In this document: in pieces, positions 1 to 64,000 of the stretch
Position numbering within the stretch: the stretch's first letter is position 1
Layout of the letters: each line of letters begins with the position of its first letter
From: Bacillota bacterium
Lineage (GTDB): Bacteria > Bacillota > Sulfobacillia > JAJZIM01
DNA length: 64,000 bases
Assembly (NCBI GenBank): GCA_021810565.1
Contig: JAJZIM010000009.1
Span: 1-64,000, forward strand
Direction of reading: 5' to 3'
Notes under the pieces: generated by a model
Told to the model about the DNA's origin: nothing
The model's input: the letters and a program-made list of their open reading frames with translations, nothing else
The model's database searches: none
Translations under genes and position numbers: made by a program

Positions 1-22
1 GCCGGTCCAGGACGAACACCAT
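1..22 (-). CDS. iscB: IscB RNA-guided nuclease, N-terminal start only (cut by window edge)
   Basis: Only seven codons and one extra base are visible, reading MVFVLDR on the minus strand. This is the conserved opening of IscB/RRXRR proteins, which normally continues into the PLMP motif. A strong ribosome site (GGAGGAGG, about 7 bases upstream) precedes the ATG. IscB is an RNA-guided, RuvC- and HNH-bearing DNA nuclease of IS200/IS605-like transposons, the family ancestral to Cas9. The call rests on the short N-terminus plus the IS-like hairpins and several hundred bases of non-coding DNA upstream, as expected for an omega-RNA. The remaining roughly 400 codons cannot be seen. Confidence 0.55.
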
Positions 23-29
23 TCGGAAC

Positions 30-340
30 GCCTCCTCCGCGCGAAAATGCCCTTACGGGCCTGGTGCCGGCTTTCCCCCCGCCTGCGGAGGAAAGCGCTC
101 TCCTCGACCAGGTTGGAGCCCGGCCGCGCTCATGGCCGCGATCCGTTCCGCCCTACCCCTGGGCTTCCGTGAACCGCGGCTTTTGTGGTCCGGGGCTGGA
201 GAGGCACCCCGGAGCGGGTCCTGGAACCTGGCTCCAACGTAGCGCGGTCATCGGCCGGCATGCCTCCCGCGCTGGGTCTGGTCAGCCGGGCATTCGGGAC
301 CTTGGTCCCTCATGCCCACGGCTTTAGCCGTGGGTGGCTG
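30..340 (-). ncRNA. Predicted IscB omega-RNA (HEARO RNA)
   Basis: About 300 bases without a credible gene lie directly 5' of iscB, where the HEARO/omega-RNA of IscB elements is encoded. The 5' part holds a 20-base perfect hairpin (315-334, CCCACGGC/GCCGTGGG arms) and a second one (296-309). In this family the guide is the host sequence just upstream of the left end, here the interrupted XRE/ImmA gene around 341-360. Exact RNA ends and fold were not computed. Confidence 0.5.
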
Positions 341-637
341 ACTGAAAGCCTGCCGCTTGTCTTCGGCCAGGCCTCGGAAATCCAGCGGCAGGTCCTCCTC
401 AGGCGGAACGTCCAGGAAGAAGTAGCCCACGGGGCATTCGTACACCGCGGCCAGGGTGTCCAGCGCGTCTATCCCCGGCTCCGTCTCGCCCCGCTCCCAC
501 CGCTCCACCTCCGGTGCCGATACGGCGGCATAGCCTTGGTCCGCTGCTCCCCGGACCAAGCGCACAGCTTCTTCCGGGCTAAGCCGCAACCGCTGCCTTG
601 CCCAACGCAGGATCAGCGGATTGACCCAACGCTCCAT
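341..637 (-). pseudogene. XRE/ImmA-type antitoxin-like gene, 3' part lost to IscB element insertion
   Basis: Starting at the ATG at 637 (SD AAGGGAG 7 bases upstream), about 99 codons encode a helix-turn-helix region followed by VGYFFLDVPPEE and then PLDFRGLAEDKRQ. This layout matches the N-terminal half of XRE-ImmA proteins such as the intact one at 58431-59576, which has GYLLLPEPPEE at the same place. The frame then enters the transposon hairpin and stops at 248. The metalloprotease-like half is missing from the window and may lie beyond the element. The gene is divergent from the MFS exporter. It is probably inactive unless the element excises. Confidence 0.6.
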
Positions 638-814
638 GCCCATTCTCCCTTCTCCGCCGGCCCGAGTCGCCCTGATCCGGTACCTATACATTCTTCTCCA
701 AATGGCCATTTTCCTCCCCGGCACCCGCCATCCCGTCCCTCCGGGTTCTCGAAAAGCAGGTCTTTCTTCCCCGCCCATAGAAGAGACATGGTTAATCGGA
801 GGGGGAGATGCCGG

Positions 815-2002
815 ATGAACCAACGGACGCGGCCCTTCTGGATCGTGGCCTTCATCGTCTGGATCACCATGGTGGGAGCCAACGTGCCCTCGCCCCTGTA
901 TGCCGTCTATGCCCAGCGTTGGCACTTCGGTCCCGCGCTGCTCTCCGGCATCTTCGCCATCTACGTCCTCTTCCTGGTGCCCTCCCTCCTGGTGTGGGGC
1001 CAGTGGTCCGACCTGCGGGGGCGCCGGTTCGCCATCGCCGTCGGCCTGGCGTGGGGTGGCGTCGGCTGCGTCCTCTTCCTGCTGGCCCACAGCCCCCTGA
1101 CCCTGCTTGCCGCCCGAGCCGCCCAAGGCCTGGCCGTGGGCACCCTCTCCGGCACCGCCACCGCCATGCTGACCGAGCTGGCCCCGGCGCGGCGCCTGGG
1201 GGCTCTGGCCGCCGGGCTCACCACCGCCGGCGGCACCGCCATGGGGCCGCTGTTGGCGGGAGTCCTGGCCCAGTACGCCCCGCTACCCCTGCGGCTGTCC
1301 TACGGCGTGGAGTTGGCCGCCTTGGCGGTGGCGGCCATGGGCCTCGCCCTCGTGCCGGAGACCCGGGCCCGCCAGAGCGGCCCCTTCCGCTGGCGAGCGC
1401 CGCAGGTGCCCCGCTGGATGCGGGCCATCTTCTGGCGCTCCGGCTGGTCTGCCCTGGTGGGCTGGTCCATCACCGCCCTCTTCATGGCCCTGGTCCCCAG
1501 CTACGTCGGCAACCTCTTGCACGTGGCCAACCTGGCCGTGGCGGGCGGGGTGGTGTTCCTCATGCTGGGCAGCGCCTCGGTCGCCCAACTGTCCCTGAAG
1601 GGCATCGCGCCGCGTCCCTCCATGCGCTGGGGCCTGGTGCTGCTCATCATCGGCCTGGGCCTTTTGCTGGCGGCGGTGCCGGCCCGCTCCCTCGCCCTGG
1701 CCCTGGCCAGCACCCTCGTGGCCGGTTGGGGGCAGGGCATGACCTTCCTGGGCAGCATGTCCGAGGTGACCCAATCCACCCCCGCCCCCGTCCGGGGCGG
1801 CGTGGTGTCCGGCTTCTACGTGGTGATCTACGCCGGGGTCGGCCTGTCCGTGCTGGGCGTGGGCGCCTTGGCCCAGCATGTCGGCCTGTACGACGCCATC
1901 TTCCTATTCACCGCCCTGATGACCCTTTCCGCCCTGGGCCTCCTGCTTTGGCTGCGCCGGGAGCTGTCGGTCCCCGAGGGGGCACCGGGCGGGACCGGCT
2001 AA
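815..2002 (+). CDS. MFS transporter (drug/metabolite efflux type)
   Basis: A 395-residue integral membrane protein with about 12 hydrophobic segments. It carries the MFS loop 2-3 signature as GQWSDLRGRRFAIAVG near residues 68-83 and a PETRAR-type end of TM6 halfway. The ATG at 815 is chosen because GGAGGGGGAG ends 7 bases upstream; a longer frame upstream has no such support and overlaps the divergent gene. The substrate cannot be read from sequence; efflux of a small molecule is the usual role. It converges on the helicase gene with only 12 bases between stop codons. Confidence 0.85.
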   Translation: MNQRTRPFWIVAFIVWITMVGANVPSPLYAVYAQRWHFGPALLSGIFAIYVLFLVPSLLVWGQWSDLRGRRFAIAVGLAWGGVGCVLFLLAHSPLTLLAARAAQGLAVGTLSGTATAMLTELAPARRLGALAAGLTTAGGTAMGPLLAGVLAQYAPLPLRLSYGVELAALAVAAMGLALVPETRARQSGPFRWRAPQVPRWMRAIFWRSGWSALVGWSITALFMALVPSYVGNLLHVANLAVAGGVVFLMLGSASVAQLSLKGIAPRPSMRWGLVLLIIGLGLLLAAVPARSLALALASTLVAGWGQGMTFLGSMSEVTQSTPAPVRGGVVSGFYVVIYAGVGLSVLGVGALAQHVGLYDAIFLFTALMTLSALGLLLWLRRELSVPEGAPGGTG

Positions 2003-2014
2003 AGGTTCCTCCCC

Positions 2015-4708
2015 CTATGCCGGCTCCCAGTCCTCGTCCCAGTCCTCCTCGTCCTCGTCATTCCACCGGCGGAATCGGTAGGACCGCCGGGCGCGGTAGC
2101 ATTCCTGGCAGATGCCGTAGGGGCTGGTGGGCGGCATGGGGGTACCGCACTCCCGGCAGCGGCCAAAGGCCATGCCCCGTTGCCGCAACGCCTCGTGGAT
2201 ACCTGCGGCGATGGCGTCGCGCCGACCACGGATAGCCTCCAGGTCCGGCAGCCGGCGGTACAGATCACGGCGCGCCAAGTACAGGCACAGCTCGTGCTCG
2301 TGCAAGGACCGCTCCGCCGCCAGAAGGTCGGCGTCGCTCCCGATGTCCTGGACGAAGGGCACGGGCGCCTTGAGCACGCTCTTGTAGCGCACGGCCTCCA
2401 TCCAGTATCCCAGGGTGTGCTCCGACACGGGGGCGGTGATCAGCCGAAAGGCGCGGCGCACTTCCGCCCGCTCCACGGCGGCGGGCAGACGGTCGGCCAG
2501 ACGCAGGAGGTTCTCCAGCTGCCCCGCCCCTATGCCCTCGGGCAGTTGCTCGGGCACCGTGGCCCGCCACGCCCGCAGCCGGGCGCCCAGGCGCCAGGGC
2601 GACCATGGTTCGAGGTCGGACAGCCTCGGCTGCCACATGCAGCGGTCCACCACGGCAGGCTCCTCGGCCGCGATGCGCCGGATGGCGCGGTAGACCCCGT
2701 TGCCCAAGGCGCCGAAGGTGCCCCCCGCCGCCAGTCCGTAACGGCCCGCGCGGCCGGCGATCTGGCGCACCTCTCCCGGCGTGAGGGGTCGCTTGCGCGT
2801 CCCGTCGAACTTCTCCGCCTCCGCGAAGTACACGTGCTCCAGCGGCAGGTTGAGCCCCATGCCGATGGCGTCGGTGGCCGCCACGTAGGCGGCCTCCCCC
2901 GAGCGCACCGCCTCCGTCTGGGCCCGGCGCACGTCCGGCGGCAGTGCCCCGTAGATCACCGCGCAGGCGGCGCCGGGATGCGCCGCCTCGATGGCCGCCT
3001 TCCACCGCAGCACACCGGTGCGGGAAAAGGCCACCACCGCGGACCCGGGCGGCAGCCGCTTCGGGGATACGGGGCCGTCCTCCAGGACCAGGGGGACCAG
3101 GCGTTCGTGCCGGACGACCTCCACGGCGTCTCCCCAGGCCGTGAGCAACTCCCGCAGGAAATCGGCCGCCTCCGGGGCGCAGCAGACCTCCAGGGCCACC
3201 GTGTCGGTGAGGGCCAGTGCCCGCGTCCAGGCCCAGCCACGCTCGGGATCGCCCACCAGCTGCGCCTCGTCCACCACCACCACGTCGTAGGCGGCCTGCG
3301 GCAGCATCTCGATGGTCGCCGCCACGACGCGGGCACCGCTCCCGGCGAATGACTCCTCCCCCGTGAGCAGGCTGGTGGGAACTCCGGCCGCGTTGAGCCG
3401 CTCGTAGGCCTCCCAGGCCAGCAGGCGTAACGGCGCCAGATACGCTCCGGCCTCGGCCAGTACCAGGCCGGCCAGGGCGGCGTGGGTCTTGCCGGAGTTG
3501 GTAGGACCCACATGCAAGGTCACCCGGCGACAGCGCGGCGGTCGGAGGCGCACCGGCCCCGGGGCGGCCCGGGGTGACACCAGGAGTCGGGGGCTGTCCG
3601 GCTGCAGTTCCGCCGCTCGGTACAGACGTGGATACCGGTGGTAGAAGCGGTACCCGCTGTATACCTGCTGCACGGCCACGGGCAGGGCGCCCGGGGGCGC
3701 CCGATGCAGCCCCGCCTCCCCCAGGGTGTAAAGCCCGTGGGTTTCCGGCCCGGCGTCCTCAGCGAAGATCGGCAGCTCCCCGGGCCGTGCGTAGAAGCCC
3801 CGCCGCGGCGGTTCGCCTTCCAGGCCCAGCTCCCGCCAAGCCTGCCGCACGAGCTGGGGGGTGGTCCCTCTCCGGCTCAGGAAACGCACCCAAGCGGCCT
3901 CCTCGGCCAGCTCCCTGCCCTTGGCCGCCGCCTGGGCCGATCCCCACCGCCGGCCCCGGCCCTCGGCCTGGGTCCATTGCTCCAGGCCAGCCCGCCCGGC
4001 CCACTCAAACACCAGGTCCCGCTCTCGGGTGCTGACCGCCTGGGCGGCCGCGAAAAGCTGCGTCTGGGGCACCCCGTCCCCCGCCAGCCAGTCGGGCAGG
4101 TACGCGGACAGACGCTCCTCCAGCGTCTCCACCCACCGCCGGCGCGCCGCCTCCCGCCCGGCGAGGGCCGCGGGAGTCACCAGGGCGGCACCCTCCTGGT
4201 CCTGGGCAGCGTACCCCGCCCTGACCAGCGCCTGGCGCAGCTCGGCCACCACGCTGGCGCGGGGGGTGTCGTCGCCCGGAGCGGGGGGCACGGCGCGCAG
4301 CACTTCCTCCAAGGAGATCTCCCCCTCGGAATTGACCGCCCCCGGGAGGCCCTCCCCGAAGCGCCGGACCAACTCCTCCACACGAGTGCGCAGCCGCTCC
4401 CGCCGCGCTTCCCCGCGGCGCAGCCGTTCCCGGTGTTTTGCCTCGCGGCGCTGGCGTTGGCCCCGCTTTTGCTCACCGTGCCCGGACCCAGCGTCTGGCG
4501 ACCGCCACCCACCGCTTGCCAGGTGGGCGACGGCCGGCTGCTCGGCGCACCAACGGTCCCACGCGCTTTGGCAGATGGCCGGGTCCCATTCCGCGGGATG
4601 CCCCGGCAACTGCGCCAACAGCGCCGCCGGGTCGGGCACCTCCTCCGAAGGGCCGCACCGCAAAAGCTCGAGCAGCGCGTCCGCCAAGCGTCGCTTCTGG
4701 GCGGTCAT
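2015..4708 (-). CDS. SUV3-like DExH RNA helicase with long N-terminal extension and C-terminal zinc ribbon
   Basis: An 897-residue protein. The helicase core starts near residue 397 with GPTNSGKT, the Walker A form characteristic of SUV3 (mitochondrial degradosome) helicases. DEAQ follows near 478 and QIAGRAGR (motif VI) near 647. The C-terminal region has a SUV3-type helical tail and then two CxxC pairs (CRECG, CQECY) before an acidic tail. The first roughly 350 residues, charged and Arg/Glu-rich, match nothing I recognise. The ATG has SD GAGGTG. The likely role is ATP-driven RNA unwinding in RNA turnover, probably with a nuclease encoded elsewhere. No exonuclease gene is adjacent. Confidence 0.8.
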   Translation of the reverse strand: MTAQKRRLADALLELLRCGPSEEVPDPAALLAQLPGHPAEWDPAICQSAWDRWCAEQPAVAHLASGGWRSPDAGSGHGEQKRGQRQRREAKHRERLRRGEARRERLRTRVEELVRRFGEGLPGAVNSEGEISLEEVLRAVPPAPGDDTPRASVVAELRQALVRAGYAAQDQEGAALVTPAALAGREAARRRWVETLEERLSAYLPDWLAGDGVPQTQLFAAAQAVSTRERDLVFEWAGRAGLEQWTQAEGRGRRWGSAQAAAKGRELAEEAAWVRFLSRRGTTPQLVRQAWRELGLEGEPPRRGFYARPGELPIFAEDAGPETHGLYTLGEAGLHRAPPGALPVAVQQVYSGYRFYHRYPRLYRAAELQPDSPRLLVSPRAAPGPVRLRPPRCRRVTLHVGPTNSGKTHAALAGLVLAEAGAYLAPLRLLAWEAYERLNAAGVPTSLLTGEESFAGSGARVVAATIEMLPQAAYDVVVVDEAQLVGDPERGWAWTRALALTDTVALEVCCAPEAADFLRELLTAWGDAVEVVRHERLVPLVLEDGPVSPKRLPPGSAVVAFSRTGVLRWKAAIEAAHPGAACAVIYGALPPDVRRAQTEAVRSGEAAYVAATDAIGMGLNLPLEHVYFAEAEKFDGTRKRPLTPGEVRQIAGRAGRYGLAAGGTFGALGNGVYRAIRRIAAEEPAVVDRCMWQPRLSDLEPWSPWRLGARLRAWRATVPEQLPEGIGAGQLENLLRLADRLPAAVERAEVRRAFRLITAPVSEHTLGYWMEAVRYKSVLKAPVPFVQDIGSDADLLAAERSLHEHELCLYLARRDLYRRLPDLEAIRGRRDAIAAGIHEALRQRGMAFGRCRECGTPMPPTSPYGICQECYRARRSYRFRRWNDEDEEDWDEDWEPA

Positions 4709-4860
4709 GGCAGCACCTCGCTTCCTCGCAGGCGGCCTGCGCTGGGGCGGACCCTCCCGGATCCCGCGCCCGCCCGCCTTATGCTGCCATCCTAGCGCCT
4801 GCCCCCTCCAAGATCAAGCAAAATCTGCCGTCGATCGGCGTCGGATCCCGCCCCTACCCC

Positions 4861-5898
4861 TCAGGGAGCCGCTTTGCCATCCTCCGGCCGCCGGGCGTCC
4901 GCCTCCCGGGCCGGGGGCATCCCCGCCTCGGCCAGCATGGCCAGCTGCCAGGCCGCCACGTCGGGCAGCCGCCGCAGGGCCCGGGCCAGCTCCCTGCCCC
5001 GCACCAGGCCCACCGGCGCGAAGGAGCGCGTCGGCGTGTCGGGAAGCGCCTTCCTACAGGTCAGCCGGCAGGCATAGGCCGCCACGGGGCGCAGCTCCGC
5101 CCGGGAGGAGGTGACCCCCTGGAGGACTAGCTCGGCACCCTCGGCCGCATCGCCCAGGGCGTGGCGCAGGAGTCGCCTGGCCGCCGCCTGAAAGGGATCG
5201 GGCCCCTCCTCCAGATCCCGGGCCAGCACCGGACCCGCCGCCGAGCTCTGCCACCAAGCCCCGGTCTCGTCCCGCACGCGGCCCAAAACGGCCCGGGGCG
5301 GCTCCCCCGGCAACACGGCCAGCACGCTCACCGCGGCCACGTTGGCCAGCCTCCGGTTGGCCAAGAGCTCCCGCACGTTGCGGGGGCGCACCCCCCCCAC
5401 CCTTCCCGCCGCCGCCACCCGGGAAAGGGCGCCGTGCACCACCAGCCAGCCCCGCAGCGCCCTCCCCAGGGCACCGGGACTCCAGATGGCCCGGGCGGCG
5501 CCGGAGAAGGCCGCCACGTTGGTGGCCAGGTGAGCCGTGAGCCCCACGGCGGACACCTCCACCCGCGGCTCCAGCCGGTCCAGGCGCACGCAGCGCATCC
5601 CGCGTGGCAGGCCCTTGCCCGACAGCCCCGCCACGAAGGAGGCCAGGGCCACCAACTCGTGCCCCTCCACCGGGGACACGAAGAGGGATGGCTGGTTCAC
5701 CTTGGCCGGGGCCAGCGACCCTCCCGCGGGATGCACCGGCGGCAGCACCCGGCGCCGGGGATCCAGCCGCCGCCAAAACACCAGGGGCGGGCCGGAGAAG
5801 CGCGCCGCGGTCCAGACGGCCGCCAAGACGAAGATGACCCCAAGGGTGACCAGATTCCCCAGGGCGTTCTCCAGCACCGCCTTCCAGAACCCGGTCAA
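4861..5898 (-). CDS. Hypothetical membrane-anchored protein
   Basis: 345 residues with one N-terminal membrane segment (about residues 15-33, LVTLGVIFVLAAVW) and a large soluble remainder. The start is TTG at 5898, supported by SD GGAGGG 6 bases upstream. No catalytic motif is recognised. Residues about 225-310 have an alternating pattern faintly like a Nudix fold, but no Nudix box is present, so no function is proposed. It lies 55 bases downstream of ubiD on the same strand and may be its operon partner. The 152 bases between this gene's end and the upstream helicase gene show nothing. Confidence 0.6.
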   Translation of the reverse strand: MTGFWKAVLENALGNLVTLGVIFVLAAVWTAARFSGPPLVFWRRLDPRRRVLPPVHPAGGSLAPAKVNQPSLFVSPVEGHELVALASFVAGLSGKGLPRGMRCVRLDRLEPRVEVSAVGLTAHLATNVAAFSGAARAIWSPGALGRALRGWLVVHGALSRVAAAGRVGGVRPRNVRELLANRRLANVAAVSVLAVLPGEPPRAVLGRVRDETGAWWQSSAAGPVLARDLEEGPDPFQAAARRLLRHALGDAAEGAELVLQGVTSSRAELRPVAAYACRLTCRKALPDTPTRSFAPVGLVRGRELARALRRLPDVAAWQLAMLAEAGMPPAREADARRPEDGKAAP

Positions 5899-5953
5899 GG
5901 CCAGCCCTCCCCACCCAAGCGGGCCGCGCCGCTTGGCCCGGCCCTCCCTCAGC

Positions 5954-7408
5954 TCACGGACGTCGGTCGTCGGGCCCCAAGCCGTACTCGCTCCAGCGTC
6001 TGGTGACCTGCTCCACCACCTCGGGGCTCATCCGGATCTCCTCCGGCCAGGAGCGGGGATGCCCCTCGGACGCCAGCTTCCGCGTGGCGTCCACCCCCAC
6101 CTTGGAGCCGAAGTAGGGATGGGGGGAGGCGTGCTCCAGGGCGTCCACCGGGCCGTGGGCGAATTCCAGGTCGCGCTCAGGGTCGATGTTGGCCAGGGCC
6201 TTCCACAACACCTGGTTGGCGTCGTGCACCTCCACGTCCTCGTCCAGCACCACGATGACCTTGGCCAGCATCATCAGGCCCAGCCCCCACAGGGCGTGCA
6301 TCACCTTGCGGGCCTGGCCCGGGTAGCGCTTCCTGATGGACACCAGCACCAGGTTGTGGAAGGCGCCGGCGGCGGGCATGTGCATGTCCACCACCTCCGG
6401 CAGCTGCATGCGCACCAGCGGCAGGAACAGCCGCTCGGTGGCCAGGCCCAAAAAGGCGTCCTCCATGGGCGGCGGCCCCACCACCGTGGCCGGATACCAC
6501 GGCTCGCGCCGCCGAGTGACGCAGGTGACGTGGAACACCGGAAACTCCTCCGCCGGGGAGTAGAAGCCGGTGTGGTCCCCGAAGGGTCCCTCCACCCGGC
6601 GCTCCGCCGCGTCCACCCAGCCCTCCAGCACGAAGTCGGCGTGGGCGGGCACCTCCAGGTCCACCGTGCGGCAGCGCACCAGCTCCACCGGGGCGCGGCG
6701 CACGAATCCCGCGAACACGTATTCGTCCATCCAGGCCGGCAGGGGCGCCGTCGCGGCATAGATGGTAGCCGGATCGCCCCCCAGGGCCACCGCCGCCTCC
6801 AGCTTGCCCCCGCTTCGCCGCAGGTGCTCCGCCGCGTCCTTGTGCATATGCCAGTGCATGCCCGTGGTGCGCCGGTTGTAGACCTGCAGCCGGTACATCC
6901 CCAGGTTGCGCCGGCCGGTTAGGGGATCCCGGGTGGCCACCAGGGGCAGGGTGACGAAGCGGCCCGCGTCGGCGGGCCAGCATTTCAGCACCGGCAGGGC
7001 GGTGAGGTCCGGATCCTCCTCCACCACCTCCTGAACCGGGGCGCTCTTCACGACCTTGGGGAAGAAGGAGGCCAGCTGCGCCAACTTGGGCAGGGCCTTG
7101 AGCTTGTCCAAGAGGCCCGCCGGCGGCTCCGGCGGCTGGGCCATCCGGGCCAACTCCTCCCCCAGACCCGTCAGATCCTGGGTCCCCAGGGCCAGCTCGA
7201 TGCGCTCGGGGGAGCCGAAGGCGTTGATCAGCACCGGGTAGGCCGAGCCGCGCACCCGCTCGAAGAGCAGCGCCGGCCCCTGCCGCTTCATCACCCGGTC
7301 GGCAATCTCGGTGATCTCCAGCTCGGGGTCCACCTCGACCCCGATGCGGCGCAAGAGGCCCCGCCGCTCCAGCTCGGCGGCGAACTCGTGCAGGTCCCGG
7401 AAGGCCAT
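5954..7408 (-). CDS. UbiD-family prenylated-FMN decarboxylase
   Basis: 484 residues, the usual length for UbiD proteins, which decarboxylate (or carboxylate) aromatic or alpha,beta-unsaturated acids using prenylated FMN made by a UbiX partner. Family features visible are the N-terminal FRDL..F...LE..G.L motif, the cofactor-binding stretch GMYRLQVYNRRTTGMHWH near residues 170-187, and EGPFGDHTGFYS near 274. The ATG overlaps the MOSC stop by one base (TGATG), so translation is coupled. No ubiX, ubiquinone or menaquinone genes are in the window, so the substrate is unknown. Confidence 0.88.
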   Translation of the reverse strand: MAFRDLHEFAAELERRGLLRRIGVEVDPELEITEIADRVMKRQGPALLFERVRGSAYPVLINAFGSPERIELALGTQDLTGLGEELARMAQPPEPPAGLLDKLKALPKLAQLASFFPKVVKSAPVQEVVEEDPDLTALPVLKCWPADAGRFVTLPLVATRDPLTGRRNLGMYRLQVYNRRTTGMHWHMHKDAAEHLRRSGGKLEAAVALGGDPATIYAATAPLPAWMDEYVFAGFVRRAPVELVRCRTVDLEVPAHADFVLEGWVDAAERRVEGPFGDHTGFYSPAEEFPVFHVTCVTRRREPWYPATVVGPPPMEDAFLGLATERLFLPLVRMQLPEVVDMHMPAAGAFHNLVLVSIRKRYPGQARKVMHALWGLGLMMLAKVIVVLDEDVEVHDANQVLWKALANIDPERDLEFAHGPVDALEHASPHPYFGSKVGVDATRKLASEGHPRSWPEEIRMSPEVVEQVTRRWSEYGLGPDDRRP

Positions 7409-7854
7409 CAGGCGGTGGCCTCGCGGGACTCCACGCTGACGGTGGCGCCGGGACGCACCGTCCCGCCCTCCAGCACCCGGACAAAGATGCCCTCCCGGGG
7501 CATGACGCAGTCCCCCGCCTGGTAGTAGATGGCGCAGCGGTCGTGGCAGACCTTGCCGATCTGGGTGACCTCCAGCAGGGCCTCCCCCACCCGCAGCCGG
7601 GTGCCCACGGGCAGGGTGAAAAGCTCGATCCCCTCGGTGGTGAGGTTCTCGGCGAAATCCCCGGGTCCCACGTCCAGGCCCGCCTCGCGCATCTTCTCGA
7701 TGCTCTCCTGGGCCAAAAGGCTCACCTGCCGGTGCCAGGATCCCGCGTGGGCGTCCCCCTCCAGGCCGTGGCCCCCCCGCAGCACTCCCTGCGCCACCGG
7801 CTTTTTCCGCTCCCCCTTGCGCTCGCTGACACAGACCGCAACCACCGTGGCCAA
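7408..7854 (-). CDS. MOSC domain protein
   Basis: A MOSC (molybdenum cofactor sulfurase C-terminal) domain of about 148 residues. It contains GLEGDAHAG, the FAENLTTEG motif and a conserved cysteine region HDRCAIYYQAGDCVMP. Stand-alone MOSC proteins are thought to handle sulfur or oxo chemistry linked to molybdenum cofactor. TTG at 7854 is preferred because GGAGG sits 8 bases upstream; a GTG at 7905 would add 17 residues without family support. It is translationally coupled to ubiD. The 146 bases up to the divergent aminotransferase gene must hold both promoters. Confidence 0.8.
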   Translation of the reverse strand: MATVVAVCVSERKGERKKPVAQGVLRGGHGLEGDAHAGSWHRQVSLLAQESIEKMREAGLDVGPGDFAENLTTEGIELFTLPVGTRLRVGEALLEVTQIGKVCHDRCAIYYQAGDCVMPREGIFVRVLEGGTVRPGATVSVESREATA

Positions 7855-8000
7855 ACTTTCCGCCTCCTTCGGCCCCAGCTTAGCACAACCGCTGCTGGCT
7901 GTCACCGGGGCGGCCCCGCCCGCCGGCCGCCGAAATCCGGTCAGATCCCGGCAGGTTTTCCGCCCGCAGATTGCGAAATATATCCCCTCAGGAAGGGAGC

Positions 8001-8843
8001 GTGGACGCCTTGCAGGTGTACCTGAACGGCGAGTATCCGGAGCTGACCGAGGCCTGCGTCTCCGTGGAGGATCGCGGCTTCCTGTTCGCCGACGGTATCT
8101 ACGAAGTGGTGCGCTGCTACGCCGGCCGCTTCTTCGAGCTGGACCGCCACCTGGCCCGCCTGGAGCGCAGCGCCCGGGAGATCCGCCTGGGCCTTCCCCT
8201 GAGCCGGGACGAGCTGCGGCTGGTGGCGCAGGAGCTCCTGCGGCGCACCGGTCTGCTCGACTGCTCCTTGTACCTCCAGGCGACCCGGGGCGTGGCGCCC
8301 CGCAACCACGCCTTCCCGGTGGGGGTCACCCCCACCTTGTTCGCCATGCTCCAGCCCGCCCCGTCCCCCGACCCCGCCCTGGCGGAGCGGGGGGGAGCGG
8401 CCGTCACCGTCCCGGACGAACGGTGGGGTAGGTGCGACATCAAGGCGGTGGGCCTTTTGCCCAACATCCTGGCCAAACAGAAGGCGGTGGAGGCCGGCGC
8501 CCAGGAGGCGATCTTCATCCGGGACGGTCTGGTGACCGAGGGCAGCGCCAGCAACGTGTTCGCCGTGCTGGACGGCGTGCTTTGGACCCACCCCCAGGAC
8601 CGGCGCATTCTCGGCGGCATCACCCGGGAGGTCACCTTGGAGCTGGCCCGGGAGCAGGGCGTCCCGGTGCGGGAGGAGGCCATCACCCAGAACATGCTGT
8701 GGCAGGCCCAGGAGCTTTTCTGCACCGGCACCGTGGCCGAGTTTCTACCCGTGGTGCGCCTGGACGGTCAGCCGGTGGGGGACGGCCGGCCGGGACCCGT
8801 CTGCCGCCGCCTGGCGGCGGCCTTCGCCGCGCGCCACGGCTGA
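8001..8843 (+). CDS. dat: D-alanine/D-amino-acid aminotransferase
   Basis: A 280-residue fold-type IV PLP enzyme. The block RCDIKAVGLLPNILAKQKA carries the PLP lysine in DIK, and EGSASNVFAV with TEG follows, as in Bacillus D-amino-acid transaminases. It interconverts D-alanine and 2-oxoacids with D-glutamate, feeding peptidoglycan and spore cortex precursors. The GTG start at 8001 follows GGAAGGGAG closely; TTG at 8010 is an alternative. Branched-chain aminotransferases share the fold, but the RCDIK and LLPNILAK signature and short length favour D-amino acids. Confidence 0.85.
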   Translation: MDALQVYLNGEYPELTEACVSVEDRGFLFADGIYEVVRCYAGRFFELDRHLARLERSAREIRLGLPLSRDELRLVAQELLRRTGLLDCSLYLQATRGVAPRNHAFPVGVTPTLFAMLQPAPSPDPALAERGGAAVTVPDERWGRCDIKAVGLLPNILAKQKAVEAGAQEAIFIRDGLVTEGSASNVFAVLDGVLWTHPQDRRILGGITREVTLELAREQGVPVREEAITQNMLWQAQELFCTGTVAEFLPVVRLDGQPVGDGRPGPVCRRLAAAFAARHG

Positions 8844-8858
8844 TTGCCACATCTTGGC

Positions 8859-8887
8859 TTGACAGATGCGGGGTAAGTGTCTATGCT
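8859..8887 (+). promoter_or_regulatory. Sigma-A promoter of the CmtR-like regulator
   Basis: TTGACA at 8859-8864 and TATGCT at 8882-8887 are separated by exactly 17 bases, near consensus for sigma-A. Transcription would begin near 8894, giving a leader of about 30 bases before the SD. The regulator may bind here itself, as ArsR repressors usually autoregulate. Confidence 0.75.
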
Positions 8888-8938
8888 GAAAGCAAAATAT
8901 TATTGTTCGGAGATTGTGACAAAGAGGAGGGAGTTCAT

Positions 8939-9277
8939 ATCCAGCCGGAAAGCCTGCCTCCCAGCGAGCAGGAGCTGTTGGAGTTGCACGCCAAGTTCTT
9001 CCGGGGACTGGCGAATCCCCTGCGGCTGCAGATCATCGAGCTATTGCTCGACGGCGAGAAGAACGTCAGCGAGTTGGTGCGCCTCACCGGGGTGACCCAG
9101 GGGCAGGTGTCCAACGCGCTGGCCTGCCTGCGCTGGTGCGGCTACGTGGCCAGCCGCCAGGAAGGACGCTACACCTTCTATCGCATCGCCCACCATCGGG
9201 TCCGCGACCTGGTCCTGGCGGCCCGGGAGATGGTGGCCCTGAACGCCGCCCACATCTACAGCTGCTGCCGGATGTGA
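8939..9277 (+). CDS. ArsR-family metal-sensing repressor, CmtR-like
   Basis: About 112 residues of winged-helix ArsR fold (LANPLRLQIIELLL, then the recognition helix TQGQVSNALACLRWCGYV). The Cys-x3-Cys in the recognition helix (ACLRWCG) and cysteines at the extreme C-terminus (SCCRM) match the Cd/Pb site of CmtR, so thiophilic metal sensing is inferred. The start is unresolved. A strong SD (GAGGAGGGAG, 8924-8933) is followed at the right distance by ATC at 8939, with no in-frame ATG/GTG there. TTG at 8903 lacks an SD; TTG at 8984 has AGGAG 9 bases upstream but removes the N-terminus. No metal pump gene is adjacent. Confidence 0.75.
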   Translation: MQPESLPPSEQELLELHAKFFRGLANPLRLQIIELLLDGEKNVSELVRLTGVTQGQVSNALACLRWCGYVASRQEGRYTFYRIAHHRVRDLVLAAREMVALNAAHIYSCCRM

Positions 9278-9373
9278 AGCTGAGCGTGCGAAGGGGGGGA
9301 TCACCGGGGACAATAGGGGTGGCGCGAAGCCGTTCGCTTCGCCAGACAGAAATCATAAGGGAGGTATGGGGAA

Positions 9374-10525
9374 TTGGCTAGAGGTTTCGCCCGGGTGCTG
9401 GCCGTTTTGGCCGGCCTGGGGCTGATCCTGGGTGTGGCCGCCTGCGGTCCTCCGCCCACGGCGGCGCCCGCCAAGCCGTCGGTCAAGCCCGTCGGCTACG
9501 TCTTCGTCATGAACACCGCGTCCAAGACCATCTCGGTCATCGACCCGATGACCAACAAGGTGGTCAAGACCATCGACGCCAAGGGCATGGTGCTCGCGCC
9601 CTACCCGTCGAACCAGTACGCCACCGGCACCGGCTACGTCCTGTCGGGGTGGAAGAGCAAGCTGTCCATCCTGAAGGTGTCCGGTGAGAACGTGAGCCTG
9701 GTGAAGAACCTGACCCTGCCGGCCAGCGTGACGCCCAATCCCAAGAAACCCGGCACCATGATGCCGCAGCTGGGCGTCTGGCAGGACATCACCTCCAACG
9801 GCAAGCTGGGCGTGGTGGCCGTGCGCGAGGCCGAGAAGATCCTGTACATCGACATGAACCCCAAGAGCAGCAAGTTCGGCAGCATCATCTACACCCTAAA
9901 CACGGCCAATCTGGGGCCAAACGGCGTCGGCGTCGGCCCCTGAGACATGAGCACGAGTCCCGGAGGGACTCACGCTTTTGTGCCGTGCCTGTTCTCCAGC
10001 CAGCTGATGGTGCTGAACCTCAAGACCCACAAACCGGTGCTTACCCCCTCGCCCCAGGCCAAGCCGACCATGGGCACCGTCTCTTGGAACGGCAAGTACT
10101 GGGTGGTCGAGGACACCGCGGGCGGCAAGAACCTGGTCAGCGTCTACTCCCTGGCCAAGAAGACCCATCCGGCGCTCCTGGCGGACTTCGCCGCCGGGAT
10201 CGGCCCGACCACCGACGAGATCACCCCGAACAGCAAGTACGCCTTCGAGATCTCCTCGGGCAACGCCAAGAAGAAGGTCGACGGCTCGGTGGAGGTCATC
10301 GCCCTGGGCGCCAAGCCCAAGATCATCAAGACCATCAAGCTGCCCGGTTTCGGCGACACGGTGGGGGCCTTCTCCCCTGACGGGAGCACCTTCTACGTCA
10401 ACCTCCCCTCGGCCGGCGCCGTGGCCGCCATCGACGTCAAGACCATGTCCCTGATCACCACCATCAAGGTGGGCAAGGGTCCCGCGGGGCTCTTCGCCAG
10501 CACCTACCAGTGGGTCAAGCACTGA
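9374..10525 (+). CDS. YVTN-type beta-propeller lipoprotein interrupted by one in-frame TGA
   Basis: One continuous frame of 384 codons, broken only by TGA at 9941-9943 after codon 189. The TTG start at 9374 has SD AAGGGAGGT. The N-terminus is a lipoprotein signal ending in GVAAC (Cys24). The rest is beta-propeller repeats with YVFVMN...ISVIDP and similar blades, an extracellular scaffold fold. The second half (9947-10525) keeps the frame and shows no decay. An ATG follows the TGA at 9947 but has no SD. It is either a fresh nonsense mutation, a read-through codon, or a candidate selenocysteine codon: a 7-bp hairpin follows at 9955-9971. A paralogue lies just downstream. Confidence 0.7.
9955..9971 (+). 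other. Stem-loop just downstream of the in-frame TGA
   Basis: GAGTCCC and GGGACTC form a perfect 7-bp stem around a GGA loop. The loop begins 18 bases after the TGA and has G as its first two bases, which formally fits the published bacterial SECIS pattern. It may equally be chance in a GC-rich coding region. Confidence 0.4.
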
Positions 10526-10542
10526 GATCACGCCAATGAATA

Positions 10543-10575
10543 GGGGGCCGCTGTTCAGGCGGCCCCCTTCCCTTT
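10543..10575 (+). terminator. Intrinsic terminator after the interrupted propeller gene
   Basis: Arms GGGGGCCGC (10543-10551) and GCGGCCCCC (10559-10567) around a 7-base loop, followed by TTCCCTTT. It separates the two propeller lipoprotein genes. Confidence 0.75.
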
Positions 10576-10616
10576 CCCATCGCCGAATCGGCATGTCAAA
10601 ATCCGGAGGTGTGCGC

Positions 10617-11669
10617 ATGCGCAAGTTCCTGCCCCTGTTGGCCGGCCTCGCCCTCTTCCTGGCCGCCTGCGGCGCGCCCCGCAACGCGGCCATGCCCTCC
10701 CCCGCCGCGGCGGTCTATGTGTTCAACGCCGGCAACGACTCGGTGTCGGTGGTCAACCCGGCCGCCGGGGCGGTGGCCAAGACCGTCGTCATCGGCACCA
10801 CCAGCCGCTACCCCTCGGCCACCTGGGGCGCCTCCTCCGGCTACGTGCTCCTGCCCCACGCCGGCAACCTGGCGGTGCTGCGCCTGTCCGGACTGCAAGT
10901 TACCGATAACCTGCCCCTGCCGGACCCCCACGGGGTGAACTCCACGGAGACTCCGGACGGCCGCACCGCCATCCTGGCCCTGCCCGACGAGGAGCAACTG
11001 CTCTACCTCAACCTGGACCACCGCCGCGGCTACGTCGGCCAGGAGCTGGGCTCCCAGGCCACCGGCAAGATGGGGCCCGCCGGGATCAGTACCGACCCGC
11101 GCGGCGGCTACGTCCTGGTCCCCGGCAACTTCAACGGGAAGAACTGCGTGATCGACCTGGCCAAGCTGACGCAAAGCGCCACCATCTGCACCGTGGGCTC
11201 CCCGGTGCCCCATCCCACCTTGGGCAGCGTGTCCCCCGACGGTCGCTGGTGGGCCGTGGCCAACGCCGGCAGCCCCGGCAGCATCACCCTGTACGACGTG
11301 GCGAAGCCCCGTCACGTGGTGCAGGTGGGCCTGGTGAGCCCCATCCAGGGTCTGGGCGCCGGCCCCTACTTCCCCATCTTCACGCCCCACAGCCGCTACC
11401 TCTTGGCCCTGCAGCAGGGATCGGACAGCATCGCGGTCATCGATCCGGCCACCCTCCAGGTGGTGCGCACCATCCATCTGCCGGGCGCCGACCCCGTCTA
11501 CGCCGCCTACTCCCCCGGAGGCCGCCACCTGTACGTGGCCATGGCCAAGAGCAACGCCGTGGCGGTGCTGGAGGTGCCCCAGCTGCAGGTGCGCGGGCTG
11601 ATCGGGGTGGGTCCGGACCCCGTGTCCGTGGTGGCCGGCAGCTACCGCTTCCTGCCTCCCGCCGGCTAG
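10617..11669 (+). CDS. YVTN-type beta-propeller lipoprotein
   Basis: 350 residues. The ATG at 10617 has GGAGGT 6 bases upstream. A lipoprotein signal ends in FLAAC (Cys18), followed by beta-propeller blades recognisable as AVYVFNAGNDSVSVVNP, SPDGRWWAVAN and DSIAVIDPATLQVVRTI. Such lipoproteins sit on the outer face of the membrane; their ligands are generally unknown. It is a paralogue of the preceding gene, which it matches in order of blades, but here the frame is intact. The stop codon overlaps the convergent fdhE stop. Confidence 0.85.
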   Translation: MRKFLPLLAGLALFLAACGAPRNAAMPSPAAAVYVFNAGNDSVSVVNPAAGAVAKTVVIGTTSRYPSATWGASSGYVLLPHAGNLAVLRLSGLQVTDNLPLPDPHGVNSTETPDGRTAILALPDEEQLLYLNLDHRRGYVGQELGSQATGKMGPAGISTDPRGGYVLVPGNFNGKNCVIDLAKLTQSATICTVGSPVPHPTLGSVSPDGRWWAVANAGSPGSITLYDVAKPRHVVQVGLVSPIQGLGAGPYFPIFTPHSRYLLALQQGSDSIAVIDPATLQVVRTIHLPGADPVYAAYSPGGRHLYVAMAKSNAVAVLEVPQLQVRGLIGVGPDPVSVVAGSYRFLPPAG

Positions 11670-12430
11670 CTCCCCGCCGCCGCGGGAACCTCCGCCCCGG
11701 GCCGCAGGTAGCCCGCCTGCTCCGCCCACACGTCCAGGGGCAGGGAGCGCACCTCGGCCAGGAACAGGTCCTGGTCGGCCTGGGCGGTGGCCTTCAGGTA
11801 GCGGCGGCACCCCGAGCAGGCCAGCACGGTGAAGCCCTCCGCCTGGTGCACCGCCTCCAGGGCCTCCCCGCAGGAGGGACAGCGCCCGGGGCGCACCTCC
11901 CAGAGATGGCCGCACAGGGAGCAGCTGAGGAGGCTGCGCTCGCCCTGCAGCACGGCCAGGCCGGGGGAGCCGCCGCAGATCGGGCAGCTGTCCCGCTCCC
12001 ATTCGCTTCGGCGCTCACCCTCCCGCTCCCCCAGCTCCCGCAGGAAGGGGCGCATGACCTGGGCCAAGAGCAGCCGGAACAGCCCCGGGGAGAACTTTTG
12101 CTCCCAGATGAAGTCCTCCACGTACTCCAGGTCGTTGCTGAAGACGCGCTCCACCAGCTGGGATCCCGCCTCATGCACGCCCTTTTTGATCCGGCTCAAC
12201 AGGTTCGGGCATACCTCCGCCTCCGAGCCCCGGAAATATTCCACGTACCGGTCGAACAGCTCCAGGAAGGCCTCCGGGGGCACCTCCACCCGCATCCCGC
12301 CCAAAAGGGGCAGGTCGGGCGCCGGTTCCCCGGACCAGGACAGGCGCACCGGATAGTCGCGGCCCACCTCCTCCAACCCGGCATAGAAGTCCAAAAGGGC
12401 CTGCGGTACCGTAACGCCGTGCTCCTCCAA
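11666..12430 (-). CDS. fdhE: FdhE-like formate dehydrogenase accessory protein
   Basis: 254 residues. Four CxxC pairs in the C-terminal half (CPICGG, CSLCG, CPSCGE, CSGC) form the rubredoxin-like zinc/iron knuckles typical of FdhE, which supports maturation of respiratory formate dehydrogenase. The TTG start at 12430 follows GGAGAGGAGAGGT. It lies 18 bases downstream of recG on the same strand. No formate dehydrogenase genes are in the window. The N-terminal half is less conserved than the cysteine knuckles. Confidence 0.8.
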   Translation of the reverse strand: MEEHGVTVPQALLDFYAGLEEVGRDYPVRLSWSGEPAPDLPLLGGMRVEVPPEAFLELFDRYVEYFRGSEAEVCPNLLSRIKKGVHEAGSQLVERVFSNDLEYVEDFIWEQKFSPGLFRLLLAQVMRPFLRELGEREGERRSEWERDSCPICGGSPGLAVLQGERSLLSCSLCGHLWEVRPGRCPSCGEALEAVHQAEGFTVLACSGCRRYLKATAQADQDLFLAEVRSLPLDVWAEQAGYLRPGAEVPAAAGS

Positions 12431-12448
12431 GCTTGACCTCTCCTCTCC

Positions 12449-14452
12449 TTAGCCCCGCCGGGGCAGGGCCGCCGCCGCGGGTTCCAGCCCCTCGGCCAGC
12501 TGGGCCTCCTCCCGCGCCTCCAGCAACAGGTCCGCATCCCGCAGCGGGTCCGCCACCACCAGGTCCGGCAGGCCGTGCTGGCGGGTGCCGAAGAACTCCC
12601 CCGGGCCGCGCGCCTTGAGATCCGCCTCGGCCACCGCGAAGCCGTCGGTGAGCCCGGCCAGGGTGCTCAGCCGCTCCCTGGCCTCGGGAGTGCCCTTGCC
12701 CTCCAAGAGCAGGCAATAGCCCGGGGCGTCCCCCCGGCCCACCCGGCCGCGCAACTGGTGCAGCTGCGCCAGCCCGAAGCGCTCCGCCCCCTCCACCACC
12801 ATCACCGTGGCCTCGGGCACGTCCATCCCCACCTCGATGACGGTGGTGGCCACCAGGATCCGCTGGCGACCCGTGCGGAACTCCTCCATCACCGCCTCGC
12901 GCTCCCGAAACGGCATGCGCCCGTGCACCAGACCGACCCCGTCGCCGGCGAAACGCCGCCTGAGCTGGTCGGCCAGCTGCGCCGCCGCCCGGGCCGCCAT
13001 GGCCTCGGACTCCTCGATCAGCGGACACACCACGTAGGCCAGGTGACCGGCGCCCACCTGCCGCTCCAAGAAGCCGTAGGCCTCCTCCCGCCGATTCCGC
13101 TCCAGGAAGAAGGTCTTCACCGGCCGTCGTCCCGGGGGCAGCGAGTCGATGAGGGACACGGCCATGTCCCCGTAGAGCGTCAGGATCAGGGTGCGGGGAA
13201 TGGGCGTGGCGGTCATCACCAACAGGTCCGGCCGCTCCCCCTTCTCCGGCAGGAGTTCGCGCTGACGCACCCCGAAGCGATGCTGCTCGTCGATTACCGC
13301 CAGAGCCAACCGGGCGAAGCGCACCCCCTCCTGCACCAGGGCGTGGGTGCCCACCACCACCCCGGCTTCCCCCGCCGCCAGGCGCTCCTGCACCGCCTCG
13401 CGCTCCCGTTTCGGCTGCCCGCCGGTGAGCAGGTCCAGGCGCACCCCCAAAGGCTCCACCAGACGCCGCAGGTTGGCGGCATGCTGCTCGGCCAACAGCT
13501 CGGTGGGCACCATCAAGGCCCCCTGGTGGCCCGCCTCCACCGCCCGCAGCAAGGCGGCCGCGGCCACCACCGTCTTGCCCGAGCCCACGTCCCCCTGCAG
13601 CAGGCGATACATGGGCTCCGGTCGCTCCAGATCGGCCCAAATCTCCTCCAGGGAGCGGCGCTGGCCCGCGGTCAGGGCGAAGGGCAGCCGCTCCAGCATG
13701 GCTCGGGTCAACGCCCCCGGCGGACCGTAGCGCAGCCCCTTGACCACCCCCGCGCGCTCGCGGCGACCAGCCGCCAAGGCCTTTTGCATCCCAAACAGCT
13801 CGTCGAAGGCCAGCCGCCGCCGGGCCGCCTCCAAGTCCAGGAAGTCCGCCGGGAAATGGATGCCGCGCAGGGCCCGCTGCAGGGACACCAGGCTCCGCCG
13901 GGAGCGCAGTTCCTCAGGCAGGGGGTCCTCGACCACGGCGCCCCCGTCCTCCAGCACCTGCCACACCAGACGGCGCATGCCGCGCTGGTTCAGCCCCTCG
14001 GTGAGCCGGTACACGGGTACCATCCGCCCCACCTGCAACAGGTCGCCCCCCTCCAACACCTCGTACTCCGGGTTTTGCACCTGCAGCTCCCGGTAGCGCC
14101 ACTGGGCGGTGCCGAAGGCCACCAGTTCCCGACCCGGCGCCGCATCCCGCAGGCGCCAGGGCTGGTTGAACCACACCAGGCGCACCCGGCCGGTGCCGTC
14201 CTCCAGGACCGCCTGGCTGATGACCAGACCGGCCCGGGGGCGCAGCTCCCGCTGGTCCACCACCCGCCCCCTAAAGGTGGTGGCCTGCCCGACGGCCAGT
14301 TGCCCCAGGGGAGCGATGCTGCGCCGGTCCTCGTGGCGGCGGGGGCAGTAGCGCAGGAGGTCGCCCACGGTGCGGATCCCCAGCCGGGCCAAAAGCGCCG
14401 CCCGGCCCGGTCCCACCCCCCTCAGGTAGCGCACCTCCCGCTCCAGCTCCAT
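12449..14452 (-). CDS. recG: ATP-dependent DNA helicase RecG
   Basis: 667 residues, close to standard RecG. An N-terminal wedge/OB domain (helix-hairpin-helix GVGPGRAALLARLGI near residue 11) precedes the helicase core with LLQGDVGSGKT (Walker A) and VIDEQHRFGVRQ (DEQH box). The C-terminal helicase half contains GRVGRGDAPGYCLLL. RecG remodels stalled forks and branched DNA. The start at 14452 sits 2 bases after asp23; longer upstream frames cross asp23 and are discarded. The recG-asp23-rpmB neighbourhood is typical of Bacillota, here with rpmB divergent and no yloV/DAK gene. Confidence 0.95.
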   Translation of the reverse strand: MELEREVRYLRGVGPGRAALLARLGIRTVGDLLRYCPRRHEDRRSIAPLGQLAVGQATTFRGRVVDQRELRPRAGLVISQAVLEDGTGRVRLVWFNQPWRLRDAAPGRELVAFGTAQWRYRELQVQNPEYEVLEGGDLLQVGRMVPVYRLTEGLNQRGMRRLVWQVLEDGGAVVEDPLPEELRSRRSLVSLQRALRGIHFPADFLDLEAARRRLAFDELFGMQKALAAGRRERAGVVKGLRYGPPGALTRAMLERLPFALTAGQRRSLEEIWADLERPEPMYRLLQGDVGSGKTVVAAAALLRAVEAGHQGALMVPTELLAEQHAANLRRLVEPLGVRLDLLTGGQPKREREAVQERLAAGEAGVVVGTHALVQEGVRFARLALAVIDEQHRFGVRQRELLPEKGERPDLLVMTATPIPRTLILTLYGDMAVSLIDSLPPGRRPVKTFFLERNRREEAYGFLERQVGAGHLAYVVCPLIEESEAMAARAAAQLADQLRRRFAGDGVGLVHGRMPFREREAVMEEFRTGRQRILVATTVIEVGMDVPEATVMVVEGAERFGLAQLHQLRGRVGRGDAPGYCLLLEGKGTPEARERLSTLAGLTDGFAVAEADLKARGPGEFFGTRQHGLPDLVVADPLRDADLLLEAREEAQLAEGLEPAAAALPRRG

Positions 14453-14454
14453 CC

Positions 14455-14820
14455 TCAGGCCTCCTTGGGGGCGCCGTAGGCGGTGACCCGCACCTTGCGC
14501 ACCGGGATCCCCGTGGCGTCCTCCACACCGCGGCGCACCCACTCCACCAGGGCGTCCCCCAGGTCGGCCAGGCGCACCCCGTCCTCCAGACGGACCCGCA
14601 GGAAGACGTTGGCCCGGCCGTCCTCCAGCTCCACCCGCACCCCCCGGGTGGGGGATTCCCGCCCGACGATCCGCCGACGCGGCACCATCCCGGCCACCCC
14701 GTCGAACTGGCGGGCCAAAAGGCCGGCCACCGAGGCCACCAACTCCTCGGTGATGGTGATGTTGCCGAGCGGCGTGGCGAACTGCTGCGGCAGGGCTCTC
14801 CCCCCCTCTCTCGCCCCCAT
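14455..14820 (-). CDS. Asp23/Gls24 family (YloU-like) envelope stress protein
   Basis: About 121 residues with the Asp23 core: TPLGNITITEELVASVAGLLA, then a VxVRVRLEDGV-type strand and a C-terminal NxxVRKVRVTAYG-like end. In Bacillota these proteins associate with the membrane face and are encoded between rpmB and recG, as here. The ATG at 14820 is chosen as the first Met before the conserved region; no good SD precedes it, so the start is uncertain. It is cotranscribed with recG (2-base gap). Confidence 0.82.
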   Translation of the reverse strand: MGAREGGRALPQQFATPLGNITITEELVASVAGLLARQFDGVAGMVPRRRIVGRESPTRGVRVELEDGRANVFLRVRLEDGVRLADLGDALVEWVRRGVEDATGIPVRKVRVTAYGAPKEA

Positions 14821-14854
14821 TATGCCGCATCGGCCGTCGCGGGGCAAGCCGACC

Positions 14855-14883
14855 TTGCCAGCAGAGCCCCGCTATGGTAGAAT
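14855..14883 (+). promoter_or_regulatory. Sigma-A promoter of rpmB
   Basis: TTGCCA at 14855-14860 and TAGAAT at 14878-14883 with 17 bases between them, ending 24 bases before the rpmB ATG. It lies in the divergent rpmB/asp23 intergenic region. Confidence 0.65.
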
Positions 14884-14907
14884 GAGCACCGTGCTCAGGG
14901 AGGAGGG

Positions 14908-15105
14908 ATGAAGTTGGCACGTCGCTGCGACATCTGCGGCAAGGGAACGGGGAACGGCCACCTGGTGGCCCACTGCAACATCAAGACCAACCGCCGCTGG
15001 CATCCCAACCTCCAAGAGGTGCGGGCCATGGTGGACGGTCGGGTGCGCCGCCTCCATGTGTGCACCCGCTGTCTGCGCTCGGGACGAGTGCAGCGGGCGG
15101 TCTAG
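14908..15105 (+). CDS. rpmB: 50S ribosomal protein L28
   Basis: 65 residues, matching bL28. This is the zinc-binding form with two CxxC pairs, RRCDICGKGT near residue 7 and CTRCLRSG near 51. ATG with SD GGGAGGAGGG. It is a single-gene transcript with its own promoter and a hairpin terminator downstream. Confidence 0.95.
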   Translation: MKLARRCDICGKGTGNGHLVAHCNIKTNRRWHPNLQEVRAMVDGRVRRLHVCTRCLRSGRVQRAV

Positions 15106-15120
15106 ACTCAGCCGATCTTC

Positions 15121-15152
15121 AAGAGGGATCCCCCCGAGGGATCCCTCTTCTC
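15121..15152 (+). terminator. Terminator hairpin after rpmB
   Basis: A perfect 12-bp stem, AAGAGGGATCCC with GGGATCCCTCTT, around a 5-base loop (15121-15149), followed by CTCG rather than a clean T tract. It is strong as a hairpin and weaker as a rho-independent terminator. Confidence 0.6.
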
Positions 15153-15369
15153 GTACCGGAGGTTCAGCATCGGCGATGAAGCGCGAGGCTCCGCTCCGGA
15201 GGGGGGATGCCCCGGGGAGGCTCACGGCCTGCCGCGCCTCCCTGCGGGGACTGAGCATGACGCCCAGGGAATTCGTGTCCCTTCGATCCGCATCCTTCCT
15301 CCCAAGGTTGAGCGCGAAAGGCCTTGCGTCTTATATGTGGCGACATTACAGCTATGACATAGGAGCTGC
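15153..15369. other. Intergenic stretch before the HD-GYP remnant
   Basis: About 220 bases after the rpmB terminator. I see no gene, promoter or repeat in it. It may be decayed upstream sequence of the HD-GYP remnant. Confidence 0.4.
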
Positions 15370-15585
15370 GAGGAGATACCCGTGTTCGCCCGCATCCTGG
15401 CCGTGGTCGACGCGTACGACGCCGTGATCTCGGAGCGCAGCTATCACCCGCCGCGCCCGCCAGCGGAAGCCGTTGAGCATATCCGGGACCAGGCCGGTGC
15501 CCATTTCGACCCAGAGGTGGCGGACATGTTCCTGGATGCCTTGGCCAAGGAGGCGGATGCCGGCGGCCACCTTAAGGTGGTATAA
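15370..15585 (+). pseudogene. C-terminal remnant of an HD-GYP phosphodiesterase
   Basis: The frame reads EEIPVFARILAVVDAYDAV, then SERSYHPPRPP and HFDPEVADMF, exactly the last third of an HD-GYP domain. Compare IPEGARILAVADAFDAM in the intact protein at 23686-24846. The HD, HHE and GYP residues are absent and upstream sequence does not continue the domain, so it cannot be a phosphodiesterase. A GTG at 15382 has GAGGAG nearby, but this is simply codon sequence of the old gene. It overlaps the promoter of the next gene. Confidence 0.7.
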
Positions 15586-15586
15586 T
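15578..15586 (+). promoter_or_regulatory. Extended -10 promoter of the MNT-HEPN gene
   Basis: TGG-TATAAT at 15578-15586 is a consensus extended -10. No convincing -35 is seen 17 bases upstream. Transcription would start near 15593, right at the SD, giving a leader of only about 12 bases. Confidence 0.55.
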
Positions 15587-15604
15587 GTTCGCGGAGGTGG
15601 AACC

Positions 15605-16351
15605 ATGGCCGTCGTGGCGGATCAGAAAAGGGAAACGGTGCTTCAGTCGCTTGCCGACACGGTGCGGGCTGTGGATCCCCATGTTCGTGATGCGGTGCTC
15701 ATCGGCTCCGCCGTCTATGCCCCAGACCTGGCCCGAGACTACGATTTGGTGGTTACAACCGCTTCTCAAGAACATCTTGAGGCTATTCTGTTTGACACGC
15801 TCAATGAGGTGTCGGACAGGCCGGTTGACCTTATCTTGCGGCATCCGGGTGAAGATATGGGCGACTTGGCCAAGGCGGTCCTGGCTGGTTTGGTTCTTTT
15901 GGGCAATGGCGAAACCATTCAGGAGGCAGAGATGTTTTTGGGCGAAGGGAGTGAGATGGTGAATTCGTTCAAGGAAGCAGAGGGGTCCATTGCGGCTGCC
16001 GAAATGAACCTGAGGGCGGCCGAGGTGACCATCGACCCTGGCACTAAAGATAGGCTGTACAAGATAGCATTTGACGAGCTGTTCCATGCGGCACGCAATG
16101 CTGCCCAAGCGTTCCTCGGGCGGAAGGGAACGCGCTGGGGCGGAATTGCAAGAGACTTGCCTGCTCCGCTTGATCAACAGTTCAGGGAGATGATCACCAT
16201 TTTGCACGTCAAATTCTTCTACGACGGCAAGTATCCTGCGGATACGGAGGCTGCCGCAAGACAGTTTGATCAGTTGAAGAAGAGGGTGGAGTCCTTCATC
16301 GGTGAGTTGCAACAACGAACTTTAGATCGCGATAACGAGCCAGAACGCTGA
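15605..16351 (+). CDS. Nucleotidyltransferase-HEPN fusion protein (MNT-HEPN type)
   Basis: 248 residues. The N-terminal half is a minimal nucleotidyltransferase: LIGSAVYAP (Gly34-Ser35) followed by the acidic pair DYD (45-47). The C-terminal half (about 115-240) is helical and HEPN-like (KIAFDELFHAARNAAQAF, then FREMITILHVKFFYDGKY). An R-x6-H is present, but I cannot confirm it as the RNase site. MNT and HEPN are usually two genes of a toxin-antitoxin pair in which the MNT AMPylates the HEPN toxin; here they form one chain. ATG with SD GGAGGTGG. Its base composition is visibly lower in GC than neighbours, suggesting transfer. Confidence 0.7.
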   Translation: MAVVADQKRETVLQSLADTVRAVDPHVRDAVLIGSAVYAPDLARDYDLVVTTASQEHLEAILFDTLNEVSDRPVDLILRHPGEDMGDLAKAVLAGLVLLGNGETIQEAEMFLGEGSEMVNSFKEAEGSIAAAEMNLRAAEVTIDPGTKDRLYKIAFDELFHAARNAAQAFLGRKGTRWGGIARDLPAPLDQQFREMITILHVKFFYDGKYPADTEAAARQFDQLKKRVESFIGELQQRTLDRDNEPER

Positions 16352-16434
16352 GGACCACAGAAGCCGCTCGGAAGATCCCTTCCGGACCCTGATCGGAATG
16401 TTCGGCCAGGGGCCCTCGGATGGGGCGGAACAGC

Positions 16435-16662
16435 ATGACCGCTAAATCTACTGAACGAAAGAGCGTGACTAATATTCTGCTGGACACGGGCGCCTTCGTC
16501 GCCCTGGCCGACCAGCGGGACGACCTGCATTCTCGTGCCGTGCAGGTCTACGCAGCATTGCCGCCGCCATGTCGTCGGTTGACTACCCGGGCGATGGTAG
16601 CAGAGGTCTATACTTTCATGCGACATAATCAGGGGGCAACGGCAGCCCAGGAAAAGCCCTGA
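16435..16662 (+). pseudogene. PIN-domain (VapC-like) toxin, truncated
   Basis: About 75 codons give a PIN N-terminus: NILLDTGAFVALADQRDD holds the first catalytic aspartate, followed by LTTRAMVAEVYTFMRHNQG with the usual glutamate. A complete PIN toxin has about 130 residues; here the frame ends just after this point and no continuation was recognised in other frames over the next 60 bases. No antitoxin is upstream. Probably inactive. Confidence 0.6.
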
Positions 16663-16727
16663 AAGGCGACCTGAAGATGGAGCCTCGGGCGAACCTGCTC
16701 CTGCCCAGAGGGGGGAGGTAGCTGGAT

Positions 16728-17288
16728 TCAGATCCAGCCCAGCTTCTGACCCAGGAAGAACAGTCCGGTGAGGGCCAGCACCACCCCCGCCCAGCGCTCG
16801 GCTCCCTGCTCCACCCGCGTCCCCAGGCGCCGCCCGAACTCCAGCCCCAACACGGTGAGCGCGAAGGCCGTCCCGCCGATCACCGCCAGGGAGAGCGCCA
16901 GCGGCAGCCCCAAGATCCCCAAGGTGAAACCCACCGCCAGGGCGTCCAGGCTGACCGAGAGGGAGGCCAAGAGGAGACCCGCGCCCCGGGTCAGATCCGG
17001 CCCGACGGCGTCCTCCCGACGCGGGCTCGCGGCCATGTACGCGCCGAGCACCACCAAGGCCGCGAAGCCCAGGTAGGCCGCCGCATCCCCCAGTCTGGCC
17101 CCCAGCACCCGCCCTATCCCCAGCCCCAGCGCCGGCATCAGCACCTGGAACGCTCCGAAGCTCAGCCCCACCTTCCAGCGGGTCCGGGCATCGGCCCCCT
17201 TGATCCCGATGCCCACCGCCACCGAGAAGGCGTCCAGCCCCAGGGAGACCGCCAGCACCAAGAGCTTGGCCGCGGTGGCCAGGAGCAT
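16728..17288 (-). CDS. mntP: MntP-like manganese efflux pump
   Basis: 186 residues with six hydrophobic segments in two repeats, each with the conserved acidic motif (SLGLDAFSVAVGIG near residue 14 and SVSLDALAVGFTLG near 110). MntP proteins export Mn2+. The ATG shares one base with the upstream gtrA-like stop (TGATG). No manganese riboswitch was noticed upstream, so expression follows the glycosyltransferase genes. Confidence 0.88.
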   Translation of the reverse strand: MLLATAAKLLVLAVSLGLDAFSVAVGIGIKGADARTRWKVGLSFGAFQVLMPALGLGIGRVLGARLGDAAAYLGFAALVVLGAYMAASPRREDAVGPDLTRGAGLLLASLSVSLDALAVGFTLGILGLPLALSLAVIGGTAFALTVLGLEFGRRLGTRVEQGAERWAGVVLALTGLFFLGQKLGWI

Positions 17289-17656
17289 CAGGCGAAGGTC
17301 CAGACGGTGTTCAGCACGAAGGTGAGGGCCGTGGCGCAGCCGATGCCCGTCAGATCCGACAGCACCGGCGACAGATCGCGGGAGGTCAGAAACAAGAGCA
17401 CCCCGGTGGTGATGCTCATCCCCGCCAGGGACACCAGGCTGAAGCGCACGAAGCGGCGCCCGCCCGCATCCCGGCGCTGGAAGGTCCAGCGGCGGTTCAG
17501 CAGGAAATTGCTCAGGATGGCGATGGCCACCCCCGCCACCGAGGACACCGCCAAGGGCAGCCCCAGCCCGTAATGGCCCAGCCAAAAGATGCCCAGGTTC
17601 ACCAGCACCCCGCTGGCGCCCACCGCGGCGAAGCGCGGAAAGCGCCGCACATGCAC
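17288..17656 (-). CDS. GtrA-family membrane protein
   Basis: About 122 residues with four membrane segments. It starts with RFAAVGASGVLVNLGIFWLG and carries the SNFLLNRRWTF motif at mid-length, both typical of GtrA proteins proposed to flip polyprenyl-phosphate sugars. The start is uncertain: GTG at 17656 or 17650, or CTG at 17671, which overlaps the preceding stop and has GGGGGG 7 bases upstream. It lies between the polyprenol-phosphate glycosyltransferase and mntP genes, a usual partnership for lipid-linked sugar transport. Confidence 0.8.
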   Translation of the reverse strand: MHVRRFPRFAAVGASGVLVNLGIFWLGHYGLGLPLAVSSVAGVAIAILSNFLLNRRWTFQRRDAGGRRFVRFSLVSLAGMSITTGVLLFLTSRDLSPVLSDLTGIGCATALTFVLNTVWTFA

Positions 17657-17667
17657 ACTAAGATCGC

Positions 17668-18417
17668 TCAGTCGTTGGCCCCCCTCTTCAAAACCTCGCT
17701 CTTTACATCCGGTCCGGATCGGCTTCCCAGGCGCAGCCGCCACACCAGCAGCATGGCCTCCAGCACGATCCCTTTGGACATCTTGGAGCGTCCCGAGCGG
17801 CGCTCCCGGAAGACGATGGGCACCTCCACGATCTTCAGCCCGCGGCGGTGGCAGCGGTAGGTCAGCTCGATCTGGAAGGAGTAGCCGTTGGAATGCACCC
17901 GGTCCAGGTTCAAAATTTCCAAGGTGCGCCGGCGGAAGCATTTGAAGCCGCCCGTGAGATCGCGGTAGGGCAGTCCCAACACCGTGCGGGAGTACCAGCA
18001 GCCGAAACGGCTGATGAGGCGCCGGGTCCGGGACCAATTCTCGGTGCGCCCGCCCGGCACGTAGCGCGATCCCAGCACCAGATCGGCATCCCGGGCGGCC
18101 TGCAGAAGGCGGGGCAGGTCCACCGGATCGTGGGAGAAATCGGCGTCCATCTCGAACACCGGATCGAAGCGGTGTTCCAATGCGTACCGGAAGCCGGCCA
18201 GGTAGGCGGTGCCCAGCCCCTGCTTGCCGGACCGGTGCAGCACCTGCATCCGCCCCGGAAATCGTTCGGCCAGCTCCTGGGCCACCCGCCCGGTGCCGTC
18301 GGGAGAGGCGTCGTCCACCACCAGGACGGAGAAGGTCGGATCGGCCAGGATCCGCTCCACCAGCGGCGGCAGGTTGTCCCGCTCGTTGTAGGTCGGCACC
18401 ACCACCAAGGGGCGCAT
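17668..18417 (-). CDS. Family 2 glycosyltransferase, polyprenol-phosphate mannose synthase (DPM1-like)
   Basis: 249 residues, GT-A fold. VVVPTYNERDNLPPLV opens the domain, VVDDASPDGTG follows near residue 35, and DADFSHDP near 96 is the metal-binding DxD region. SRYVPGG and the C-terminal VPIVFRERRSGRSKM are typical of dolichol/polyprenol-phosphate mannosyltransferases, which load mannose (or another hexose) on a membrane lipid. The ATG at 18417 has a GGGGGA SD at good spacing. Together with GtrA and the PIG-V-like enzyme this suggests a lipid-linked hexose pathway for glycosylation outside the membrane. Confidence 0.87.
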   Translation of the reverse strand: MRPLVVVPTYNERDNLPPLVERILADPTFSVLVVDDASPDGTGRVAQELAERFPGRMQVLHRSGKQGLGTAYLAGFRYALEHRFDPVFEMDADFSHDPVDLPRLLQAARDADLVLGSRYVPGGRTENWSRTRRLISRFGCWYSRTVLGLPYRDLTGGFKCFRRRTLEILNLDRVHSNGYSFQIELTYRCHRRGLKIVEVPIVFRERRSGRSKMSKGIVLEAMLLVWRLRLGSRSGPDVKSEVLKRGAND

Positions 18418-18506
18418 CGACATTCCCCCGCTCTGCCGGCTCCCCGGGTCGCCCCGGCGCAAGCTTCGTCAACCACGCTATAGCATAGCTTTACTTTTCC
18501 TCCGCG

Positions 18507-19688
18507 TCAAGCCACCCAAACCCAGGCCACGAACATGGCGAAGAACAGTCCCTGCAGCAGGGGGAACAGGATGCGCACCCCCTGGTCCACCCCCGGCCGT
18601 TCCCCCGCCTCGGCCAGCACGAAGAAGGCGGGAAAGATCACCGCCACGAAGCGGGTCATGCTGAGCAGGGGGCTGAAGCCGTGGCTGGTGGGGTACAAAA
18701 GCGGCACCAGGAGGCTCGCCCCCCAATACACCAGGTAGCTTCCCCCCCAGCGGCGCTGGATACCCAAAAGCAGCAGGTACACGAACAGCACCGCCGCCGC
18801 GGCGTCCAGAACCCCGTACACGTGGGGCGGCGCGCTGTAGGGCAGATAAAGAAAATCGTGCACCGCGCGGACCAGCCCCACCCAGGGCGGACTCAGGTGG
18901 CGGTTCCAGTAGCGCTCCGCCAGCATGAACCGCAGGGGATTGCCCGTCAAAAGGTACTGGTAGAGCATGTAGGCCCCCAGTCCCGCCCCCACCAGCCCCG
19001 CCGAGAGGAAGTCCCAGCGAATGCGCCGCCACCGCCACTCCCTGGCCGCCAGGTATTCCCAAGCCAGGGGCAGGGCCAAGAGCACCCCCAGGTCCCGGGT
19101 GCCCGCCGCCGCGGCGCCCCAAAGGCCCGCCAGCCAGAAACGCCGCTGCCGGGCGGCATAGAAGCACAGCACGGAGGCGGCCAGGAATACGGACTCGGTG
19201 TACACCGCCGAGAAGAAGAAGGCCGTGGGGAACAGCACCAGGTAGGCCAGGGCCCGCATGGCCCCCGCCGGACCCAGCCGCTCGGCGGCCAGGCGCCGCA
19301 GGTAGAACAGGGCGACCAGGAAGGCCAGGTTGGAGACCAGGATGCCCGCCAGATAGCCCTGGCCGCCGCTAAGCGGCGTCAGGATCCGGATCAGCAGGGG
19401 ATACAGGGGGAAGAAGGCGAAGCTGTGGCCCGCATAGCCGTAATGGGCGATATGCAGGTACCACTGGGCGTCCCACCGCGTCCAGATGCGCCCCAGGGAG
19501 GACTCCACCTCCGGCCAGGGCCTGGCCGGCAGTTGGGTGGTCAGTCGCGCCCCGGCGATCCACCCCACCAGCAATAAGCCTATGCGGGACAGTGCATAAA
19601 GCGCCAGGATCGGCCGCCATTCCCGCCAGCGATCCCGCCACCACCCCAAAGCACCACCACCTCGCTGCAGCTTGTCCCACCGCGACAC
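18507..19688 (-). CDS. PIG-V-like polytopic mannosyltransferase
   Basis: 393 residues with about 8-10 membrane segments. The motif RIWTRWDAQWYLHIAHYGY (near residue 68) followed by FFPLYPLLIR matches the GT-C family related to eukaryotic GPI mannosyltransferase PIG-V, which use lipid-phosphate sugars as donors. The GTG start at 19688 has only a weak SD. It precedes the polyprenol-phosphate mannose synthase by 89 bases on the same strand, so donor synthesis and use are likely co-expressed. The acceptor is unknown. Confidence 0.78.
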   Translation of the reverse strand: MSRWDKLQRGGGALGWWRDRWREWRPILALYALSRIGLLLVGWIAGARLTTQLPARPWPEVESSLGRIWTRWDAQWYLHIAHYGYAGHSFAFFPLYPLLIRILTPLSGGQGYLAGILVSNLAFLVALFYLRRLAAERLGPAGAMRALAYLVLFPTAFFFSAVYTESVFLAASVLCFYAARQRRFWLAGLWGAAAAGTRDLGVLLALPLAWEYLAAREWRWRRIRWDFLSAGLVGAGLGAYMLYQYLLTGNPLRFMLAERYWNRHLSPPWVGLVRAVHDFLYLPYSAPPHVYGVLDAAAAVLFVYLLLLGIQRRWGGSYLVYWGASLLVPLLYPTSHGFSPLLSMTRFVAVIFPAFFVLAEAGERPGVDQGVRILFPLLQGLFFAMFVAWVWVA

Positions 19689-19731
19689 GGCGGAGCCGGC
19701 CCTTCCCGCGGGAGAGGGCCCGCCCCGCAGC

Positions 19732-19818
19732 TCAGGACGGGCGCCGCGCCAAAACCCCCACCACGGCCAGCAGCACCCGGCCCACCACCTTGGGCAGGCG
19801 GATCACCTGCACCTTCAT
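19732..19818 (-). CDS. spoVM: Stage V sporulation protein SpoVM (28 residues)
   Basis: A tiny gene with a strong SD (GGGGGAGGG, 7 bases before ATG). The peptide begins MKVQVIRLPKVVG; Bacillus SpoVM begins with MK and has IKLPKFLGG at the same place, with proline at position 9 and glycine at 13 and 21 in both. SpoVM is an amphipathic helix that recognises the curved forespore membrane and anchors the SpoIVA coat basement layer. The C-terminus is basic (ARRPS). It lies between ribH and the PIG-V-like gene, about 5 kb from rpmB, whose neighbour spoVM is in many Bacillota. Its presence implies a spore-forming organism. Confidence 0.75.
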   Translation of the reverse strand: MKVQVIRLPKVVGRVLLAVVGVLARRPS

Positions 19819-19852
19819 CCCGCATCCCTCCCCCCGGCGCGTCGGCCCTGGC

Positions 19853-19860
19853 AGTGTATG
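19853..19860 (-). promoter_or_regulatory. Candidate sigma-E -10 element upstream of spoVM
   Basis: CATACACT on the minus strand fits the sporulation sigma-E -10 consensus CATACAHT. It lies between the ribH stop and spoVM and would give a leader of about 28 bases. No ATA-like -35 is visible at 14-15 bases, so support is partial. Confidence 0.35.
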
Positions 19861-19887
19861 CCCCGCCGGGAGGCGTGGTGCGCCGCC

Positions 19888-20361
19888 TCAGCCCCGCATC
19901 CGGCGCAGCAGGTTGCCCATCTCGATGGCGTCCTGGGCCGCCTGAAACCCCTTGTTGCCGCCCTTGCTGCCGGCCCGCTCGATGGCCTGCTCCAGGGTGT
20001 CCGCCGTGATCACGCCGAAGAGGGCCGGCACCCCGGTGCTCAGCCCCACCTGGGCCACCCCCTTGGCCACCTCCGCCGCCACGTACTCGAAATGGGGGGT
20101 GGCCCCGCGGATCACCGCCCCCAGGCACACCACCACGTCGCAATTCCCGCCCTCGGCCAGGAGCTTGGCCGCCAGGGGCAGCTCGAAGGCCCCCGGCACC
20201 CGCACCATGGTCGTGTCCTCCTCGGCCACGCCGTGGCGCTGCAGGGCGTCCAGGCAGCCCGCCAAGAGGCGCTGGGTGATCACCTCGTTGAACCTGGCCA
20301 CGGCGACGCCCACCCGCAGTCCCTCTCCCAGCAGTTCTCCCTCGTAAACGCGCACCCTCAT
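19888..20361 (-). CDS. ribH: 6,7-dimethyl-8-ribityllumazine synthase
   Basis: 157 residues, standard length. Family blocks are [15 protein letters not shown] (substrate loop), [30 protein letters not shown] (with the catalytic-loop histidine) and [23 protein letters not shown]. It condenses the RibBA and RibD products to lumazine, forming a capsid-like shell in many bacteria. It is the last gene of the rib operon; its ATG overlaps the ribBA stop by four bases (ATGA). Confidence 0.95.
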
Positions 20362-21566
20362 TCTCCTTTCTTGCCGATGAGATGCCCCAGCTTGTCCCGC
20401 TTGGTGGAGAGGTAGCGCCGGTTCACCTCGTTGGGCGGCACCTCGATGGGCACCCGCTCCACGATCTCCAGGCCGTACCCCTCCAGGCCCGCGTACTTGC
20501 GGGGATTGTTGGTCAAAAGGCGCATCTTGCGCACCCCCAGATCGGCCAGGATCTGCGCCCCCGTGCCGTAGTCCCGCGGGTCCGGCGGAAAGCCCAGGAT
20601 CTCATTGGCCTCCACCGTGTCCACGCCGTGGTCCTGCAGGGCATAGGCGCGAAATTTATTGGCCAGCCCGATGCCCCGGCCCTCCTGGCGCAGGTACAGG
20701 AGCACCCCCCGCCCCTCGGCCTCGATGGCCCGCATGGCCAACTCCAGCTGCTGCCCGCAGTCACAGCGCAGGGACCCGAATACGTCCCCGGTGAGGCACT
20801 CGGAATGCACCCGCACCAGCATCGCCTGCTCGGGATCCAGTTCCCCCTTGACCAGCGCCACGTGGGTCTGGTGGGTGAGCACCTCCTCGTAGGCGATGCC
20901 GCGGAACACGCCGAAGCGGGTGGGAAGCCTGGCCTCGTCCACCCTGGCCACCAAGAGCTCGGTGCGACGCCGGTAGCGGATCAGGTCGGCGATGCTGACC
21001 AGGCACAGGCCGTGCTGCGCCGCCATCTGCTGCAGCTGCGGCAGCCGGGCCATGGTGCCGTCCTCGTTCATGATCTCGCAGATGACCCCCGCCGGCTCCA
21101 GCCCGGCCAGGCGCGCCAGGTCCACCGCGGCCTCGGTGTGCCCGGGCCGACGCAGCACCCCCCCCGCCTTGGCCCGCAGGGGGAAGATGTGCCCGGGACG
21201 CTGCAGGTCCTCGGGACGGGTGGCCGGGTCGCAAAGCGCCCGGATGGTCCGGGCCCGCTCTGCCGCGGAGATGCCCGTGGTCACCGTGCGCGCGTCCACG
21301 GAGATGGTGAAGGCGGTGCCCAGATGGTCCTCCGGCGCCGGCACCATGGGGGGAAGCCCCAGCTCGTCCAGACGCGCGGCGGGCAGGGGAACGCAGATGA
21401 GCCCCCGCCCGTGGCGGGCCATGAAGTTCACCGCCTGGGGAGTCACCCGGGACGCGGCCATGACCAGGTCTCCCTCGTTCTCCCGGTTCTCGTCGTCCAC
21501 CACCACGACCATCTCGCCGCGGGCGATGGCCGCCAGGGCCTCCTCGACGCTATGCAAATTGCCCAT
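20358..21566 (-). CDS. ribBA: Bifunctional DHBP synthase / GTP cyclohydrolase II
   Basis: 402 residues. Residues about 1-200 are 3,4-dihydroxy-2-butanone-4-phosphate synthase ([18 protein letters not shown] with acidic metal ligands; [20 protein letters not shown]). Residues about 205-400 are GTP cyclohydrolase II with the zinc site [20 protein letters not shown] and [12 protein letters not shown]. These are the two entry steps of riboflavin synthesis. ATG start, 6 bases after ribE. Confidence 0.96.
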
Positions 21567-21572
21567 CTCCCG

Positions 21573-22199
21573 TCAAAATCCCTGCTCCGCCAGCTGGGAC
21601 AGGGTGATTCCGCTGCCACCCCGAGCGCGCAGCACGTACTTGCCCAACAGGTCGCCCTCCAGGTTCACCCGGTCCCCCACCCTGCGCTCTCCCAGGGTGG
21701 TGTGCCGCGCCGTGTGGGGGATGAGTTGCACCCGGAAGGATCCCCCGTCCACCGCGGCCACCGTCAGGCTGACCCCATCCACCGCCACCGAGCCCCGGGG
21801 CACCAGGTAGGGGGCCAGCTCCCCGGGAAAGGCGATCTCCAGCTCCCACTCCTCGGCCCCGCGACGCACCTGACGCACCGTGCCCACGCCGTCCACGTGT
21901 CCGGTGACCAGGTGGCCCCCCAATCGCCCCCCCAGGCGCAGGGCCGCCTCCAGGTTGACCCGCCGCCCGGGTCCGGCTTCCCCCAGGGTGGTCCGCTCCG
22001 CCGTGAGGGGGGACAGATCGGCCCGGAAGGCGTCCGGTCCCAACCAGGTGGCCGTGAGGCACACGCCGTCCACCGCCACGCTGTCCCCCACCGCCAATTC
22101 CCCGGCGAGCAGGGAGGAGCGCACCAACAGCTCCCGGGCCCTGCCCCGGCGCAGCGCCTCCCGGACCTCGCCCAGATCCTCAACGATCCCCGTGAACAT
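21573..22199 (-). CDS. ribE: Riboflavin synthase alpha subunit
   Basis: 208 residues, MFTGIVEDLGEV start and two lumazine-binding repeats, the first with HLVTGHVDGVGTV. It dismutates two lumazines to riboflavin. The ATG lies inside the ribD 3' end (20-base overlap), so translation is coupled. Confidence 0.95.
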   Translation of the reverse strand: MFTGIVEDLGEVREALRRGRARELLVRSSLLAGELAVGDSVAVDGVCLTATWLGPDAFRADLSPLTAERTTLGEAGPGRRVNLEAALRLGGRLGGHLVTGHVDGVGTVRQVRRGAEEWELEIAFPGELAPYLVPRGSVAVDGVSLTVAAVDGGSFRVQLIPHTARHTTLGERRVGDRVNLEGDLLGKYVLRARGGSGITLSQLAEQGF

Positions 22200-23307
22200 G
22201 TTCCCCACCTCCCGGGTAGGCGGGGTAGGCGCTGATCCAAAGGTCCTCCCCCACCCGCCGACACCGCAGCCGGTCCAGGGGCAGGGCGTCGGCCATGCGC
22301 ACCACGCCCTCTCCTCCCACCGGTCCCGGCGAACCATCGCCTCCCACCAACTTGGGGGCCACGAAGAGGCTGATTCGGTCCACCATTCGCTCCCGCAGCA
22401 AGGCGGCGTTGAGGGTTCCCCCCGCCTCCCCCAGGACCGCCACCACCCCGCGCCGCCCCAACTCCGCCCCCAAGGCCGCCAGGTCCACCCGACCGGCGCG
22501 TTCGGGTAGGGTCAAAACCTCGGCCCCCGCACGCTCCAGGGCCGAGCGCGCCTCGTGCGGCGCCGCCGCAGTCACCGCCACCCAGGTGGGGGCATCCGAC
22601 CCCCCGGTCAGCACCCGCGCCGTGGGTGGCGTGCGACCACTGGAGTCCACCACCACCCGAATGGGGTCGCGCCCTCCCGGCACGCGGCAGGTGAGGCGCG
22701 GGTCGTCCCGCAGCACCGTGCCCACCCCCACCAGGACCGCGTCGCAGCGATCCCGCCAGCGGTGCACCAGGGCGCGGGCCGCCTCCCCCGTGACCCAGCG
22801 GGCATCCCCCGTGGCGGTGGCCATGCGCCCGTCCAGGGTCACCGCCGCCTTGAGGTGCAGGAAGGGCCGCAGGGTGGTCACGTGCTTGGCGAAGGCTTCC
22901 ACCAGTTCCGCCGTGGCGGGGGTGGGCACAACATCGGTGCGGATGCCCGCCCGGGCCAACTCGGCCAAGCCGCCCCCAGCCACCAGGGGATTCGGGTCGG
23001 TGGCCCCGACCACCACCCGGGCCACCCCGGCGGCGATGATCCGCCGCGTGCAGGGAGGCGTGCGCCCCTGGTGGCAGCACGGCTCCAGGGTGACGTACAA
23101 GGTGGCGCCCCTGGCCAGCTCCCCCGCCTGCTCCAAAGCGAACACCTCGGCATGGGGCTCGCCGGCCCGGGGGTGGTAGCCTCGCCCGACCACCCGGTCG
23201 GCGGCGTCCACCACCACCGCCCCCACCGGCGGGTTGGGACTGGTGCGCCCCCAACCCCGGCGGGCCTGGGCCACGGCCAGGGCCATGAAGCGTCTGTCCG
23301 CGTGCAT
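22180..23307 (-). CDS. ribD: Bifunctional diaminohydroxyphosphoribosylaminopyrimidine deaminase / reductase
   Basis: 375 residues. The N-terminal deaminase has the zinc site GEPHAEV (near residue 48) and LEPCCHQGRTPPC (near 74). The C-terminal reductase starts around 150 (LKAAVTLDGRMATATGDARWVTG) and contains VGVGTVLRDDPRLTCR. It is the first gene of the rib operon, starting 17 bases after the riboswitch terminator tract, with SD GGGAG. Confidence 0.95.
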   Translation of the reverse strand: MHADRRFMALAVAQARRGWGRTSPNPPVGAVVVDAADRVVGRGYHPRAGEPHAEVFALEQAGELARGATLYVTLEPCCHQGRTPPCTRRIIAAGVARVVVGATDPNPLVAGGGLAELARAGIRTDVVPTPATAELVEAFAKHVTTLRPFLHLKAAVTLDGRMATATGDARWVTGEAARALVHRWRDRCDAVLVGVGTVLRDDPRLTCRVPGGRDPIRVVVDSSGRTPPTARVLTGGSDAPTWVAVTAAAPHEARSALERAGAEVLTLPERAGRVDLAALGAELGRRGVVAVLGEAGGTLNAALLRERMVDRISLFVAPKLVGGDGSPGPVGGEGVVRMADALPLDRLRCRRVGEDLWISAYPAYPGGGEHVHGDR

Positions 23308-23323
23308 GGTCAGCTCCCATAAG

Positions 23324-23351
23324 CAAAAACCCCGGGGCGGCTTCCCCGGGG
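23324..23351 (-). terminator. Riboswitch-controlled intrinsic terminator before ribD
   Basis: On the minus strand two CCCCGGGG arms (23344-23351 and 23330-23337) flank AAGCCG, followed by TTTTTGC. It is the expression platform of the FMN riboswitch just upstream. Confidence 0.85.
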
Positions 23352-23370
23352 CAAGGCAAGGCCAAGTCCA

Positions 23371-23504
23371 GGCCTTCTCCCTTCCAGACTCTACTGTCGG
23401 CCCCGGATTCGCACCGGGTCTGCCGCAAGGCGGCTCGCGGGCTTCCCCGAAGGGTCACCGCCGGTCAGGAATCGGGGTTGCCCCCTCACCTTGCCCCGAA
23501 GGCC
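23371..23504 (-). promoter_or_regulatory. FMN riboswitch (RFN element)
   Basis: The aptamer is closed by GGCCTTC/GAAGGCC (P1). It contains CTTCGGGGCAAGGTGA, GACCGGCGGTGACC, AGCCCGCGAGCC, ATCCGGGGCCGACAGT and GTCTGGAAGGGAGAAGG in order, the conserved core of FMN riboswitches. FMN binding favours the downstream terminator, switching off ribD-ribE-ribBA-ribH. Confidence 0.95.
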
Positions 23505-23526
23505 ATCCGCACGACCGGATGGGGAA

Positions 23527-23555
23527 AGTATAGCACTTGGGGAGAGGCGGCGCAA
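23527..23555 (-). promoter_or_regulatory. Sigma-A promoter of the rib operon
   Basis: On the minus strand TTGCGC (23555-23550) and TATACT (23532-23527) are spaced 17 bases. Transcription would start near 23520, shortly before the FMN aptamer. Confidence 0.65.
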
Positions 23556-23685
23556 CCGAGGTCGAGGTATTGCTACGTGACACATTTGTCAAGCAATTGT
23601 AATTCCGCGTTCACGTCCCCGGCGCGGCTCATGCCGATAACTGGAATGAAGGGCTCCATCAACGCACAAAAGGCGGTGGTCCGGA

Positions 23686-24846
23686 ATGGACTTGGCAAGC
23701 TGCCTGCGCCAGGAGAAGCTGCTGCACCGCGCCCTCGAGACGGTGGTCCGCACCAACTCGGAGAGCCGGGTGCTCCAAATCGTGGCCGACACCGTCTCCC
23801 GCATGCTCGACGCCCCCCTGGTGCTGGTTTCCGCCCCGGACCCCGAGGGCTGGCTCCTGCCCCGCTGCAGCGGCGGCCCGGTGGCCAAGGAGGGCATCGA
23901 GCGCCTGCGGATCAGCGTGGACACCGCGGCGCCCGAGGGCCGCGGGGCGACCAGCCTCGCCTTCCGCGACCGCCGCTACGTGGGCTCCCCGGCGGCACCG
24001 CCCTACTCGCCCGGGGTGGACCTCACTCCCTGGCGCTGGCACCAGTCCGCCTTCGGCCTCGACTATGTGGCAGCCTTCCCGCTGATCCACGCCCAACGGC
24101 GGATCGTGTTCGGCGTGCTCACCTGCTATCTGAGCCGGATGCAGGGTCCGGACGAGGCCCAGCGCCGGGTGGTGGAGGGACTGGCCTGCGTGGCCGCCTC
24201 GGCCCTGTACCGCCTGGCCCTCCAGGAGGAGACGCTCCTGTCCCTGGTCACCGCCCTCCAAGAGCGGGACGGGGAAACTCAGGAGCACACCTTCCGGGTG
24301 GTGCGCTTCAGCGAGCAGCTGGCCGAGCTCCTGGGATGGAGCAACCTGGAGGACCTGGAGCGGCTGCGCTGGGGCGCCATGCTGCACGACGTGGGCAAGA
24401 TCTGCCTCCCGCTGGCGGTGCTGCGCAAGCCGGGCCGCCTGACCGGGGAGGAAATCCACCAGGTGCGCCGCCACGCCGAGGTAGGCTACCGCATCGTGCA
24501 GGGCCTGGAGGGGCTGGGGGAGGCCAGACAGTTCGTGCGCTTCCACCACGAGCGCTTCGACGGCGAGGGATACCCTTGCGGCCTGCGGGGGGACGCCATC
24601 CCCGAGGGTGCCCGGATCCTGGCGGTGGCCGACGCCTTCGACGCCATGACCTCCGAACGCCCCTACCGCCCCGCCCTGGTCTACCAGCGCGCGCGCGCGG
24701 AGCTGCGTCAGGCGGCGGGGCGGCAATTCGACCCGCGGGCGGTGCGCGCCTTCTGCTCCGTGTCTCCCCAGGAGTGGGAACGCCTGCGCCAGGCGGCGGA
24801 CCGCGGCGTCTACTCCCGCTACTGCCTGCACCGGGCCGGCGCCTGA
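23686..24846 (+). CDS. GAF-HD-GYP cyclic-di-GMP phosphodiesterase
   Basis: 386 residues. Residues about 10-165 form a GAF-like sensor. The HD-GYP domain begins near 175 with the HD pair at His234-Asp235 (HDVGKI) and the diagnostic HHERFDGEGYP at 287-297, so all metal ligands and the GYP motif are intact. It hydrolyses c-di-GMP. No membrane segment, so it is cytosolic. It is a single gene between the rib promoter and the ABC transporter. Given the c-di-GMP riboswitches and PilZ gene in this window, it probably adjusts the pool that governs motility. Confidence 0.9.
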   Translation: MDLASCLRQEKLLHRALETVVRTNSESRVLQIVADTVSRMLDAPLVLVSAPDPEGWLLPRCSGGPVAKEGIERLRISVDTAAPEGRGATSLAFRDRRYVGSPAAPPYSPGVDLTPWRWHQSAFGLDYVAAFPLIHAQRRIVFGVLTCYLSRMQGPDEAQRRVVEGLACVAASALYRLALQEETLLSLVTALQERDGETQEHTFRVVRFSEQLAELLGWSNLEDLERLRWGAMLHDVGKICLPLAVLRKPGRLTGEEIHQVRRHAEVGYRIVQGLEGLGEARQFVRFHHERFDGEGYPCGLRGDAIPEGARILAVADAFDAMTSERPYRPALVYQRARAELRQAAGRQFDPRAVRAFCSVSPQEWERLRQAADRGVYSRYCLHRAGA

Positions 24847-25700
24847 GGGCTGCACCAAGCCGCGCCGCCCTCCCTCGGCGGCTCCGGCATCCCCCGGAAG
24901 GCGACGCGCCCCGTTCCGGAACCAGCGCCCCCTGAGACGGCGCCGCTAACGCACGGCCATGTTCGGCGATGAGCAAAGTCATCCCTTATGGGGGCAAGGG
25001 CCCCCGAAAGGCGTCCCCCGCCTCCCCTGCCGGGCGCGGCAAAGGCGTTCGGATGCCGGCACCCCGCCCCGGGGCTCCTTCACCCCCATGTTTCACCCGA
25101 GGTGACTTTCCTACGTGGCACGGCTGGACGATTCTTCATCGGCGAAAAGGAAACTGGCATCTCCATGCCAGCCGGTTGCCGCAGGCTGGCGGCCTGAACG
25201 AGGAACCCACCCGAAAAAGATCCTGCAGCGGCGGGGGACCTGTTGAAGAGGAACCCGCAGGCCCTCTCCCCCTGCCGCCTTGGCCGTCCGCGGAACCGAT
25301 GGCATCCTGGGAGCCGATGCTCCGCTCAGGACGGCGAGGAGCTCCCGCAACCGGGAAGGAACAGGTACTCCGGCAGGTACGTCCTGCGGCTTCCAAGATC
25401 CCTGCATCGGCAACTTGCCGTGCCGGCTGCCCACGAGTGGATCGGCCTGAACCGGTACATCCCCTACCGGCTCTCGAGGAACGTACCGGAAACCCTCCTG
25501 CGAAGCAGGCGGCGCGGCGGCGCCACGCGCGGCGAGGTTGAGGCAGCCCAACCCCGGAGCCGTCTTTCGAACTTTGGCGACGGTTTCGTGGTTGCCGGCG
25601 GCCCTTGCGGCACCAGGCCCCGTGCTCGCCGAGCGGTGCCCTTGGCGCGGCTTTGGCTCAGTTCGCCGCCGCCCGCAACCAGGCCGAACCGGCCGCGCCG
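24847..25700. other. Long stretch without an intact gene
   Basis: About 850 bases after the HD-GYP gene. The only coding-like trace is a ribbon-helix-helix fragment at 25360-25482. I searched by eye for RNase P, tmRNA and SRP RNA cores and found none. It looks like decayed accessory DNA. Confidence 0.45.
25360..25482 (+). pseudogene. Ribbon-helix-helix (HicB C-terminal type) fragment
   Basis: The plus-strand frame reads YSGRYVLRLPRSLHRQLA, then GLNRYIPYRLSR. This resembles the RHH DNA-binding tail of HicB/Arc-type antitoxins (typically SGRFVVRLPKSLH... SLNQYI). The surrounding frame has no HicB core domain and no toxin partner, so it is read as a remnant. Identification is by motif only. Confidence 0.4.
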
Positions 25701-26417
25701 CTACCCCTCCAGGCCGAAGTAGGCCTTGCGGGCCGCGTCGTTCTCCCGCAGCTCCTCCACCGTCCCCCGGAAGGCGACCCGCCCTCCCTCCAGCACCAGC
25801 GTGCGCTGGGCCAGCTCCAGGAATTTCACGTTCTGCTCGGCGATGAACAAAGTCAGCCCGTCCCGGTGCAGTTGCCGCAGAATCTCCACCACCTGCCCCA
25901 CCAGGCGCGGCGCCAGGCCCGCCGAGGGCTCGTCCATCAGCAAGAGGCGCGGGCGCGCCACCACCGCCTTGGCCACCGCCAGCAGCTTGCGCTGTCCGCC
26001 GGAGAGATTCGCGGCCGGCTCGCGCCGCTTCTCCCGCAGGTCGGCAAACATTTCGTACAGCTCGCCGATGCGCCGGCGCGCCGTGGTCCGGCCCAGGTGG
26101 AAGCCTCCCACCGCCAGGTTCTCCTCCACGCTCAGGTTGGGGAACACCCCCTGCTCGGTCATGAAGGCCAGACCGGCCCGCACCCGCGTCTCGGTGGGCC
26201 AGGTCTCTATGCGCCGCCCCAGGAAGCGGATCTCCCCCCGCCACAGGGGCACCAGGCCCAACAGCGTCCGCAACAGCGTGGTCTTGCCCGCGCCGTTGGC
26301 GCCCAAGAGGACCACGCTCTCCCCCTGCCGCAGGCTCAGTTCCACGCCCCAAAGCACCTGCAGCGCTCCGTAGCCCGCCTCCACTCCGGCGGCCCGGAAG
26401 AAGTCCTCCACGCTCAA
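25701..26417 (-). CDS. livF: Branched-chain amino acid-type ABC transporter ATPase LivF
   Basis: 238 residues. Walker A GANGAGKTT at 39-47, ABC signature LSGGQRKLLAVAKA, Walker B LLLMDEPSAGL. The insertion and C-terminal pattern (FIAEQNVKFLELAQRTLVLEGG) are those of LivF. It powers uptake by the HAAT family with LivG, LivH and LivM. The ATG overlaps the livG stop by four bases. Last gene of the operon. Confidence 0.92.
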   Translation of the reverse strand: MSVEDFFRAAGVEAGYGALQVLWGVELSLRQGESVVLLGANGAGKTTLLRTLLGLVPLWRGEIRFLGRRIETWPTETRVRAGLAFMTEQGVFPNLSVEENLAVGGFHLGRTTARRRIGELYEMFADLREKRREPAANLSGGQRKLLAVAKAVVARPRLLLMDEPSAGLAPRLVGQVVEILRQLHRDGLTLFIAEQNVKFLELAQRTLVLEGGRVAFRGTVEELRENDAARKAYFGLEG

Positions 26418-27127
26418 TGCCCCTCTCCCAGGAAGACCTCGACCACCTGCCGATCCGCCGCCGCCGCCGCCAAGTCGCCCGCGAAGATCTGCGCTCCCGC
26501 GTTCAGCACCACCACCCGGCGCGTCAGCCGGCCCAAGAAGCCCATCAGGTGCTCCACCACCAGCAGGGCGGTGCCCGCTTCGGCCACCCGCCGCAGCCGA
26601 TCCGCCACCAACTCCAGCTCCGAGGGCCCCAGGCCGGCGCCCAGCTCGTCCACCAACAGCACCTGCGGCGCGGCGACCAGGGCGCGCCCCAGGTCGAGGA
26701 GCTTTTGCTGCGCCGTGTTCAAGGTGCCAGCCTCCCGCTCGGCCAGGGACGCGAGGTCCACGAACTCCAGCGCCTCCCTAACCCCCGGTCCCGGTCGCCG
26801 GCGGTGTCGCCAGGCCACCTCCAGGTTCTGGCGCACCGTCAGGCTCCGAAAGGGCTTGGGAACCTGGAAGGTGCGATTGAGACCCAACGCCGCCACCCGG
26901 TGCGGCGGCAGCTTGCCAATCTCCCGCTCCCCCAGGCGGATGCTGCCGGCATCGGCCCGGTAGATCCCCGAAACCACGTTGATCAGGGTGGTCTTCCCCG
27001 AGCCGTTGGGCCCCACCAGGCCCACCACCTCGCCTGGGTTCAGGTCCAGGTCCACCCCGTCCAAGGCCCGAAAGCCTCCGAAGCGCTTCACCAGGTCGCG
27101 CACCCGCAGGATCGGTTCACAGGACAT
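26414..27127 (-). CDS. livG: Branched-chain amino acid-type ABC transporter ATPase LivG
   Basis: 237 residues. Walker A GPNGSGKTT at 39-47 is intact. The signature region reads TLNTAQQKLLDLGRAL where LSxGQ is expected, and Walker B reads VLLVDELGAGL, losing the usual proline. The transporter still has a normal LivF, so one composite ATP site may be altered. Overlaps livM by 11 bases and livF by four. Confidence 0.88.
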   Translation of the reverse strand: MSCEPILRVRDLVKRFGGFRALDGVDLDLNPGEVVGLVGPNGSGKTTLINVVSGIYRADAGSIRLGEREIGKLPPHRVAALGLNRTFQVPKPFRSLTVRQNLEVAWRHRRRPGPGVREALEFVDLASLAEREAGTLNTAQQKLLDLGRALVAAPQVLLVDELGAGLGPSELELVADRLRRVAEAGTALLVVEHLMGFLGRLTRRVVVLNAGAQIFAGDLAAAAADRQVVEVFLGEGH

Positions 27128-28034
27128 CGATGCCCCTCCGCTTCAGGAGCGACGCCGCGCCCCCGGGCAAAAAGAGCACCAGCAGCACGATCAAGGCCCC
27201 GTAGATCAGCTGGAAATATTGGGGCTCCGAGACCCCGATCACGTTGTACAGCCCGAAGAGCACCGTCACCCCCAGCACCGGTCCCAGCAGGGTGCCCGTC
27301 CCCCCGAAGAGGGTGAAAACGATGGCCATGATGCTGGTGGACAGGTCGAAGACCGTGGCCGGATAGAACACGGAGATCTGCCAGGCGAACACGCCGCCCA
27401 CCAGACCCGCGATCAGGGCCGAGGCCAGCCAGGCGAGGACGCGCTCCCGCACCACATTCACCCCGGCCATGGCCGCGCTCTGGGGATCATCCCGGATGGC
27501 CTGCAGCACCATCCCGCGTCGGGAACGGCGCAGGTAGAGCACTGCGGCCAAAGTCAGGCCCAGCACCCCCACCATGACCAGGTAGCTCTGGGACGGGTGG
27601 TAGACCCGGGCCAGGCTGATGCCGTAGGGGCCGCGGGTCACCCCGGTGAGGGACGGGTTGGCCACCACGTAATATACGGCCTGGGAGGCGGCCAGGCTGG
27701 CGATGGCGAAATAGGCGCCGGAAAGCCGCAGCAGCGGCGCCAGGACCAGCCCCAGGACGACGGCCGCGACGCCCCCCGCCAGCACCGCCGGCACCGGGGG
27801 CAGGTGCAGCTTCAGCACCGCCAGGGACATGCCGTAGGCGCCGGTGCCGAAGAAGCCCACGTAGCCGAAAGGCAGGTAGCCGGTGAAGCCGTAGAGGATG
27901 TTCACCCCCTGGGCCAAGGCCAGGTACACCATCAGGTCGAAGAACAGGAACTGGTTGGCGTACAGCTGGGGAAGCACCAGGCACAGGGCCAAAACCACCA
28001 CCAGCACCGCCGCCCCCGACCACACCCTAGGCAT
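27117..28034 (-). CDS. livM: Branched-chain amino acid-type ABC permease LivM
   Basis: 305 residues, mostly hydrophobic, with the LivM block GFTGYLPFGYVGFFGTGAYG near residue 50 and FGGTGTLLGPVLG near 260. It forms the membrane channel with LivH. Overlaps livH by 8 bases. The substrate class cannot be fixed: HAAT systems carry branched-chain amino acids, amides or short carboxylates. Confidence 0.9.
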   Translation of the reverse strand: MPRVWSGAAVLVVVLALCLVLPQLYANQFLFFDLMVYLALAQGVNILYGFTGYLPFGYVGFFGTGAYGMSLAVLKLHLPPVPAVLAGGVAAVVLGLVLAPLLRLSGAYFAIASLAASQAVYYVVANPSLTGVTRGPYGISLARVYHPSQSYLVMVGVLGLTLAAVLYLRRSRRGMVLQAIRDDPQSAAMAGVNVVRERVLAWLASALIAGLVGGVFAWQISVFYPATVFDLSTSIMAIVFTLFGGTGTLLGPVLGVTVLFGLYNVIGVSEPQYFQLIYGALIVLLVLFLPGGAASLLKRRGIDVL

Positions 28035-28902
28035 GCCGCACGCCCCTCCCCAACAGGCCGCTGGGCCGCACCAGCAGCACCACCAGCAGGAGCAGGTAGG
28101 GCAACAGGTTGGTCCATTCCGAAAGGTAGCTTTGCATCAGCATCAGGGACACCCCGTAGATCAGCCCCCCCAGGACCGTCCCCAGCGGGTTGCCCAGGGA
28201 TCCCAGCACCACCACCGCGAAGGCGGTCATGGTCAGACCCACGCCCACCCCGGGATTGACCCCGCCCAGCAGGAAGGGGCTGAGCACGCCGCCGGCGGCC
28301 GCCAGGGCCAGGCCGATGCCGAAGGCCAGGGCCGAGATGCGTCCCACGCTCAGCCCGCTCACCAGGGCCTCCTCCCGGGAGGCCATCACCGCCCGCGTGG
28401 CATATCCCAGACGCGACCGGTAAAGGTACAGGTAGACGGCCAGGAGGGCCAAGAGGCTCACGCCGCCGCTGACCACCCAGGCGGCGGGGAACCGCTCCCC
28501 CAGCAGGCGCACCGGAGCCGCTCCGAACACCGGCGCGTAGATCGAGCGCTGGTTGTTTCCGAACCCGATCACGGCCAAAGCCTGGATCATCTCAGCCACC
28601 CCGAAGAAGAACACCAGGGAGATCATCTCCGGGTCGGTGGATGCGGCCAGGCGGGGCGCGAAAAGGGGATACAGCAGGTAGCCAATCCCCAGGAAGAGGG
28701 CCGCGGCCACCACCATGGTCACCAGGGGGTGCCATCCCAGCCGGACGTAGGCCAGGTAAGCGGCGAAGCCGCCCAGCATGACGAACTGCCCGTGGGCCAG
28801 GTTGACCATGCGCAACACCCCGAAGACCAGGTTCAGACCGAGGCCCACCAGGCTGTAGAACAGGCCAAACAGCACTCCCGCCGTCAGCGCGTACACCAGC
28901 AT
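28027..28902 (-). CDS. livH: Branched-chain amino acid-type ABC permease LivH
   Basis: 291 residues with about eight membrane segments. LVFGVLRMVNLAHGQFVMLGGFAAY near residues 25-49 is the LivH signature, and VLGSLGNPLGTVLGGLIYG near 233 is the coupling region. It follows the binding-protein gene by 80 bases containing a stable hairpin. Confidence 0.92.
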   Translation of the reverse strand: MLVYALTAGVLFGLFYSLVGLGLNLVFGVLRMVNLAHGQFVMLGGFAAYLAYVRLGWHPLVTMVVAAALFLGIGYLLYPLFAPRLAASTDPEMISLVFFFGVAEMIQALAVIGFGNNQRSIYAPVFGAAPVRLLGERFPAAWVVSGGVSLLALLAVYLYLYRSRLGYATRAVMASREEALVSGLSVGRISALAFGIGLALAAAGGVLSPFLLGGVNPGVGVGLTMTAFAVVVLGSLGNPLGTVLGGLIYGVSLMLMQSYLSEWTNLLPYLLLLVVLLVRPSGLLGRGVRHA

Positions 28903-28934
28903 CGGGTGGCAGACATCCTTTCCGCGCAGTAAGA

Positions 28935-28967
28935 GGTCCGGCCCGGACGTAGGGCCCGGGCCGGACC
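28935..28967 (-). terminator. Hairpin between the binding-protein and permease genes
   Basis: A perfect 12-bp stem, GGTCCGGCCCGG with CCGGGCCGGACC, around a 9-base loop, without a T tract. Such stems usually reduce read-through or stabilise the upstream mRNA, so that binding protein exceeds permease. Confidence 0.5.
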
Positions 28968-28981
28968 GTTCGCCACTTCCC

Positions 28982-30241
28982 CTACGGTGCCGGATACACG
29001 GAGGAGCCCGTCTTGACCTTGGCCGGGTAGACCACCACCATCTGCAACCCCTTGGTCGTAGGCACCAGCTGCCCCACCGGCAGCGTCTCCCCGACCTGGG
29101 CGCCCTCGGAGTTGATCCGGAACCGTCCGTCCAGGGTGAAGATCTTGCCCGAGAAGCCGGCCACCGCCTGGCGCAGATCGCTCTGGCGCAGGCTCTTGGC
29201 CGTATCCAGGGTCTTTTGGATGACCAGCCCGGCGTTGTACCCGGCGATGGTCAGGAAATTGACGCCGGTGTGCGTCTGCGCCTGGAAGGCCTTGGTGAAC
29301 TGGGACAAGCTAAGCCCGTAGTTCACCTTGTTGTAGGCCAAAAGCGGCGGTGTCGGATAGGTGTACGTGTAGGCCAGGCCCTTGGCGCCCACGTTCTTCT
29401 GCAGCAGGGAAAGCAACTGGCCGGGGAACACGGTGAAGACCATGTTGAAATGCTGCCCGCTGCTGGCCAGGGCCTGCAGGAAGGCGATGTCGTTGTTCGG
29501 GTAGCCCAACTCGATCACCGCGTCGGGCTTGCTCTGGGCCATGGCATGGATGAGAACGTTGTAGCTGGAGGTGGAGGTCGGCACGCCGTGATCATACACC
29601 GGCGTCACGCCGCCCGCCTTCAACCGGGAGGCCAGGGTCGTGGCCTGGGACTGGTCGAAGTCGTTGGTCAGGTACAGGATGGCCACCCGCTTGATGCCCT
29701 TGTGCAGCAGGAAGCCGGCCAGGCTTTCCGGCCAAACCCCCGAGGTGGGCAGCGAGGTCAGCACGATGTACTTGTTGTTGGGCGTGAAGAAGCTGGCCCC
29801 CGTGCCGGTGATGTCGAAGAGCACCGTCTTGTGCTCCCGGGCAATGGGCACGGCCACCGAGGTCAGCACCGATCCGAAGTCCGCCACCAGCAGGTTCACC
29901 TTGTTCTGGGTGATCAGCTGCGTGTACAGCGTGGTGGCGGTGGTGGCGCTGCTCTGATCGTTGTAGGCCACGATCTTCACCTTGATCCGCTTGTTGTAGG
30001 CCTTGACGAAGGCCCCGCCCTTGGCGTTGACCTGCTGGGCCCAAAACTGCAGCCCCTGGTACTCGGGCAGCGACGAAGTGGCGAAGGCTCCCGATCCCGC
30101 GTACAGGGTGCCCACCGTGATCTGCGTCGGCGCCTTGGCGGTAGGCGCGGCGCTGGTGCCGCAGCCCGCGACCAAGGCCCCCATTCCCAGCAGGGCCGCT
30201 CCCGCCGCCATCCGCCACCCGATCAACCGTCTCATCCGCAT
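28982..30241 (-). CDS. HAAT-family substrate-binding lipoprotein (LivJ/LivK type)
   Basis: 419 residues. The ATG at 30241 has SD AAGGGG at 8 bases. The lipoprotein signal ends in LVAGC (Cys27), then a Thr/Ala linker. The type I periplasmic-binding fold begins at ITVGTLYAGSGAFA and contains LQFWAQQVNAKGG, VNLLVADFGSVLTSVAVPIAREH and KRVAILYLTNDFDQSQ. It captures the substrate outside the membrane for LivHMGF. First gene of the operon. Confidence 0.9.
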   Translation of the reverse strand: MRMRRLIGWRMAAGAALLGMGALVAGCGTSAAPTAKAPTQITVGTLYAGSGAFATSSLPEYQGLQFWAQQVNAKGGAFVKAYNKRIKVKIVAYNDQSSATTATTLYTQLITQNKVNLLVADFGSVLTSVAVPIAREHKTVLFDITGTGASFFTPNNKYIVLTSLPTSGVWPESLAGFLLHKGIKRVAILYLTNDFDQSQATTLASRLKAGGVTPVYDHGVPTSTSSYNVLIHAMAQSKPDAVIELGYPNNDIAFLQALASSGQHFNMVFTVFPGQLLSLLQKNVGAKGLAYTYTYPTPPLLAYNKVNYGLSLSQFTKAFQAQTHTGVNFLTIAGYNAGLVIQKTLDTAKSLRQSDLRQAVAGFSGKIFTLDGRFRINSEGAQVGETLPVGQLVPTTKGLQMVVVYPAKVKTGSSVYPAP

Positions 30242-30362
30242 CGATCCCACCCCTTTCGTCTATCCCTCACGGCAAGAACCGGTTCACCTCCTCCCGCTGC
30301 GCCGCAGCAGGCAATACCCGCCATAACCGAGCCTGTTGCGGTCTTCGACATCCTTCGACACT
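30242..30362. other. Leader region of the binding-protein gene
   Basis: About 120 bases that must contain the livJ-type promoter. I could not pick out a convincing -35/-10 pair. Confidence 0.35.
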
Positions 30363-30540
30363 AATTTCGCCCTCCGCGGGGCATATCCCTGCCGCAGGGT
30401 GCCCCAGCCCCGCACTCGCCGCCGCTTCACCATCGGCTCCAGCTTCCCCGCGGTGCGGCCGGGGCGGGCTCCCGGCGATCCGGGCGGCGCCGCGCCCCTC
30501 GCCGCTGGCCCGTCGGGTGCGGCCCGCCACCGCTGGAAGG
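30363..30540 (-). repeat. Diverged duplicate of the 3' end of the swrB-like gene
   Basis: This stretch aligns with 31930-32110: the shared core CCTGCGGC-GGGATATGCC, then TGGAGC-GATGGTGAA and CGGGGAAG-TGGAGC appear in the same order and orientation. It corresponds to the HTH-coding end of the swrB-like gene plus the bases after its stop, but the frame is destroyed. The two copies flank the glycosidase-like gene as direct repeats. Confidence 0.55.
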
Positions 30541-30566
30541 CCTCGCGCAGGAGTGCTCACGGGATT

Positions 30567-31886
30567 TCATCGCCGGAACGAGGTGTAGACCTGGGCCGGC
30601 AGCAGGGCAAGGGGGGAACCGCCGACTTCGGCCGTGACCCTGTGGTCGGTGGTGTTGACCGCCAAGATGCCGGCGCCGTCGGACGCCACCAGCACCCCGG
30701 GCGGCTCGCCGGACATGAGCGCAGGCGAGCGGCCGAGGATGGGAAGGACTTTCGGCAGGAGGGTGGCCAGCGGAGTGGGCTGGCCGCCGCCGGGGACCAG
30801 CGTCGAAGTCCACAGACCCTCGTCCGGCCAGCCGGCCTGTTCCTGCGGCTGCCACTGCATCCCGACGCTGGCGCCGCTACCGGCCATCTCGGCCAGGGTG
30901 GCGATCCGGGCCGCCGCTGCTTGCGCCGGAGTCCAACCGCGCGAGGGCTGGATGTGGGATTCCATCCACCAGATCGGCAGGTCGCTCCGAGCGCGGATCC
31001 ACCGGTCCACCGCCGCATACTGCCCGGCCGCCGTCACCGGGTTGGCCAAACCCGCGTCGCCGGTCTCGGCCACCGCGGTCGCGCCGTCGACGGCGACGAA
31101 GTCGGCGCCGGCTTTATGGGCCAGCCAGTAGGACACCGCGTCGAGCATGCCCTGGTCGAGATAGCCCCAACGGCCGTGGACGGTGGAAACTGCGCCGCGG
31201 ACCGGTCGCGGATAGGCCGTCATGTTCGCGTAGGGGCCGCCGACCAGCGCGTCGGGCCGCACGCGTTTGATCGCCCGGTACACGTCGTTGTACATCCTGG
31301 TGTAGTCGCGGTAGTCCCAGGAGCGAGTCGCCGGGTTCCAAAAGCCCCTCAGTTCGCTCCACACCACGAAGTACTTGACCTGGGGAAACCGCAGGGCCAC
31401 GTGGGCCGCCAGCGCCGCGAAGTCCTGGTAGTGGTCCGGGGCGGGAGGGGTCGCGAAGAGACTCCTCCCAGTGCTCGCAGGGCCCTTCATCCACGGGGGA
31501 GCGGAGACGAGGGTGATAACCGGCATGTCCCCCGCCGCCTGGATCATGGCGATGCGCCGGGCGATATCGCCCAGGTTGAAGACCCCGGGCGATGGCTCGG
31601 GGTCGGAGGCGGCGCCGAAGCCGAAAATGGCCTGGTCCGCGTAGGATCGGGGCAGGCTGGCCATGACCGCCCGCGCCGAGACCACCGCGCCCGGCTGGTT
31701 CGGAAAACCCTTCAGGCTCGGCTGGTCGGGCTCCTGGGTGTTCAAGTCGAAACCGTAGGTGAAGTTCTGCCGCGGCGCCGCCACCGTGGTGGGCGCGGCG
31801 GAGGACCCCGATGGCTGACCGGCGGCGCAGGCGCTCAGCGCCAGGCCCAAGGACAGGGACGCCAAGAGCGGCCATCCTGGTTTCAT
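30567..31886 (-). CDS. Glycoside-hydrolase-like TIM-barrel lipoprotein
   Basis: 439 residues from the ATG at 31886 (SD GGGGGAAGG). Lipoprotein signal ending in LSAC (Cys20). The barrel contains ITLVSAPPWMKGP, then YFVVWSELRGFWNP (Glu about 168, in the acid/base position of clan A enzymes) and LPIWWMESH (Glu about 309, in the nucleophile position). The pattern resembles family 39/5-type glycosidases, but the usual NE is SE here, so activity is uncertain. It acts at the cell surface. No sugar transporter is nearby. It is flanked by duplicated DNA, which suggests insertion. Confidence 0.65.
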   Translation of the reverse strand: MKPGWPLLASLSLGLALSACAAGQPSGSSAAPTTVAAPRQNFTYGFDLNTQEPDQPSLKGFPNQPGAVVSARAVMASLPRSYADQAIFGFGAASDPEPSPGVFNLGDIARRIAMIQAAGDMPVITLVSAPPWMKGPASTGRSLFATPPAPDHYQDFAALAAHVALRFPQVKYFVVWSELRGFWNPATRSWDYRDYTRMYNDVYRAIKRVRPDALVGGPYANMTAYPRPVRGAVSTVHGRWGYLDQGMLDAVSYWLAHKAGADFVAVDGATAVAETGDAGLANPVTAAGQYAAVDRWIRARSDLPIWWMESHIQPSRGWTPAQAAAARIATLAEMAGSGASVGMQWQPQEQAGWPDEGLWTSTLVPGGGQPTPLATLLPKVLPILGRSPALMSGEPPGVLVASDGAGILAVNTTDHRVTAEVGGSPLALLPAQVYTSFRR

Positions 31887-31929
31887 CTTTCCTTCCCCCT
31901 GTCGGCGAACCATCCTGGGGCCACTCCGC

Positions 31930-32110
31930 AATTCCGCCCGCCGTGCGGCATATCCCCGCCGCAGGACGCTTCAGCCCCGCAGGCGCTGCAGGTTCACCAT
32001 CAGCTCCACCTTCCCCGGGGTGAGGCCGAGCTCCCGGGCGATCTGGGTAGCATTGCGCCCCTGGCCCGCCAGCTCCCACACCCGCTGCTGCAGCGGGTCC
32101 GCCGGCCGTA
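31930..32110 (-). repeat. Parent copy of the flanking direct duplication
   Basis: The 3' end of the swrB-like gene and about 40 bases after it. A degenerate copy lies at 30363-30540, on the other side of the glycosidase-like gene. Confidence 0.55.
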
Positions 32111-32357
32111 CGGCGGGGGCGGGCTCGGGAACCTCCGCCGCGGCGGGCTCCCGGACCGGCGGGGGCGGCTGCCAGGCGGCCAGTTCCCGGCGCTTCTCCT
32201 CCAGAGCGCGCACCGCCTCCTCCGCCGCCAGCACCACCTCGTCGACCGCCCCCTCCACCTCCCGGCGCAAGGCCTCGGTGCGCCGGCGCTCCCGGCGCGC
32301 GGCCAGATAGGTGGCGATCAATAGCCCCAACGCGACGAGGAACAGCCCGTAGCCCAT
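31971..32357 (-). CDS. SwrB-like membrane-anchored flagellar protein
   Basis: 128 residues: one N-terminal membrane segment (residues 2-20), a charged coiled coil (about 22-62), a Pro/Ala linker, and a C-terminal helix-turn-helix-like end NATQIARELGLTPGKVELM. The place just after sigD, the membrane anchor and the small C-terminal motif match SwrB/YlxL of Bacillus, which activates flagellar type III secretion. Sequence similarity is limited, so orthology is inferred mainly from position and architecture. Last gene of the flagellar operon. Confidence 0.6.
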   Translation of the reverse strand: MGYGLFLVALGLLIATYLAARRERRRTEALRREVEGAVDEVVLAAEEAVRALEEKRRELAAWQPPPPVREPAAAEVPEPAPAVRPADPLQQRVWELAGQGRNATQIARELGLTPGKVELMVNLQRLRG

Positions 32358-32370
32358 GCCCTGCCCCCCT

Positions 32371-32574
32371 TCAAATGCGCACGTCCAACCCCGGCGGCTT
32401 TTCGGCCGGAGCAGGCTCGGGCGTCTTCGGCTCCCGCCGCCGCTGTTCCTCCTGCTGCGGCTCCTGATGCTCCTCCTTCTCCGCCTCCTCCGCCGGTCGC
32501 TCCACCCGGCGGGAGGGCCGGGTTCCCTCCAGTGGCGGCACCCGGTTCGTCCAGTCCGGCGGTCTGATCCCCAT
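32371..32574 (-). CDS. Small Glu/Pro-rich hypothetical protein in the flagellar operon
   Basis: 67 residues from the ATG at 32574, which has GGAGG 8 bases upstream. It starts MGIRPPDWTNRVPPLEG and then becomes low-complexity charged sequence. No family is recognised. Its good SD and tight placement between sigD and the swrB-like gene suggest it is translated. Confidence 0.5.
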   Translation of the reverse strand: MGIRPPDWTNRVPPLEGTRPSRRVERPAEEAEKEEHQEPQQEEQRRREPKTPEPAPAEKPPGLDVRI

Positions 32575-32604
32575 CCGTCCCACCTCCTCCCCGGTCGTCA
32601 CCCT

Positions 32605-33363
32605 TCAAAGAACGTCCTGCTTGGCCCGGGCCAGCCGCCCCCTGAGGCGCAGGATGGCCCGGTGGTGCAACTGGGAGATGCGCGAGGGCGACAGGTGCAT
32701 CACCTCGGCGATCTCCTTGACCGTCAACCCCTCGTAGTAGTACAGGGCCACCACCTGGCGCTCCTTCTCCGGCAGCCGGTCGATGGCCGCCCCCAGGAGT
32801 TCCTTGCGCTCGGCGAACTCCGCCAGCACGGCGGGATCCTCCTCCCGCTCGTCGGGCATGACCTCCAGCCGTTCCGAGCCGTCGAAGAGCACCTCCTCCA
32901 GGGACACCACCGACATGCGGCCGGCCTCGCCCAGCCATTGCCACAGCTCCTCCCGGGAGATGCCCAGATGCTCCGCCAGCTCCGTCTCCTCCGGCACGCG
33001 CCCCAGCTTCATCTCCAACTCCTGCTCCGCCCGCTCGATGCTGCGCGCCCGGCGGCGCCAGGAGCCGGGAGCCTGGTCGTAGGCGCGCAGCCCGTCCAAG
33101 ATGGCGCCGCGGATGCGGGCCACGGCGTAGGTCTCGAATTTCACCCCCCGGTCCGGGTCGTAGCGGTCCACGGACTCCAACAGCCCGAAAATGCCATATC
33201 CGGCCAGCTCGTCGGCCTCCTGGTGGGGCGGCAGGCCCATCAGCAGCCGGCCCACCACGTAGCGGACCAGTGGCGCGTAGCGCACGATGATGGCCTCGCG
33301 CAGCTTCTGGTCGCCGCTCTCCCGGTACCGCCGCCAAAGGTCCGCGTCCTCCCTGGCCGCCAT
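32605..33363 (-). CDS. sigD: Flagellar/motility sigma factor SigD (FliA/WhiG type)
   Basis: 252 residues with sigma-70 regions 2-4: VRYAPLVRYVVGRLLMGLP, the core-binding ELAGYGIFGLLESVDRYDPDRGVKFETYAVARIRGAILDGLR-type region in segments near 30-100, and region 4 LPEKERQVVALYYYEGLTVKEIAEVM. It directs late flagellar genes (flagellin, motor), none of which are in the window. The ATG at 33363 has SD GGAGGTGG. An upstream extension belongs to other frames. No anti-sigma flgM gene is adjacent. Confidence 0.93.
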   Translation of the reverse strand: MAAREDADLWRRYRESGDQKLREAIIVRYAPLVRYVVGRLLMGLPPHQEADELAGYGIFGLLESVDRYDPDRGVKFETYAVARIRGAILDGLRAYDQAPGSWRRRARSIERAEQELEMKLGRVPEETELAEHLGISREELWQWLGEAGRMSVVSLEEVLFDGSERLEVMPDEREEDPAVLAEFAERKELLGAAIDRLPEKERQVVALYYYEGLTVKEIAEVMHLSPSRISQLHHRAILRLRGRLARAKQDVL

Positions 33364-33380
33364 CTGGGCCCCACCTCCCC

Positions 33381-33983
33381 TCACAGAAGTCCCATCTTTC
33401 TCAGTTCCCGCTGCCGATGGAAAAGGTAGGCCACGATGCGATCCCGATCCCGTTCGGTCACATCCATGAAGCGCACCCCGATGGCGGGAGGCTCGTCCAG
33501 GCTGCGGCGCACCTCCCCGGCAGCTTTCAGCACCTGTCCCCCGGGGAAGCTCAGCCGCAGCCAGATCCGGGTGCCCTCGGGCAGGGGGCGGTCCACCGCC
33601 AGGAAGGCGCCGCCGGCGGAGATGTCCCGCACGATGGCCCGCTGGACGTCGGCGGGCCGCTCGTGGCCCCACAGCCCGTAGCTGGCCTCCAGGGACACCT
33701 CCAGGCGAAAGTCATCGCGCCGCTGCAGGCGATGGATCTGGGCCGGGGCGGCCATGACCAGGAGGTCGTCCTCCGGATAGACCCGCACCGCCGCGCTCCG
33801 GAACTGATACACCCCCTCCAGGTCGAAGAGCCTTCCGGCCACCTCCTCCCCCGGCTGCGCCGTCCACTCATCCCCTTGGCGCAGGCGCACCGTCACCAGT
33901 TGGGGGGTGACCTCCTCCACCCTGCTCCGGTGCCAGCGTCCCTGCAGCTGCAGCAGCAGGGGCTTGCCCTCCGTCAGCCGCAC
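33381..33983 (-). CDS. PilZ-domain c-di-GMP receptor (YcgR/DgrA type)
   Basis: 200 residues from GTG at 33983 (SD GAGGGGGGG). The N-terminal half is a YcgR-like flagellar-brake domain; the C-terminal PilZ domain has RRDDFRLEV (arginine pair) near residue 90 and DISAGGAFLAV near 122, the c-di-GMP binding motif. Such proteins slow the motor when c-di-GMP is high. It lies between flhG and sigD, where Bacillus places cheB-cheD. Confidence 0.88.
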   Translation of the reverse strand: MRLTEGKPLLLQLQGRWHRSRVEEVTPQLVTVRLRQGDEWTAQPGEEVAGRLFDLEGVYQFRSAAVRVYPEDDLLVMAAPAQIHRLQRRDDFRLEVSLEASYGLWGHERPADVQRAIVRDISAGGAFLAVDRPLPEGTRIWLRLSFPGGQVLKAAGEVRRSLDEPPAIGVRFMDVTERDRDRIVAYLFHRQRELRKMGLL

Positions 33984-33997
33984 GGCATCACCCCCCC

Positions 33998-34855
33998 TCA
34001 GTAGCCCGCCCGCTGCCACAGCCGCCGCAGGAAGCCCCCTCCCGCCTTCTGGGCCACGGCGGCCTCCCGGACCAATAGTGCCGCCAGGTTCTGGGTGCAG
34101 CGGCTGGCCGGGGAGTGGGGATAGGCCAGGAGGAAGGGTTGCTGGCGCGCCACCGCCCGCCCCACCGCGGGATCCTCCAGCACGTAGCCCATGCCCTCCA
34201 CCTCCCGCCCCAGGAAGCGGCGGGACGCTCCGGCCAGACGCTCCATGGCCGCCCCGGCCGCGCCGGCGTCCGCCGCCCGGTTCACCACCACCCGCAGCCT
34301 AAGATCGGGTCGTCGCCGCAGGAGGTGCTTCAGGGTCACGTAGGCGTCGGCCAAGGCGGTGGGCTCCGGGGTGGTGACCAGCAGCACCTCGTCCGCCGCC
34401 AGGGCGAAGGACAGCACCTGCCGGGAAAGCCCCGCCCCCGTGTCCACCAGGATCATGTCCGTTTGCCGCTCCAGGCGCTCCAGACCCGAGAGGAACGCCT
34501 CCTGCGCCCCCGGCGGCGGGTCCAAGAGTTCCGCCAGTCCCCCTCCCCCGGCCACGATCCCCAACCCCTCCGGTCCCCGGTACACCACCTCCTCCAGGGT
34601 CTTCTCCCCCCGCACCACATGGCCCAGATGGAAGGGCGGGCTCTCCCCCAGGATGACGTCCACATTCCCCAGACCGAGATCCGCGTCGAATACCAGCACC
34701 TCCCGGCCCAGACGCCGCAGGGCCACCCCCAGGCTCAAGGTGAAATTGGTCTTGCCCACGCCCCCTTTGCCGCTGGTGACGGCCACGATGCGGGCGGCAG
34801 ATCGGCCATGGGCCTTCTCGGCCAGCAGGCGCAATGGTTCCGCCTGGTCAGCCAT
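33998..34855 (-). CDS. flhG: Flagellar number regulator FlhG (YlxH), MinD-like ATPase
   Basis: 285 residues. The deviant Walker A SGKGGVGKTN is at 28-37, followed by VFDADLGLGNVDVILG and ILVDTGAGLSRQVLSF. It works with FlhF to set flagellar number and position and helps C-ring assembly. ATG at 34855 with SD GGAGGTGG; overlaps flhF by 8 bases. Confidence 0.92.
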   Translation of the reverse strand: MADQAEPLRLLAEKAHGRSAARIVAVTSGKGGVGKTNFTLSLGVALRRLGREVLVFDADLGLGNVDVILGESPPFHLGHVVRGEKTLEEVVYRGPEGLGIVAGGGGLAELLDPPPGAQEAFLSGLERLERQTDMILVDTGAGLSRQVLSFALAADEVLLVTTPEPTALADAYVTLKHLLRRRPDLRLRVVVNRAADAGAAGAAMERLAGASRRFLGREVEGMGYVLEDPAVGRAVARQQPFLLAYPHSPASRCTQNLAALLVREAAVAQKAGGGFLRRLWQRAGY

Positions 34856-35903
34856 TGCCGCCACCTCCCAGCAGAAAGGCCGCGATCCGGTTCGGGTCGG
34901 CCACCTCCAGGTCGTCGGGGACCTTCTGCCCCGTGGCCAGGTAGGATACGGGCACGCCCGTGCGCTCCACCAGGTTGGGCACCAGACCCCAGGCTTCCGC
35001 CTCGTCGGCCTTGGTGAAGAGCAGGCGCTGGAAGCCGGCGGCGTGGTACAGCTCCACCACCCGCAGTGCCTCCCGGGGACGGGTGGTGAGGGACAGCACC
35101 AGGTGCACCTCGCAGCTCCCGGCCGCCTCCAGGTAGCCCTTCAGCTCCGCCATCTGCATGGCGTTGTGGGGATTGCGACCCGCGGTGTCCAAAAGCACCA
35201 GGTCGGCTGACTTGTGCCGGGCCACGGCCTCCTTGAGTTCCGCGGGGGAGAAGACCACCTCCACCGGCACGCCGATGATCTCGCCGTAGGTCTTCAGCTG
35301 CTCCACGGCGGCGATGCGATAGGTGTCGGCGGTGATCATGGCCACCCGCCGGTGCTCCAACAGGGCGAAGCGGGCCGCCAGCTTGGCCAGGGTGGTGGTC
35401 TTGCCCACTCCGGTGGGCCCCACCAGGGCCACCACGTGGGGCCGCACCCCGTTCAGGGCCACGGGTTGGGGCGAACCCAGCACCAGGGTCAACTCCCGCA
35501 CCGCCTGCACCCGCGCCGTCCCGGGGTCCAGATCCCGGGGCGCGCCGTTCAACACCCGCTCGGACAGCCGGCGCGCCAACTCCTCCTCCACCTCCTGGGC
35601 CAGCAGGGCCTCATACACCGGGCGCAGCCCCTCCGGGTAGTTGCCCCGCGAAAGCAAGGCGCTGACCTGGCCGATGCTCTCCCGCAGTTGGGCCAACTCC
35701 CGGGATACTTGAAGGCTCTCCCTGCCCTCCCCGGGCTCCTCCAGGGCCGCGGTCACCTCCACCAAGGGGGGCTGGAGCCAGCCGGCCAGCCCGGGCCGGC
35801 GCACCCGCCGGGTGGATAGGAGCACCGCCTCCGGACCCAGTTCCCGGCGCACCCGAGCGGTGGCCTCCTGCACCGTCGGGGCCACGAAGCTGCGGATCCT
35901 CAT
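34848..35903 (-). CDS. flhF: SRP-type GTPase FlhF
   Basis: 351 residues. N-terminal basic domain, then a helical N domain, and the G domain with GPTGVGKTT at 162-170, LLDTAGRN and FTKADEAEAWG. It marks the site of flagellar assembly. The ATG overlaps the flhA stop by four bases. Confidence 0.94.
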   Translation of the reverse strand: MRIRSFVAPTVQEATARVRRELGPEAVLLSTRRVRRPGLAGWLQPPLVEVTAALEEPGEGRESLQVSRELAQLRESIGQVSALLSRGNYPEGLRPVYEALLAQEVEEELARRLSERVLNGAPRDLDPGTARVQAVRELTLVLGSPQPVALNGVRPHVVALVGPTGVGKTTTLAKLAARFALLEHRRVAMITADTYRIAAVEQLKTYGEIIGVPVEVVFSPAELKEAVARHKSADLVLLDTAGRNPHNAMQMAELKGYLEAAGSCEVHLVLSLTTRPREALRVVELYHAAGFQRLLFTKADEAEAWGLVPNLVERTGVPVSYLATGQKVPDDLEVADPNRIAAFLLGGGGNG

Positions 35904-37942
35904 GCCACGCTCACCATCCCCACCGCCTCCACCTCACCGCACGTCGCGACCTCGTTGTAGGAAAGGAAGATCAATCTCGGCAGCGAGCGCTCCGTGAGCC
36001 GGCGCAGGTACAGCCGCACCAGGGGGGCGCACAGCACCACGGGCTCGGCTCCCCGCCCGGCCAATTTCGCCGCCTCGTCGGACAAGGCCCGGCTCAGCCG
36101 CCCCACGAAATCCGGGGCCAAGGCCAACTGGCCCTCCTGCACGGAACCCAGGATCGCCTGCTCCGTCTCCGGCGCCAGGGTGATCACCGCCGCCTTGTCT
36201 CGGTCCAGACCGTACTGGCGGCAAAGCTGCGCCCCCAGCGCTTGGCGCACCGCCTCGGTCAGCCGATCCGGATCCCGGCTGACGCGCGCTTGGTCGGCCA
36301 GGGTCTCCAGGATGCGCACCAGGTCTCTAATCGCCACCCGCTCCCGCAACAGGTTTTGCAGCACCTTGGCTACCTCCCCCAGGGTCAAGAGTCCCGGCAC
36401 CAGCTCCTCCACCACGGCGGGATGCTCCTTCTTCACCATGTCCAACAGGTTCTGGGTCTCCTGGCGGCCCAAAAGCTCCGCGGCGTGGGAGCGGATGACT
36501 TCCGTCAGGTGGGTGGCCACCACGGCGGGGGAGTCCACCACCGTGTAGCCCGCCACCTCCGCCCGGGAGCGGTCCTCCGGGGTGATCCAAAGGGCCATCA
36601 GGCCGAACACCGGCTCCTGGGCGGCGATCCCCTCCACCGGCTCGGTGACGTTGCCCGGGTTCATGGCCAAGAGGTGGCCCAACAGCAGCTCACCCCGGGC
36701 CACCTCCACCCCCCGCAGCTTGATGCAGTAGGTGCTGGGCTTGAGGGACAGGTCGTCCCGGATCCGGATGGGCGGCACCACCAGCCCCAGCTCGAGGGCC
36801 ACCTGGCGGCGGATCATGGCCACCCGGTCCAAAAGGTCGCCCCCCTGGGAGGCGTCGGCCAGGGACAAGAGCCCATAGCCCAGATCCAGCTCCAGGACAT
36901 CCAAGGGCAAAAGCGCCGTGACGTTCTCCGGACGGCGGGCCGCCTCCGCCTCCTGCTGCCGAGTCTGCTGCGTCACCTGGGCCGCCTCCTGCTGCCGGCC
37001 GCGGGCCACCGCGCGGCTGAGCAGGAAATACCCTCCGGCCAGCAGCGCGAAGGTCCACCAGGTCTTGTTCAGGCCCGGCATCAACCCGAAGACGACCAGG
37101 GCGCCTCCGGCGATCAGCAGCACCCGGGGCTGGCTCAGCACCTGCCGGGTGAGGTCCCGCGGCAAATTGGTGTCGGCGGCGGCCCGGGTCACGATGATGC
37201 CCGTGGCCGTGGAGAGCAAAAGCGCGGGGATCTGGCTGACCAGGCCGTCGCCCACGGTCAGGATGGTGTAGGTGGAAAGCGCCGTGGTCAGGCTCATGTG
37301 GTGCTCCGCCACCCCCACCACGAAGCCGCCCAGGATGTTCACCACCACGATGACGATGCCGGCGATAGCGTCGCCGCGCACGAACTTGGAGGCGCCGTCC
37401 ATGGCCCCGTAGAAATCGGCCTCCCGCTCGATGTCCTGGCGGCGCTGCCGGGCCTCCTTGTCGGTGATCAGGCCGGCGTTTAGGTCGGCGTCGATGGCCA
37501 TCTGCTTGCCGGGCATGGCGTCCAGGGTGAAGCGGGCCGCCACCTCGGATACCCGCTCCGCGCCGCGGGTGACCACTATGAACTGGATCACCACCAGGAT
37601 CACGAAGATGATGAAGCCCACCAGCGGGTTGCCCCCCACCACGAACTGCCCGAAGCCCTGGATCACATAGCCGGCCATGGCGTAGAGCAGGATGAGCCGG
37701 GTGGCGGAGACGTTCAGGGCCAGGCGCAAAAGGGTGGTGATCAGGAGCAGGGAGGGAAAGACCGAGAATTCCAGGGCGTCCCTGGCATACATGGTGACCA
37801 GGAGGACCAGGAGGGCGAAGCTGATGTTGAAGGGGATCAGGATGTCCAACACCTGGTAGGGCACCGGGATGACCAGCATGCCCACCAGGATGACCACCAG
37901 GATGGCCACTCCCAGCTCGCCATACAGGTAGCGCTCGCGCAT
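35900..37942 (-). CDS. flhA: Flagellar export gate protein FlhA
   Basis: 680 residues. Eight membrane segments in the first half, the conserved cytoplasmic loop with DADLNAGLIT at 151-160 and EADFYGAMDGASKFVRGDAIAG after it, and a large cytoplasmic C-terminal domain that docks export chaperones. Complete by length. ATG start, 17 bases after flhB. Confidence 0.96.
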   Translation of the reverse strand: MRERYLYGELGVAILVVILVGMLVIPVPYQVLDILIPFNISFALLVLLVTMYARDALEFSVFPSLLLITTLLRLALNVSATRLILLYAMAGYVIQGFGQFVVGGNPLVGFIIFVILVVIQFIVVTRGAERVSEVAARFTLDAMPGKQMAIDADLNAGLITDKEARQRRQDIEREADFYGAMDGASKFVRGDAIAGIVIVVVNILGGFVVGVAEHHMSLTTALSTYTILTVGDGLVSQIPALLLSTATGIIVTRAAADTNLPRDLTRQVLSQPRVLLIAGGALVVFGLMPGLNKTWWTFALLAGGYFLLSRAVARGRQQEAAQVTQQTRQQEAEAARRPENVTALLPLDVLELDLGYGLLSLADASQGGDLLDRVAMIRRQVALELGLVVPPIRIRDDLSLKPSTYCIKLRGVEVARGELLLGHLLAMNPGNVTEPVEGIAAQEPVFGLMALWITPEDRSRAEVAGYTVVDSPAVVATHLTEVIRSHAAELLGRQETQNLLDMVKKEHPAVVEELVPGLLTLGEVAKVLQNLLRERVAIRDLVRILETLADQARVSRDPDRLTEAVRQALGAQLCRQYGLDRDKAAVITLAPETEQAILGSVQEGQLALAPDFVGRLSRALSDEAAKLAGRGAEPVVLCAPLVRLYLRRLTERSLPRLIFLSYNEVATCGEVEAVGMVSVA

Positions 37943-37959
37943 GCCCCCTCAGCCTCCCC

Positions 37960-39018
37960 TCAGGCCCACCGGCGCAGCCGGTACACGAAGGCCAGGACCT
38001 CGGCCACCGCCTGGAACAGCTCGGCGGGGACCGGGTCACCCACCTCCACCGTGCGGTACAGGGCCTGGGCCAAGGGCTCGTTTTGCACCACCGGCACCCC
38101 GTGCTCCATCGCCAGTTGGGCGATGCGCCGGGCCACGAAACCCTGCCCCTTGGCCACCACCCGCGGCGCGTCCATCTCCCCCGGACGATAGACCAGGGCC
38201 ACGGCGTAATGGACGGGGTTGGTGATGACCACGTCCGCCCGGGGCACCTGGCTCATCATGCGCCGCAGGGCCAGACGGCGCTGCTCGGTCCTGAGCTTCT
38301 TCTTCAGGTGGGGCGACCCCTCGGTGTCCTTGAACTCCTCCTTGACCTCCTGGTCCGTCATGCGCAGGTTCTGCTCGTAATCATAGCGCTGGTAGAAATA
38401 GTCGAAGATGCCGAGGATCAAGAGGGCCACCCCGGCGCGCAGGCCCACGGCCAGGGCCAGTCCGGCGACCCGGCTCGCCCCCGCCACCGGATCGGTTAGC
38501 ATCAGGGCGGGAAGAGCAGCCAACTGCCCCGCCACCGCCGAGTAGGCCACCAGGGATACCGCCGCCACCTTGAACAGCCCCTCGGCCAGGTAGATCAGGG
38601 TCCGTCGGGAAAAGATGCGCTGCAGCCCGGTCAAAGGGTTCAGCCGGGTCAGGTCGAGGCGGGGTGAGCGGAACACCAGACCGGTCTGCAGCAGGGTCAC
38701 CCCCGTTCCCAGGAAGAACATGCCCAGCATGATCGGCAAGAGCACCGCCGCCAACAGCGAGAGCACCGCTTCGTACAGCGGCCACACCGGCCGCAAAGGA
38801 AAATGGTTCAGGTTGCCCAGGACCGTCACGGCGAAGGCGGCCAGGTGGTCCAGGACGGAGGTGCCCACCGCCCACAAGAGGCCCGTGCCCGCCAGGATGG
38901 CCAGGGCGGTGGTGACCTCCGGGGAGTGGAACACCTGTCCCCGGTTGCGGGCCTCCTGGCGCCGCCGGGGGCTGGGGGCATGGGTCTTCTCACCCTCGGC
39001 GAACAGCTGCAGATTCAT
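37960..39018 (-). CDS. flhB: Flagellar export switch protein FlhB
   Basis: 352 residues, four membrane segments and a cytoplasmic C-terminal domain. The self-cleavage site, normally NPTH, reads ITNPVHYAVAL here, so Thr is replaced by Val while Asn-Pro and His are kept. The substrate-specificity switch region RRIAQLAMEHGVPVVQNEPLA is normal. Its ATG overlaps the fliR stop (ATGA). Confidence 0.94.
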   Translation of the reverse strand: MNLQLFAEGEKTHAPSPRRRQEARNRGQVFHSPEVTTALAILAGTGLLWAVGTSVLDHLAAFAVTVLGNLNHFPLRPVWPLYEAVLSLLAAVLLPIMLGMFFLGTGVTLLQTGLVFRSPRLDLTRLNPLTGLQRIFSRRTLIYLAEGLFKVAAVSLVAYSAVAGQLAALPALMLTDPVAGASRVAGLALAVGLRAGVALLILGIFDYFYQRYDYEQNLRMTDQEVKEEFKDTEGSPHLKKKLRTEQRRLALRRMMSQVPRADVVITNPVHYAVALVYRPGEMDAPRVVAKGQGFVARRIAQLAMEHGVPVVQNEPLAQALYRTVEVGDPVPAELFQAVAEVLAFVYRLRRWA

Positions 39019-39770
39019 GCGCTACCTCCCACCGCACCCACCAGTTTCAGAAGTTGCCCGGCCATGCCGGCGAATACCGGCCGCAGGGCCAGGTCCATGG
39101 CCGGCAGGGATGCCAGCAGGATCAAGAGGCCAAAAGCCGCCTGCAGCGGCATGCCCAGGATGAACACGTTCAACTGGGGCACGGCCCGGGAGAGGATGCC
39201 CAGGGCCAGGTTCAGGATCAACAGCACCGCCAGCACGGGCATGGCCAGGGACAGGCCCAGGGTGAAAATGTCCGCGCCCCAGCCGATGAACAAAGGCAAG
39301 GTGCCCGCCCCCAGGTGGGCCGCCCCCAAGGGCAGCAGCCGGAAGCTGGCTCCCAGGGCCAAGAGCAGGCTCTCCAGGCCGCCGGAGACGATGAACAGCA
39401 CCAGGGCCACGAAATATAGCAGGTTGGTCAGGACGGGGGCAGGGGCGCCCATGGCCGGGTTCAGCACCTGGGACAGGCCGAAGCCCATCTGCAGGTCCAA
39501 GAGGCCGCCGGCATATTGCACACCCGCCAGGAGGAGGTTGACCACATAGCCCATGCCCAAGCCCACCAGCACCTCCTTTCCCGCCGCCAGAAGATAGGGC
39601 AAAAGGGCCGTCGGCACCGGGCCATGGCTCAGGGGAGCCAGGGCCATCCCCACCACCAGGCTGAGGGCGGTGCGCACCCACAGCGGCACCACGCCGCTGC
39701 CGAAGACGGGGGCCGCCAGGAAGAACCCCCCCACCCGCAGGATCGCCAGGAGATCCCTGCCCAGATCCAT
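39015..39770 (-). CDS. fliR: Flagellar export gate protein FliR
   Basis: 251 residues, about six membrane segments. LGMGYVVNLLLAGVQYAGGLLDLQMGFGL-type core lies in segments near residues 71-100, as in FliR. Part of the FliPQR export gate. ATG start, three bases after fliQ. Confidence 0.93.
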   Translation of the reverse strand: MDLGRDLLAILRVGGFFLAAPVFGSGVVPLWVRTALSLVVGMALAPLSHGPVPTALLPYLLAAGKEVLVGLGMGYVVNLLLAGVQYAGGLLDLQMGFGLSQVLNPAMGAPAPVLTNLLYFVALVLFIVSGGLESLLLALGASFRLLPLGAAHLGAGTLPLFIGWGADIFTLGLSLAMPVLAVLLILNLALGILSRAVPQLNVFILGMPLQAAFGLLILLASLPAMDLALRPVFAGMAGQLLKLVGAVGGSA

Positions 39771-39773
39771 GGC

Positions 39774-40043
39774 TTAGTGCAGGTAGCCCGACAGGTTGCC
39801 CAGGATCCCGCTGGCGAAACGGAGCAGCGTCTGCAGCATGAAGGGGCCGAAGATCAGCGCCGCCACGGCCACGGCCACGATCTTGGGCACGAAGGTCAAG
39901 GTCTGCTCGTTCAACTGGGTGGTGGTTTGGAAGATGCTAATCACCAGGCCCACCACCAGGGAGAGCACGAGCATCGGCCCGCCCACCACCAGGGCGATGA
40001 CGATGGCCTGCCGGGTCAGGGACAAGGCGGTGGTCTCGCTCAC
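39774..40043 (-). CDS. fliQ: Flagellar export gate protein FliQ
   Basis: 89 residues, two membrane hairpins, with the family pattern TRQAIVIALVVGGPMLVLSL and VGLVISIFQTTTQLNEQTLTF split around the turn. GTG start at 40043. Confidence 0.94.
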   Translation of the reverse strand: MSETTALSLTRQAIVIALVVGGPMLVLSLVVGLVISIFQTTTQLNEQTLTFVPKIVAVAVAALIFGPFMLQTLLRFASGILGNLSGYLH

Positions 40044-40056
40044 GCCGCATTCCCCC

Positions 40057-40827
40057 TTAATGGAAGCTGGACACCAGGGACTGTACCACCAGGGCCCAAC
40101 CGTCCACCAGCACGAACAGCAGGATCTTGAAGGGCATGGAGATCATCATCGGCGGCAGCATGAACATGCCCATGGACATCAGGGTGCTGGCCACCACCAT
40201 GTCGATCACCATGAAGGGAAGGAAGAGCAAAAAGCCCATCTCGAAGGCGATCTTCAGCTCGCTGGTGACGAAGGCCGGGATCAGCACATAGGTGGGCACG
40301 TCGTGGTGGGTCTTGGGCGGCGGCAGCTTGGCCAGTTTCACGAAGAGACCGAGATCGGCCTGGTCCGTCTGGCGGAACATGAAGTCCCGCAGGGGATGTA
40401 CCCCCGCCGTCAGGGCCTGGGCCGGGGGCAGTTTGCCCGCCAGATAAGGCTGGACCGCCTGGGTGTTCATCTGGTTCCAAACCGGCGCCATGGTGAAGAA
40501 GGTCAAAAAGAGGGCGAAGCCCACCAAAACCTGATTGGGCGGCGTGTTCTGGGTGCCCAGGGCGCTGCGCAGGAAGGACAGCACCACCACGATGCGGGTA
40601 AAGGAGGTCATGAGGATCAGGATGGCCGGGGCCAAGGACAGCACCGTGAGCAGAAACAGGATCTGCAAGGCCTGCGACACTTGGGTGGGCGAGGTGGCCG
40701 TCCCCACCCCGATGCGCAGGGTAGGCAGGGCCGGGATGGCCGGAATGGTCGACGCGGCCAGGGCGATACCCGGCAGGAGCAGCCCCATGCCTACCCCGAC
40801 CGGCAACCACCAGCGGCGCGCCCTCAA
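40057..40827 (-). CDS. fliP: Flagellar export gate protein FliP
   Basis: 256 residues: a cleavable signal-like start (LLLPGIALAA), then LTVLSLAPAILILMTSFTRI, LRSALGTQNTPPNQVLVG and the C-terminal membrane pair (FLLFLPFMVIDMVVASTLMS). The start is TTG at 40827, overlapping the fliO stop (TTGA) with GGGGAG 5 bases upstream. Confidence 0.94.
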   Translation of the reverse strand: MRARRWWLPVGVGMGLLLPGIALAASTIPAIPALPTLRIGVGTATSPTQVSQALQILFLLTVLSLAPAILILMTSFTRIVVVLSFLRSALGTQNTPPNQVLVGFALFLTFFTMAPVWNQMNTQAVQPYLAGKLPPAQALTAGVHPLRDFMFRQTDQADLGLFVKLAKLPPPKTHHDVPTYVLIPAFVTSELKIAFEMGFLLFLPFMVIDMVVASTLMSMGMFMLPPMMISMPFKILLFVLVDGWALVVQSLVSSFH

Positions 40828-41228
40828 TCGGGCTCCCCTCCCCGCACTCGCCGCGCCAGCTCCGACAGCTCCGCCAGCCGCCCCCGCCAGCCGGGACGGG
40901 AGGGGCTCCCCGGCCGGCGCGTCAGCCTTTCGGCCCAGGCGGGAAGCCGCAGCGAGGGGGGAGCCTCCCCTGGGGCGGCTTCGGGAACGGCATCGGGGGA
41001 CAGCTCGGCCAGCAGGGTGACCTCCTGGGCCACCCCCACCAAGAGCAGCCTGCCGGCGACCCGCAAAAGGTAGACCCCGCGGTTGCCGCCCAGGGACAAG
41101 GCCCCCTCCACCTGCAACCCGCTGCGACCGCCGGCGCGGGGCAGCCGGCCCGCCAGGCGCGCCGCGGCCCAGGCCAGGGCCACCACCAGGGCGAAGGCGA
41201 ACAGGAACCGCACCGCTTCCCAAAACAT
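40824..41228 (-). CDS. fliO: Flagellar biosynthesis protein FliO
   Basis: 134 residues with one N-terminal membrane segment (FLFAFALVVALAWAAARLAG) and the short FliO domain VEGALSLGGNRGVYLLRVAGR. It helps FliP assemble. ATG, 16 bases after fliN; stop overlaps fliP. Confidence 0.88.
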   Translation of the reverse strand: MFWEAVRFLFAFALVVALAWAAARLAGRLPRAGGRSGLQVEGALSLGGNRGVYLLRVAGRLLLVGVAQEVTLLAELSPDAVPEAAPGEAPPSLRLPAWAERLTRRPGSPSRPGWRGRLAELSELARRVRGGEPD

Positions 41229-41244
41229 GCCGGGATGCCCCCTC

Positions 41245-41715
41245 TCAGGTCAGATGGTGTACCCGCTCGGCAGGACTCTTGATCTCGGTGATGCGCACGC
41301 CGAAATTCTCGTCGATGACCACCACTTCCCCCTTGGCCACCGGCCGGCCGTTGATCAGCACGTCCACCGCTTCGCCAGCCAGCTTGTCCAGCTGCAGCAC
41401 CGATCCGGCGTTGAGGGTCAGCACCTCCCGCAGCTTGCGCCGGGCGCGTCCCAGCTCCACGGTAACGCTCAGGGGCACCTCCAGCAGAAAGTCGATACGC
41501 CCCTGGGCCGACGAAGGAACGGGAGCGTCCTCGGTCAAGGGGGGAAACTGGGCCGCCTGCACCTCCACCGCCGGTTCCTCCGGCGAGAACGCCGCCGCCT
41601 CGGCGGCGACCGGTTCGGCTTTCTCCTCTTCCTCCTCCACCGCCTGGGCCCCGGGCTCCTGCACCGCCTTGATCAGAGCGTCTATCTCCTCCTGGGAGAG
41701 CATCTCGTCAGCCAC
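41245..41715 (-). CDS. fliN: Flagellar switch protein FliN with N-terminal CheY-binding motif
   Basis: 156 residues. Residues 5-14 read MLSQEEIDALI, the phospho-CheY-binding motif normally found at the start of FliM and of Bacillus FliY. An acidic linker (about 20-65) follows, then a single SpoA/FliN domain (LEVPLSVTVELGRARRKLREVL... EGV-like end). There is no CheC-like middle domain as in FliY. GTG start with GGAGGTGG; overlaps fliM by 8 bases. Confidence 0.92.
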   Translation of the reverse strand: MADEMLSQEEIDALIKAVQEPGAQAVEEEEEKAEPVAAEAAAFSPEEPAVEVQAAQFPPLTEDAPVPSSAQGRIDFLLEVPLSVTVELGRARRKLREVLTLNAGSVLQLDKLAGEAVDVLINGRPVAKGEVVVIDENFGVRITEIKSPAERVHHLT

Positions 41716-42652
41716 CGGCTTCCACCTCCTCCTCCTCTTCCTGCACCGCCGTGACCCGCACCGCCAGGTGCCGATGCAAGGTGCCGGGCCGGCCTCGGAA
41801 GCGGCAGATGCCCTCCACCTGCACCGTCAACTCCCCCTTGACCGGCGCCTGCAGGCGCAGCACGTCCCCCACCTCCAGAGTCAACAGCTCCCGCAGCGTG
41901 AGCCGGGTGGAGCCCAGGGTCACGGACAGCTCCACCGGCACCTCTCCCACCTCCAGTTCCAGTTGACGCTCGCTCTCCTCGCCCGTGGCCGCCGTCTCCC
42001 CCTGTTGGACCAGCAGCCACTGCTGGGGAGAAAGCTTGGGCAGCACCGGCTCCAGGAGCAGGTAAGGCATGCAGAAGTACACCTGCCCCCGCTGCGCCCC
42101 CAGACGCACCTCCAGGGTCACCGTGAGCACCATCTCGTTGGGAGCCACCACCTGGGCGAAAAGGGGGTTGGACTCCATGGAGTCGAGGGAAGGGGTCAGG
42201 TCCACGATGCCCCGCCACCCGTCGGCCAGGTTGGCCAGAAGGCCGGTCAGCACCCGCTGCATCACCGTCTGCTCGATCTCGGTGAGGGGCCGCACCCGCT
42301 CCGGCACCCCGCCCGAGCCCCCCAAGAGGCGATCCAGCATGGCGAAGGCGATGATGGGATCCGTCACCAGCAGGATCTTGCCCTTGAGGGGCGGCAGACC
42401 CACGATGCCGATGATGGAGGGGGTGGACACCGTGCTCAGAAACTCGCCGTAGGTGCTTTGTTCCACCGACAGGACATTGAATTGCACGGTACCCCGCAGA
42501 TAGCCGGAGAAATAGGTGGTGCAAAGCCGCGCCACATGCCCGTAGAGCATCTCCACCGTGCGCATCTGGTCCTTGGAGAACTTGTCCGGACGGCGGAAGT
42601 CGTACACCCGCACCCTAAGCGGCTTTCCCCGCACCCCCATCGGCATCGCCAA
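41708..42652 (-). CDS. fliM: Flagellar switch protein FliM lacking the N-terminal CheY-binding motif
   Basis: 314 residues. After a short start it goes straight to RVRVYDFRRPDKFSKDQMRT, the beginning of the CheC-like middle domain (GGxG as LLGGSGG near residue 109). It ends with a SpoA domain. The usual LSQxEIDALL motif is missing and cannot lie further upstream, because fliL ends 12 bases away. TTG start at 42652 with GGAGGGGAG. Confidence 0.93.
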   Translation of the reverse strand: MAMPMGVRGKPLRVRVYDFRRPDKFSKDQMRTVEMLYGHVARLCTTYFSGYLRGTVQFNVLSVEQSTYGEFLSTVSTPSIIGIVGLPPLKGKILLVTDPIIAFAMLDRLLGGSGGVPERVRPLTEIEQTVMQRVLTGLLANLADGWRGIVDLTPSLDSMESNPLFAQVVAPNEMVLTVTLEVRLGAQRGQVYFCMPYLLLEPVLPKLSPQQWLLVQQGETAATGEESERQLELEVGEVPVELSVTLGSTRLTLRELLTLEVGDVLRLQAPVKGELTVQVEGICRFRGRPGTLHRHLAVRVTAVQEEEEEVEAGG

Positions 42653-42664
42653 GGTCTCCCCTCC

Positions 42665-43081
42665 TCACTCCACCATGAAGGTAGTGAAATATACCTTGAG
42701 GACCTTGCCGTGGGTGAGAACCCGGTCCACGGCGGCGGCCACGGCCGTCTGCAGGCTGCCCATCCCCGCGCTGCCGGACACCTCCTGGGGGGTGCGGGAG
42801 CGCAACACGGCCAGGATGGCGTCGTCCACCTGCGCCTTTTCCGCCTTGAGCTGGGCCGTGGCCCCCGTTCCCCGCACCTTCAACTCGATGTCCACCTTGA
42901 TGTAGCGCGTGGTCACCGGATCGTCTAGGTTGGTCAGGAAGGAACCCGCGTCGTACAACTGCACCGCGGGCGCAGGCTTGGGCACCAGCTTGGCCAGGGG
43001 GCCCGCCCGGATGTGCAGGAGGAACACGGCCGCCGTGGCCAGGACCAAGACCCCCACCAGGATCAGCAGCACCTTTTTCAA
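42665..43081 (-). CDS. fliL: Flagellar basal body-associated protein FliL
   Basis: 138 residues: one N-terminal membrane segment (VLLILVGVLVLATAAVFLL) and the FliL domain (FLTNLDDPVTTRYIKVDIEL, ending in VYFTTFMVE). It supports the stator and motor torque. The TTG start overlaps the flbD stop (TTGA). Confidence 0.92.
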   Translation of the reverse strand: MKKVLLILVGVLVLATAAVFLLHIRAGPLAKLVPKPAPAVQLYDAGSFLTNLDDPVTTRYIKVDIELKVRGTGATAQLKAEKAQVDDAILAVLRSRTPQEVSGSAGMGSLQTAVAAAVDRVLTHGKVLKVYFTTFMVE

Positions 43082-43323
43082 AAGCCACCACCTCCCCTCG
43101 CGACGGGCAGAGTCCGGACGGGGGTGTCGCCCCCGCCCGGCAGCCCGTGGATCCGGCGGCGGTAGCGGATGACCAGCTCGATCACCTGGGCGGGCGTCTC
43201 CTCCACCAAGAGCTTCTTGCCGGTGGTGAGGGTGATGATCGTGTCGGGGGTGGCCTCCACCGTCTCGATGAGGTCCGCGTTGAGCACGAAGGGCTCGCCC
43301 CGCATCCGCCGCAGGTTGATCAC
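43078..43323 (-). CDS. flbD: FlbD/SwrD-family flagellar protein
   Basis: 81 residues. INLRRMRGEPFVLNADLIETVE and TPDTIITLTTGKKLLVEET-type segments are the FlbD signature. In Bacillus the homologue SwrD increases motor power. The tail (residues 62-81, Gly-rich) is longer than usual. GTG start. Confidence 0.9.
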   Translation of the reverse strand: MINLRRMRGEPFVLNADLIETVEATPDTIITLTTGKKLLVEETPAQVIELVIRYRRRIHGLPGGGDTPVRTLPVARGGGGF

Positions 43324-43342
43324 GCCGCTCTCCTCCCCTCCG

Positions 43343-44638
43343 CTACGGCACCTGGTTCAGGGTGTTGAGGGTCTGCAGCACCAGGTTGTCGGCCCCCACC
43401 ACCTGGGAGTCGGCCTGGAAGGCCCGCTCCGCCGTGATCATGTTGACGAACTCCGTGGACAGGTTGACGTTGGACATCTCGAGAGAACCCGGGGCGATGC
43501 TGCCCCGCCCGCCGGTGTTGGCCGCTCCGACGGCCGCCGGGCCGGAGTTGTTGGACACGGCATACAGCCCGTTGCCCTGATCCTGCAACCCGGTGGGGTT
43601 GGAGAAGTTGGCCATGGCCACCTGGGCCAGTTCCTCGCGCTGGCCGTTGGTGAAGATGCCGGTGATCACCCCCGAGGGGTCCACGCTGACCTGCTCCAGG
43701 GTGCCCGGGGCGTAGCCGGTGACGTCCCCCGCCGTCAGCTGGGCCTGGGTGAGGGTGCTCTGGGTCACCGTGGTGGGAGCGGCGTACTGGGTCATCCCCG
43801 ATAAATCGAAGCCGCCGGAGATGGTCGACGCCCCGTCGGCCAGGGAGCCGGTAGGCGGGATGATGAAGCTGCCGCTGGTGGTGCCCGAGGTCACCGCCCC
43901 GCTGGCGGTGAAGCCGACGCTGCCACTGCCCACGCTCACCGGTGACGTGGCCCCGCTGACCAAGCTGGCCGGCACCGTGGCGTCCCAACTCCAGGTGTTG
44001 GCCGCCGTCTTGTCGAAGGTGACGGTGACCGGCACCAGGTTCCCCAGGGAGTCGTAGGCGTCGGCCAGGGCCGTGCGGGTGGTTCCGGTCGAGTCGTTGG
44101 AGTTCAGGTTGCCGGTCAGGGCCAACCCCGTGGTGGCCTGGGGCGCGATGGACTCTCCCTGCTGGATCTGGATGTTGCTCATGTTGGCCGCCGTGGTGGC
44201 GGGGAAGGTGCCGCTGGCGGTGGCCTGCCAGCCCTGCACCAACAGGCCGGCCGGGTTCACCAGGTTGCCGTTGGCGTCCAGGTTGAAGGCCCCCGCCCGG
44301 GTGTACATGTCCACCCCGTTCTGACTCGCCACGAAGAAGCCGTTGCCCTGGATGGCCATGTTCAGCGGGTTGCCGGTGGTCTGCAGGCTGCCCTGGGACA
44401 TGTTCGGGGTGATGGCCGCCGTGGATACCCCCAGCCCCACCTGCATGGGGTTGGTGCCGCCGTGGGTGGCGGTGGGGGCGCTGGCCCCTGCCAGCATCTG
44501 AGTGAACAGGTCCTGGAAGGTGATGGAACTGGCCTTGAAGCCTACGGTGTTCACGTTGGCGATGTTGTTGCCCACCACATCCAGGGCCGTCTGCATATTC
44601 TCCAGGCCGGATACGGCCGAAGAAAGCGATCGCAGCAT
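43343..44638 (-). CDS. flgE: Flagellar hook protein FlgE
   Basis: 431 residues. The N-terminal rod-hook motif is ALDVVGNNIANVNTVGFKAS and the C-terminal one is NVNLSTEFVNMITAERAFQA, with a Thr/Ser/Gly-rich variable middle. Forms the hook. ATG start. The upstream 84 bases to the TIGR02530 gene show no promoter. Confidence 0.94.
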   Translation of the reverse strand: MLRSLSSAVSGLENMQTALDVVGNNIANVNTVGFKASSITFQDLFTQMLAGASAPTATHGGTNPMQVGLGVSTAAITPNMSQGSLQTTGNPLNMAIQGNGFFVASQNGVDMYTRAGAFNLDANGNLVNPAGLLVQGWQATASGTFPATTAANMSNIQIQQGESIAPQATTGLALTGNLNSNDSTGTTRTALADAYDSLGNLVPVTVTFDKTAANTWSWDATVPASLVSGATSPVSVGSGSVGFTASGAVTSGTTSGSFIIPPTGSLADGASTISGGFDLSGMTQYAAPTTVTQSTLTQAQLTAGDVTGYAPGTLEQVSVDPSGVITGIFTNGQREELAQVAMANFSNPTGLQDQGNGLYAVSNNSGPAAVGAANTGGRGSIAPGSLEMSNVNLSTEFVNMITAERAFQADSQVVGADNLVLQTLNTLNQVP

Positions 44639-44722
44639 CTCGTCAATCCCTCCTTAAGAACGGCGCGGCGGCCGCTTCGATCGTTCCGCGGCCGGTGGGC
44701 CCCCCTCGCGGGTCCGGCCCGT

Positions 44723-45070
44723 TCACAGGATCACCGCGCTGTCGATATGCGTGAAGACACCCTCGTGCATGCGCGCCCCCGTCACGGCGGTGACCACCGT
44801 GCGGTTGGGCACGCTCACCACCAGCGCCAAGTCGCGACACACGATCAGGGAATCCCGCGCGCCTTTGGCCGCCGCCCGATCCACCGCGTCGCCGACGCGC
44901 TGCGCCAGTTCCGCCGGAAGCTGGACTCCCGCCAACCGCTGGGCGGCGTGACTCGAGACCCGCATCCGATCCGCCAGCACCGCCGCGAAGTTGCCGCCGC
45001 CCTTGCTCGGGCGTGCCCCCTCGGGAGCCTTGCCGGAAAGCGGCCCGATCCCACCGACCGGGCCGGTCAC
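44723..45070 (-). CDS. Flagellar operon protein, TIGR02530 family
   Basis: 115 residues. SSHAAQRLAGVQLPAELAQRVGDAVDRAAAKGARDSL-type core in segments and the end VVSVPNRTVVTAV and GVFTHIDSAVIL fit the TIGR02530 family found between flgD and flgE in Bacillota. Function not established. GTG start overlapping the flgD stop. Confidence 0.82.
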   Translation of the reverse strand: MTGPVGGIGPLSGKAPEGARPSKGGGNFAAVLADRMRVSSHAAQRLAGVQLPAELAQRVGDAVDRAAAKGARDSLIVCRDLALVVSVPNRTVVTAVTGARMHEGVFTHIDSAVIL

Positions 45071-45486
45071 GACGACACCTCCTGCAGTTGGCTCAAGGAC
45101 ACCTGCTGGCCGCCCACGTCCAGTTGCACCTGTCCGCTGGAGACGCTGACCCCAGTGACCGTCCCCGAAGCCACGGCGCCCGTGGCGGCGTCCTGGTAGG
45201 TGACGGCCTTGCCCAACAGTTGCGCTCCCGTGGCCAGGCTCTGGGCCTGGGTCAGGCCGCTGAATTGCTGACTCAATTGGGCGATCTGCTGCATGGTGGA
45301 GAACTGGGCCAGCTGGGCGATGAACTGGGTGGAATTCACGGGCTGGGACGGGTTCTGGTACTGCAGCTCCGCCGCCAGCAGTTGCAGGAACTGATTCTGC
45401 AATTGCTGAGGACTGGCGCTGCTCAGGGGCCCGATGCCGGAGCTGCCCGTGCCCGAGCCGGATCCCAACGGATTAATGCTCGACAT
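45067..45486 (-). CDS. flgD: Hook-capping protein FlgD
   Basis: 139 residues. The core is QNQFLQLLAAELQYQNPSQP and FIAQLAQFSTMQQI, the FlgD signature; the C-terminal part is short, as in Bacillus FlgD. Scaffold for hook assembly. ATG start. Confidence 0.9.
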   Translation of the reverse strand: MSSINPLGSGSGTGSSGIGPLSSASPQQLQNQFLQLLAAELQYQNPSQPVNSTQFIAQLAQFSTMQQIAQLSQQFSGLTQAQSLATGAQLLGKAVTYQDAATGAVASGTVTGVSVSSGQVQLDVGGQQVSLSQLQEVSS

Positions 45487-45501
45487 GCGATCACCTCCTC
45501 G

Positions 45502-46746
45502 CTACACCACCAGATTCAACATCCCGCCGTTGGGCACCGACACCGCCGCGGGATCGCTTCCCGCCGGCACCGCGACGGCCAGCCGCAGCACGGCGGACCG
45601 CCCCGAGCGCCGCCCCTCCTGCGGTGGACCGCGGTGCGGCTCGCCGCCCCCGGACATCAGGGACAGGGTCAGGTTTTGGACGTTGACGCCGGCCTGGGAC
45701 AGGCTCTCCCGTAGTTGCGGCAGTTGAGCGGACAGGGCGGTCTGTGCCTGGGCATGGGCCACCGTGATCTGCACGCTGACGCCCCCGTCCTGGGCCACCA
45801 GTCGGACCTGGACCTCCCCCAGGTGGGGCGGTTCCAGCTGAGCCCGAAAGGTGGTCTGCCCCGCGGTGCGCAGGACGTGCACGTGGGCCAGGACCATCTC
45901 CGCCAGGGGGTGGCTGCCGCTCGCCGGCGTCTCTTGAACCGGGCCGGCCCACACCGCCGAGCGCACAGCGAAGGTTGGGACGCCCAGGGCCTGCGCCGGA
46001 GGGGTGCTCTGGCTCGGCGCGGCGGTCGCTTGGGACGCGGCTTTGGCTGCCGGAGTGCTTCCGGCGGCCTTGGCTGCCGGAGCGTTCCCTGCGGTCTTGG
46101 GTGCGGGGGACGCCGTGGCGCTCGACCTGCCGCCCTGGGGGGCCGGGAGGCTTCCCGCCGCCGGTTGCGCGGTCCCGACCGGGGCGGCCCGCTGCGACAC
46201 GGGCGGTTTGGCCGCCGGAGCGCTCGCCGTCGTACCCGGCATCGCCGGCGCCGGGGCCTGGTTCGCCTGAGCCGATCGGATGGTCCCTGCCTGCGGGACC
46301 GGGGCGGATGACGGTCCATCCGAAGCGCTACCCGTCCGTTCGGACGGAAGGGCAAGGGATGCCGTCGCCGACGCCGACTGCGCCGTCTCGGCGGTCCGGA
46401 CCGGGCCCTCCCCTTGCGCCGAGGGCTTGCCGCGTGGCGAGGCGGCTGCGGCCGGAAGCTGGGGCACCACCGCGATCAGGGACGCCCCCAAAGCCGACGA
46501 CTGGGGCGCCGCCCGGGTCTTGGCCGCGGGAGCCTTGCCTGCCGGGGTCTTGGACGGCGGGGTCTTGCCGCGGCCTCCGCCGGCCAGCGCCAGCAGCGAG
46601 GCGAAGGGGACCGATGTCGGACCGTTCGTCAGGACGGCGAGGCCGTCCAGGGGCGAAGTCTTCCCCGCGGGTCCCCCGGTGATCGGAGCCTTGCCCCGGG
46701 CGGGGGCCGCAGGGACGGGGCTTGGGGTCACCATCTGTGCTCCCAT
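45502..46746 (-). CDS. fliK: Flagellar hook-length control protein FliK
   Basis: 414 residues. A long Ala/Pro/Ser-rich low-complexity region (about 1-265) containing PAAKAAGSTPAAKAA-type repeats leads into the Flg_hook domain (RAQLEPPHLGEVQVRLVAQD near residue 318, then SQLPQLRESL-like end). It measures the hook and switches export specificity through FlhB. ATG with SD AGGAGGTGA. Repeat-rich DNA here is prone to length change. Confidence 0.9.
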   Translation of the reverse strand: MGAQMVTPSPVPAAPARGKAPITGGPAGKTSPLDGLAVLTNGPTSVPFASLLALAGGGRGKTPPSKTPAGKAPAAKTRAAPQSSALGASLIAVVPQLPAAAASPRGKPSAQGEGPVRTAETAQSASATASLALPSERTGSASDGPSSAPVPQAGTIRSAQANQAPAPAMPGTTASAPAAKPPVSQRAAPVGTAQPAAGSLPAPQGGRSSATASPAPKTAGNAPAAKAAGSTPAAKAASQATAAPSQSTPPAQALGVPTFAVRSAVWAGPVQETPASGSHPLAEMVLAHVHVLRTAGQTTFRAQLEPPHLGEVQVRLVAQDGGVSVQITVAHAQAQTALSAQLPQLRESLSQAGVNVQNLTLSLMSGGGEPHRGPPQEGRRSGRSAVLRLAVAVPAGSDPAAVSVPNGGMLNLVV

Positions 46747-46777
46747 CGCTTATCACCTCCTTTCCGCAGCTCATCCT

Positions 46778-47212
46778 TCAAGCGGGTCGGTTGCGGCGGC
46801 TCTCGTCCAGTTCCTTTTGCTCCGCGCGGCCCTCCTCGATCCGGTGCTCCGCGCGGCGACGCTTGCGCAACCGCTCCAAGGATTCGCGCTCCCGCCAGGC
46901 GCGGGCCAGGATCCGCCGCTGCTCCTCCAGGGCGTCCTGGGCGCGCTCCAAACTCTCGCGCTGGCGGGCCAACTGTCCATCCACCCAGGCCAGGCGGCTG
47001 ATCCACATGGACTGCTCCTCCGGAGATACCGTCCCCAGCCGTCCCTGTCGGGAGCCCTCCCGGGCCGTGCTATATGCCTGGTGCAGCCGCTTAAGCTCCC
47101 GGTCCTCCCGCTGGCAGGTGCGCAGGTGGTCCGCCAAGGCCTCCTGTTCCCGCCCCACGCGAAGCCGCTTGACCTCCAGGACCCGCTGCAGTCGAAACCG
47201 GAAAACCTTCAT
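46778..47212 (-). CDS. fliJ: Flagellar export chaperone FliJ
   Basis: 144 residues, almost entirely coiled coil, with the FliJ start FRFRLQRVLEVKRLRVG. Stalk of the FliI ATPase complex. The start overlaps the fliI stop by four bases. The motE/ylxF gene that follows fliJ in Bacillus is absent; fliK comes directly next. Confidence 0.88.
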   Translation of the reverse strand: MKVFRFRLQRVLEVKRLRVGREQEALADHLRTCQREDRELKRLHQAYSTAREGSRQGRLGTVSPEEQSMWISRLAWVDGQLARQRESLERAQDALEEQRRILARAWRERESLERLRKRRRAEHRIEEGRAEQKELDESRRNRPA

Positions 47213-48540
47213 GCCGCCACGCCTCCCTCATCCAAGAGCCCCCGCAGGGCGGTCTGGGCATCGGCGTACCCCACCCGCTGGTCGGTGCCCTGGCGCAGGT
47301 AGTCCCAGACCCGTTCGATCAACCGCTGCGCCCGGTCGATGCGGGGGTTGGAGCCGGGAGCGTAGGCGCCGATGTTGATCAGGTCCTCCGCCTCCCGCCA
47401 AGTGGCCAGCACCTCCCGCACCGCATCGGCCGCGTGCGCCTGCCAGGGCTCCACCACGTCCGGCATCACCCGGCTCACGCTCTGCAAGAGATCCACCGCC
47501 GGGTAGATGCCCCGATTGGCCAGCTCCCGGGACAGCACGATATGTCCGTCCAGGATGCCCCGCACCGCGTCGGCCACCGGCTCCGTCAGGTCGTCCCCGT
47601 CCACCAGCACACTGTAGAATCCGGTGACGCTCCCCCGCTCACCGGTACCGGAGCGCTCCAAAAGGCGCGGCAAAAGGCCGAAGACCGAGGGGGGATAGCC
47701 CCTGGTGGTGGGCGGCTCGCCCACCGCCAAACCCACCTCCCGCTGCGCCATGGCGAAACGCGTGACCGAATCCATCAGCAGCACCACGTCCATCCCCTGG
47801 TCCCGGTAGTATTCGGCGATGGCCGTGGCCGCCAGCGCCGCCTTGATCCGGACCAGCGCCGGCTGGTCCGAGGTGGCCACTACCACCGTGGAGCGCTTCA
47901 GACCGGAGCCCAGATCCTTCTCCAGGAACTCGCGCACCTCGCGGCCCCGCTCTCCCACCAAGGCGATGACGATCCGCTCGGCCTCGGTGTTGCGGGCGAT
48001 CATCCCCAGGAAGGTGCTCTTGCCCACACCGGTGCCCGAGAAGATGCCCACCCGCTGTCCCCGGCCGCAGGTCAATAGGCCGTCCACGCTGCGCACCCCC
48101 AGGGAGAGGGGACTGGTGATGCGCTGGCGCTTCAGGGGGGCGGGGGGCAGCCCCTGGGCGGAGCGCAGTTCCTCCACCGCCAGCGGGCCCCGGTCGTCGA
48201 TGGGACGGCCCAAGGCGTCCAGCACCCGGCCGGCCAGGGCAGGCCCGACCCCCACTCGAAAGCCGGTGCCGCTGGCCACCACCTCGCTGCCCGGCCCGAT
48301 TCCCTCCATCTCGCCCAGGGGCATCAGGATCACCTTGCTGCCCCGAAAGCCCACCACCTCCGCCGGCACCTGGGCACCGCCGCGGGATTGCAGGTGGCAT
48401 AGCTCCCCCAGACTCACCGTCGGACCGTGGGACTCGATGGTGAGCCCGATGACCTGGTCCACCCGGCCATGCAGGAGGATGGGATCGGTCTCCCGCACCG
48501 ACCGCGCCAGGTGCTCCCAGAAGGCTACTCCCTCAGGCAT
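47209..48540 (-). CDS. fliI: Flagellum-specific export ATPase FliI
   Basis: 443 residues. F1-beta-like ATPase with SGTGVGKST at 168-176, the Walker B stretch DVVLLMDSVTRFAMAQREV and GEPPTTRGYPPSVF. Energises or unfolds export cargo with FliH and FliJ. Overlaps fliH by 8 bases. Confidence 0.95.
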   Translation of the reverse strand: MPEGVAFWEHLARSVRETDPILLHGRVDQVIGLTIESHGPTVSLGELCHLQSRGGAQVPAEVVGFRGSKVILMPLGEMEGIGPGSEVVASGTGFRVGVGPALAGRVLDALGRPIDDRGPLAVEELRSAQGLPPAPLKRQRITSPLSLGVRSVDGLLTCGRGQRVGIFSGTGVGKSTFLGMIARNTEAERIVIALVGERGREVREFLEKDLGSGLKRSTVVVATSDQPALVRIKAALAATAIAEYYRDQGMDVVLLMDSVTRFAMAQREVGLAVGEPPTTRGYPPSVFGLLPRLLERSGTGERGSVTGFYSVLVDGDDLTEPVADAVRGILDGHIVLSRELANRGIYPAVDLLQSVSRVMPDVVEPWQAHAADAVREVLATWREAEDLINIGAYAPGSNPRIDRAQRLIERVWDYLRQGTDQRVGYADAQTALRGLLDEGGVAA

Positions 48541-49222
48541 CTTCCTCCACCGCCTTCAATGCGGCCTGCTCCAGGACCGCCAACATCCGCCCCACCCGGG
48601 CGTCCACGTTGCCGCCCGCCCCCTCCACCACCGCGCTGCCCGGTTCCAGTTCGCCATCCTCCACCAGGTTCAGGGAGCGGGCATCCCCCGCGTAGGTCAA
48701 GAGCGCCTGCCGGTGCCCCTGCAGGATGGGCAGGTCCGCGCCGCTCACCCGCACCGTCAGTTCCCCGGCCCCCTGCGCCCGGCGCAGGGCCTCTCCCACC
48801 ATGCCCACCACCACCTCCGGCTCGATGGCCAGCTCTTGATGCACCACCTGGCGGGCCACGGTCAGGGCCACGCGGGCCAACTCGGTGCGGGCCTCCCGCA
48901 GCAGTTGGGCGCGCTCCCGCTCCCCCTCCTCCCGGATGGCCAGGGCCTGAGCCAGGATCTCCCGGGCCTGGGGTCGGACCTCCTCCAGCCCCTCCCGGCG
49001 CCCCTGGGTCCGGCCCTCCTCCCGCGCCGCCGCGCGCAGCCTATCCGCCTCCTTCCGGGCCACCGCCACGATATCCTCGGCCGTTGCCTCGAAGGGCTCC
49101 TCCGACACCGGGGCGGGGGGCGGGGTGAAAAGGCCCTCCTCCCGCTCGGTGGGCGCCTCCACGGGCCAGATGCCGCTGCGCTGCACCCGTTCGGCCTTGA
49201 TCAGTCTAGACAATGATCTCAT
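48533..49222 (-). CDS. fliH: Flagellar assembly protein FliH
   Basis: 229 residues: a variable N-terminus, a long Glu/Arg/Ala coiled coil (about 45-120) and the FliH C-terminal domain (VALTVARQVVHQELAIEP... AVVEGAGGNVDARVGRML in segments). Regulator of FliI. The ATG lies inside fliG (17-base overlap). Confidence 0.9.
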   Translation of the reverse strand: MRSLSRLIKAERVQRSGIWPVEAPTEREEGLFTPPPAPVSEEPFEATAEDIVAVARKEADRLRAAAREEGRTQGRREGLEEVRPQAREILAQALAIREEGERERAQLLREARTELARVALTVARQVVHQELAIEPEVVVGMVGEALRRAQGAGELTVRVSGADLPILQGHRQALLTYAGDARSLNLVEDGELEPGSAVVEGAGGNVDARVGRMLAVLEQAALKAVEEDA

Positions 49223-50228
49223 CCTCCCCGCCCCGGGAGATCACGATCTCCCCCGCCTCCTCCAGGCGGCGGATGGTGTTCACGATGCGCTGCTGCGCCT
49301 CCTCCACATCCCGCAGGCGCACCGGCCCCAGGAAATCCATGTTCTCCCGCAGGGTCTCCCCGGCGTGTTTGGAGATGTTCTGAACGATCTTCTCCTTCAC
49401 CTCGTCGCTGGCCACCTTGAGGGCCAGGGGCAGGTCCTTGCCCAGATCCACATCCCGCAGCACCCGCTGCAAAGAGCGGTTGTCCAAGATCACTACGTCC
49501 TCGAACACGAACATGCGCTTCTTGATCTCTTCCGCCAGCTCCGGCTCTTCCTGCTCCAGGTTCTCCATGATGCTCTTCTCCGTGGAGCGGTCCACCCGGT
49601 TTAAGACGGCCACCGCCGCCTCGATGCCGCCCGCCGCCGTATATTCCTGGCTCCAAAGGGAGGAGAGCTTGCGCTCCAGCACCTTCTCCACCTGCTGGAT
49701 GATCTCGGGAGCGGTGCGGTCCATGGTCGCCAGGCGCTTGGCCACCTCCGCCTGCAGGCTGGTGGGCAGGGACTGCAGGATGACGGCGGCCTGCTCCGGC
49801 TGCAGGTAGGCCAGGATGAGGGAGATGGTCTGAGGATGCTCGTTTTGAATGAACCCCAGGACCTGGGACGGATCGGTCCGCCGCACGAACTCGAAGGGGC
49901 GCACTTGTAGGGTGGCGGTGAGCCGATCCAGGATCTCCATGGCCTTCTGGGTGCCCAGGGCCCGCTCCAGAAGGTCCTTGGCGTAGTCCAGGCCGCCGTG
50001 GGCGAGATAGTCCTTGGCCACCGACAACTCGTGGAACTCGTCGATCACCTTCTCGCGCACCTCGGGCTGAACGTTGCGCAAAGAGGCGATCTGCAGGGTG
50101 ATCTGCTCGATCTCGTCGTCGGAGAGATGGCGAAAAACCTTGGAGGACAACTCTGGCCCCAGCGCGACCAGCAGGGCCGCCGCCTTTTCCTTTCCCGACA
50201 GACCGTGCTTGGCGCCGGTGGTCGCCAT
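49206..50228 (-). CDS. fliG: Flagellar motor switch protein FliG
   Basis: 340 residues. N domain (KEKAAALLVALGPELSSKVFRHL), middle domain with the EHPQTISLILAYLQPEQAA motif (EHPQ near residue 129) and the C-terminal torque helix region (IKKRMFVFEDVVILDNRSLQ) with alternating charges. Complete. ATG start, 7 bases after fliF. Confidence 0.96.
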   Translation of the reverse strand: MATTGAKHGLSGKEKAAALLVALGPELSSKVFRHLSDDEIEQITLQIASLRNVQPEVREKVIDEFHELSVAKDYLAHGGLDYAKDLLERALGTQKAMEILDRLTATLQVRPFEFVRRTDPSQVLGFIQNEHPQTISLILAYLQPEQAAVILQSLPTSLQAEVAKRLATMDRTAPEIIQQVEKVLERKLSSLWSQEYTAAGGIEAAVAVLNRVDRSTEKSIMENLEQEEPELAEEIKKRMFVFEDVVILDNRSLQRVLRDVDLGKDLPLALKVASDEVKEKIVQNISKHAGETLRENMDFLGPVRLRDVEEAQQRIVNTIRRLEEAGEIVISRGGEDEIIV

Positions 50229-50235
50229 CAGTGCC

Positions 50236-51765
50236 TCACTCTTCCTTCATCCACGCGCGCACGATGTCCGCCACGTTCTCGGGCTTCTGCCGGGCCATGC
50301 CCTCCACCTCTTCGCGCTTTCTGATACGCTGCTGCTCCTCGGGGGACAGCGGCGGCGCGGGGGCCGCCTCTTCCCGGCCCGTGGGGATCGCCGCCCGGTG
50401 CGAAGGCGCCTTCGACCGTCGCCGCAGGAGCATGAGCGCCGCCACCAGCAGGACCGCAAGGATCGCGCCCTCGCCCGCCATCTGCACCAGGTTGCGCTGT
50501 TGGGTGGCCGAGCGCTCGGCGTTCATCTGCTTCTGCAACGCCTTGGTGAGGGTGGTGTTGAAGGGCATGCCGGTGACGGTGATCTGGTCCTGGCGGGCCG
50601 GGTCGGATCCCACCGCCGAGGCCACCAGGTTCTGAATCGCCCGCCGCTGGGTGGCGCTGAGGTTCTGATTGACCACCACCGCCACCGAGAGGCGGCGCAC
50701 CGCCCCGGGCACGATCCGGGTGGTGCTGTCCACCTGGCTCACGTCGAAGCTCTGGTTGGTCTGGGTCTTGGCGTAGGTGGAGGTGCCGGTGTTCCCCGTC
50801 ACGGCGGGATAGGTGGAGATGTTGGACTTGGTCCCCGGCACCCCGCCCGGCACCTGCCCGGTGCCGCTGAAGGTCTCTTTCAGGGCCTGCTCGCTCTTCA
50901 AGATCCCCTGGCCGTTGGCGGTGGGTTGGAATATCTTTCGGGTGACGGTGCCGGGGTTGAAGTTCAGGGTGGCCGTCACCTGGGTGGCCACGTTGCCCGG
51001 CCCCAGCACCTGGGACAGCAGGGTCTGCAGCTTGCCTTGCAGCTCGGTGTCCACCTTCTGCGCCAGGGCCAGGTCGCCCGTGGCGGCGCTGGTGCCGGCC
51101 CCCGTGCCGGCGGCCGATAGCACCTGCCCCAGGTTGTCCACCACCACCACGTTCTTGGTGGAAAGTCCCTGGACGCTATGGGCCACCAGGTTGACCACGG
51201 CCCGCACCTGGCCCGAGGATAGCTGGGCCGTGGGCTCGAGCTTCAGGAAGACGGCCGCGGTGGCCGGCTGGGTCTGACTGGTGAAGACGCTGGGCTTGGG
51301 CAGGACCAGTTCCACCCGGGTGGCCTGCACCCCGGACATCTGGTTCAGGGTGCGGTCCAACTCCCCTTCCAGGGCCTGCAGGTACTCCACGTGCTGCTGG
51401 AAGCTGGACATGCCCAGCTGATTCTGCTGAAAGATGCTGAAGCCCACGGTGCCCTGGTTGGGCAGACCCGCGGCCGCCATGGACAGGCGCGCCTGGGCCG
51501 CCTGGGGCTGGGGCACCGAGACGGCGGTGCCGCCGGCGGAGAGGCGGTAGGGGATCTTGGCATCGCCCAGCTTCTTGACGATGGCCGCCGCGTCGGTGGG
51601 CTGCAGGTTGGTGAAGACGCTCACGTAGGGCTGGCCCACGCTGGCCCGGGCGACCAGGAACACCACCAGCACCAAGAGGAGCAGCGCCGCCCCCCCCGCC
51701 AGCACCCGCTGATTGGGTGGCATATTCAAGAAGTAGCCCCGTACCCGCTCCACCCAGCTCTTCAT
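50236..51765 (-). CDS. fliF: Flagellar MS-ring protein FliF
   Basis: 509 residues: a membrane segment near 25-45, ring-building domains (YVSVFTNLQPTDAAAIV; LEGELDRTLNQMSGVQATRVEL in segments), a second membrane segment near 438-458 and a cytoplasmic C-terminus for FliG binding (KPENVADIVRAWMKEE). ATG start. Confidence 0.95.
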   Translation of the reverse strand: MKSWVERVRGYFLNMPPNQRVLAGGAALLLLVLVVFLVARASVGQPYVSVFTNLQPTDAAAIVKKLGDAKIPYRLSAGGTAVSVPQPQAAQARLSMAAAGLPNQGTVGFSIFQQNQLGMSSFQQHVEYLQALEGELDRTLNQMSGVQATRVELVLPKPSVFTSQTQPATAAVFLKLEPTAQLSSGQVRAVVNLVAHSVQGLSTKNVVVVDNLGQVLSAAGTGAGTSAATGDLALAQKVDTELQGKLQTLLSQVLGPGNVATQVTATLNFNPGTVTRKIFQPTANGQGILKSEQALKETFSGTGQVPGGVPGTKSNISTYPAVTGNTGTSTYAKTQTNQSFDVSQVDSTTRIVPGAVRRLSVAVVVNQNLSATQRRAIQNLVASAVGSDPARQDQITVTGMPFNTTLTKALQKQMNAERSATQQRNLVQMAGEGAILAVLLVAALMLLRRRSKAPSHRAAIPTGREEAAPAPPLSPEEQQRIRKREEVEGMARQKPENVADIVRAWMKEE

Positions 51766-51792
51766 CCTGTCCCTCCACCCCTCCCACCCGGG

Positions 51793-52074
51793 CTACAGCT
51801 GCATCTGCATGACTTGGTTGTAGGCGGTGAGGAGTTTGTTGCGCACCTGCACCGTGAGTTCCAGGGCCAAATTGGCCTTGTCCGTCGCCGTAACCACCTG
51901 CACCAGGTCCGCCTTCCCCGCCAGGGCCTGGCGCACCTCCTGCCCCGCCGTAAGCTGCAGGTCGTTGACCTGACCGAGAGCCTTCATGAACAGTTCCTGG
52001 AAGCCGGCCTGACCCTTCTTGCCGCCCGCGGCGGGGGTGGCGACGGGAGGCAGCCCCAGAGAGCCTATGCGCAT
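51793..52074 (-). CDS. fliE: Flagellar hook-basal body protein FliE
   Basis: 93 residues with GFQELFMKALGQVNDLQ and ELTVQVRNKLLTAYNQVMQMQL-like ending (C-terminal VxNKLxxAYxxxMxM). Links MS ring and rod. The ATG at 52074 is preferred: GGAGG is 8 bases upstream, while ATG 52080 and GTG 52083 are too close to the SD. Confidence 0.92.
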   Translation of the reverse strand: MRIGSLGLPPVATPAAGGKKGQAGFQELFMKALGQVNDLQLTAGQEVRQALAGKADLVQVVTATDKANLALELTVQVRNKLLTAYNQVMQMQL

Positions 52075-52088
52075 CGGCATCACCTCCC

Positions 52089-52490
52089 CTATGCCCGCAG
52101 CACGCCGAGGATGGTGCCGTCCACGGCCTTCTCGTCGGTGGTGGCGGTCACGTTGGCCTCATAGGAGCGGCTGGCGGACACCAGATCCGTCATCTCCTTA
52201 ACCGGGTTCACGTTGGGATAGTAGACGTAGCCCTGGGCGTTGGCGTTGGGGTTACCCGGCTCGTACACCGGCTTCAGTGCCGAAGGATCGGCCACGATGC
52301 CGGTGACCATCACCCCGTCCCCGAAGGAGCCGCCGGGCCGGGGCGCGAACTGCACCAACAGGCGCCGGTAGGCGGGCCGGGTGGCCGTGGAGTGGGTATC
52401 CATGTTGGCCAGGTTGTTGGCGATGACGTTCAGGCGCAGCCGCTGGGCGGTCAGGGCCGATCCGCTGATGTCAAAGGCGCGGAAGATCAT
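52089..52490 (-). CDS. flgC: Flagellar basal-body rod protein FlgC
   Basis: 133 residues. Rod motif RLRLNVIANNLANMDTHS near residue 17, YPNVNPVKEMTDLVSASRSYEANV near the end. ATG overlaps the flgB stop by four bases. Confidence 0.94.
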   Translation of the reverse strand: MIFRAFDISGSALTAQRLRLNVIANNLANMDTHSTATRPAYRRLLVQFAPRPGGSFGDGVMVTGIVADPSALKPVYEPGNPNANAQGYVYYPNVNPVKEMTDLVSASRSYEANVTATTDEKAVDGTILGVLRA

Positions 52491-52828
52491 GTGATCACCC
52501 CCGTGCCGTTGATGACCAGCCCCAATCGCGCGAAGGCGTTGCGCAGCTCACCGGACATGGTCTGCTGCATTAGGGTGTTCTTGGCCAGGAGGGTCATCTG
52601 CTGGTCCACGCTCACGTTGTTGCCGTCATTGCGCTCCACGGTGCCGGTGAGGGACGCCACCCGGGGCCCCTGTCCGGCCAGAGCGCGGCGCAGGTTCGCC
52701 GCGAAGGGCACCGTCTCGGCCTTGTACCCGGGGGTGTCGATGTTGGCCAGGTTCTGGGCGATGGCCCGGGCCCGCCACCCGGCCACCTCCAGGCCCGCTC
52801 CGGACAGGGTCAAAAGGGACGTCTGCAA
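52487..52828 (-). CDS. flgB: Flagellar basal-body rod protein FlgB
   Basis: 113 residues. RARAIAQNLANIDTPGYKAE is the rod motif; VSVDQQMTLLAKNTLMQQ follows. The TTG start at 52828 is fixed by GGAGG 8 bases upstream; longer frames run into the riboswitch leader. First gene of the flagellar operon. Confidence 0.92.
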   Translation of the reverse strand: MQTSLLTLSGAGLEVAGWRARAIAQNLANIDTPGYKAETVPFAANLRRALAGQGPRVASLTGTVERNDGNNVSVDQQMTLLAKNTLMQQTMSGELRNAFARLGLVINGTGVIT

Positions 52829-52858
52829 GGTAACCGCCTCCTTTCCCGCGTAACGAAC

Positions 52859-52902
52859 GAGGGACAGCTCTCCCCGGGTCCGCCGTGGAAGAGCCGCCCC
52901 TC
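52859..52902 (-). terminator. Expression-platform hairpin of the proximal c-di-GMP riboswitch
   Basis: Arms GAGGGGCGGCTCT and AGAGCTGTCCCTC pair over 13 positions with three G-T pairs. The following GTTCGTT is only weakly T-rich, so it may terminate weakly. The SD of flgB lies about 20 bases downstream and is outside the stem. Confidence 0.55.
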
Positions 52903-52907
52903 CAGTT

Positions 52908-52991
52908 TCGGCAACCCGGCCGTCATTGCCTCGCAGGGCTTTAGACCCGATGGTTTTGCGCCGCCGCCTTTCGGTCGGCTTTGCCCTTTCG
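52908..52991 (-). promoter_or_regulatory. c-di-GMP-I (GEMM) riboswitch aptamer, proximal copy
   Basis: In order on the minus strand: AAGGGCAAAGCC, CCGAAAGG (GAAA tetraloop), GGCGCAAAACC, GGGTCTAAAGCCC, AATGACGGCCGGGTTGCC. These are the conserved GEMM-I elements, including the tetraloop and the CGGGTTGCC receptor side. It is nearly identical to the distal copy 163 bases upstream. Confidence 0.9.
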
Positions 52992-53018
52992 CTCCTTCCC
53001 GATCCCGCCGTCCCCACC

Positions 53019-53064
53019 AAAAGAGGGACGGTCCTCCGGGTTGCCTCCGGAAGCTCCGTCCCTC
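53019..53064 (-). terminator. Intrinsic terminator of the distal c-di-GMP riboswitch
   Basis: GAGGGACGG and CCGTCCCTC form a 9-bp outer stem with an inner CCGG/CCGG pairing region, followed directly by TTTTGG. It lies between the two aptamers, so transcription must pass it before the second switch. Confidence 0.8.
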
Positions 53065-53070
53065 CAGAAT

Positions 53071-53154
53071 TCGGCAACCCGGCTGTCATTGCCCCGTAGG
53101 GCTTTAGACCCGATGGTTTTGCGCCGCCGCCTTTCGGTCGGCTTTGCCCTTTCG
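53071..53154 (-). promoter_or_regulatory. c-di-GMP-I (GEMM) riboswitch aptamer, distal copy
   Basis: Same ordered core as the proximal copy; differences lie mainly in the P3-side stem (CTACGGGGC versus CTGCGAGGC) and in ATGACAGCC, which is the consensus form. It begins about 30 bases after the putative flagellar-operon start site. Confidence 0.9.
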
Positions 53155-53189
53155 TTGCGGTGCGGTTTTTCTTGCCTCTCCAGGACTAC

Positions 53190-53215
53190 ATTCTATATTT
53201 GCCCCAGGATTCCTG
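53190..53215 (-). promoter_or_regulatory. Candidate promoter region of the flagellar operon
   Basis: TATAGAAT (minus strand, 53197-53190) is a good -10. No standard -35 lies 17 bases upstream; instead an inverted repeat CAGGA-N-TCCTG sits at 53205-53215, in the spacer, and could be an operator. Start site would be near 53183. Confidence 0.35.
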
Positions 53216-53269
53216 CTGCCCCAACAAAATTTTTTATGAGCTGGCACACCCATCCCCTTGCCAGCGATT

Positions 53270-53440
53270 TTAGCGCCGGCGGGAACGGTGCCGAGGCCGG
53301 CGCAATCGCCTTCCCAGGGACACCGCCCCCAGGACCAAGATCCCCAGCAGGAAGGCCAAGGCGGCCAGGATCCGGGGCAGGCGGGCCCAGGGGAAGCCCG
53401 TCGAGGAATAGTAGTGGTGGTAATAGGCCAAGAAGTGCAT
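53270..53440 (-). CDS. Small single-pass membrane protein (56 residues)
   Basis: ATG at 53440 with a very strong SD (GGAGGGAGGGGGG). The peptide starts MHFLAYYHHYYSSTGFPWA, has one membrane segment (about residues 24-42) and ends in a strongly basic tail (RRLRRPRHRSRRR). No family recognised. It follows the 77-residue gene by 24 bases and precedes the flagellar leader. Confidence 0.55.
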   Translation of the reverse strand: MHFLAYYHHYYSSTGFPWARLPRILAALAFLLGILVLGAVSLGRRLRRPRHRSRRR

Positions 53441-53464
53441 GCCCGGCCCCCCTCCCTCCGCGAG

Positions 53465-53698
53465 TCAGCCCTCCAGACGGGCCAGGGCGTCGCGCACCGC
53501 CTGCAGCCGGCGCAGGTAGCCCTCCAGGTTCTCCCGCGCCCCGACCACGTCCGCGCGGTTCTCGTCCGGCCCGGCCCCGGAGCGCAAGAGACCCAGGGCG
53601 GCGCCGATGTAGGGCATGGCATCGTAGCGATCCTTGCGGCGCTCCCCGCCGTAATATGCCTCTTCGGCAACCCGCAGCAGTTCTTTCAGCTTGGTCAT
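53465..53698 (-). CDS. Small hypothetical helical protein (77 residues)
   Basis: MTKLKELLRVAEEAYYGGERRKDRYDAM start in segments, then two amphipathic helices ending in RRLQAVRDALARLEG. No family recognised. AAGGAG lies about 15 bases before the ATG, rather far. Codon use and helical periodicity look genuine. Forms a pair with the 56-residue membrane protein. Confidence 0.55.
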   Translation of the reverse strand: MTKLKELLRVAEEAYYGGERRKDRYDAMPYIGAALGLLRSGAGPDENRADVVGARENLEGYLRRLQAVRDALARLEG

Positions 53699-54083
53699 GG
53701 GCGATGGCTTCTTCTCCTTTTTCTTTCGTCTTGCGTTCAGGATGGGCCTGTCTAATGCTTTCTACTCCGGCGGCAGCTTTCCTGCCGCCATCGGCAATTC
53801 CTCCGCAGCTGCGCCCAAAACAAACCAGTCGGGAGGACCACCCGGATAGAAGCCTTGCCCAATGGCGCGCTTTTGGTCAGCCGCAGGCGGTGTCGACCAC
53901 CACTTGTCGGGACCGGGGCAGCCAAGAAGTCGCCAGCCCCAAGGCAAGTATTTTTCGGAGCAGCAGCACCGGACACCCGCTCTCGGTCCCGCGGCTAGCG
54001 GCAACGCTCGGTCGGCACTCGTTCCTAGCCACCGGTCGGGGGCCAACTATCGATATGACTCATACGATCCTTTCCCACACCAT
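53699..54083. other. Stretch without a recognisable gene
   Basis: About 385 bases. Short frames exist on both strands, but none has an SD or recognisable domain. The right half, at lower GC, may belong to the accessory patch that carries hicBA. Confidence 0.4.
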
Positions 54084-54296
54084 TCAGCCTTCGACAAACT
54101 CTTCCCAATCCAGACCCAATTGCTTAATGGCAGTCCGTAGCGTTCCTATTTTTAGATCACTGGGTCCCCAATCTGGGATGACGCTAGACTTGTCGGCGGC
54201 TGGGTTGTACCATTTGCGATGGGAACCACCGGACCGCCTGGGCAGCTCTTGGCACCCGAGGCGGCGCAGCCTTGCGACAACCTCCTGGTATCTCAC
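54084..54296 (-). CDS. hicA: HicA-family mRNA interferase toxin
   Basis: 70 residues, double-stranded-RNA-binding-like fold. VARLRRLGCQELPRRSGGSHRKWYNP carries, in segments, the conserved Gly-Ser-His with catalytic His near residue 26; the end is LRTAIKQLGLDWEEF. Cleaves mRNA when free of HicB. GTG start overlapping the hicB stop (GTGA), antitoxin first. Confidence 0.85.
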   Translation of the reverse strand: MRYQEVVARLRRLGCQELPRRSGGSHRKWYNPAADKSSVIPDWGPSDLKIGTLRTAIKQLGLDWEEFVEG

Positions 54297-54541
54297 GGGC
54301 GGGCCACTAGACCCTCAAACCAAATGGGAGATTCTTTGGGATCCATGCCCAGGCCGGCAGGAAGTCTTTTCCCCAAATCCTCGTAGATCTCCACCACTGC
54401 ATCCAAAGCGTCACGCACATGGTCCAGCACTTCTTCTATGGTGTCCCCTTCGGTGACCAGCTCCGGCAATACGGGTGACGTTACCGTATAGCCACCTTCC
54501 GGCTGGGGGGTCAACAACAATGGGATCTTGAACAGTTTCAA
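54293..54541 (-). CDS. hicB: HicB-family antitoxin
   Basis: About 82 residues. LLLTPQPEGGYTVTSPVLPELV followed by EGDTIEEVLDHVRDALDAV, in segments, is the HicB partial-RNase-H core. There is no C-terminal DNA-binding tail, so autoregulation may be weak or use another factor. The start is TTG at 54541 (or TTG 54562). Confidence 0.85.
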   Translation of the reverse strand: MKLFKIPLLLTPQPEGGYTVTSPVLPELVTEGDTIEEVLDHVRDALDAVVEIYEDLGKRLPAGLGMDPKESPIWFEGLVARP

Positions 54542-54589
54542 CCGGTATCGCCCCTCTCGCAATTGGCAGCCCCAAAGGCCAGGTACCGG

Positions 54590-54865
54590 TTACCGCCGAG
54601 CTGTCCCATCCCAAGTGAGCATATCCTTGACCTGGGTTATTCGGCAGGAGCGGATCCTGCACCGATATAAACGTTCAACCTCAGCGGCCACCTGCGGCAA
54701 GCGCTGGGCCAAAGATTCCCGATCTGTGGCCTGGGTTACTTCCCAGCGGTACTCACGCCCACGCTCTCTTCCCGATGGGCTCCCCCCGGTCGTCTTCCCC
54801 GAAATAAGGTGCCCTGGGGCCGCCCGTCGGCACTTGGCCAAGGTGAAGCAGTACCTGCCCGGCAT
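54590..54865 (-). CDS. Hypothetical ORF upstream of hicB
   Basis: Up to 91 residues; the second half (YRWEVTQATDRESLAQRL, then LYRCRIRSCRITQVKDML) looks protein-like, the first half does not. No SD at the annotated ATG and no family recognised. Could be the broken end of a longer gene or a third member of the hicBA operon, 48 bases before hicB. Confidence 0.3.
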   Translation of the reverse strand: MPGRYCFTLAKCRRAAPGHLISGKTTGGSPSGRERGREYRWEVTQATDRESLAQRLPQVAAEVERLYRCRIRSCRITQVKDMLTWDGTARR

Positions 54866-55309
54866 GGACGGGGCCCGCCATCCCAGAGGGGAGCGCGGCC
54901 GGAACTGCTCCTGTCTTGATCATAGCAGAGGGTGCACCCCGAAGCAACGGCCGTCGGATCGTGGCACCCTGTCGGAGCCCATGGGCAGCGGCAACCAAAG
55001 GCGGAAGCGGCAGTTCCCCTTGGAGTAGGCGGATGGAAAATTCGTTGCGCTCGATGTGCGCTTGCTTGACCGCGTCGTCCATCACCCGCTGCCGGTCGGA
55101 TCTTCCGCCGTGTCGAGGCGTCATCGGACCTCCAGACTCCTCGAAGGCGGTGGCGTCGACGATGGGGCTGGCCATGTTTTTGCGCCAGGGGTGCCGTCCG
55201 AGGAGATCCGCCCGCGAGAATTCCCGGTGCGCAAACCTGCCGCGCCGAGCAACGAGGGCGGCAAGCTCGAGGGAGGAAAAGCGCCTTCCCCGGTGAAGCT
55301 ATATACCCC
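54866..55309. other. Stretch without a confident gene
   Basis: About 440 bases. A minus-strand frame contains RVMDDAVKQAHIERNEFSIR, which reads like a protein fragment, but there is no domain match by eye. The last bases hold TATATA at 55300, so close to the next ATG that the following mRNA could be leaderless. Confidence 0.35.
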
Positions 55310-56266
55310 ATGATCACCATCGAAGCCGCCTCGCTGGTCAAGTCCTACCGCCGGGTGCGCGCCCTGGACGGCCTGTCCTTCCAGGTGGCGGCCGGAGAGA
55401 TCTTCGCCCTGTTGGGTCCCAACGGCGCGGGCAAGACCACGGCGGTGCGCTGCCTGGCCACCCTCACCATTCCCGATGCCGGCCGGGCCGTGGTGGCCGA
55501 CATCGACGTGGTGCGCCGACCGGATCTGGTGCGCCGCCGCATCGGATACGTCGCCCAAAGCCTGGGGGCCGACCGGGAGGCCACCGGGAGGGAGAACCTC
55601 CTGCTGCACGGGCACCTGCACCGCCTGAGCGGCCGGCGGCTGCGCCAACGCGTAGCCACGCTTTTGGAACAACTGCAGCTGGCCGAGGTGGCCGACCGCT
55701 TCGTGCGCCAATACTCCGGCGGCATGCGCCGCCGCCTGGACATCGCCCTGGGCCTCTTGCCCGAGCCGGAGGTCCTGTTCTTGGACGAGCCCACCGCGGG
55801 CCTGGATCCGGCCAGCCGCACCGCCCTGTGGCAGCTGTTGCGCCGATTGCGCCGCCAGGGGCTCACGGTGCTCCTCACCACCCACTACCTGGAGGAGGCC
55901 GATCAGCTGGCCGACCGGCTGGCCATCGTCAACCGGGGGCGCGTGGCCGTCACCGGCACCCCCGCGGCCCTCAAGGCCGACGTTCCCGCCCGCGTCACCC
56001 TGCGCGTGGCGGATCCGCTGGCGGCCGCCGCCCTGCTGGCCGACCTGCCCGGCTTTCGCCAGGCCGACCGCACCGAGGCCGGCCTCACCGTTTCGGCCCT
56101 GGACGGCTCCCGCTTCTTCCCCGCCGCCGTCACCCGCCTGGCCCAAGCCGGGGTGGCGGTGGAGGAAGCCAGCCTCCAACTGCCCTCTTTGGACGACGTC
56201 TATGTGACCCACACCGGCTCGCCCTTCCCCGTCAGCGATCTGGCCGAGGGGGGCGTCACCACATGA
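55310..56266 (+). CDS. ABC-2 type exporter ATPase (DrrA/NatA-like)
   Basis: 318 residues. Walker [10 protein letters not shown] near 40, signature [15 protein letters not shown] near 138, Walker [17 protein letters not shown], and a C-terminal DrrA-type domain ending with [11 protein letters not shown]-like motif. Drives export through the next gene's permease. There is no SD at good distance; TATATA 5 bases before the ATG suggests a leaderless transcript. Stop overlaps the permease ATG. Confidence 0.9.
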
Positions 56267-57033
56267 GGCTGGTACAGGACGCCTGGTTTCTGGGGGTGCG
56301 CATCGCCCGCTCCTACCTGCGCCAGCCGGTTTGGATCGTGGTGGCCCTGGTCCAGCCGGTGATCTGGCTCACCCTGTACGGGCAGCTCTTCCGGCGGGTG
56401 GTGGAGATCCCCGGCTTCGGCGCCGCCACCTACATCCAGTTCCTCACCCCCGGGGTGGCGGTGATGACCGCCCTGTTCAACTCGGTGTGGGCCGGCTTCG
56501 ACACTCTGGAGGACATGGAGCGCGGGATCCTCGACCGGTTCCTGGCCACTCCCGTGCGCCGCGGGGCGCTGATCCTGGCCTCCGTGGGCTACGCCTCCTC
56601 GGCCGTGGCCGTCCAGGTGCTGCTCATCCTGGCCCTGGGCAGCCTCCTGGGGGCGCACCTGACCGGCGGGGTCGTGGGTGTCCTGCTGTCCCTGGCCGCC
56701 TGCGTGCTGCTCTCCGCCACCTTCGCCGCCTTCTCCAACGCCGCGGCGCTTTGGGTGCGCAAGCGCGAACCCCTCATCGCCGTGGTCAACTTCCTCTCCC
56801 TGCCGCTGACCTTCCTGTCGGCCGCCATCATGCCGACCACCCTCATGCCGAGTTGGATGCTGCGCGCGGCCCGCTTCAACCCGGTGAACTGGGCGGTGGA
56901 GGTGGTTCGTGCCGCCCTGGCCGGCCACGTCTCCTGGGGCGACGCCGCCGACCTGGCCCGCTTGGCCGGGCTGGCCCTGGCCCTGTTCCTGGCGGCCCTG
57001 ATCTCCCTGGAGGCCTTCCGCCGCCGGGTCTAG
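56263..57033 (+). CDS. ABC-2 type exporter permease (DrrB-like)
   Basis: 256 residues, six membrane segments. [21 protein letters not shown], in segments near residue 60, and [15 protein letters not shown] near 202 are typical of ABC-2 permeases. ATGA overlap with the ATPase. Substrate unknown; drugs, lipids or antibiotics are common. Converges on the next gene with a 4-base overlap. Confidence 0.88.
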
Positions 57034-57920
57034 GCCCGCCGTTCCGTCGGACGCCGGTACAGCACCATGGCCGCCAGCACCCCCCAGGCCATGGGCACCG
57101 CCAACACCGCCGCCATCACCGCATCGAGGACCGGCACCGCTCCCCGGGCTCCCTCCACCACCAGCAGCCCGGTGACGGTGATGCCGGCCAGGTCCAGCAC
57201 CAGCACCGCCGCTAGGTACACCCCGAGGATGGCCCAGGCGGCACCGAAGGACCCACCCCTAACGATCCGGTCCAGGGCGTCGCCCATACCGCGCAGCACC
57301 CCCGGCCCGGCGTAGGAGGCGCCCAGCCAGAGCAGGGCCGTGGGCAGGCCCAGGACCAAGAGGCCCACCAACCACAGCGTCGCCACGAAGACGGCCAGGG
57401 GGACGGCATGGACCTGCACCAGGATCCCGCCCACCAGCAGGGGCGGTACAATGGCCAAGAGCCATCCCGCCACGTACAGGCCCACGGTGCGGGGCAGGTT
57501 CGCCGCTCCCAAGGCCCAAAAGCGCCCCGGGCCGAGCCGCTCCCCATCCTCGGTGATCCGGGCCGCCCCGGCGAACATGCCCCCCAGCACCAATCCGCCC
57601 ACCAGCAGCGTGGCCAAAAAGAGGGCCGTGGCCGCCGGCGGCATCGGCAGGTGCGGCAGGGCGGGCAGCCCGGTCGTCCCCGTCCGCGACACCAAGTGGA
57701 CCCCCCATGCCCGCAGGAAGGCCATGGACAGGACGTTGTTCACCAGCATTCCCGCCGCCGCCATCAGCCAATAGGCCGGCTGCTCCGACAAAAGGATCCT
57801 CGCCCGCGCCAAGATCTGCCGGGTGGGGTGCTCCCGCTCCATCCCCTGGGTCACCAAGGCGCCGCAGTTGGGGCAAACGGCTCCCTCACTCTCCGCGCCG
57901 CAATGAGGACATACTGCCAC
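57030..57920 (-). CDS. Zinc-ribbon polytopic membrane protein
   Basis: 296 residues. The N-terminus is a zinc ribbon (CPHCG and CPNCG, Cys4, 7, 16, 19), then about six membrane segments from residue 50 to the end with no catalytic motif. Members of such families are of unknown function. ATG start. The stop overlaps the convergent permease. Confidence 0.7.
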
Positions 57921-57936
57921 GTATTGTGCCTCCTCG

Positions 57937-58434
57937 CTAAAATGTGATGTGCAGTTCCCGCATCATGGCAAATAGATCAACACATTGTACACCAAAAGCC
58001 ATACAAACATTTGGTATGGGAACCGTACGCTTACTTTCAGCGTTGAATTTTTCTTGGGTTACCACCTTACACTGTTCTTCGACGGCATATGCTACCAACC
58101 AACCGTCTGCACCCGCCGCGAATTCCATTTTGCCGGCTTCGAAAAATTGATCTTGCTTTTGAAGCCATCCCATGATCTGCCTATATCGTTCCAGAACCTC
58201 CACCCTATCCGTGGAAGCAAAGCAAATACCGCTGTCGTTTGTCGCCCACTCCGCCAGACGGTCACGGCCAAGCTGCAATTCCTTAAGCACCCGGTCAATG
58301 CTGCCTATCTGCCCCGCGGCGCCCTGCATCTCGAGCATACTCCAAAAGGCAGGGAAGATATCGAAGGCGTAGAACTGGCGGGCAGCCTGGATCAAGGCGC
58401 TGGCATCCACCACATACCCCGGCGCCACGATCAA
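57937..58434 (-). CDS. DUF4411 PIN-like toxin
   Basis: 165 residues. VVDASALIQAARQFYAFDIFPAFW, in segments, is the DUF4411 start with the first PIN aspartate. ADGWLVAYA and KVVTQEKF carry further acidic residues, and IPNVCMAFGVQC is the family end. Expected to be an RNase toxin held by the XRE-ImmA protein whose stop overlaps this ATG by four bases. Noticeably lower GC than neighbours. Confidence 0.85.
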   Translation of the reverse strand: MIVAPGYVVDASALIQAARQFYAFDIFPAFWSMLEMQGAAGQIGSIDRVLKELQLGRDRLAEWATNDSGICFASTDRVEVLERYRQIMGWLQKQDQFFEAGKMEFAAGADGWLVAYAVEEQCKVVTQEKFNAESKRTVPIPNVCMAFGVQCVDLFAMMRELHITF

Positions 58435-59576
58435 CCGGGCTCTCCCATCCGCAAGGTAAATTCCTCAAAGGTTCGCCCGTACAGCCCCGTGAGCTGGTAG
58501 GCCTCCCGGTACAATAGGCTTCCCTCCCGAGCCGCGCGCACCACCGCCGCCGCGAAGGACCGGCCCAGCCGAAGCCGCTGCGTGGCATAGAAGTTGCCGC
58601 CGCTTTGGGTAGTCCCCCGGCCCTGCTCCCGCCGCAAGTACTCCCGGTACAAGGCTCGGAATTCCTCCCGGGAGACCAATTCCAGATCCAGGGCCCGGCG
58701 AGCCGCCGCCAGGGCGCTCACCTTGAAGGTTCGGGCCAGCCTCTGCCAGCGATCCGGGCGTCGGGCCACCGCGGGCCAGCGTTCCGCGAGTTCCCGCGCC
58801 GGCACCAGAAACTCCGCCGCCGCCGCGTCGCAGCGCCGCTCAGCCGCGTCGCCGGCCGGCTGCAGCTCCGCCAGGTCGAAGGCCGCACTGACGCCGTACC
58901 ATAGGTGGGCCAACTCGTGCGCCAGGGTGAACATCTGGGCCGCCTTGGCGTCGGCACCGTTCACAAACACCCAGGGCGCATGCCCGTCCACCAGCACGAA
59001 GCCGCGGAACTCCGCCACCCGCAGGGCGCGACGGGTGTTGTTGCCGACGATGCCGCTCACGCAGACCGTTACGCCGGCTTCCTCCATGCGCTCCCGCAAG
59101 GTCCGCAGCGCGTCTTCCCAAGTCGCCGCCCCGGCTGCCCAACCCGCAGCCAGCCCCAAGGCAGCGCGCATCCGAAGGGCCAGCCGGCCCGGATCCGCGC
59201 CGGGGCGGGCGCTGCCCACGAAGGCCAGGGGGGAGTGCCCCAGTTCCCGGCGGTACTCCCGCAGCCAGTCCTGCCGCCACTGCATCACCCGCACCGTCTC
59301 CAGCAGCTCCGGACTGGGCCGGCGGGCCATGTTGCCCTCCCGGGTGCGCAGGAAGGGCAGGGCCAGCCGCTCCTCGGGCGGCTCGGGGAGCAGCAGGTAG
59401 CCCAAGGGCAGCCCCACGGCGGCAGCCAACTGCTGCGCCTGCCGCAGCGTGGGTCCGCCGCTGCCCTGCAGCCACGCCGCCAGCTTGGGGAACCTACGCT
59501 CCAGCTCCTCCTGCGCCTTGCCGCTACGCTCCAAAGCCCAGCGCAGCACGACCGGGCGGATTAACACCTGTGCCAT
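58431..59576 (-). CDS. XRE-ImmA/IrrE fusion antitoxin
   Basis: 381 residues. N-terminal helix-turn-helix (residues 10-60), linker GYLLLPEPPEER, then an ImmA/IrrE metallopeptidase-like domain with HELAH at 220-224 and a downstream CDAAAAEFLVP acidic stretch. Pairs with DUF4411 toxins as antitoxin/regulator. ATG with SD AGGAG that starts right beside the IS605 right end, so the native promoter has been displaced and the tnpB frame overlaps the start by 16 bases. Confidence 0.85.
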   Translation of the reverse strand: MAQVLIRPVVLRWALERSGKAQEELERRFPKLAAWLQGSGGPTLRQAQQLAAAVGLPLGYLLLPEPPEERLALPFLRTREGNMARRPSPELLETVRVMQWRQDWLREYRRELGHSPLAFVGSARPGADPGRLALRMRAALGLAAGWAAGAATWEDALRTLRERMEEAGVTVCVSGIVGNNTRRALRVAEFRGFVLVDGHAPWVFVNGADAKAAQMFTLAHELAHLWYGVSAAFDLAELQPAGDAAERRCDAAAAEFLVPARELAERWPAVARRPDRWQRLARTFKVSALAAARRALDLELVSREEFRALYREYLRREQGRGTTQSGGNFYATQRLRLGRSFAAAVVRAAREGSLLYREAYQLTGLYGRTFEEFTLRMGEPG

Positions 59577-61060
59577 GACCAGCTCCTATGAACTCTCCCG
59601 CCGCCTAAGCCGTGCGGCTTGAGGCGGGGGTTTCCGGGGTCGCCCCCCGGAGTTTCCTGGCTCGCCGACCGCCGCGCCGGAAGCCTTCGGCCTCCGGCGT
59701 CTTCCGCAATCTCCCCAGGCGTGACTTCGGACCGTTCCGGCCCTAGTTTCCGAAACATCTTGACGGACTTTCCCTCCGGCGCCAGCGGCTCCCCGGAGAG
59801 AAGCTTCCGCGCTCCCCGGCGGGCGATGACCACGGAGGCGTGGTGGTCGGCGTTGTCCCGATGTCCGCAGGCGTGACAGACGAACTCGGCCTGCGATGGC
59901 CGGTTGTCCGGGTGAGTGTGGCCGCAGGCGGCACACTCCTGCGAACTGTGGGCGGGCGGAACCGTGACGACCAGCTTGCCCGCGCGAAGCGCCTTGTAGC
60001 GGGTGAACGACACCACCTGTCCCCATGCCGACGCCAGGATGGCCCGGTTGAGCCCGGCCTTCGCCCGGGCTCCGTTGGGTAACCACCTCCCATTTTCGTC
60101 CTGTCTAGCCTTTGGCTTGCGAGTCATGTTGCCGATCCGCAGATCTTCGAAGGCGTACAGGTCGTACCTGTCGTCGACCACCAGGGCATGGCTGGTCTTG
60201 TGGGCGTAGTCTTGGCGGACGTTGGCCTCGTACCGGGCGTAGCGGCCAGCCCTTCGGTAGGCTTTCTTCTGGTTGCGGCTACCCTTCCCGCGCCGAGCAG
60301 CCCGCCGCTGCCACGTCTTCCGCCGCCGCCGGGCCTTCCCGATACGTTCTTTTTGCACCGCCGACAGGTCGAGGACCCGCCCGTCGGACGTCATGAGGGG
60401 CTTCGCCACTCCACGGTCGGCCCCCAAGGTGCGCTCCAAAAGTTGCCCCTCCGACAGGTGGCGCAGATCCTCGGCGATCCGCTCGGCGGCATTTTCCGGT
60501 TTTCCGCCGGGAACCGCCGGGTCCTCGGCGGCGAAGGAGACGAACCACTGCCCGCCTTCCACGCAGATGTGGATGGACGCCGGGATGCCGTGCGGACGGT
60601 GCGCCCGATAGGAAACCTCGCCCACGGGGAACCTCGTGGTTCCGATGCGCAGCCGGTAGCGAACAACACCAGTTCGTGGATCGGTCTTCGGAACGAACTC
60701 GAACAGTTCGGAGGTAAGCCAGACGGCCTGCCTGCCCGCCTTGGTCTGGTACTTGGGGCGTCCGCCCAGACCCGCGAAAAACCGGGCGTAGGCTTGTCGC
60801 CAGAGCGCGGCGCCGTTTCGCAGCACCTGGGACGGCACCTCGCGGAGGAACGCCGTGCGCTCGGTGATGAACCGGCTGTACTCCTGGTCGAGCGGCACGG
60901 GCATTCCCACCAGGGCGACCAACCGCCGTTGGAATTTCCGGTAGTAGCGGTCCTCTTGCACCTTGGCGTTGTAGATCAGCCGCTGGCAGCCGATCCACCG
61001 CAGCAGGATCCGCTCCTGCTCCCGGTCGGGATACAGGCGGAACCGGTAGCCGCCCAGCAT
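59561..61060 (-). CDS. tnpB: TnpB RNA-guided nuclease (IS605 OrfB)
   Basis: 499 residues from the ATG at 61060 (AGGAGG 8 bases upstream). RuvC residues are present: Asp215 in LGADRGVAK, Glu305 in YAFEDL, Asp405 in NADHHASVV. The zinc finger is Cys376, 379, 395, 398. N-terminal HTH/OrfB part complete, so it is likely active. The last roughly 75 residues overlap the omega-RNA and right end, and the stop lies beyond the element, inside the start of the antitoxin gene. Confidence 0.92.
   Translation of the reverse strand: MLGGYRFRLYPDREQERILLRWIGCQRLIYNAKVQEDRYYRKFQRRLVALVGMPVPLDQEYSRFITERTAFLREVPSQVLRNGAALWRQAYARFFAGLGGRPKYQTKAGRQAVWLTSELFEFVPKTDPRTGVVRYRLRIGTTRFPVGEVSYRAHRPHGIPASIHICVEGGQWFVSFAAEDPAVPGGKPENAAERIAEDLRHLSEGQLLERTLGADRGVAKPLMTSDGRVLDLSAVQKERIGKARRRRKTWQRRAARRGKGSRNQKKAYRRAGRYARYEANVRQDYAHKTSHALVVDDRYDLYAFEDLRIGNMTRKPKARQDENGRWLPNGARAKAGLNRAILASAWGQVVSFTRYKALRAGKLVVTVPPAHSSQECAACGHTHPDNRPSQAEFVCHACGHRDNADHHASVVIARRGARKLLSGEPLAPEGKSVKMFRKLGPERSEVTPGEIAEDAGGRRLPARRSASQETPGGDPGNPRLKPHGLGGGRVHRSWSWHRC
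59588..59740 (-). ncRNA. Predicted TnpB omega-RNA (reRNA) at the right end
   Basis: In TnpB systems the guide RNA is made from the 3' end of tnpB through the right end, with the guide taken from flanking DNA. Here it would end with the stem-loop at 59601-59627 (CCGCCT-AAGCC/GGCTT-AGGCGG). The guide would be the host bases from about 59587 downward, that is, the SD and start of the XRE-ImmA gene. The 5' end is a guess. Confidence 0.5.
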
Positions 61061-61128
61061 CGGCATCACCTCCTTGCGCCCTTGCTGAAAGTATCATATC
61101 ATTAGGCCACTATAAGCACAACGGAGAA

Positions 61129-61563
61129 ATGATGTCTGCATCGCACGCCGTATATGCCCTTAGGTTACATATCGTCTTGGTCACCAAATACCGTCGAAAG
61201 GCCTTAACCCCGGAGATACTGGAAGCACTGCGGGAAGCGTTGGTGGAGATCCTGGAACATTGGCGCTGGGCCTTGATCGAATTCGGTGGGGAAGCCGACC
61301 ATGTCCATCTCTTGGTGGGCATCCATCCGGCCCTGAACATCGCGACGCTCATCAACAACCTCAAGTCGGCCTCATCCCGCCGTGTGCGAAACCGGTTCCC
61401 TGACCATCTTCGGAATTTCTACAGGAAACCATACTTTTGGCACCGTGCGTATTACGTGGGTAGCGTTGGGAACGCCTCGCTGGATGCCGTGAAACGCTAC
61501 GTGGAGGCGCAGGGAACCCGAGAAAAGTCCCGGAAGGCAACCCGGAGACCACCGCCCGCTTGA
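61129..61563 (+). CDS. tnpA: IS200/IS605 Y1 transposase TnpA
   Basis: 144 residues. HUH motif as His58-Val-His60 (DHVHLLV) and catalytic Tyr124 (KRYVEAQG). A complete single-strand transposase that excises and inserts the element. Divergent from tnpB, as in IS605. Confidence 0.93.
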   Translation: MMSASHAVYALRLHIVLVTKYRRKALTPEILEALREALVEILEHWRWALIEFGGEADHVHLLVGIHPALNIATLINNLKSASSRRVRNRFPDHLRNFYRKPYFWHRAYYVGSVGNASLDAVKRYVEAQGTREKSRKATRRPPPA

Positions 61564-61591
61564 CCCCCTCCCGGCTGCGCCTGGGAAGGGG
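61564..61591. repeat. Left-end hairpin of the IS605-type element
   Basis: CCCCCTCCC and GGGAAGGGG form an imperfect stem around a 10-base loop directly after the tnpA stop, the place of the TnpA-binding left-end hairpin. Confidence 0.55.
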
Positions 61592-61609
61592 AATGCGCGG
61601 GCGTCATGT

Positions 61610-64000
61610 TCAGGGCGCCGGAGTCGCTCCCGCCGCGCCGGAACCTCCCCGCAGGGTCTGAAGATCCTTGCCCAGCTGCTGCAGGTCCTGGCCGAAGGAG
61701 TACCAGTCCCCGGAACCCGCCGCCTGCTCGGCTTTCAGGTACTCCTGCCAGGCCTGGTCCAAAAGGTTGCCGGGCACGGTGGGCGTCGCGGTGGTGGGGG
61801 GCGCCGCCGCCCCCGTCAGCCGGCTCAGGGCCGAAGCCAAGTCTCGCTCCATCACCACCCGGTCCCCGGACACCACGATCACCCGTTTCAACTCGGGGAT
61901 GCTGGCGTTGCCCGAAGCGGTGGATTCCAGGAACACCGGCTCCACGTAGAGGAGGGCGCCGTGCACCGGGATCACCAGCAGGTTGCCCTGCACCACCCGG
62001 GAGCCGTGCTGCCCCCACAGGGTGAATTCCTGGGAGATGGTGGGATTTTGCTGGATCAATGCCTCCACCTGCATGGGGCCGTAGATCTGCCTCCCCTTGG
62101 GGAACTCCTCCAGGGTCAGTTGCCCGTAGTTCTTGAGCCCCATGCTAGCCGCCAGCCAGGCCACCATGTTGTGCCGATGGATGGGGGTGAAGGAGGTCAT
62201 CAGCACCATCTGGGGTCGGGCCTGACCGGGCAGGCGCACCATGGCGTAGTAGGACTCGGTACGGGTACTGCTCCCGGAGTACGCCTCGGTGGACTGGCTC
62301 CAGGCGTCCTCCCGGTTGTAGAAGGTGGTGGGATCCGTCATGTGAAAGTTCTGCAGGACCTGCGCCTGGGCGTTGAACAGGTCCTCCGGGTAGCGCAGAT
62401 GCGCGCGCAGGTCCGCGGGCATGGCCGACAGGGGACGGAACAATCCCGGGTACACCCGGCCAAGGGTGGCCACGATGGGGTCGTTGCCGGGCATCCGGTA
62501 GAAGGTTACGGTGCCGTTGTACGCGTCCACCACCACCTTCACCGAGTTGCGGATGTAGTTCACGGGGGCGGCGTGGAAATTCACCCGGTTCGCGTAGGGG
62601 TAGCGGTCGCTGGTGGTGTAGGCGTCCACGATCCAATAGATGCGTCCGCCGGCCACCACCACGTAGGGATCGCTATCGAGGCGCAGGAACGGCGCGATGC
62701 GCCGGATCCGGGTCAGGATCTGCCGGTCCAACAGCACCCGGGAGCGCGCCGTCAGCTCGTGGTCGAAATAGAAGCGGGTGGTTCCCATGTTGAGGGACAG
62801 GGCCAGCTTGGTCCAGCCCGTCAGGGGCAGGCCGTCCTTGCCGTGATACTGGTTGGTGTAGCTGCGGCCGTGGGCGGTGTAGTTGAACTCCCCACCCCGG
62901 GTGTCCGTGATCACCCAGTCGGTGGTGTCCAGGCCGAAATACAGCTCGGGCTGGGTGATGTGCAGTACCCCCCGGGGCGGGATGTCCCGCTCCAGAAACT
63001 CCGGCTCGCCCTGGGTGTTGGCGGCGTTCACCGGCGACATCACCACCCCGTAGCCGTGGGTATACCGCTCGTGCAGGTTGACCCAGGTCTGGGCCGCGGT
63101 GGGCAGCAGGCTTTGCTTAAGCTCCCGGGGAGCCAGGAGCACCTCGGTCTCACGCCCGCCGATGGGGTAGCGGTCCAGGGTGACGGTGGAGAAATTGTAG
63201 TACAGGCGCAGACCCTGCAGCTGCTGATAGGCCTGGGTCAGGGGACGATAGTCCATGATCCGCAGGTTCCGGATGGTGCCGGCGTCGGCGGCCAGGTCGG
63301 CCGTGCTCACCTGCCCCTTGGCCGGATACTGCCGCACCTGCACCTGGGAGGTGCCGAAGGCCCGGTTGGTGCCGGCGATGTAGTCGGCGATGTAGGGCCG
63401 CTCCTGGGCCAGTTGGTTGGGGGACACCACATAGTTCTCCAGCAGGCCGCCGTAGATGCTCCCCAGCACGGACACCGCGACCAGCGCCCCCACCGGCACC
63501 GCCGGGGTCCAAAGCCGCGCTCGGCCGGCAAGCCCCGTTCCCAGCAGGAACAAGCCCCCGGCCAGGGCCACCAGCGCCTTCACCCCCAAGAGGGGCAGGT
63601 AGACATGCATGGTGACGTAGCCGGGTCCCACCAGGTAGTGGGAAGGTTCGGCCATCAGGCGGTAGCGCGCCAGGTAGTCGCCCCAGGCCCACACCACGAG
63701 GATCAGTCCCAACAGCACCGCGCCGTGGCGCACCACCGGGCGGGCCTGGGTTACGTCCAGCCGGGCGGCGGCGTAGGCCATGGCGTACACCGCCCCCACC
63801 AGCACCAGGCCGACCAGCAGGAGGAACAGGAGGTCCCGCTGCGCCGTGACCAGGGCCGGCAGTTGGAACAGGTAGAAGCTGAGGCTGCGGTGAAAGACGC
63901 CGTCGCGCACCGGGGAAGGCGCGCGGTGCCACGCGGTCAAAAAGCGCAGCCAGGCGGCTCCCCCCATGCCGCCGCCCAGCAAGGCGGCCAAAAGGGTGCT
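61610..64000 (-). CDS. UPF0182 family membrane protein, 5' end outside window
   Basis: At least 797 codons; full proteins have about 900. The visible N-terminal part has five or more membrane segments, then a long extracytoplasmic region with YSPGxxx-like blocks (TWVNLHERYTHGYGVVMSPVN, in segments near residue 290) and ITQPELYFGLD, characteristic of UPF0182. Function unknown. A Ser/Pro/Thr-rich tail ends at GATPAP. The TTG at 63991 is not taken as the start, because the frame continues to the window edge. The IS605 element is inserted a few bases after its stop. Confidence 0.9.
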   Translation of the reverse strand, partial: STLLAALLGGGMGGAAWLRFLTAWHRAPSPVRDGVFHRSLSFYLFQLPALVTAQRDLLFLLLVGLVLVGAVYAMAYAAARLDVTQARPVVRHGAVLLGLILVVWAWGDYLARYRLMAEPSHYLVGPGYVTMHVYLPLLGVKALVALAGGLFLLGTGLAGRARLWTPAVPVGALVAVSVLGSIYGGLLENYVVSPNQLAQERPYIADYIAGTNRAFGTSQVQVRQYPAKGQVSTADLAADAGTIRNLRIMDYRPLTQAYQQLQGLRLYYNFSTVTLDRYPIGGRETEVLLAPRELKQSLLPTAAQTWVNLHERYTHGYGVVMSPVNAANTQGEPEFLERDIPPRGVLHITQPELYFGLDTTDWVITDTRGGEFNYTAHGRSYTNQYHGKDGLPLTGWTKLALSLNMGTTRFYFDHELTARSRVLLDRQILTRIRRIAPFLRLDSDPYVVVAGGRIYWIVDAYTTSDRYPYANRVNFHAAPVNYIRNSVKVVVDAYNGTVTFYRMPGNDPIVATLGRVYPGLFRPLSAMPADLRAHLRYPEDLFNAQAQVLQNFHMTDPTTFYNREDAWSQSTEAYSGSSTRTESYYAMVRLPGQARPQMVLMTSFTPIHRHNMVAWLAASMGLKNYGQLTLEEFPKGRQIYGPMQVEALIQQNPTISQEFTLWGQHGSRVVQGNLLVIPVHGALLYVEPVFLESTASGNASIPELKRVIVVSGDRVVMERDLASALSRLTGAAAPPTTATPTVPGNLLDQAWQEYLKAEQAAGSGDWYSFGQDLQQLGKDLQTLRGGSGAAGATPAP

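Follow-up and report, generated by a model that had tools for sequence, protein, structure and literature searches.

The best-known case of a c-di-GMP-I riboswitch acting on flagellar genes is that of Clostridioides difficile, in which a single switch, Cd1 (Cdi1_3), is established to control the flgB operon by premature transcription termination (PMC3649979, PMC6366702). Serial arrangements of the same sensor are also on record. The triple c-di-GMP-I riboswitch Bc3-5 from Bacillus thuringiensis gives tighter and more digital control than do its component switches (PMC4759541), and according to the main text of a catalogue of serial riboswitches, c-di-GMP-I provides the most numerous same-class examples known (347 doublets and 12 triplets), while a serial model of independent switches predicts a steeper, pseudo-cooperative response (PMC9481103).

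Here, we analyzed a stretch of 64,000 nucleotides from a genome of the class Sulfobacillia (G000; the whole stretch is referred to as the window), and we propose, at a probability of roughly 0.7, that its flgB leader consists of two serial c-di-GMP-I riboswitches that arose by local duplication and act as a two-stage OFF gate. The arrangement resembles Cd1 (PMC3649979, PMC6366702) in its aptamer class, in the position of the switch directly before flgB, in having sigD within the operon, and in the predicted OFF control by premature termination; it differs in that two switches stand in series instead of one, the leaders are unrelated, and the organisms belong to different classes of Bacillota. 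With Bc3-5 (PMC4759541) it shares putatively complete serial units that each have their own hairpin, whereas Bc3-5 comprises three ON switches before a surface-protein operon and was tested experimentally. Like the catalogued c-di-GMP-I doublets, which combine two same-class units with separate platforms, the window has two aptamers and two hairpins; the main text of the catalogue names no flagellar operon, and the pair described here, or that of genome G002 (see below), may be listed in its supplements (PMC9481103). Our literature search, limited to main texts, found no described c-di-GMP-I doublet at a flagellar operon. Both the sensor type and serial doubling are already known, and it is doubling at the flgB operon that is rare.

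A covariance search of the window with RF01051 (c-di-GMP-I) returned two full-length minus-strand matches directly upstream of flgB, 163 nt apart and both exceeding the gathering score of 35 (Table 1). The earlier note on this DNA had claimed two nearly identical GEMM-I aptamers in series before flgB, at positions within a few bases of those found here, and had called for such a search; the two strong matches bear out this claim, and the near identity holds as well, given that the aptamers are 94% identical, with 5 mismatches over 89 positions, 2 of them at the 5' edge. Their binding cores are identical. Position 20 is G in each (both read GGGCAAA), and both carry a GAAA tetraloop (CGAAAGG). 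On the basis of these ligand-contact bases, c-di-GMP is the predicted ligand of both aptamers.

Table 1. Positions of the features of the flgB leader and operon in the window
Feature	Position	Strand	Description
Possible promoter TCGGCA-16-TAAAAT	53267..53294	-	Matches the consensus at only 9 of 12 positions
Aptamer 1 (upstream unit)	53158-53070	-	RF01051, 77.2 bits, E 2e-13 over the whole window; G20 present
Aptamer 1 3' strand CCGGGTTGCC	53073..53082	-	Predicted to pair either within the ligand-bound aptamer or with GGCAACCCGG; perfect 10-nt complement downstream
Unit 1 terminator	53064-53019	-	Hairpin 53064-53023, -29.6 kcal/mol, then TTTT
Unit 1 antiterminator strand GGCAACCCGG	53036..53045	-	Inside the terminator hairpin; perfect 10-nt complement of CCGGGTTGCC
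Aptamer 2 (flgB-proximal unit)	52995-52907	-	RF01051, 68.5 bits, E 2.6e-11
Unit 2 terminator-like hairpin	52902-52849	-	Hairpin 52902-52859, -34.9 kcal/mol, then poor U-tract GTTCGTTACG
Unit 2 candidate antiterminator strand GGCGGACCCGG	52874..52884	-	Interrupted complement of 52919-52910; same place as in unit 1
flgB ribosome binding site AAAGGAGG	52837..52844	-	Sequence upstream of TTG 52828
flgB	52487..52828	-	TTG start at 52828; TIGR01396 FlgB, 67.3 bits, above cut-off
Flagellar gene run, flgB to sigD	32605..52828	-	26 genes, from Pfam and NCBIfam matches and spacing; putatively co-transcribed

An extra U (CCAUCGGG) is common to both leader aptamers and absent from the other four c-di-GMP-I aptamers of the genome, and therefore points to an origin of the pair by local duplication. 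Within the pair, identity falls from 94% in the aptamers to 71% in the platforms and 46% in the upstream flanks, which fits selection on both aptamers, with gene conversion as another possible cause; after a recent duplication, aptamer identity can also outlast function. One base pair has been lost in one stem of aptamer 2.

The platform of unit 1 has the layout of a transcriptional OFF switch, namely, a clean terminator with TTTT, as the earlier note had described it, and a predicted antiterminator that uses the 3' strand of the aptamer. The leader hairpins were located with a custom scan; a simple terminator scan gave none, as its loop limit of 8 was too short. A complement as long as that in unit 1 occurred in only 5 of 5000 platform shuffles, and one of equal duplex strength in 9 of 2000. 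The modelled energies of the two alternative states are -65.5 (aptamer plus terminator) and -63.4 (antiterminator), and such a small difference (about 2 kcal/mol) is as expected of a switch. We infer from this layout that the logic is OFF, with the terminator forming when ligand is bound.

According to the mechanism we propose, binding of c-di-GMP would hold the 3' strand of the aptamer, allowing the hairpin behind it to form and halt transcription; in the unbound state, this strand would instead act as an antiterminator by pairing with the hairpin's loop side, and polymerase would read from flgB through sigD. Since read-through would require both units to be unbound, high c-di-GMP should turn flagellum synthesis off with a tighter and somewhat steeper response than a single switch could provide. 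For two identical and independent OFF switches, read-through is calculated as the product of the two, the 10-90% ligand range narrows from 81-fold to 40-fold, and the threshold is lowered. A steeper response from the serial pair, which the earlier note had raised as one option, is thus plausible, and poor termination at unit 2 would reduce the gain from doubling. Unit 1 would probably do most of the stopping, with unit 2 as a weaker second checkpoint.

Unit 2 repeats the order of parts seen in unit 1, and its hairpin is the stronger of the two, its pairing having been kept despite sequence change. A hairpin thus follows each aptamer, and unit 2 lacks a good T tract, both as anticipated in the earlier note: in the tail GTTCGTTACG, the longest T run is two. 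On a U-tract scale, unit 2 reaches 1.33 compared with 2.68 for unit 1. This weakness is not unique, since the 40 flgB-leader units of the class that have a strong nearby hairpin (the two in the window included) span 0.82-4.13, and the U-tracts behind several single flgB switches are equally weak. The candidate antiterminator of unit 2 is at chance level, with equally strong pairing in 453 of 2000 shuffles.

These features of unit 2 allow a reading in which only unit 1 works, unit 2 being a recent duplicate whose weak or decaying platform adds little. The poor U-tract, the chance-level antiterminator, and the lost aptamer base pair all favor it, as does the predominance of single switches in the class. 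However, the binding core of unit 2 is unchanged though its platform has diverged, its hairpin exceeds that of unit 1 in strength, and U-tracts just as weak are found behind some single switches elsewhere in the class; we regard this reading as unlikely. The preferred two-stage gate must also be weighed against a dual mechanism, in which unit 1 acts by intrinsic termination and unit 2 through a termination factor or at the level of translation or RNA stability, so that one signal would have two thresholds. The strong hairpin that, lacking a good U-tract, lies just upstream of the flgB ribosome site would suit such a division of labor, and single-ligand pairs of this kind are known for SAM, as given in the catalogue of serial riboswitches (PMC9481103). 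In the folding models of unit 2, however, ligand binding did not mask the flgB ribosome site: the modelled unpaired probability changes little between states (0.58 versus 0.39, from folding energies that are themselves uncertain), and masking by unit 2 was rejected. The earlier note had raised both a different mechanism for unit 2 and a two-threshold gate. Neither proposal is supported by our results, given that the two units are alike in layout and ligand-contact bases and that similarly weak U-tracts follow single flgB switches; we consider a dual mechanism quite improbable.

The ligand itself could also differ, with one or both aptamers sensing 3',3'-cGAMP instead of c-di-GMP. An A at position 20 is linked to 3',3'-cGAMP binding, and it is found in flgB-leader aptamers of two relatives (L053 2803-2888 in G017 and L078 502-592 in G019). 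Both window aptamers, by contrast, have G20 and identical binding cores, which makes this reading highly improbable for the window, and we retain c-di-GMP as the predicted ligand of the serial pair. Within the genus of G017, ligand preference may have switched, since its congeners L054 and L059 have G at position 20. A further aptamer with A at this position (AAGAGCAAACG) lies in another relative, at L035 1501-1586 (G059, strand -).

To place the doubled leader among its relatives, we built a class covariance model from 32 class aptamers and ran it on 124 flgB upstream stretches of other genomes. A strong c-di-GMP-I match was present in at least 71 of these, a lower bound because some stretches end at contig ends; a weak match in L170 was left out, and two of the counted stretches (L042 and L046) have the aptamer about 2.5 kb upstream of flgB. 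Judging from these matches, regulation of flgB by a single c-di-GMP-I switch is common in the class. In four leaders of family f6 (L041, L051, L052, and L073), the aptamer has no clear nearby hairpin with a T-run, and these leaders may use another expression platform.

Two aptamers before flgB occur among the 124 stretches only in G002 (L063, L096), where they likewise stand in series directly before the gene. The G002 copies are 75% identical, and the nearest match of each lies in another genome; the window aptamers are each other's nearest, the next nearest aptamer being 83% identical. The contrast in pair identity (94% versus 75%) and in nearest matches led us to reject a common ancestry of the two doubled leaders and indicates a separate or much older origin for that of G002. 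Doubling of the flgB leader thus appears to be rare and probably has separate origins, most simply two. The same-order relative G001 was considered as an outgroup and proved uninformative, with one aptamer and no match to the window FliG. Scanning 154 class and 399 phylum genomes with a serial-aptamer pattern yielded further doublets, among them just one before flgB, that of G002, although this pattern undercounts and missed the window pair itself owing to its spacing and middle G. One serial c-di-GMP-I pair of the class lies elsewhere than before flgB (L251, G011 C16:290-583), with a 282-codon open frame starting close behind the second core.

Downstream of the leader lies a same-strand run of 26 genes that begins with flgB and ends with sigD at 32605, in line with the earlier note, which had expected no fewer than 26, sigD among them. 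The order is flgB, flgC, fliE to fliK, flgD, a gene for a small flagellar protein, flgE, flbD, fliL, fliM, fliN, fliO, fliP, fliQ, fliR, flhB, flhA, flhF, flhG, a PilZ-domain gene, and sigD. Neighbors overlap or are separated by at most 31 nt, with a single exception of 84 nt, and all 26 genes are presumably co-transcribed. The PilZ-domain gene before sigD suggests a possible second point of action of c-di-GMP, at the motor. Since the genome has 21 GGDEF and 28 HD-GYP domain matches above cut-off, both synthesis and degradation of c-di-GMP are to be expected. No EAL domain match was found in the whole genome, and c-di-GMP breakdown seems to depend on HD-GYP enzymes alone. The window also contains an FMN riboswitch (RF00050, 23507-23368 on the minus strand, 97.8 bits), behind which come a hairpin and a T run, immediately upstream of the start of a ribD-like gene; this arrangement is ordinary.

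Because a single switch before flgB is common in the class and a few lineages have doubled it, the class offers a natural comparison of single and double control at the same operon, in which one may ask whether serial riboswitches sharpen the decision to swim or settle.
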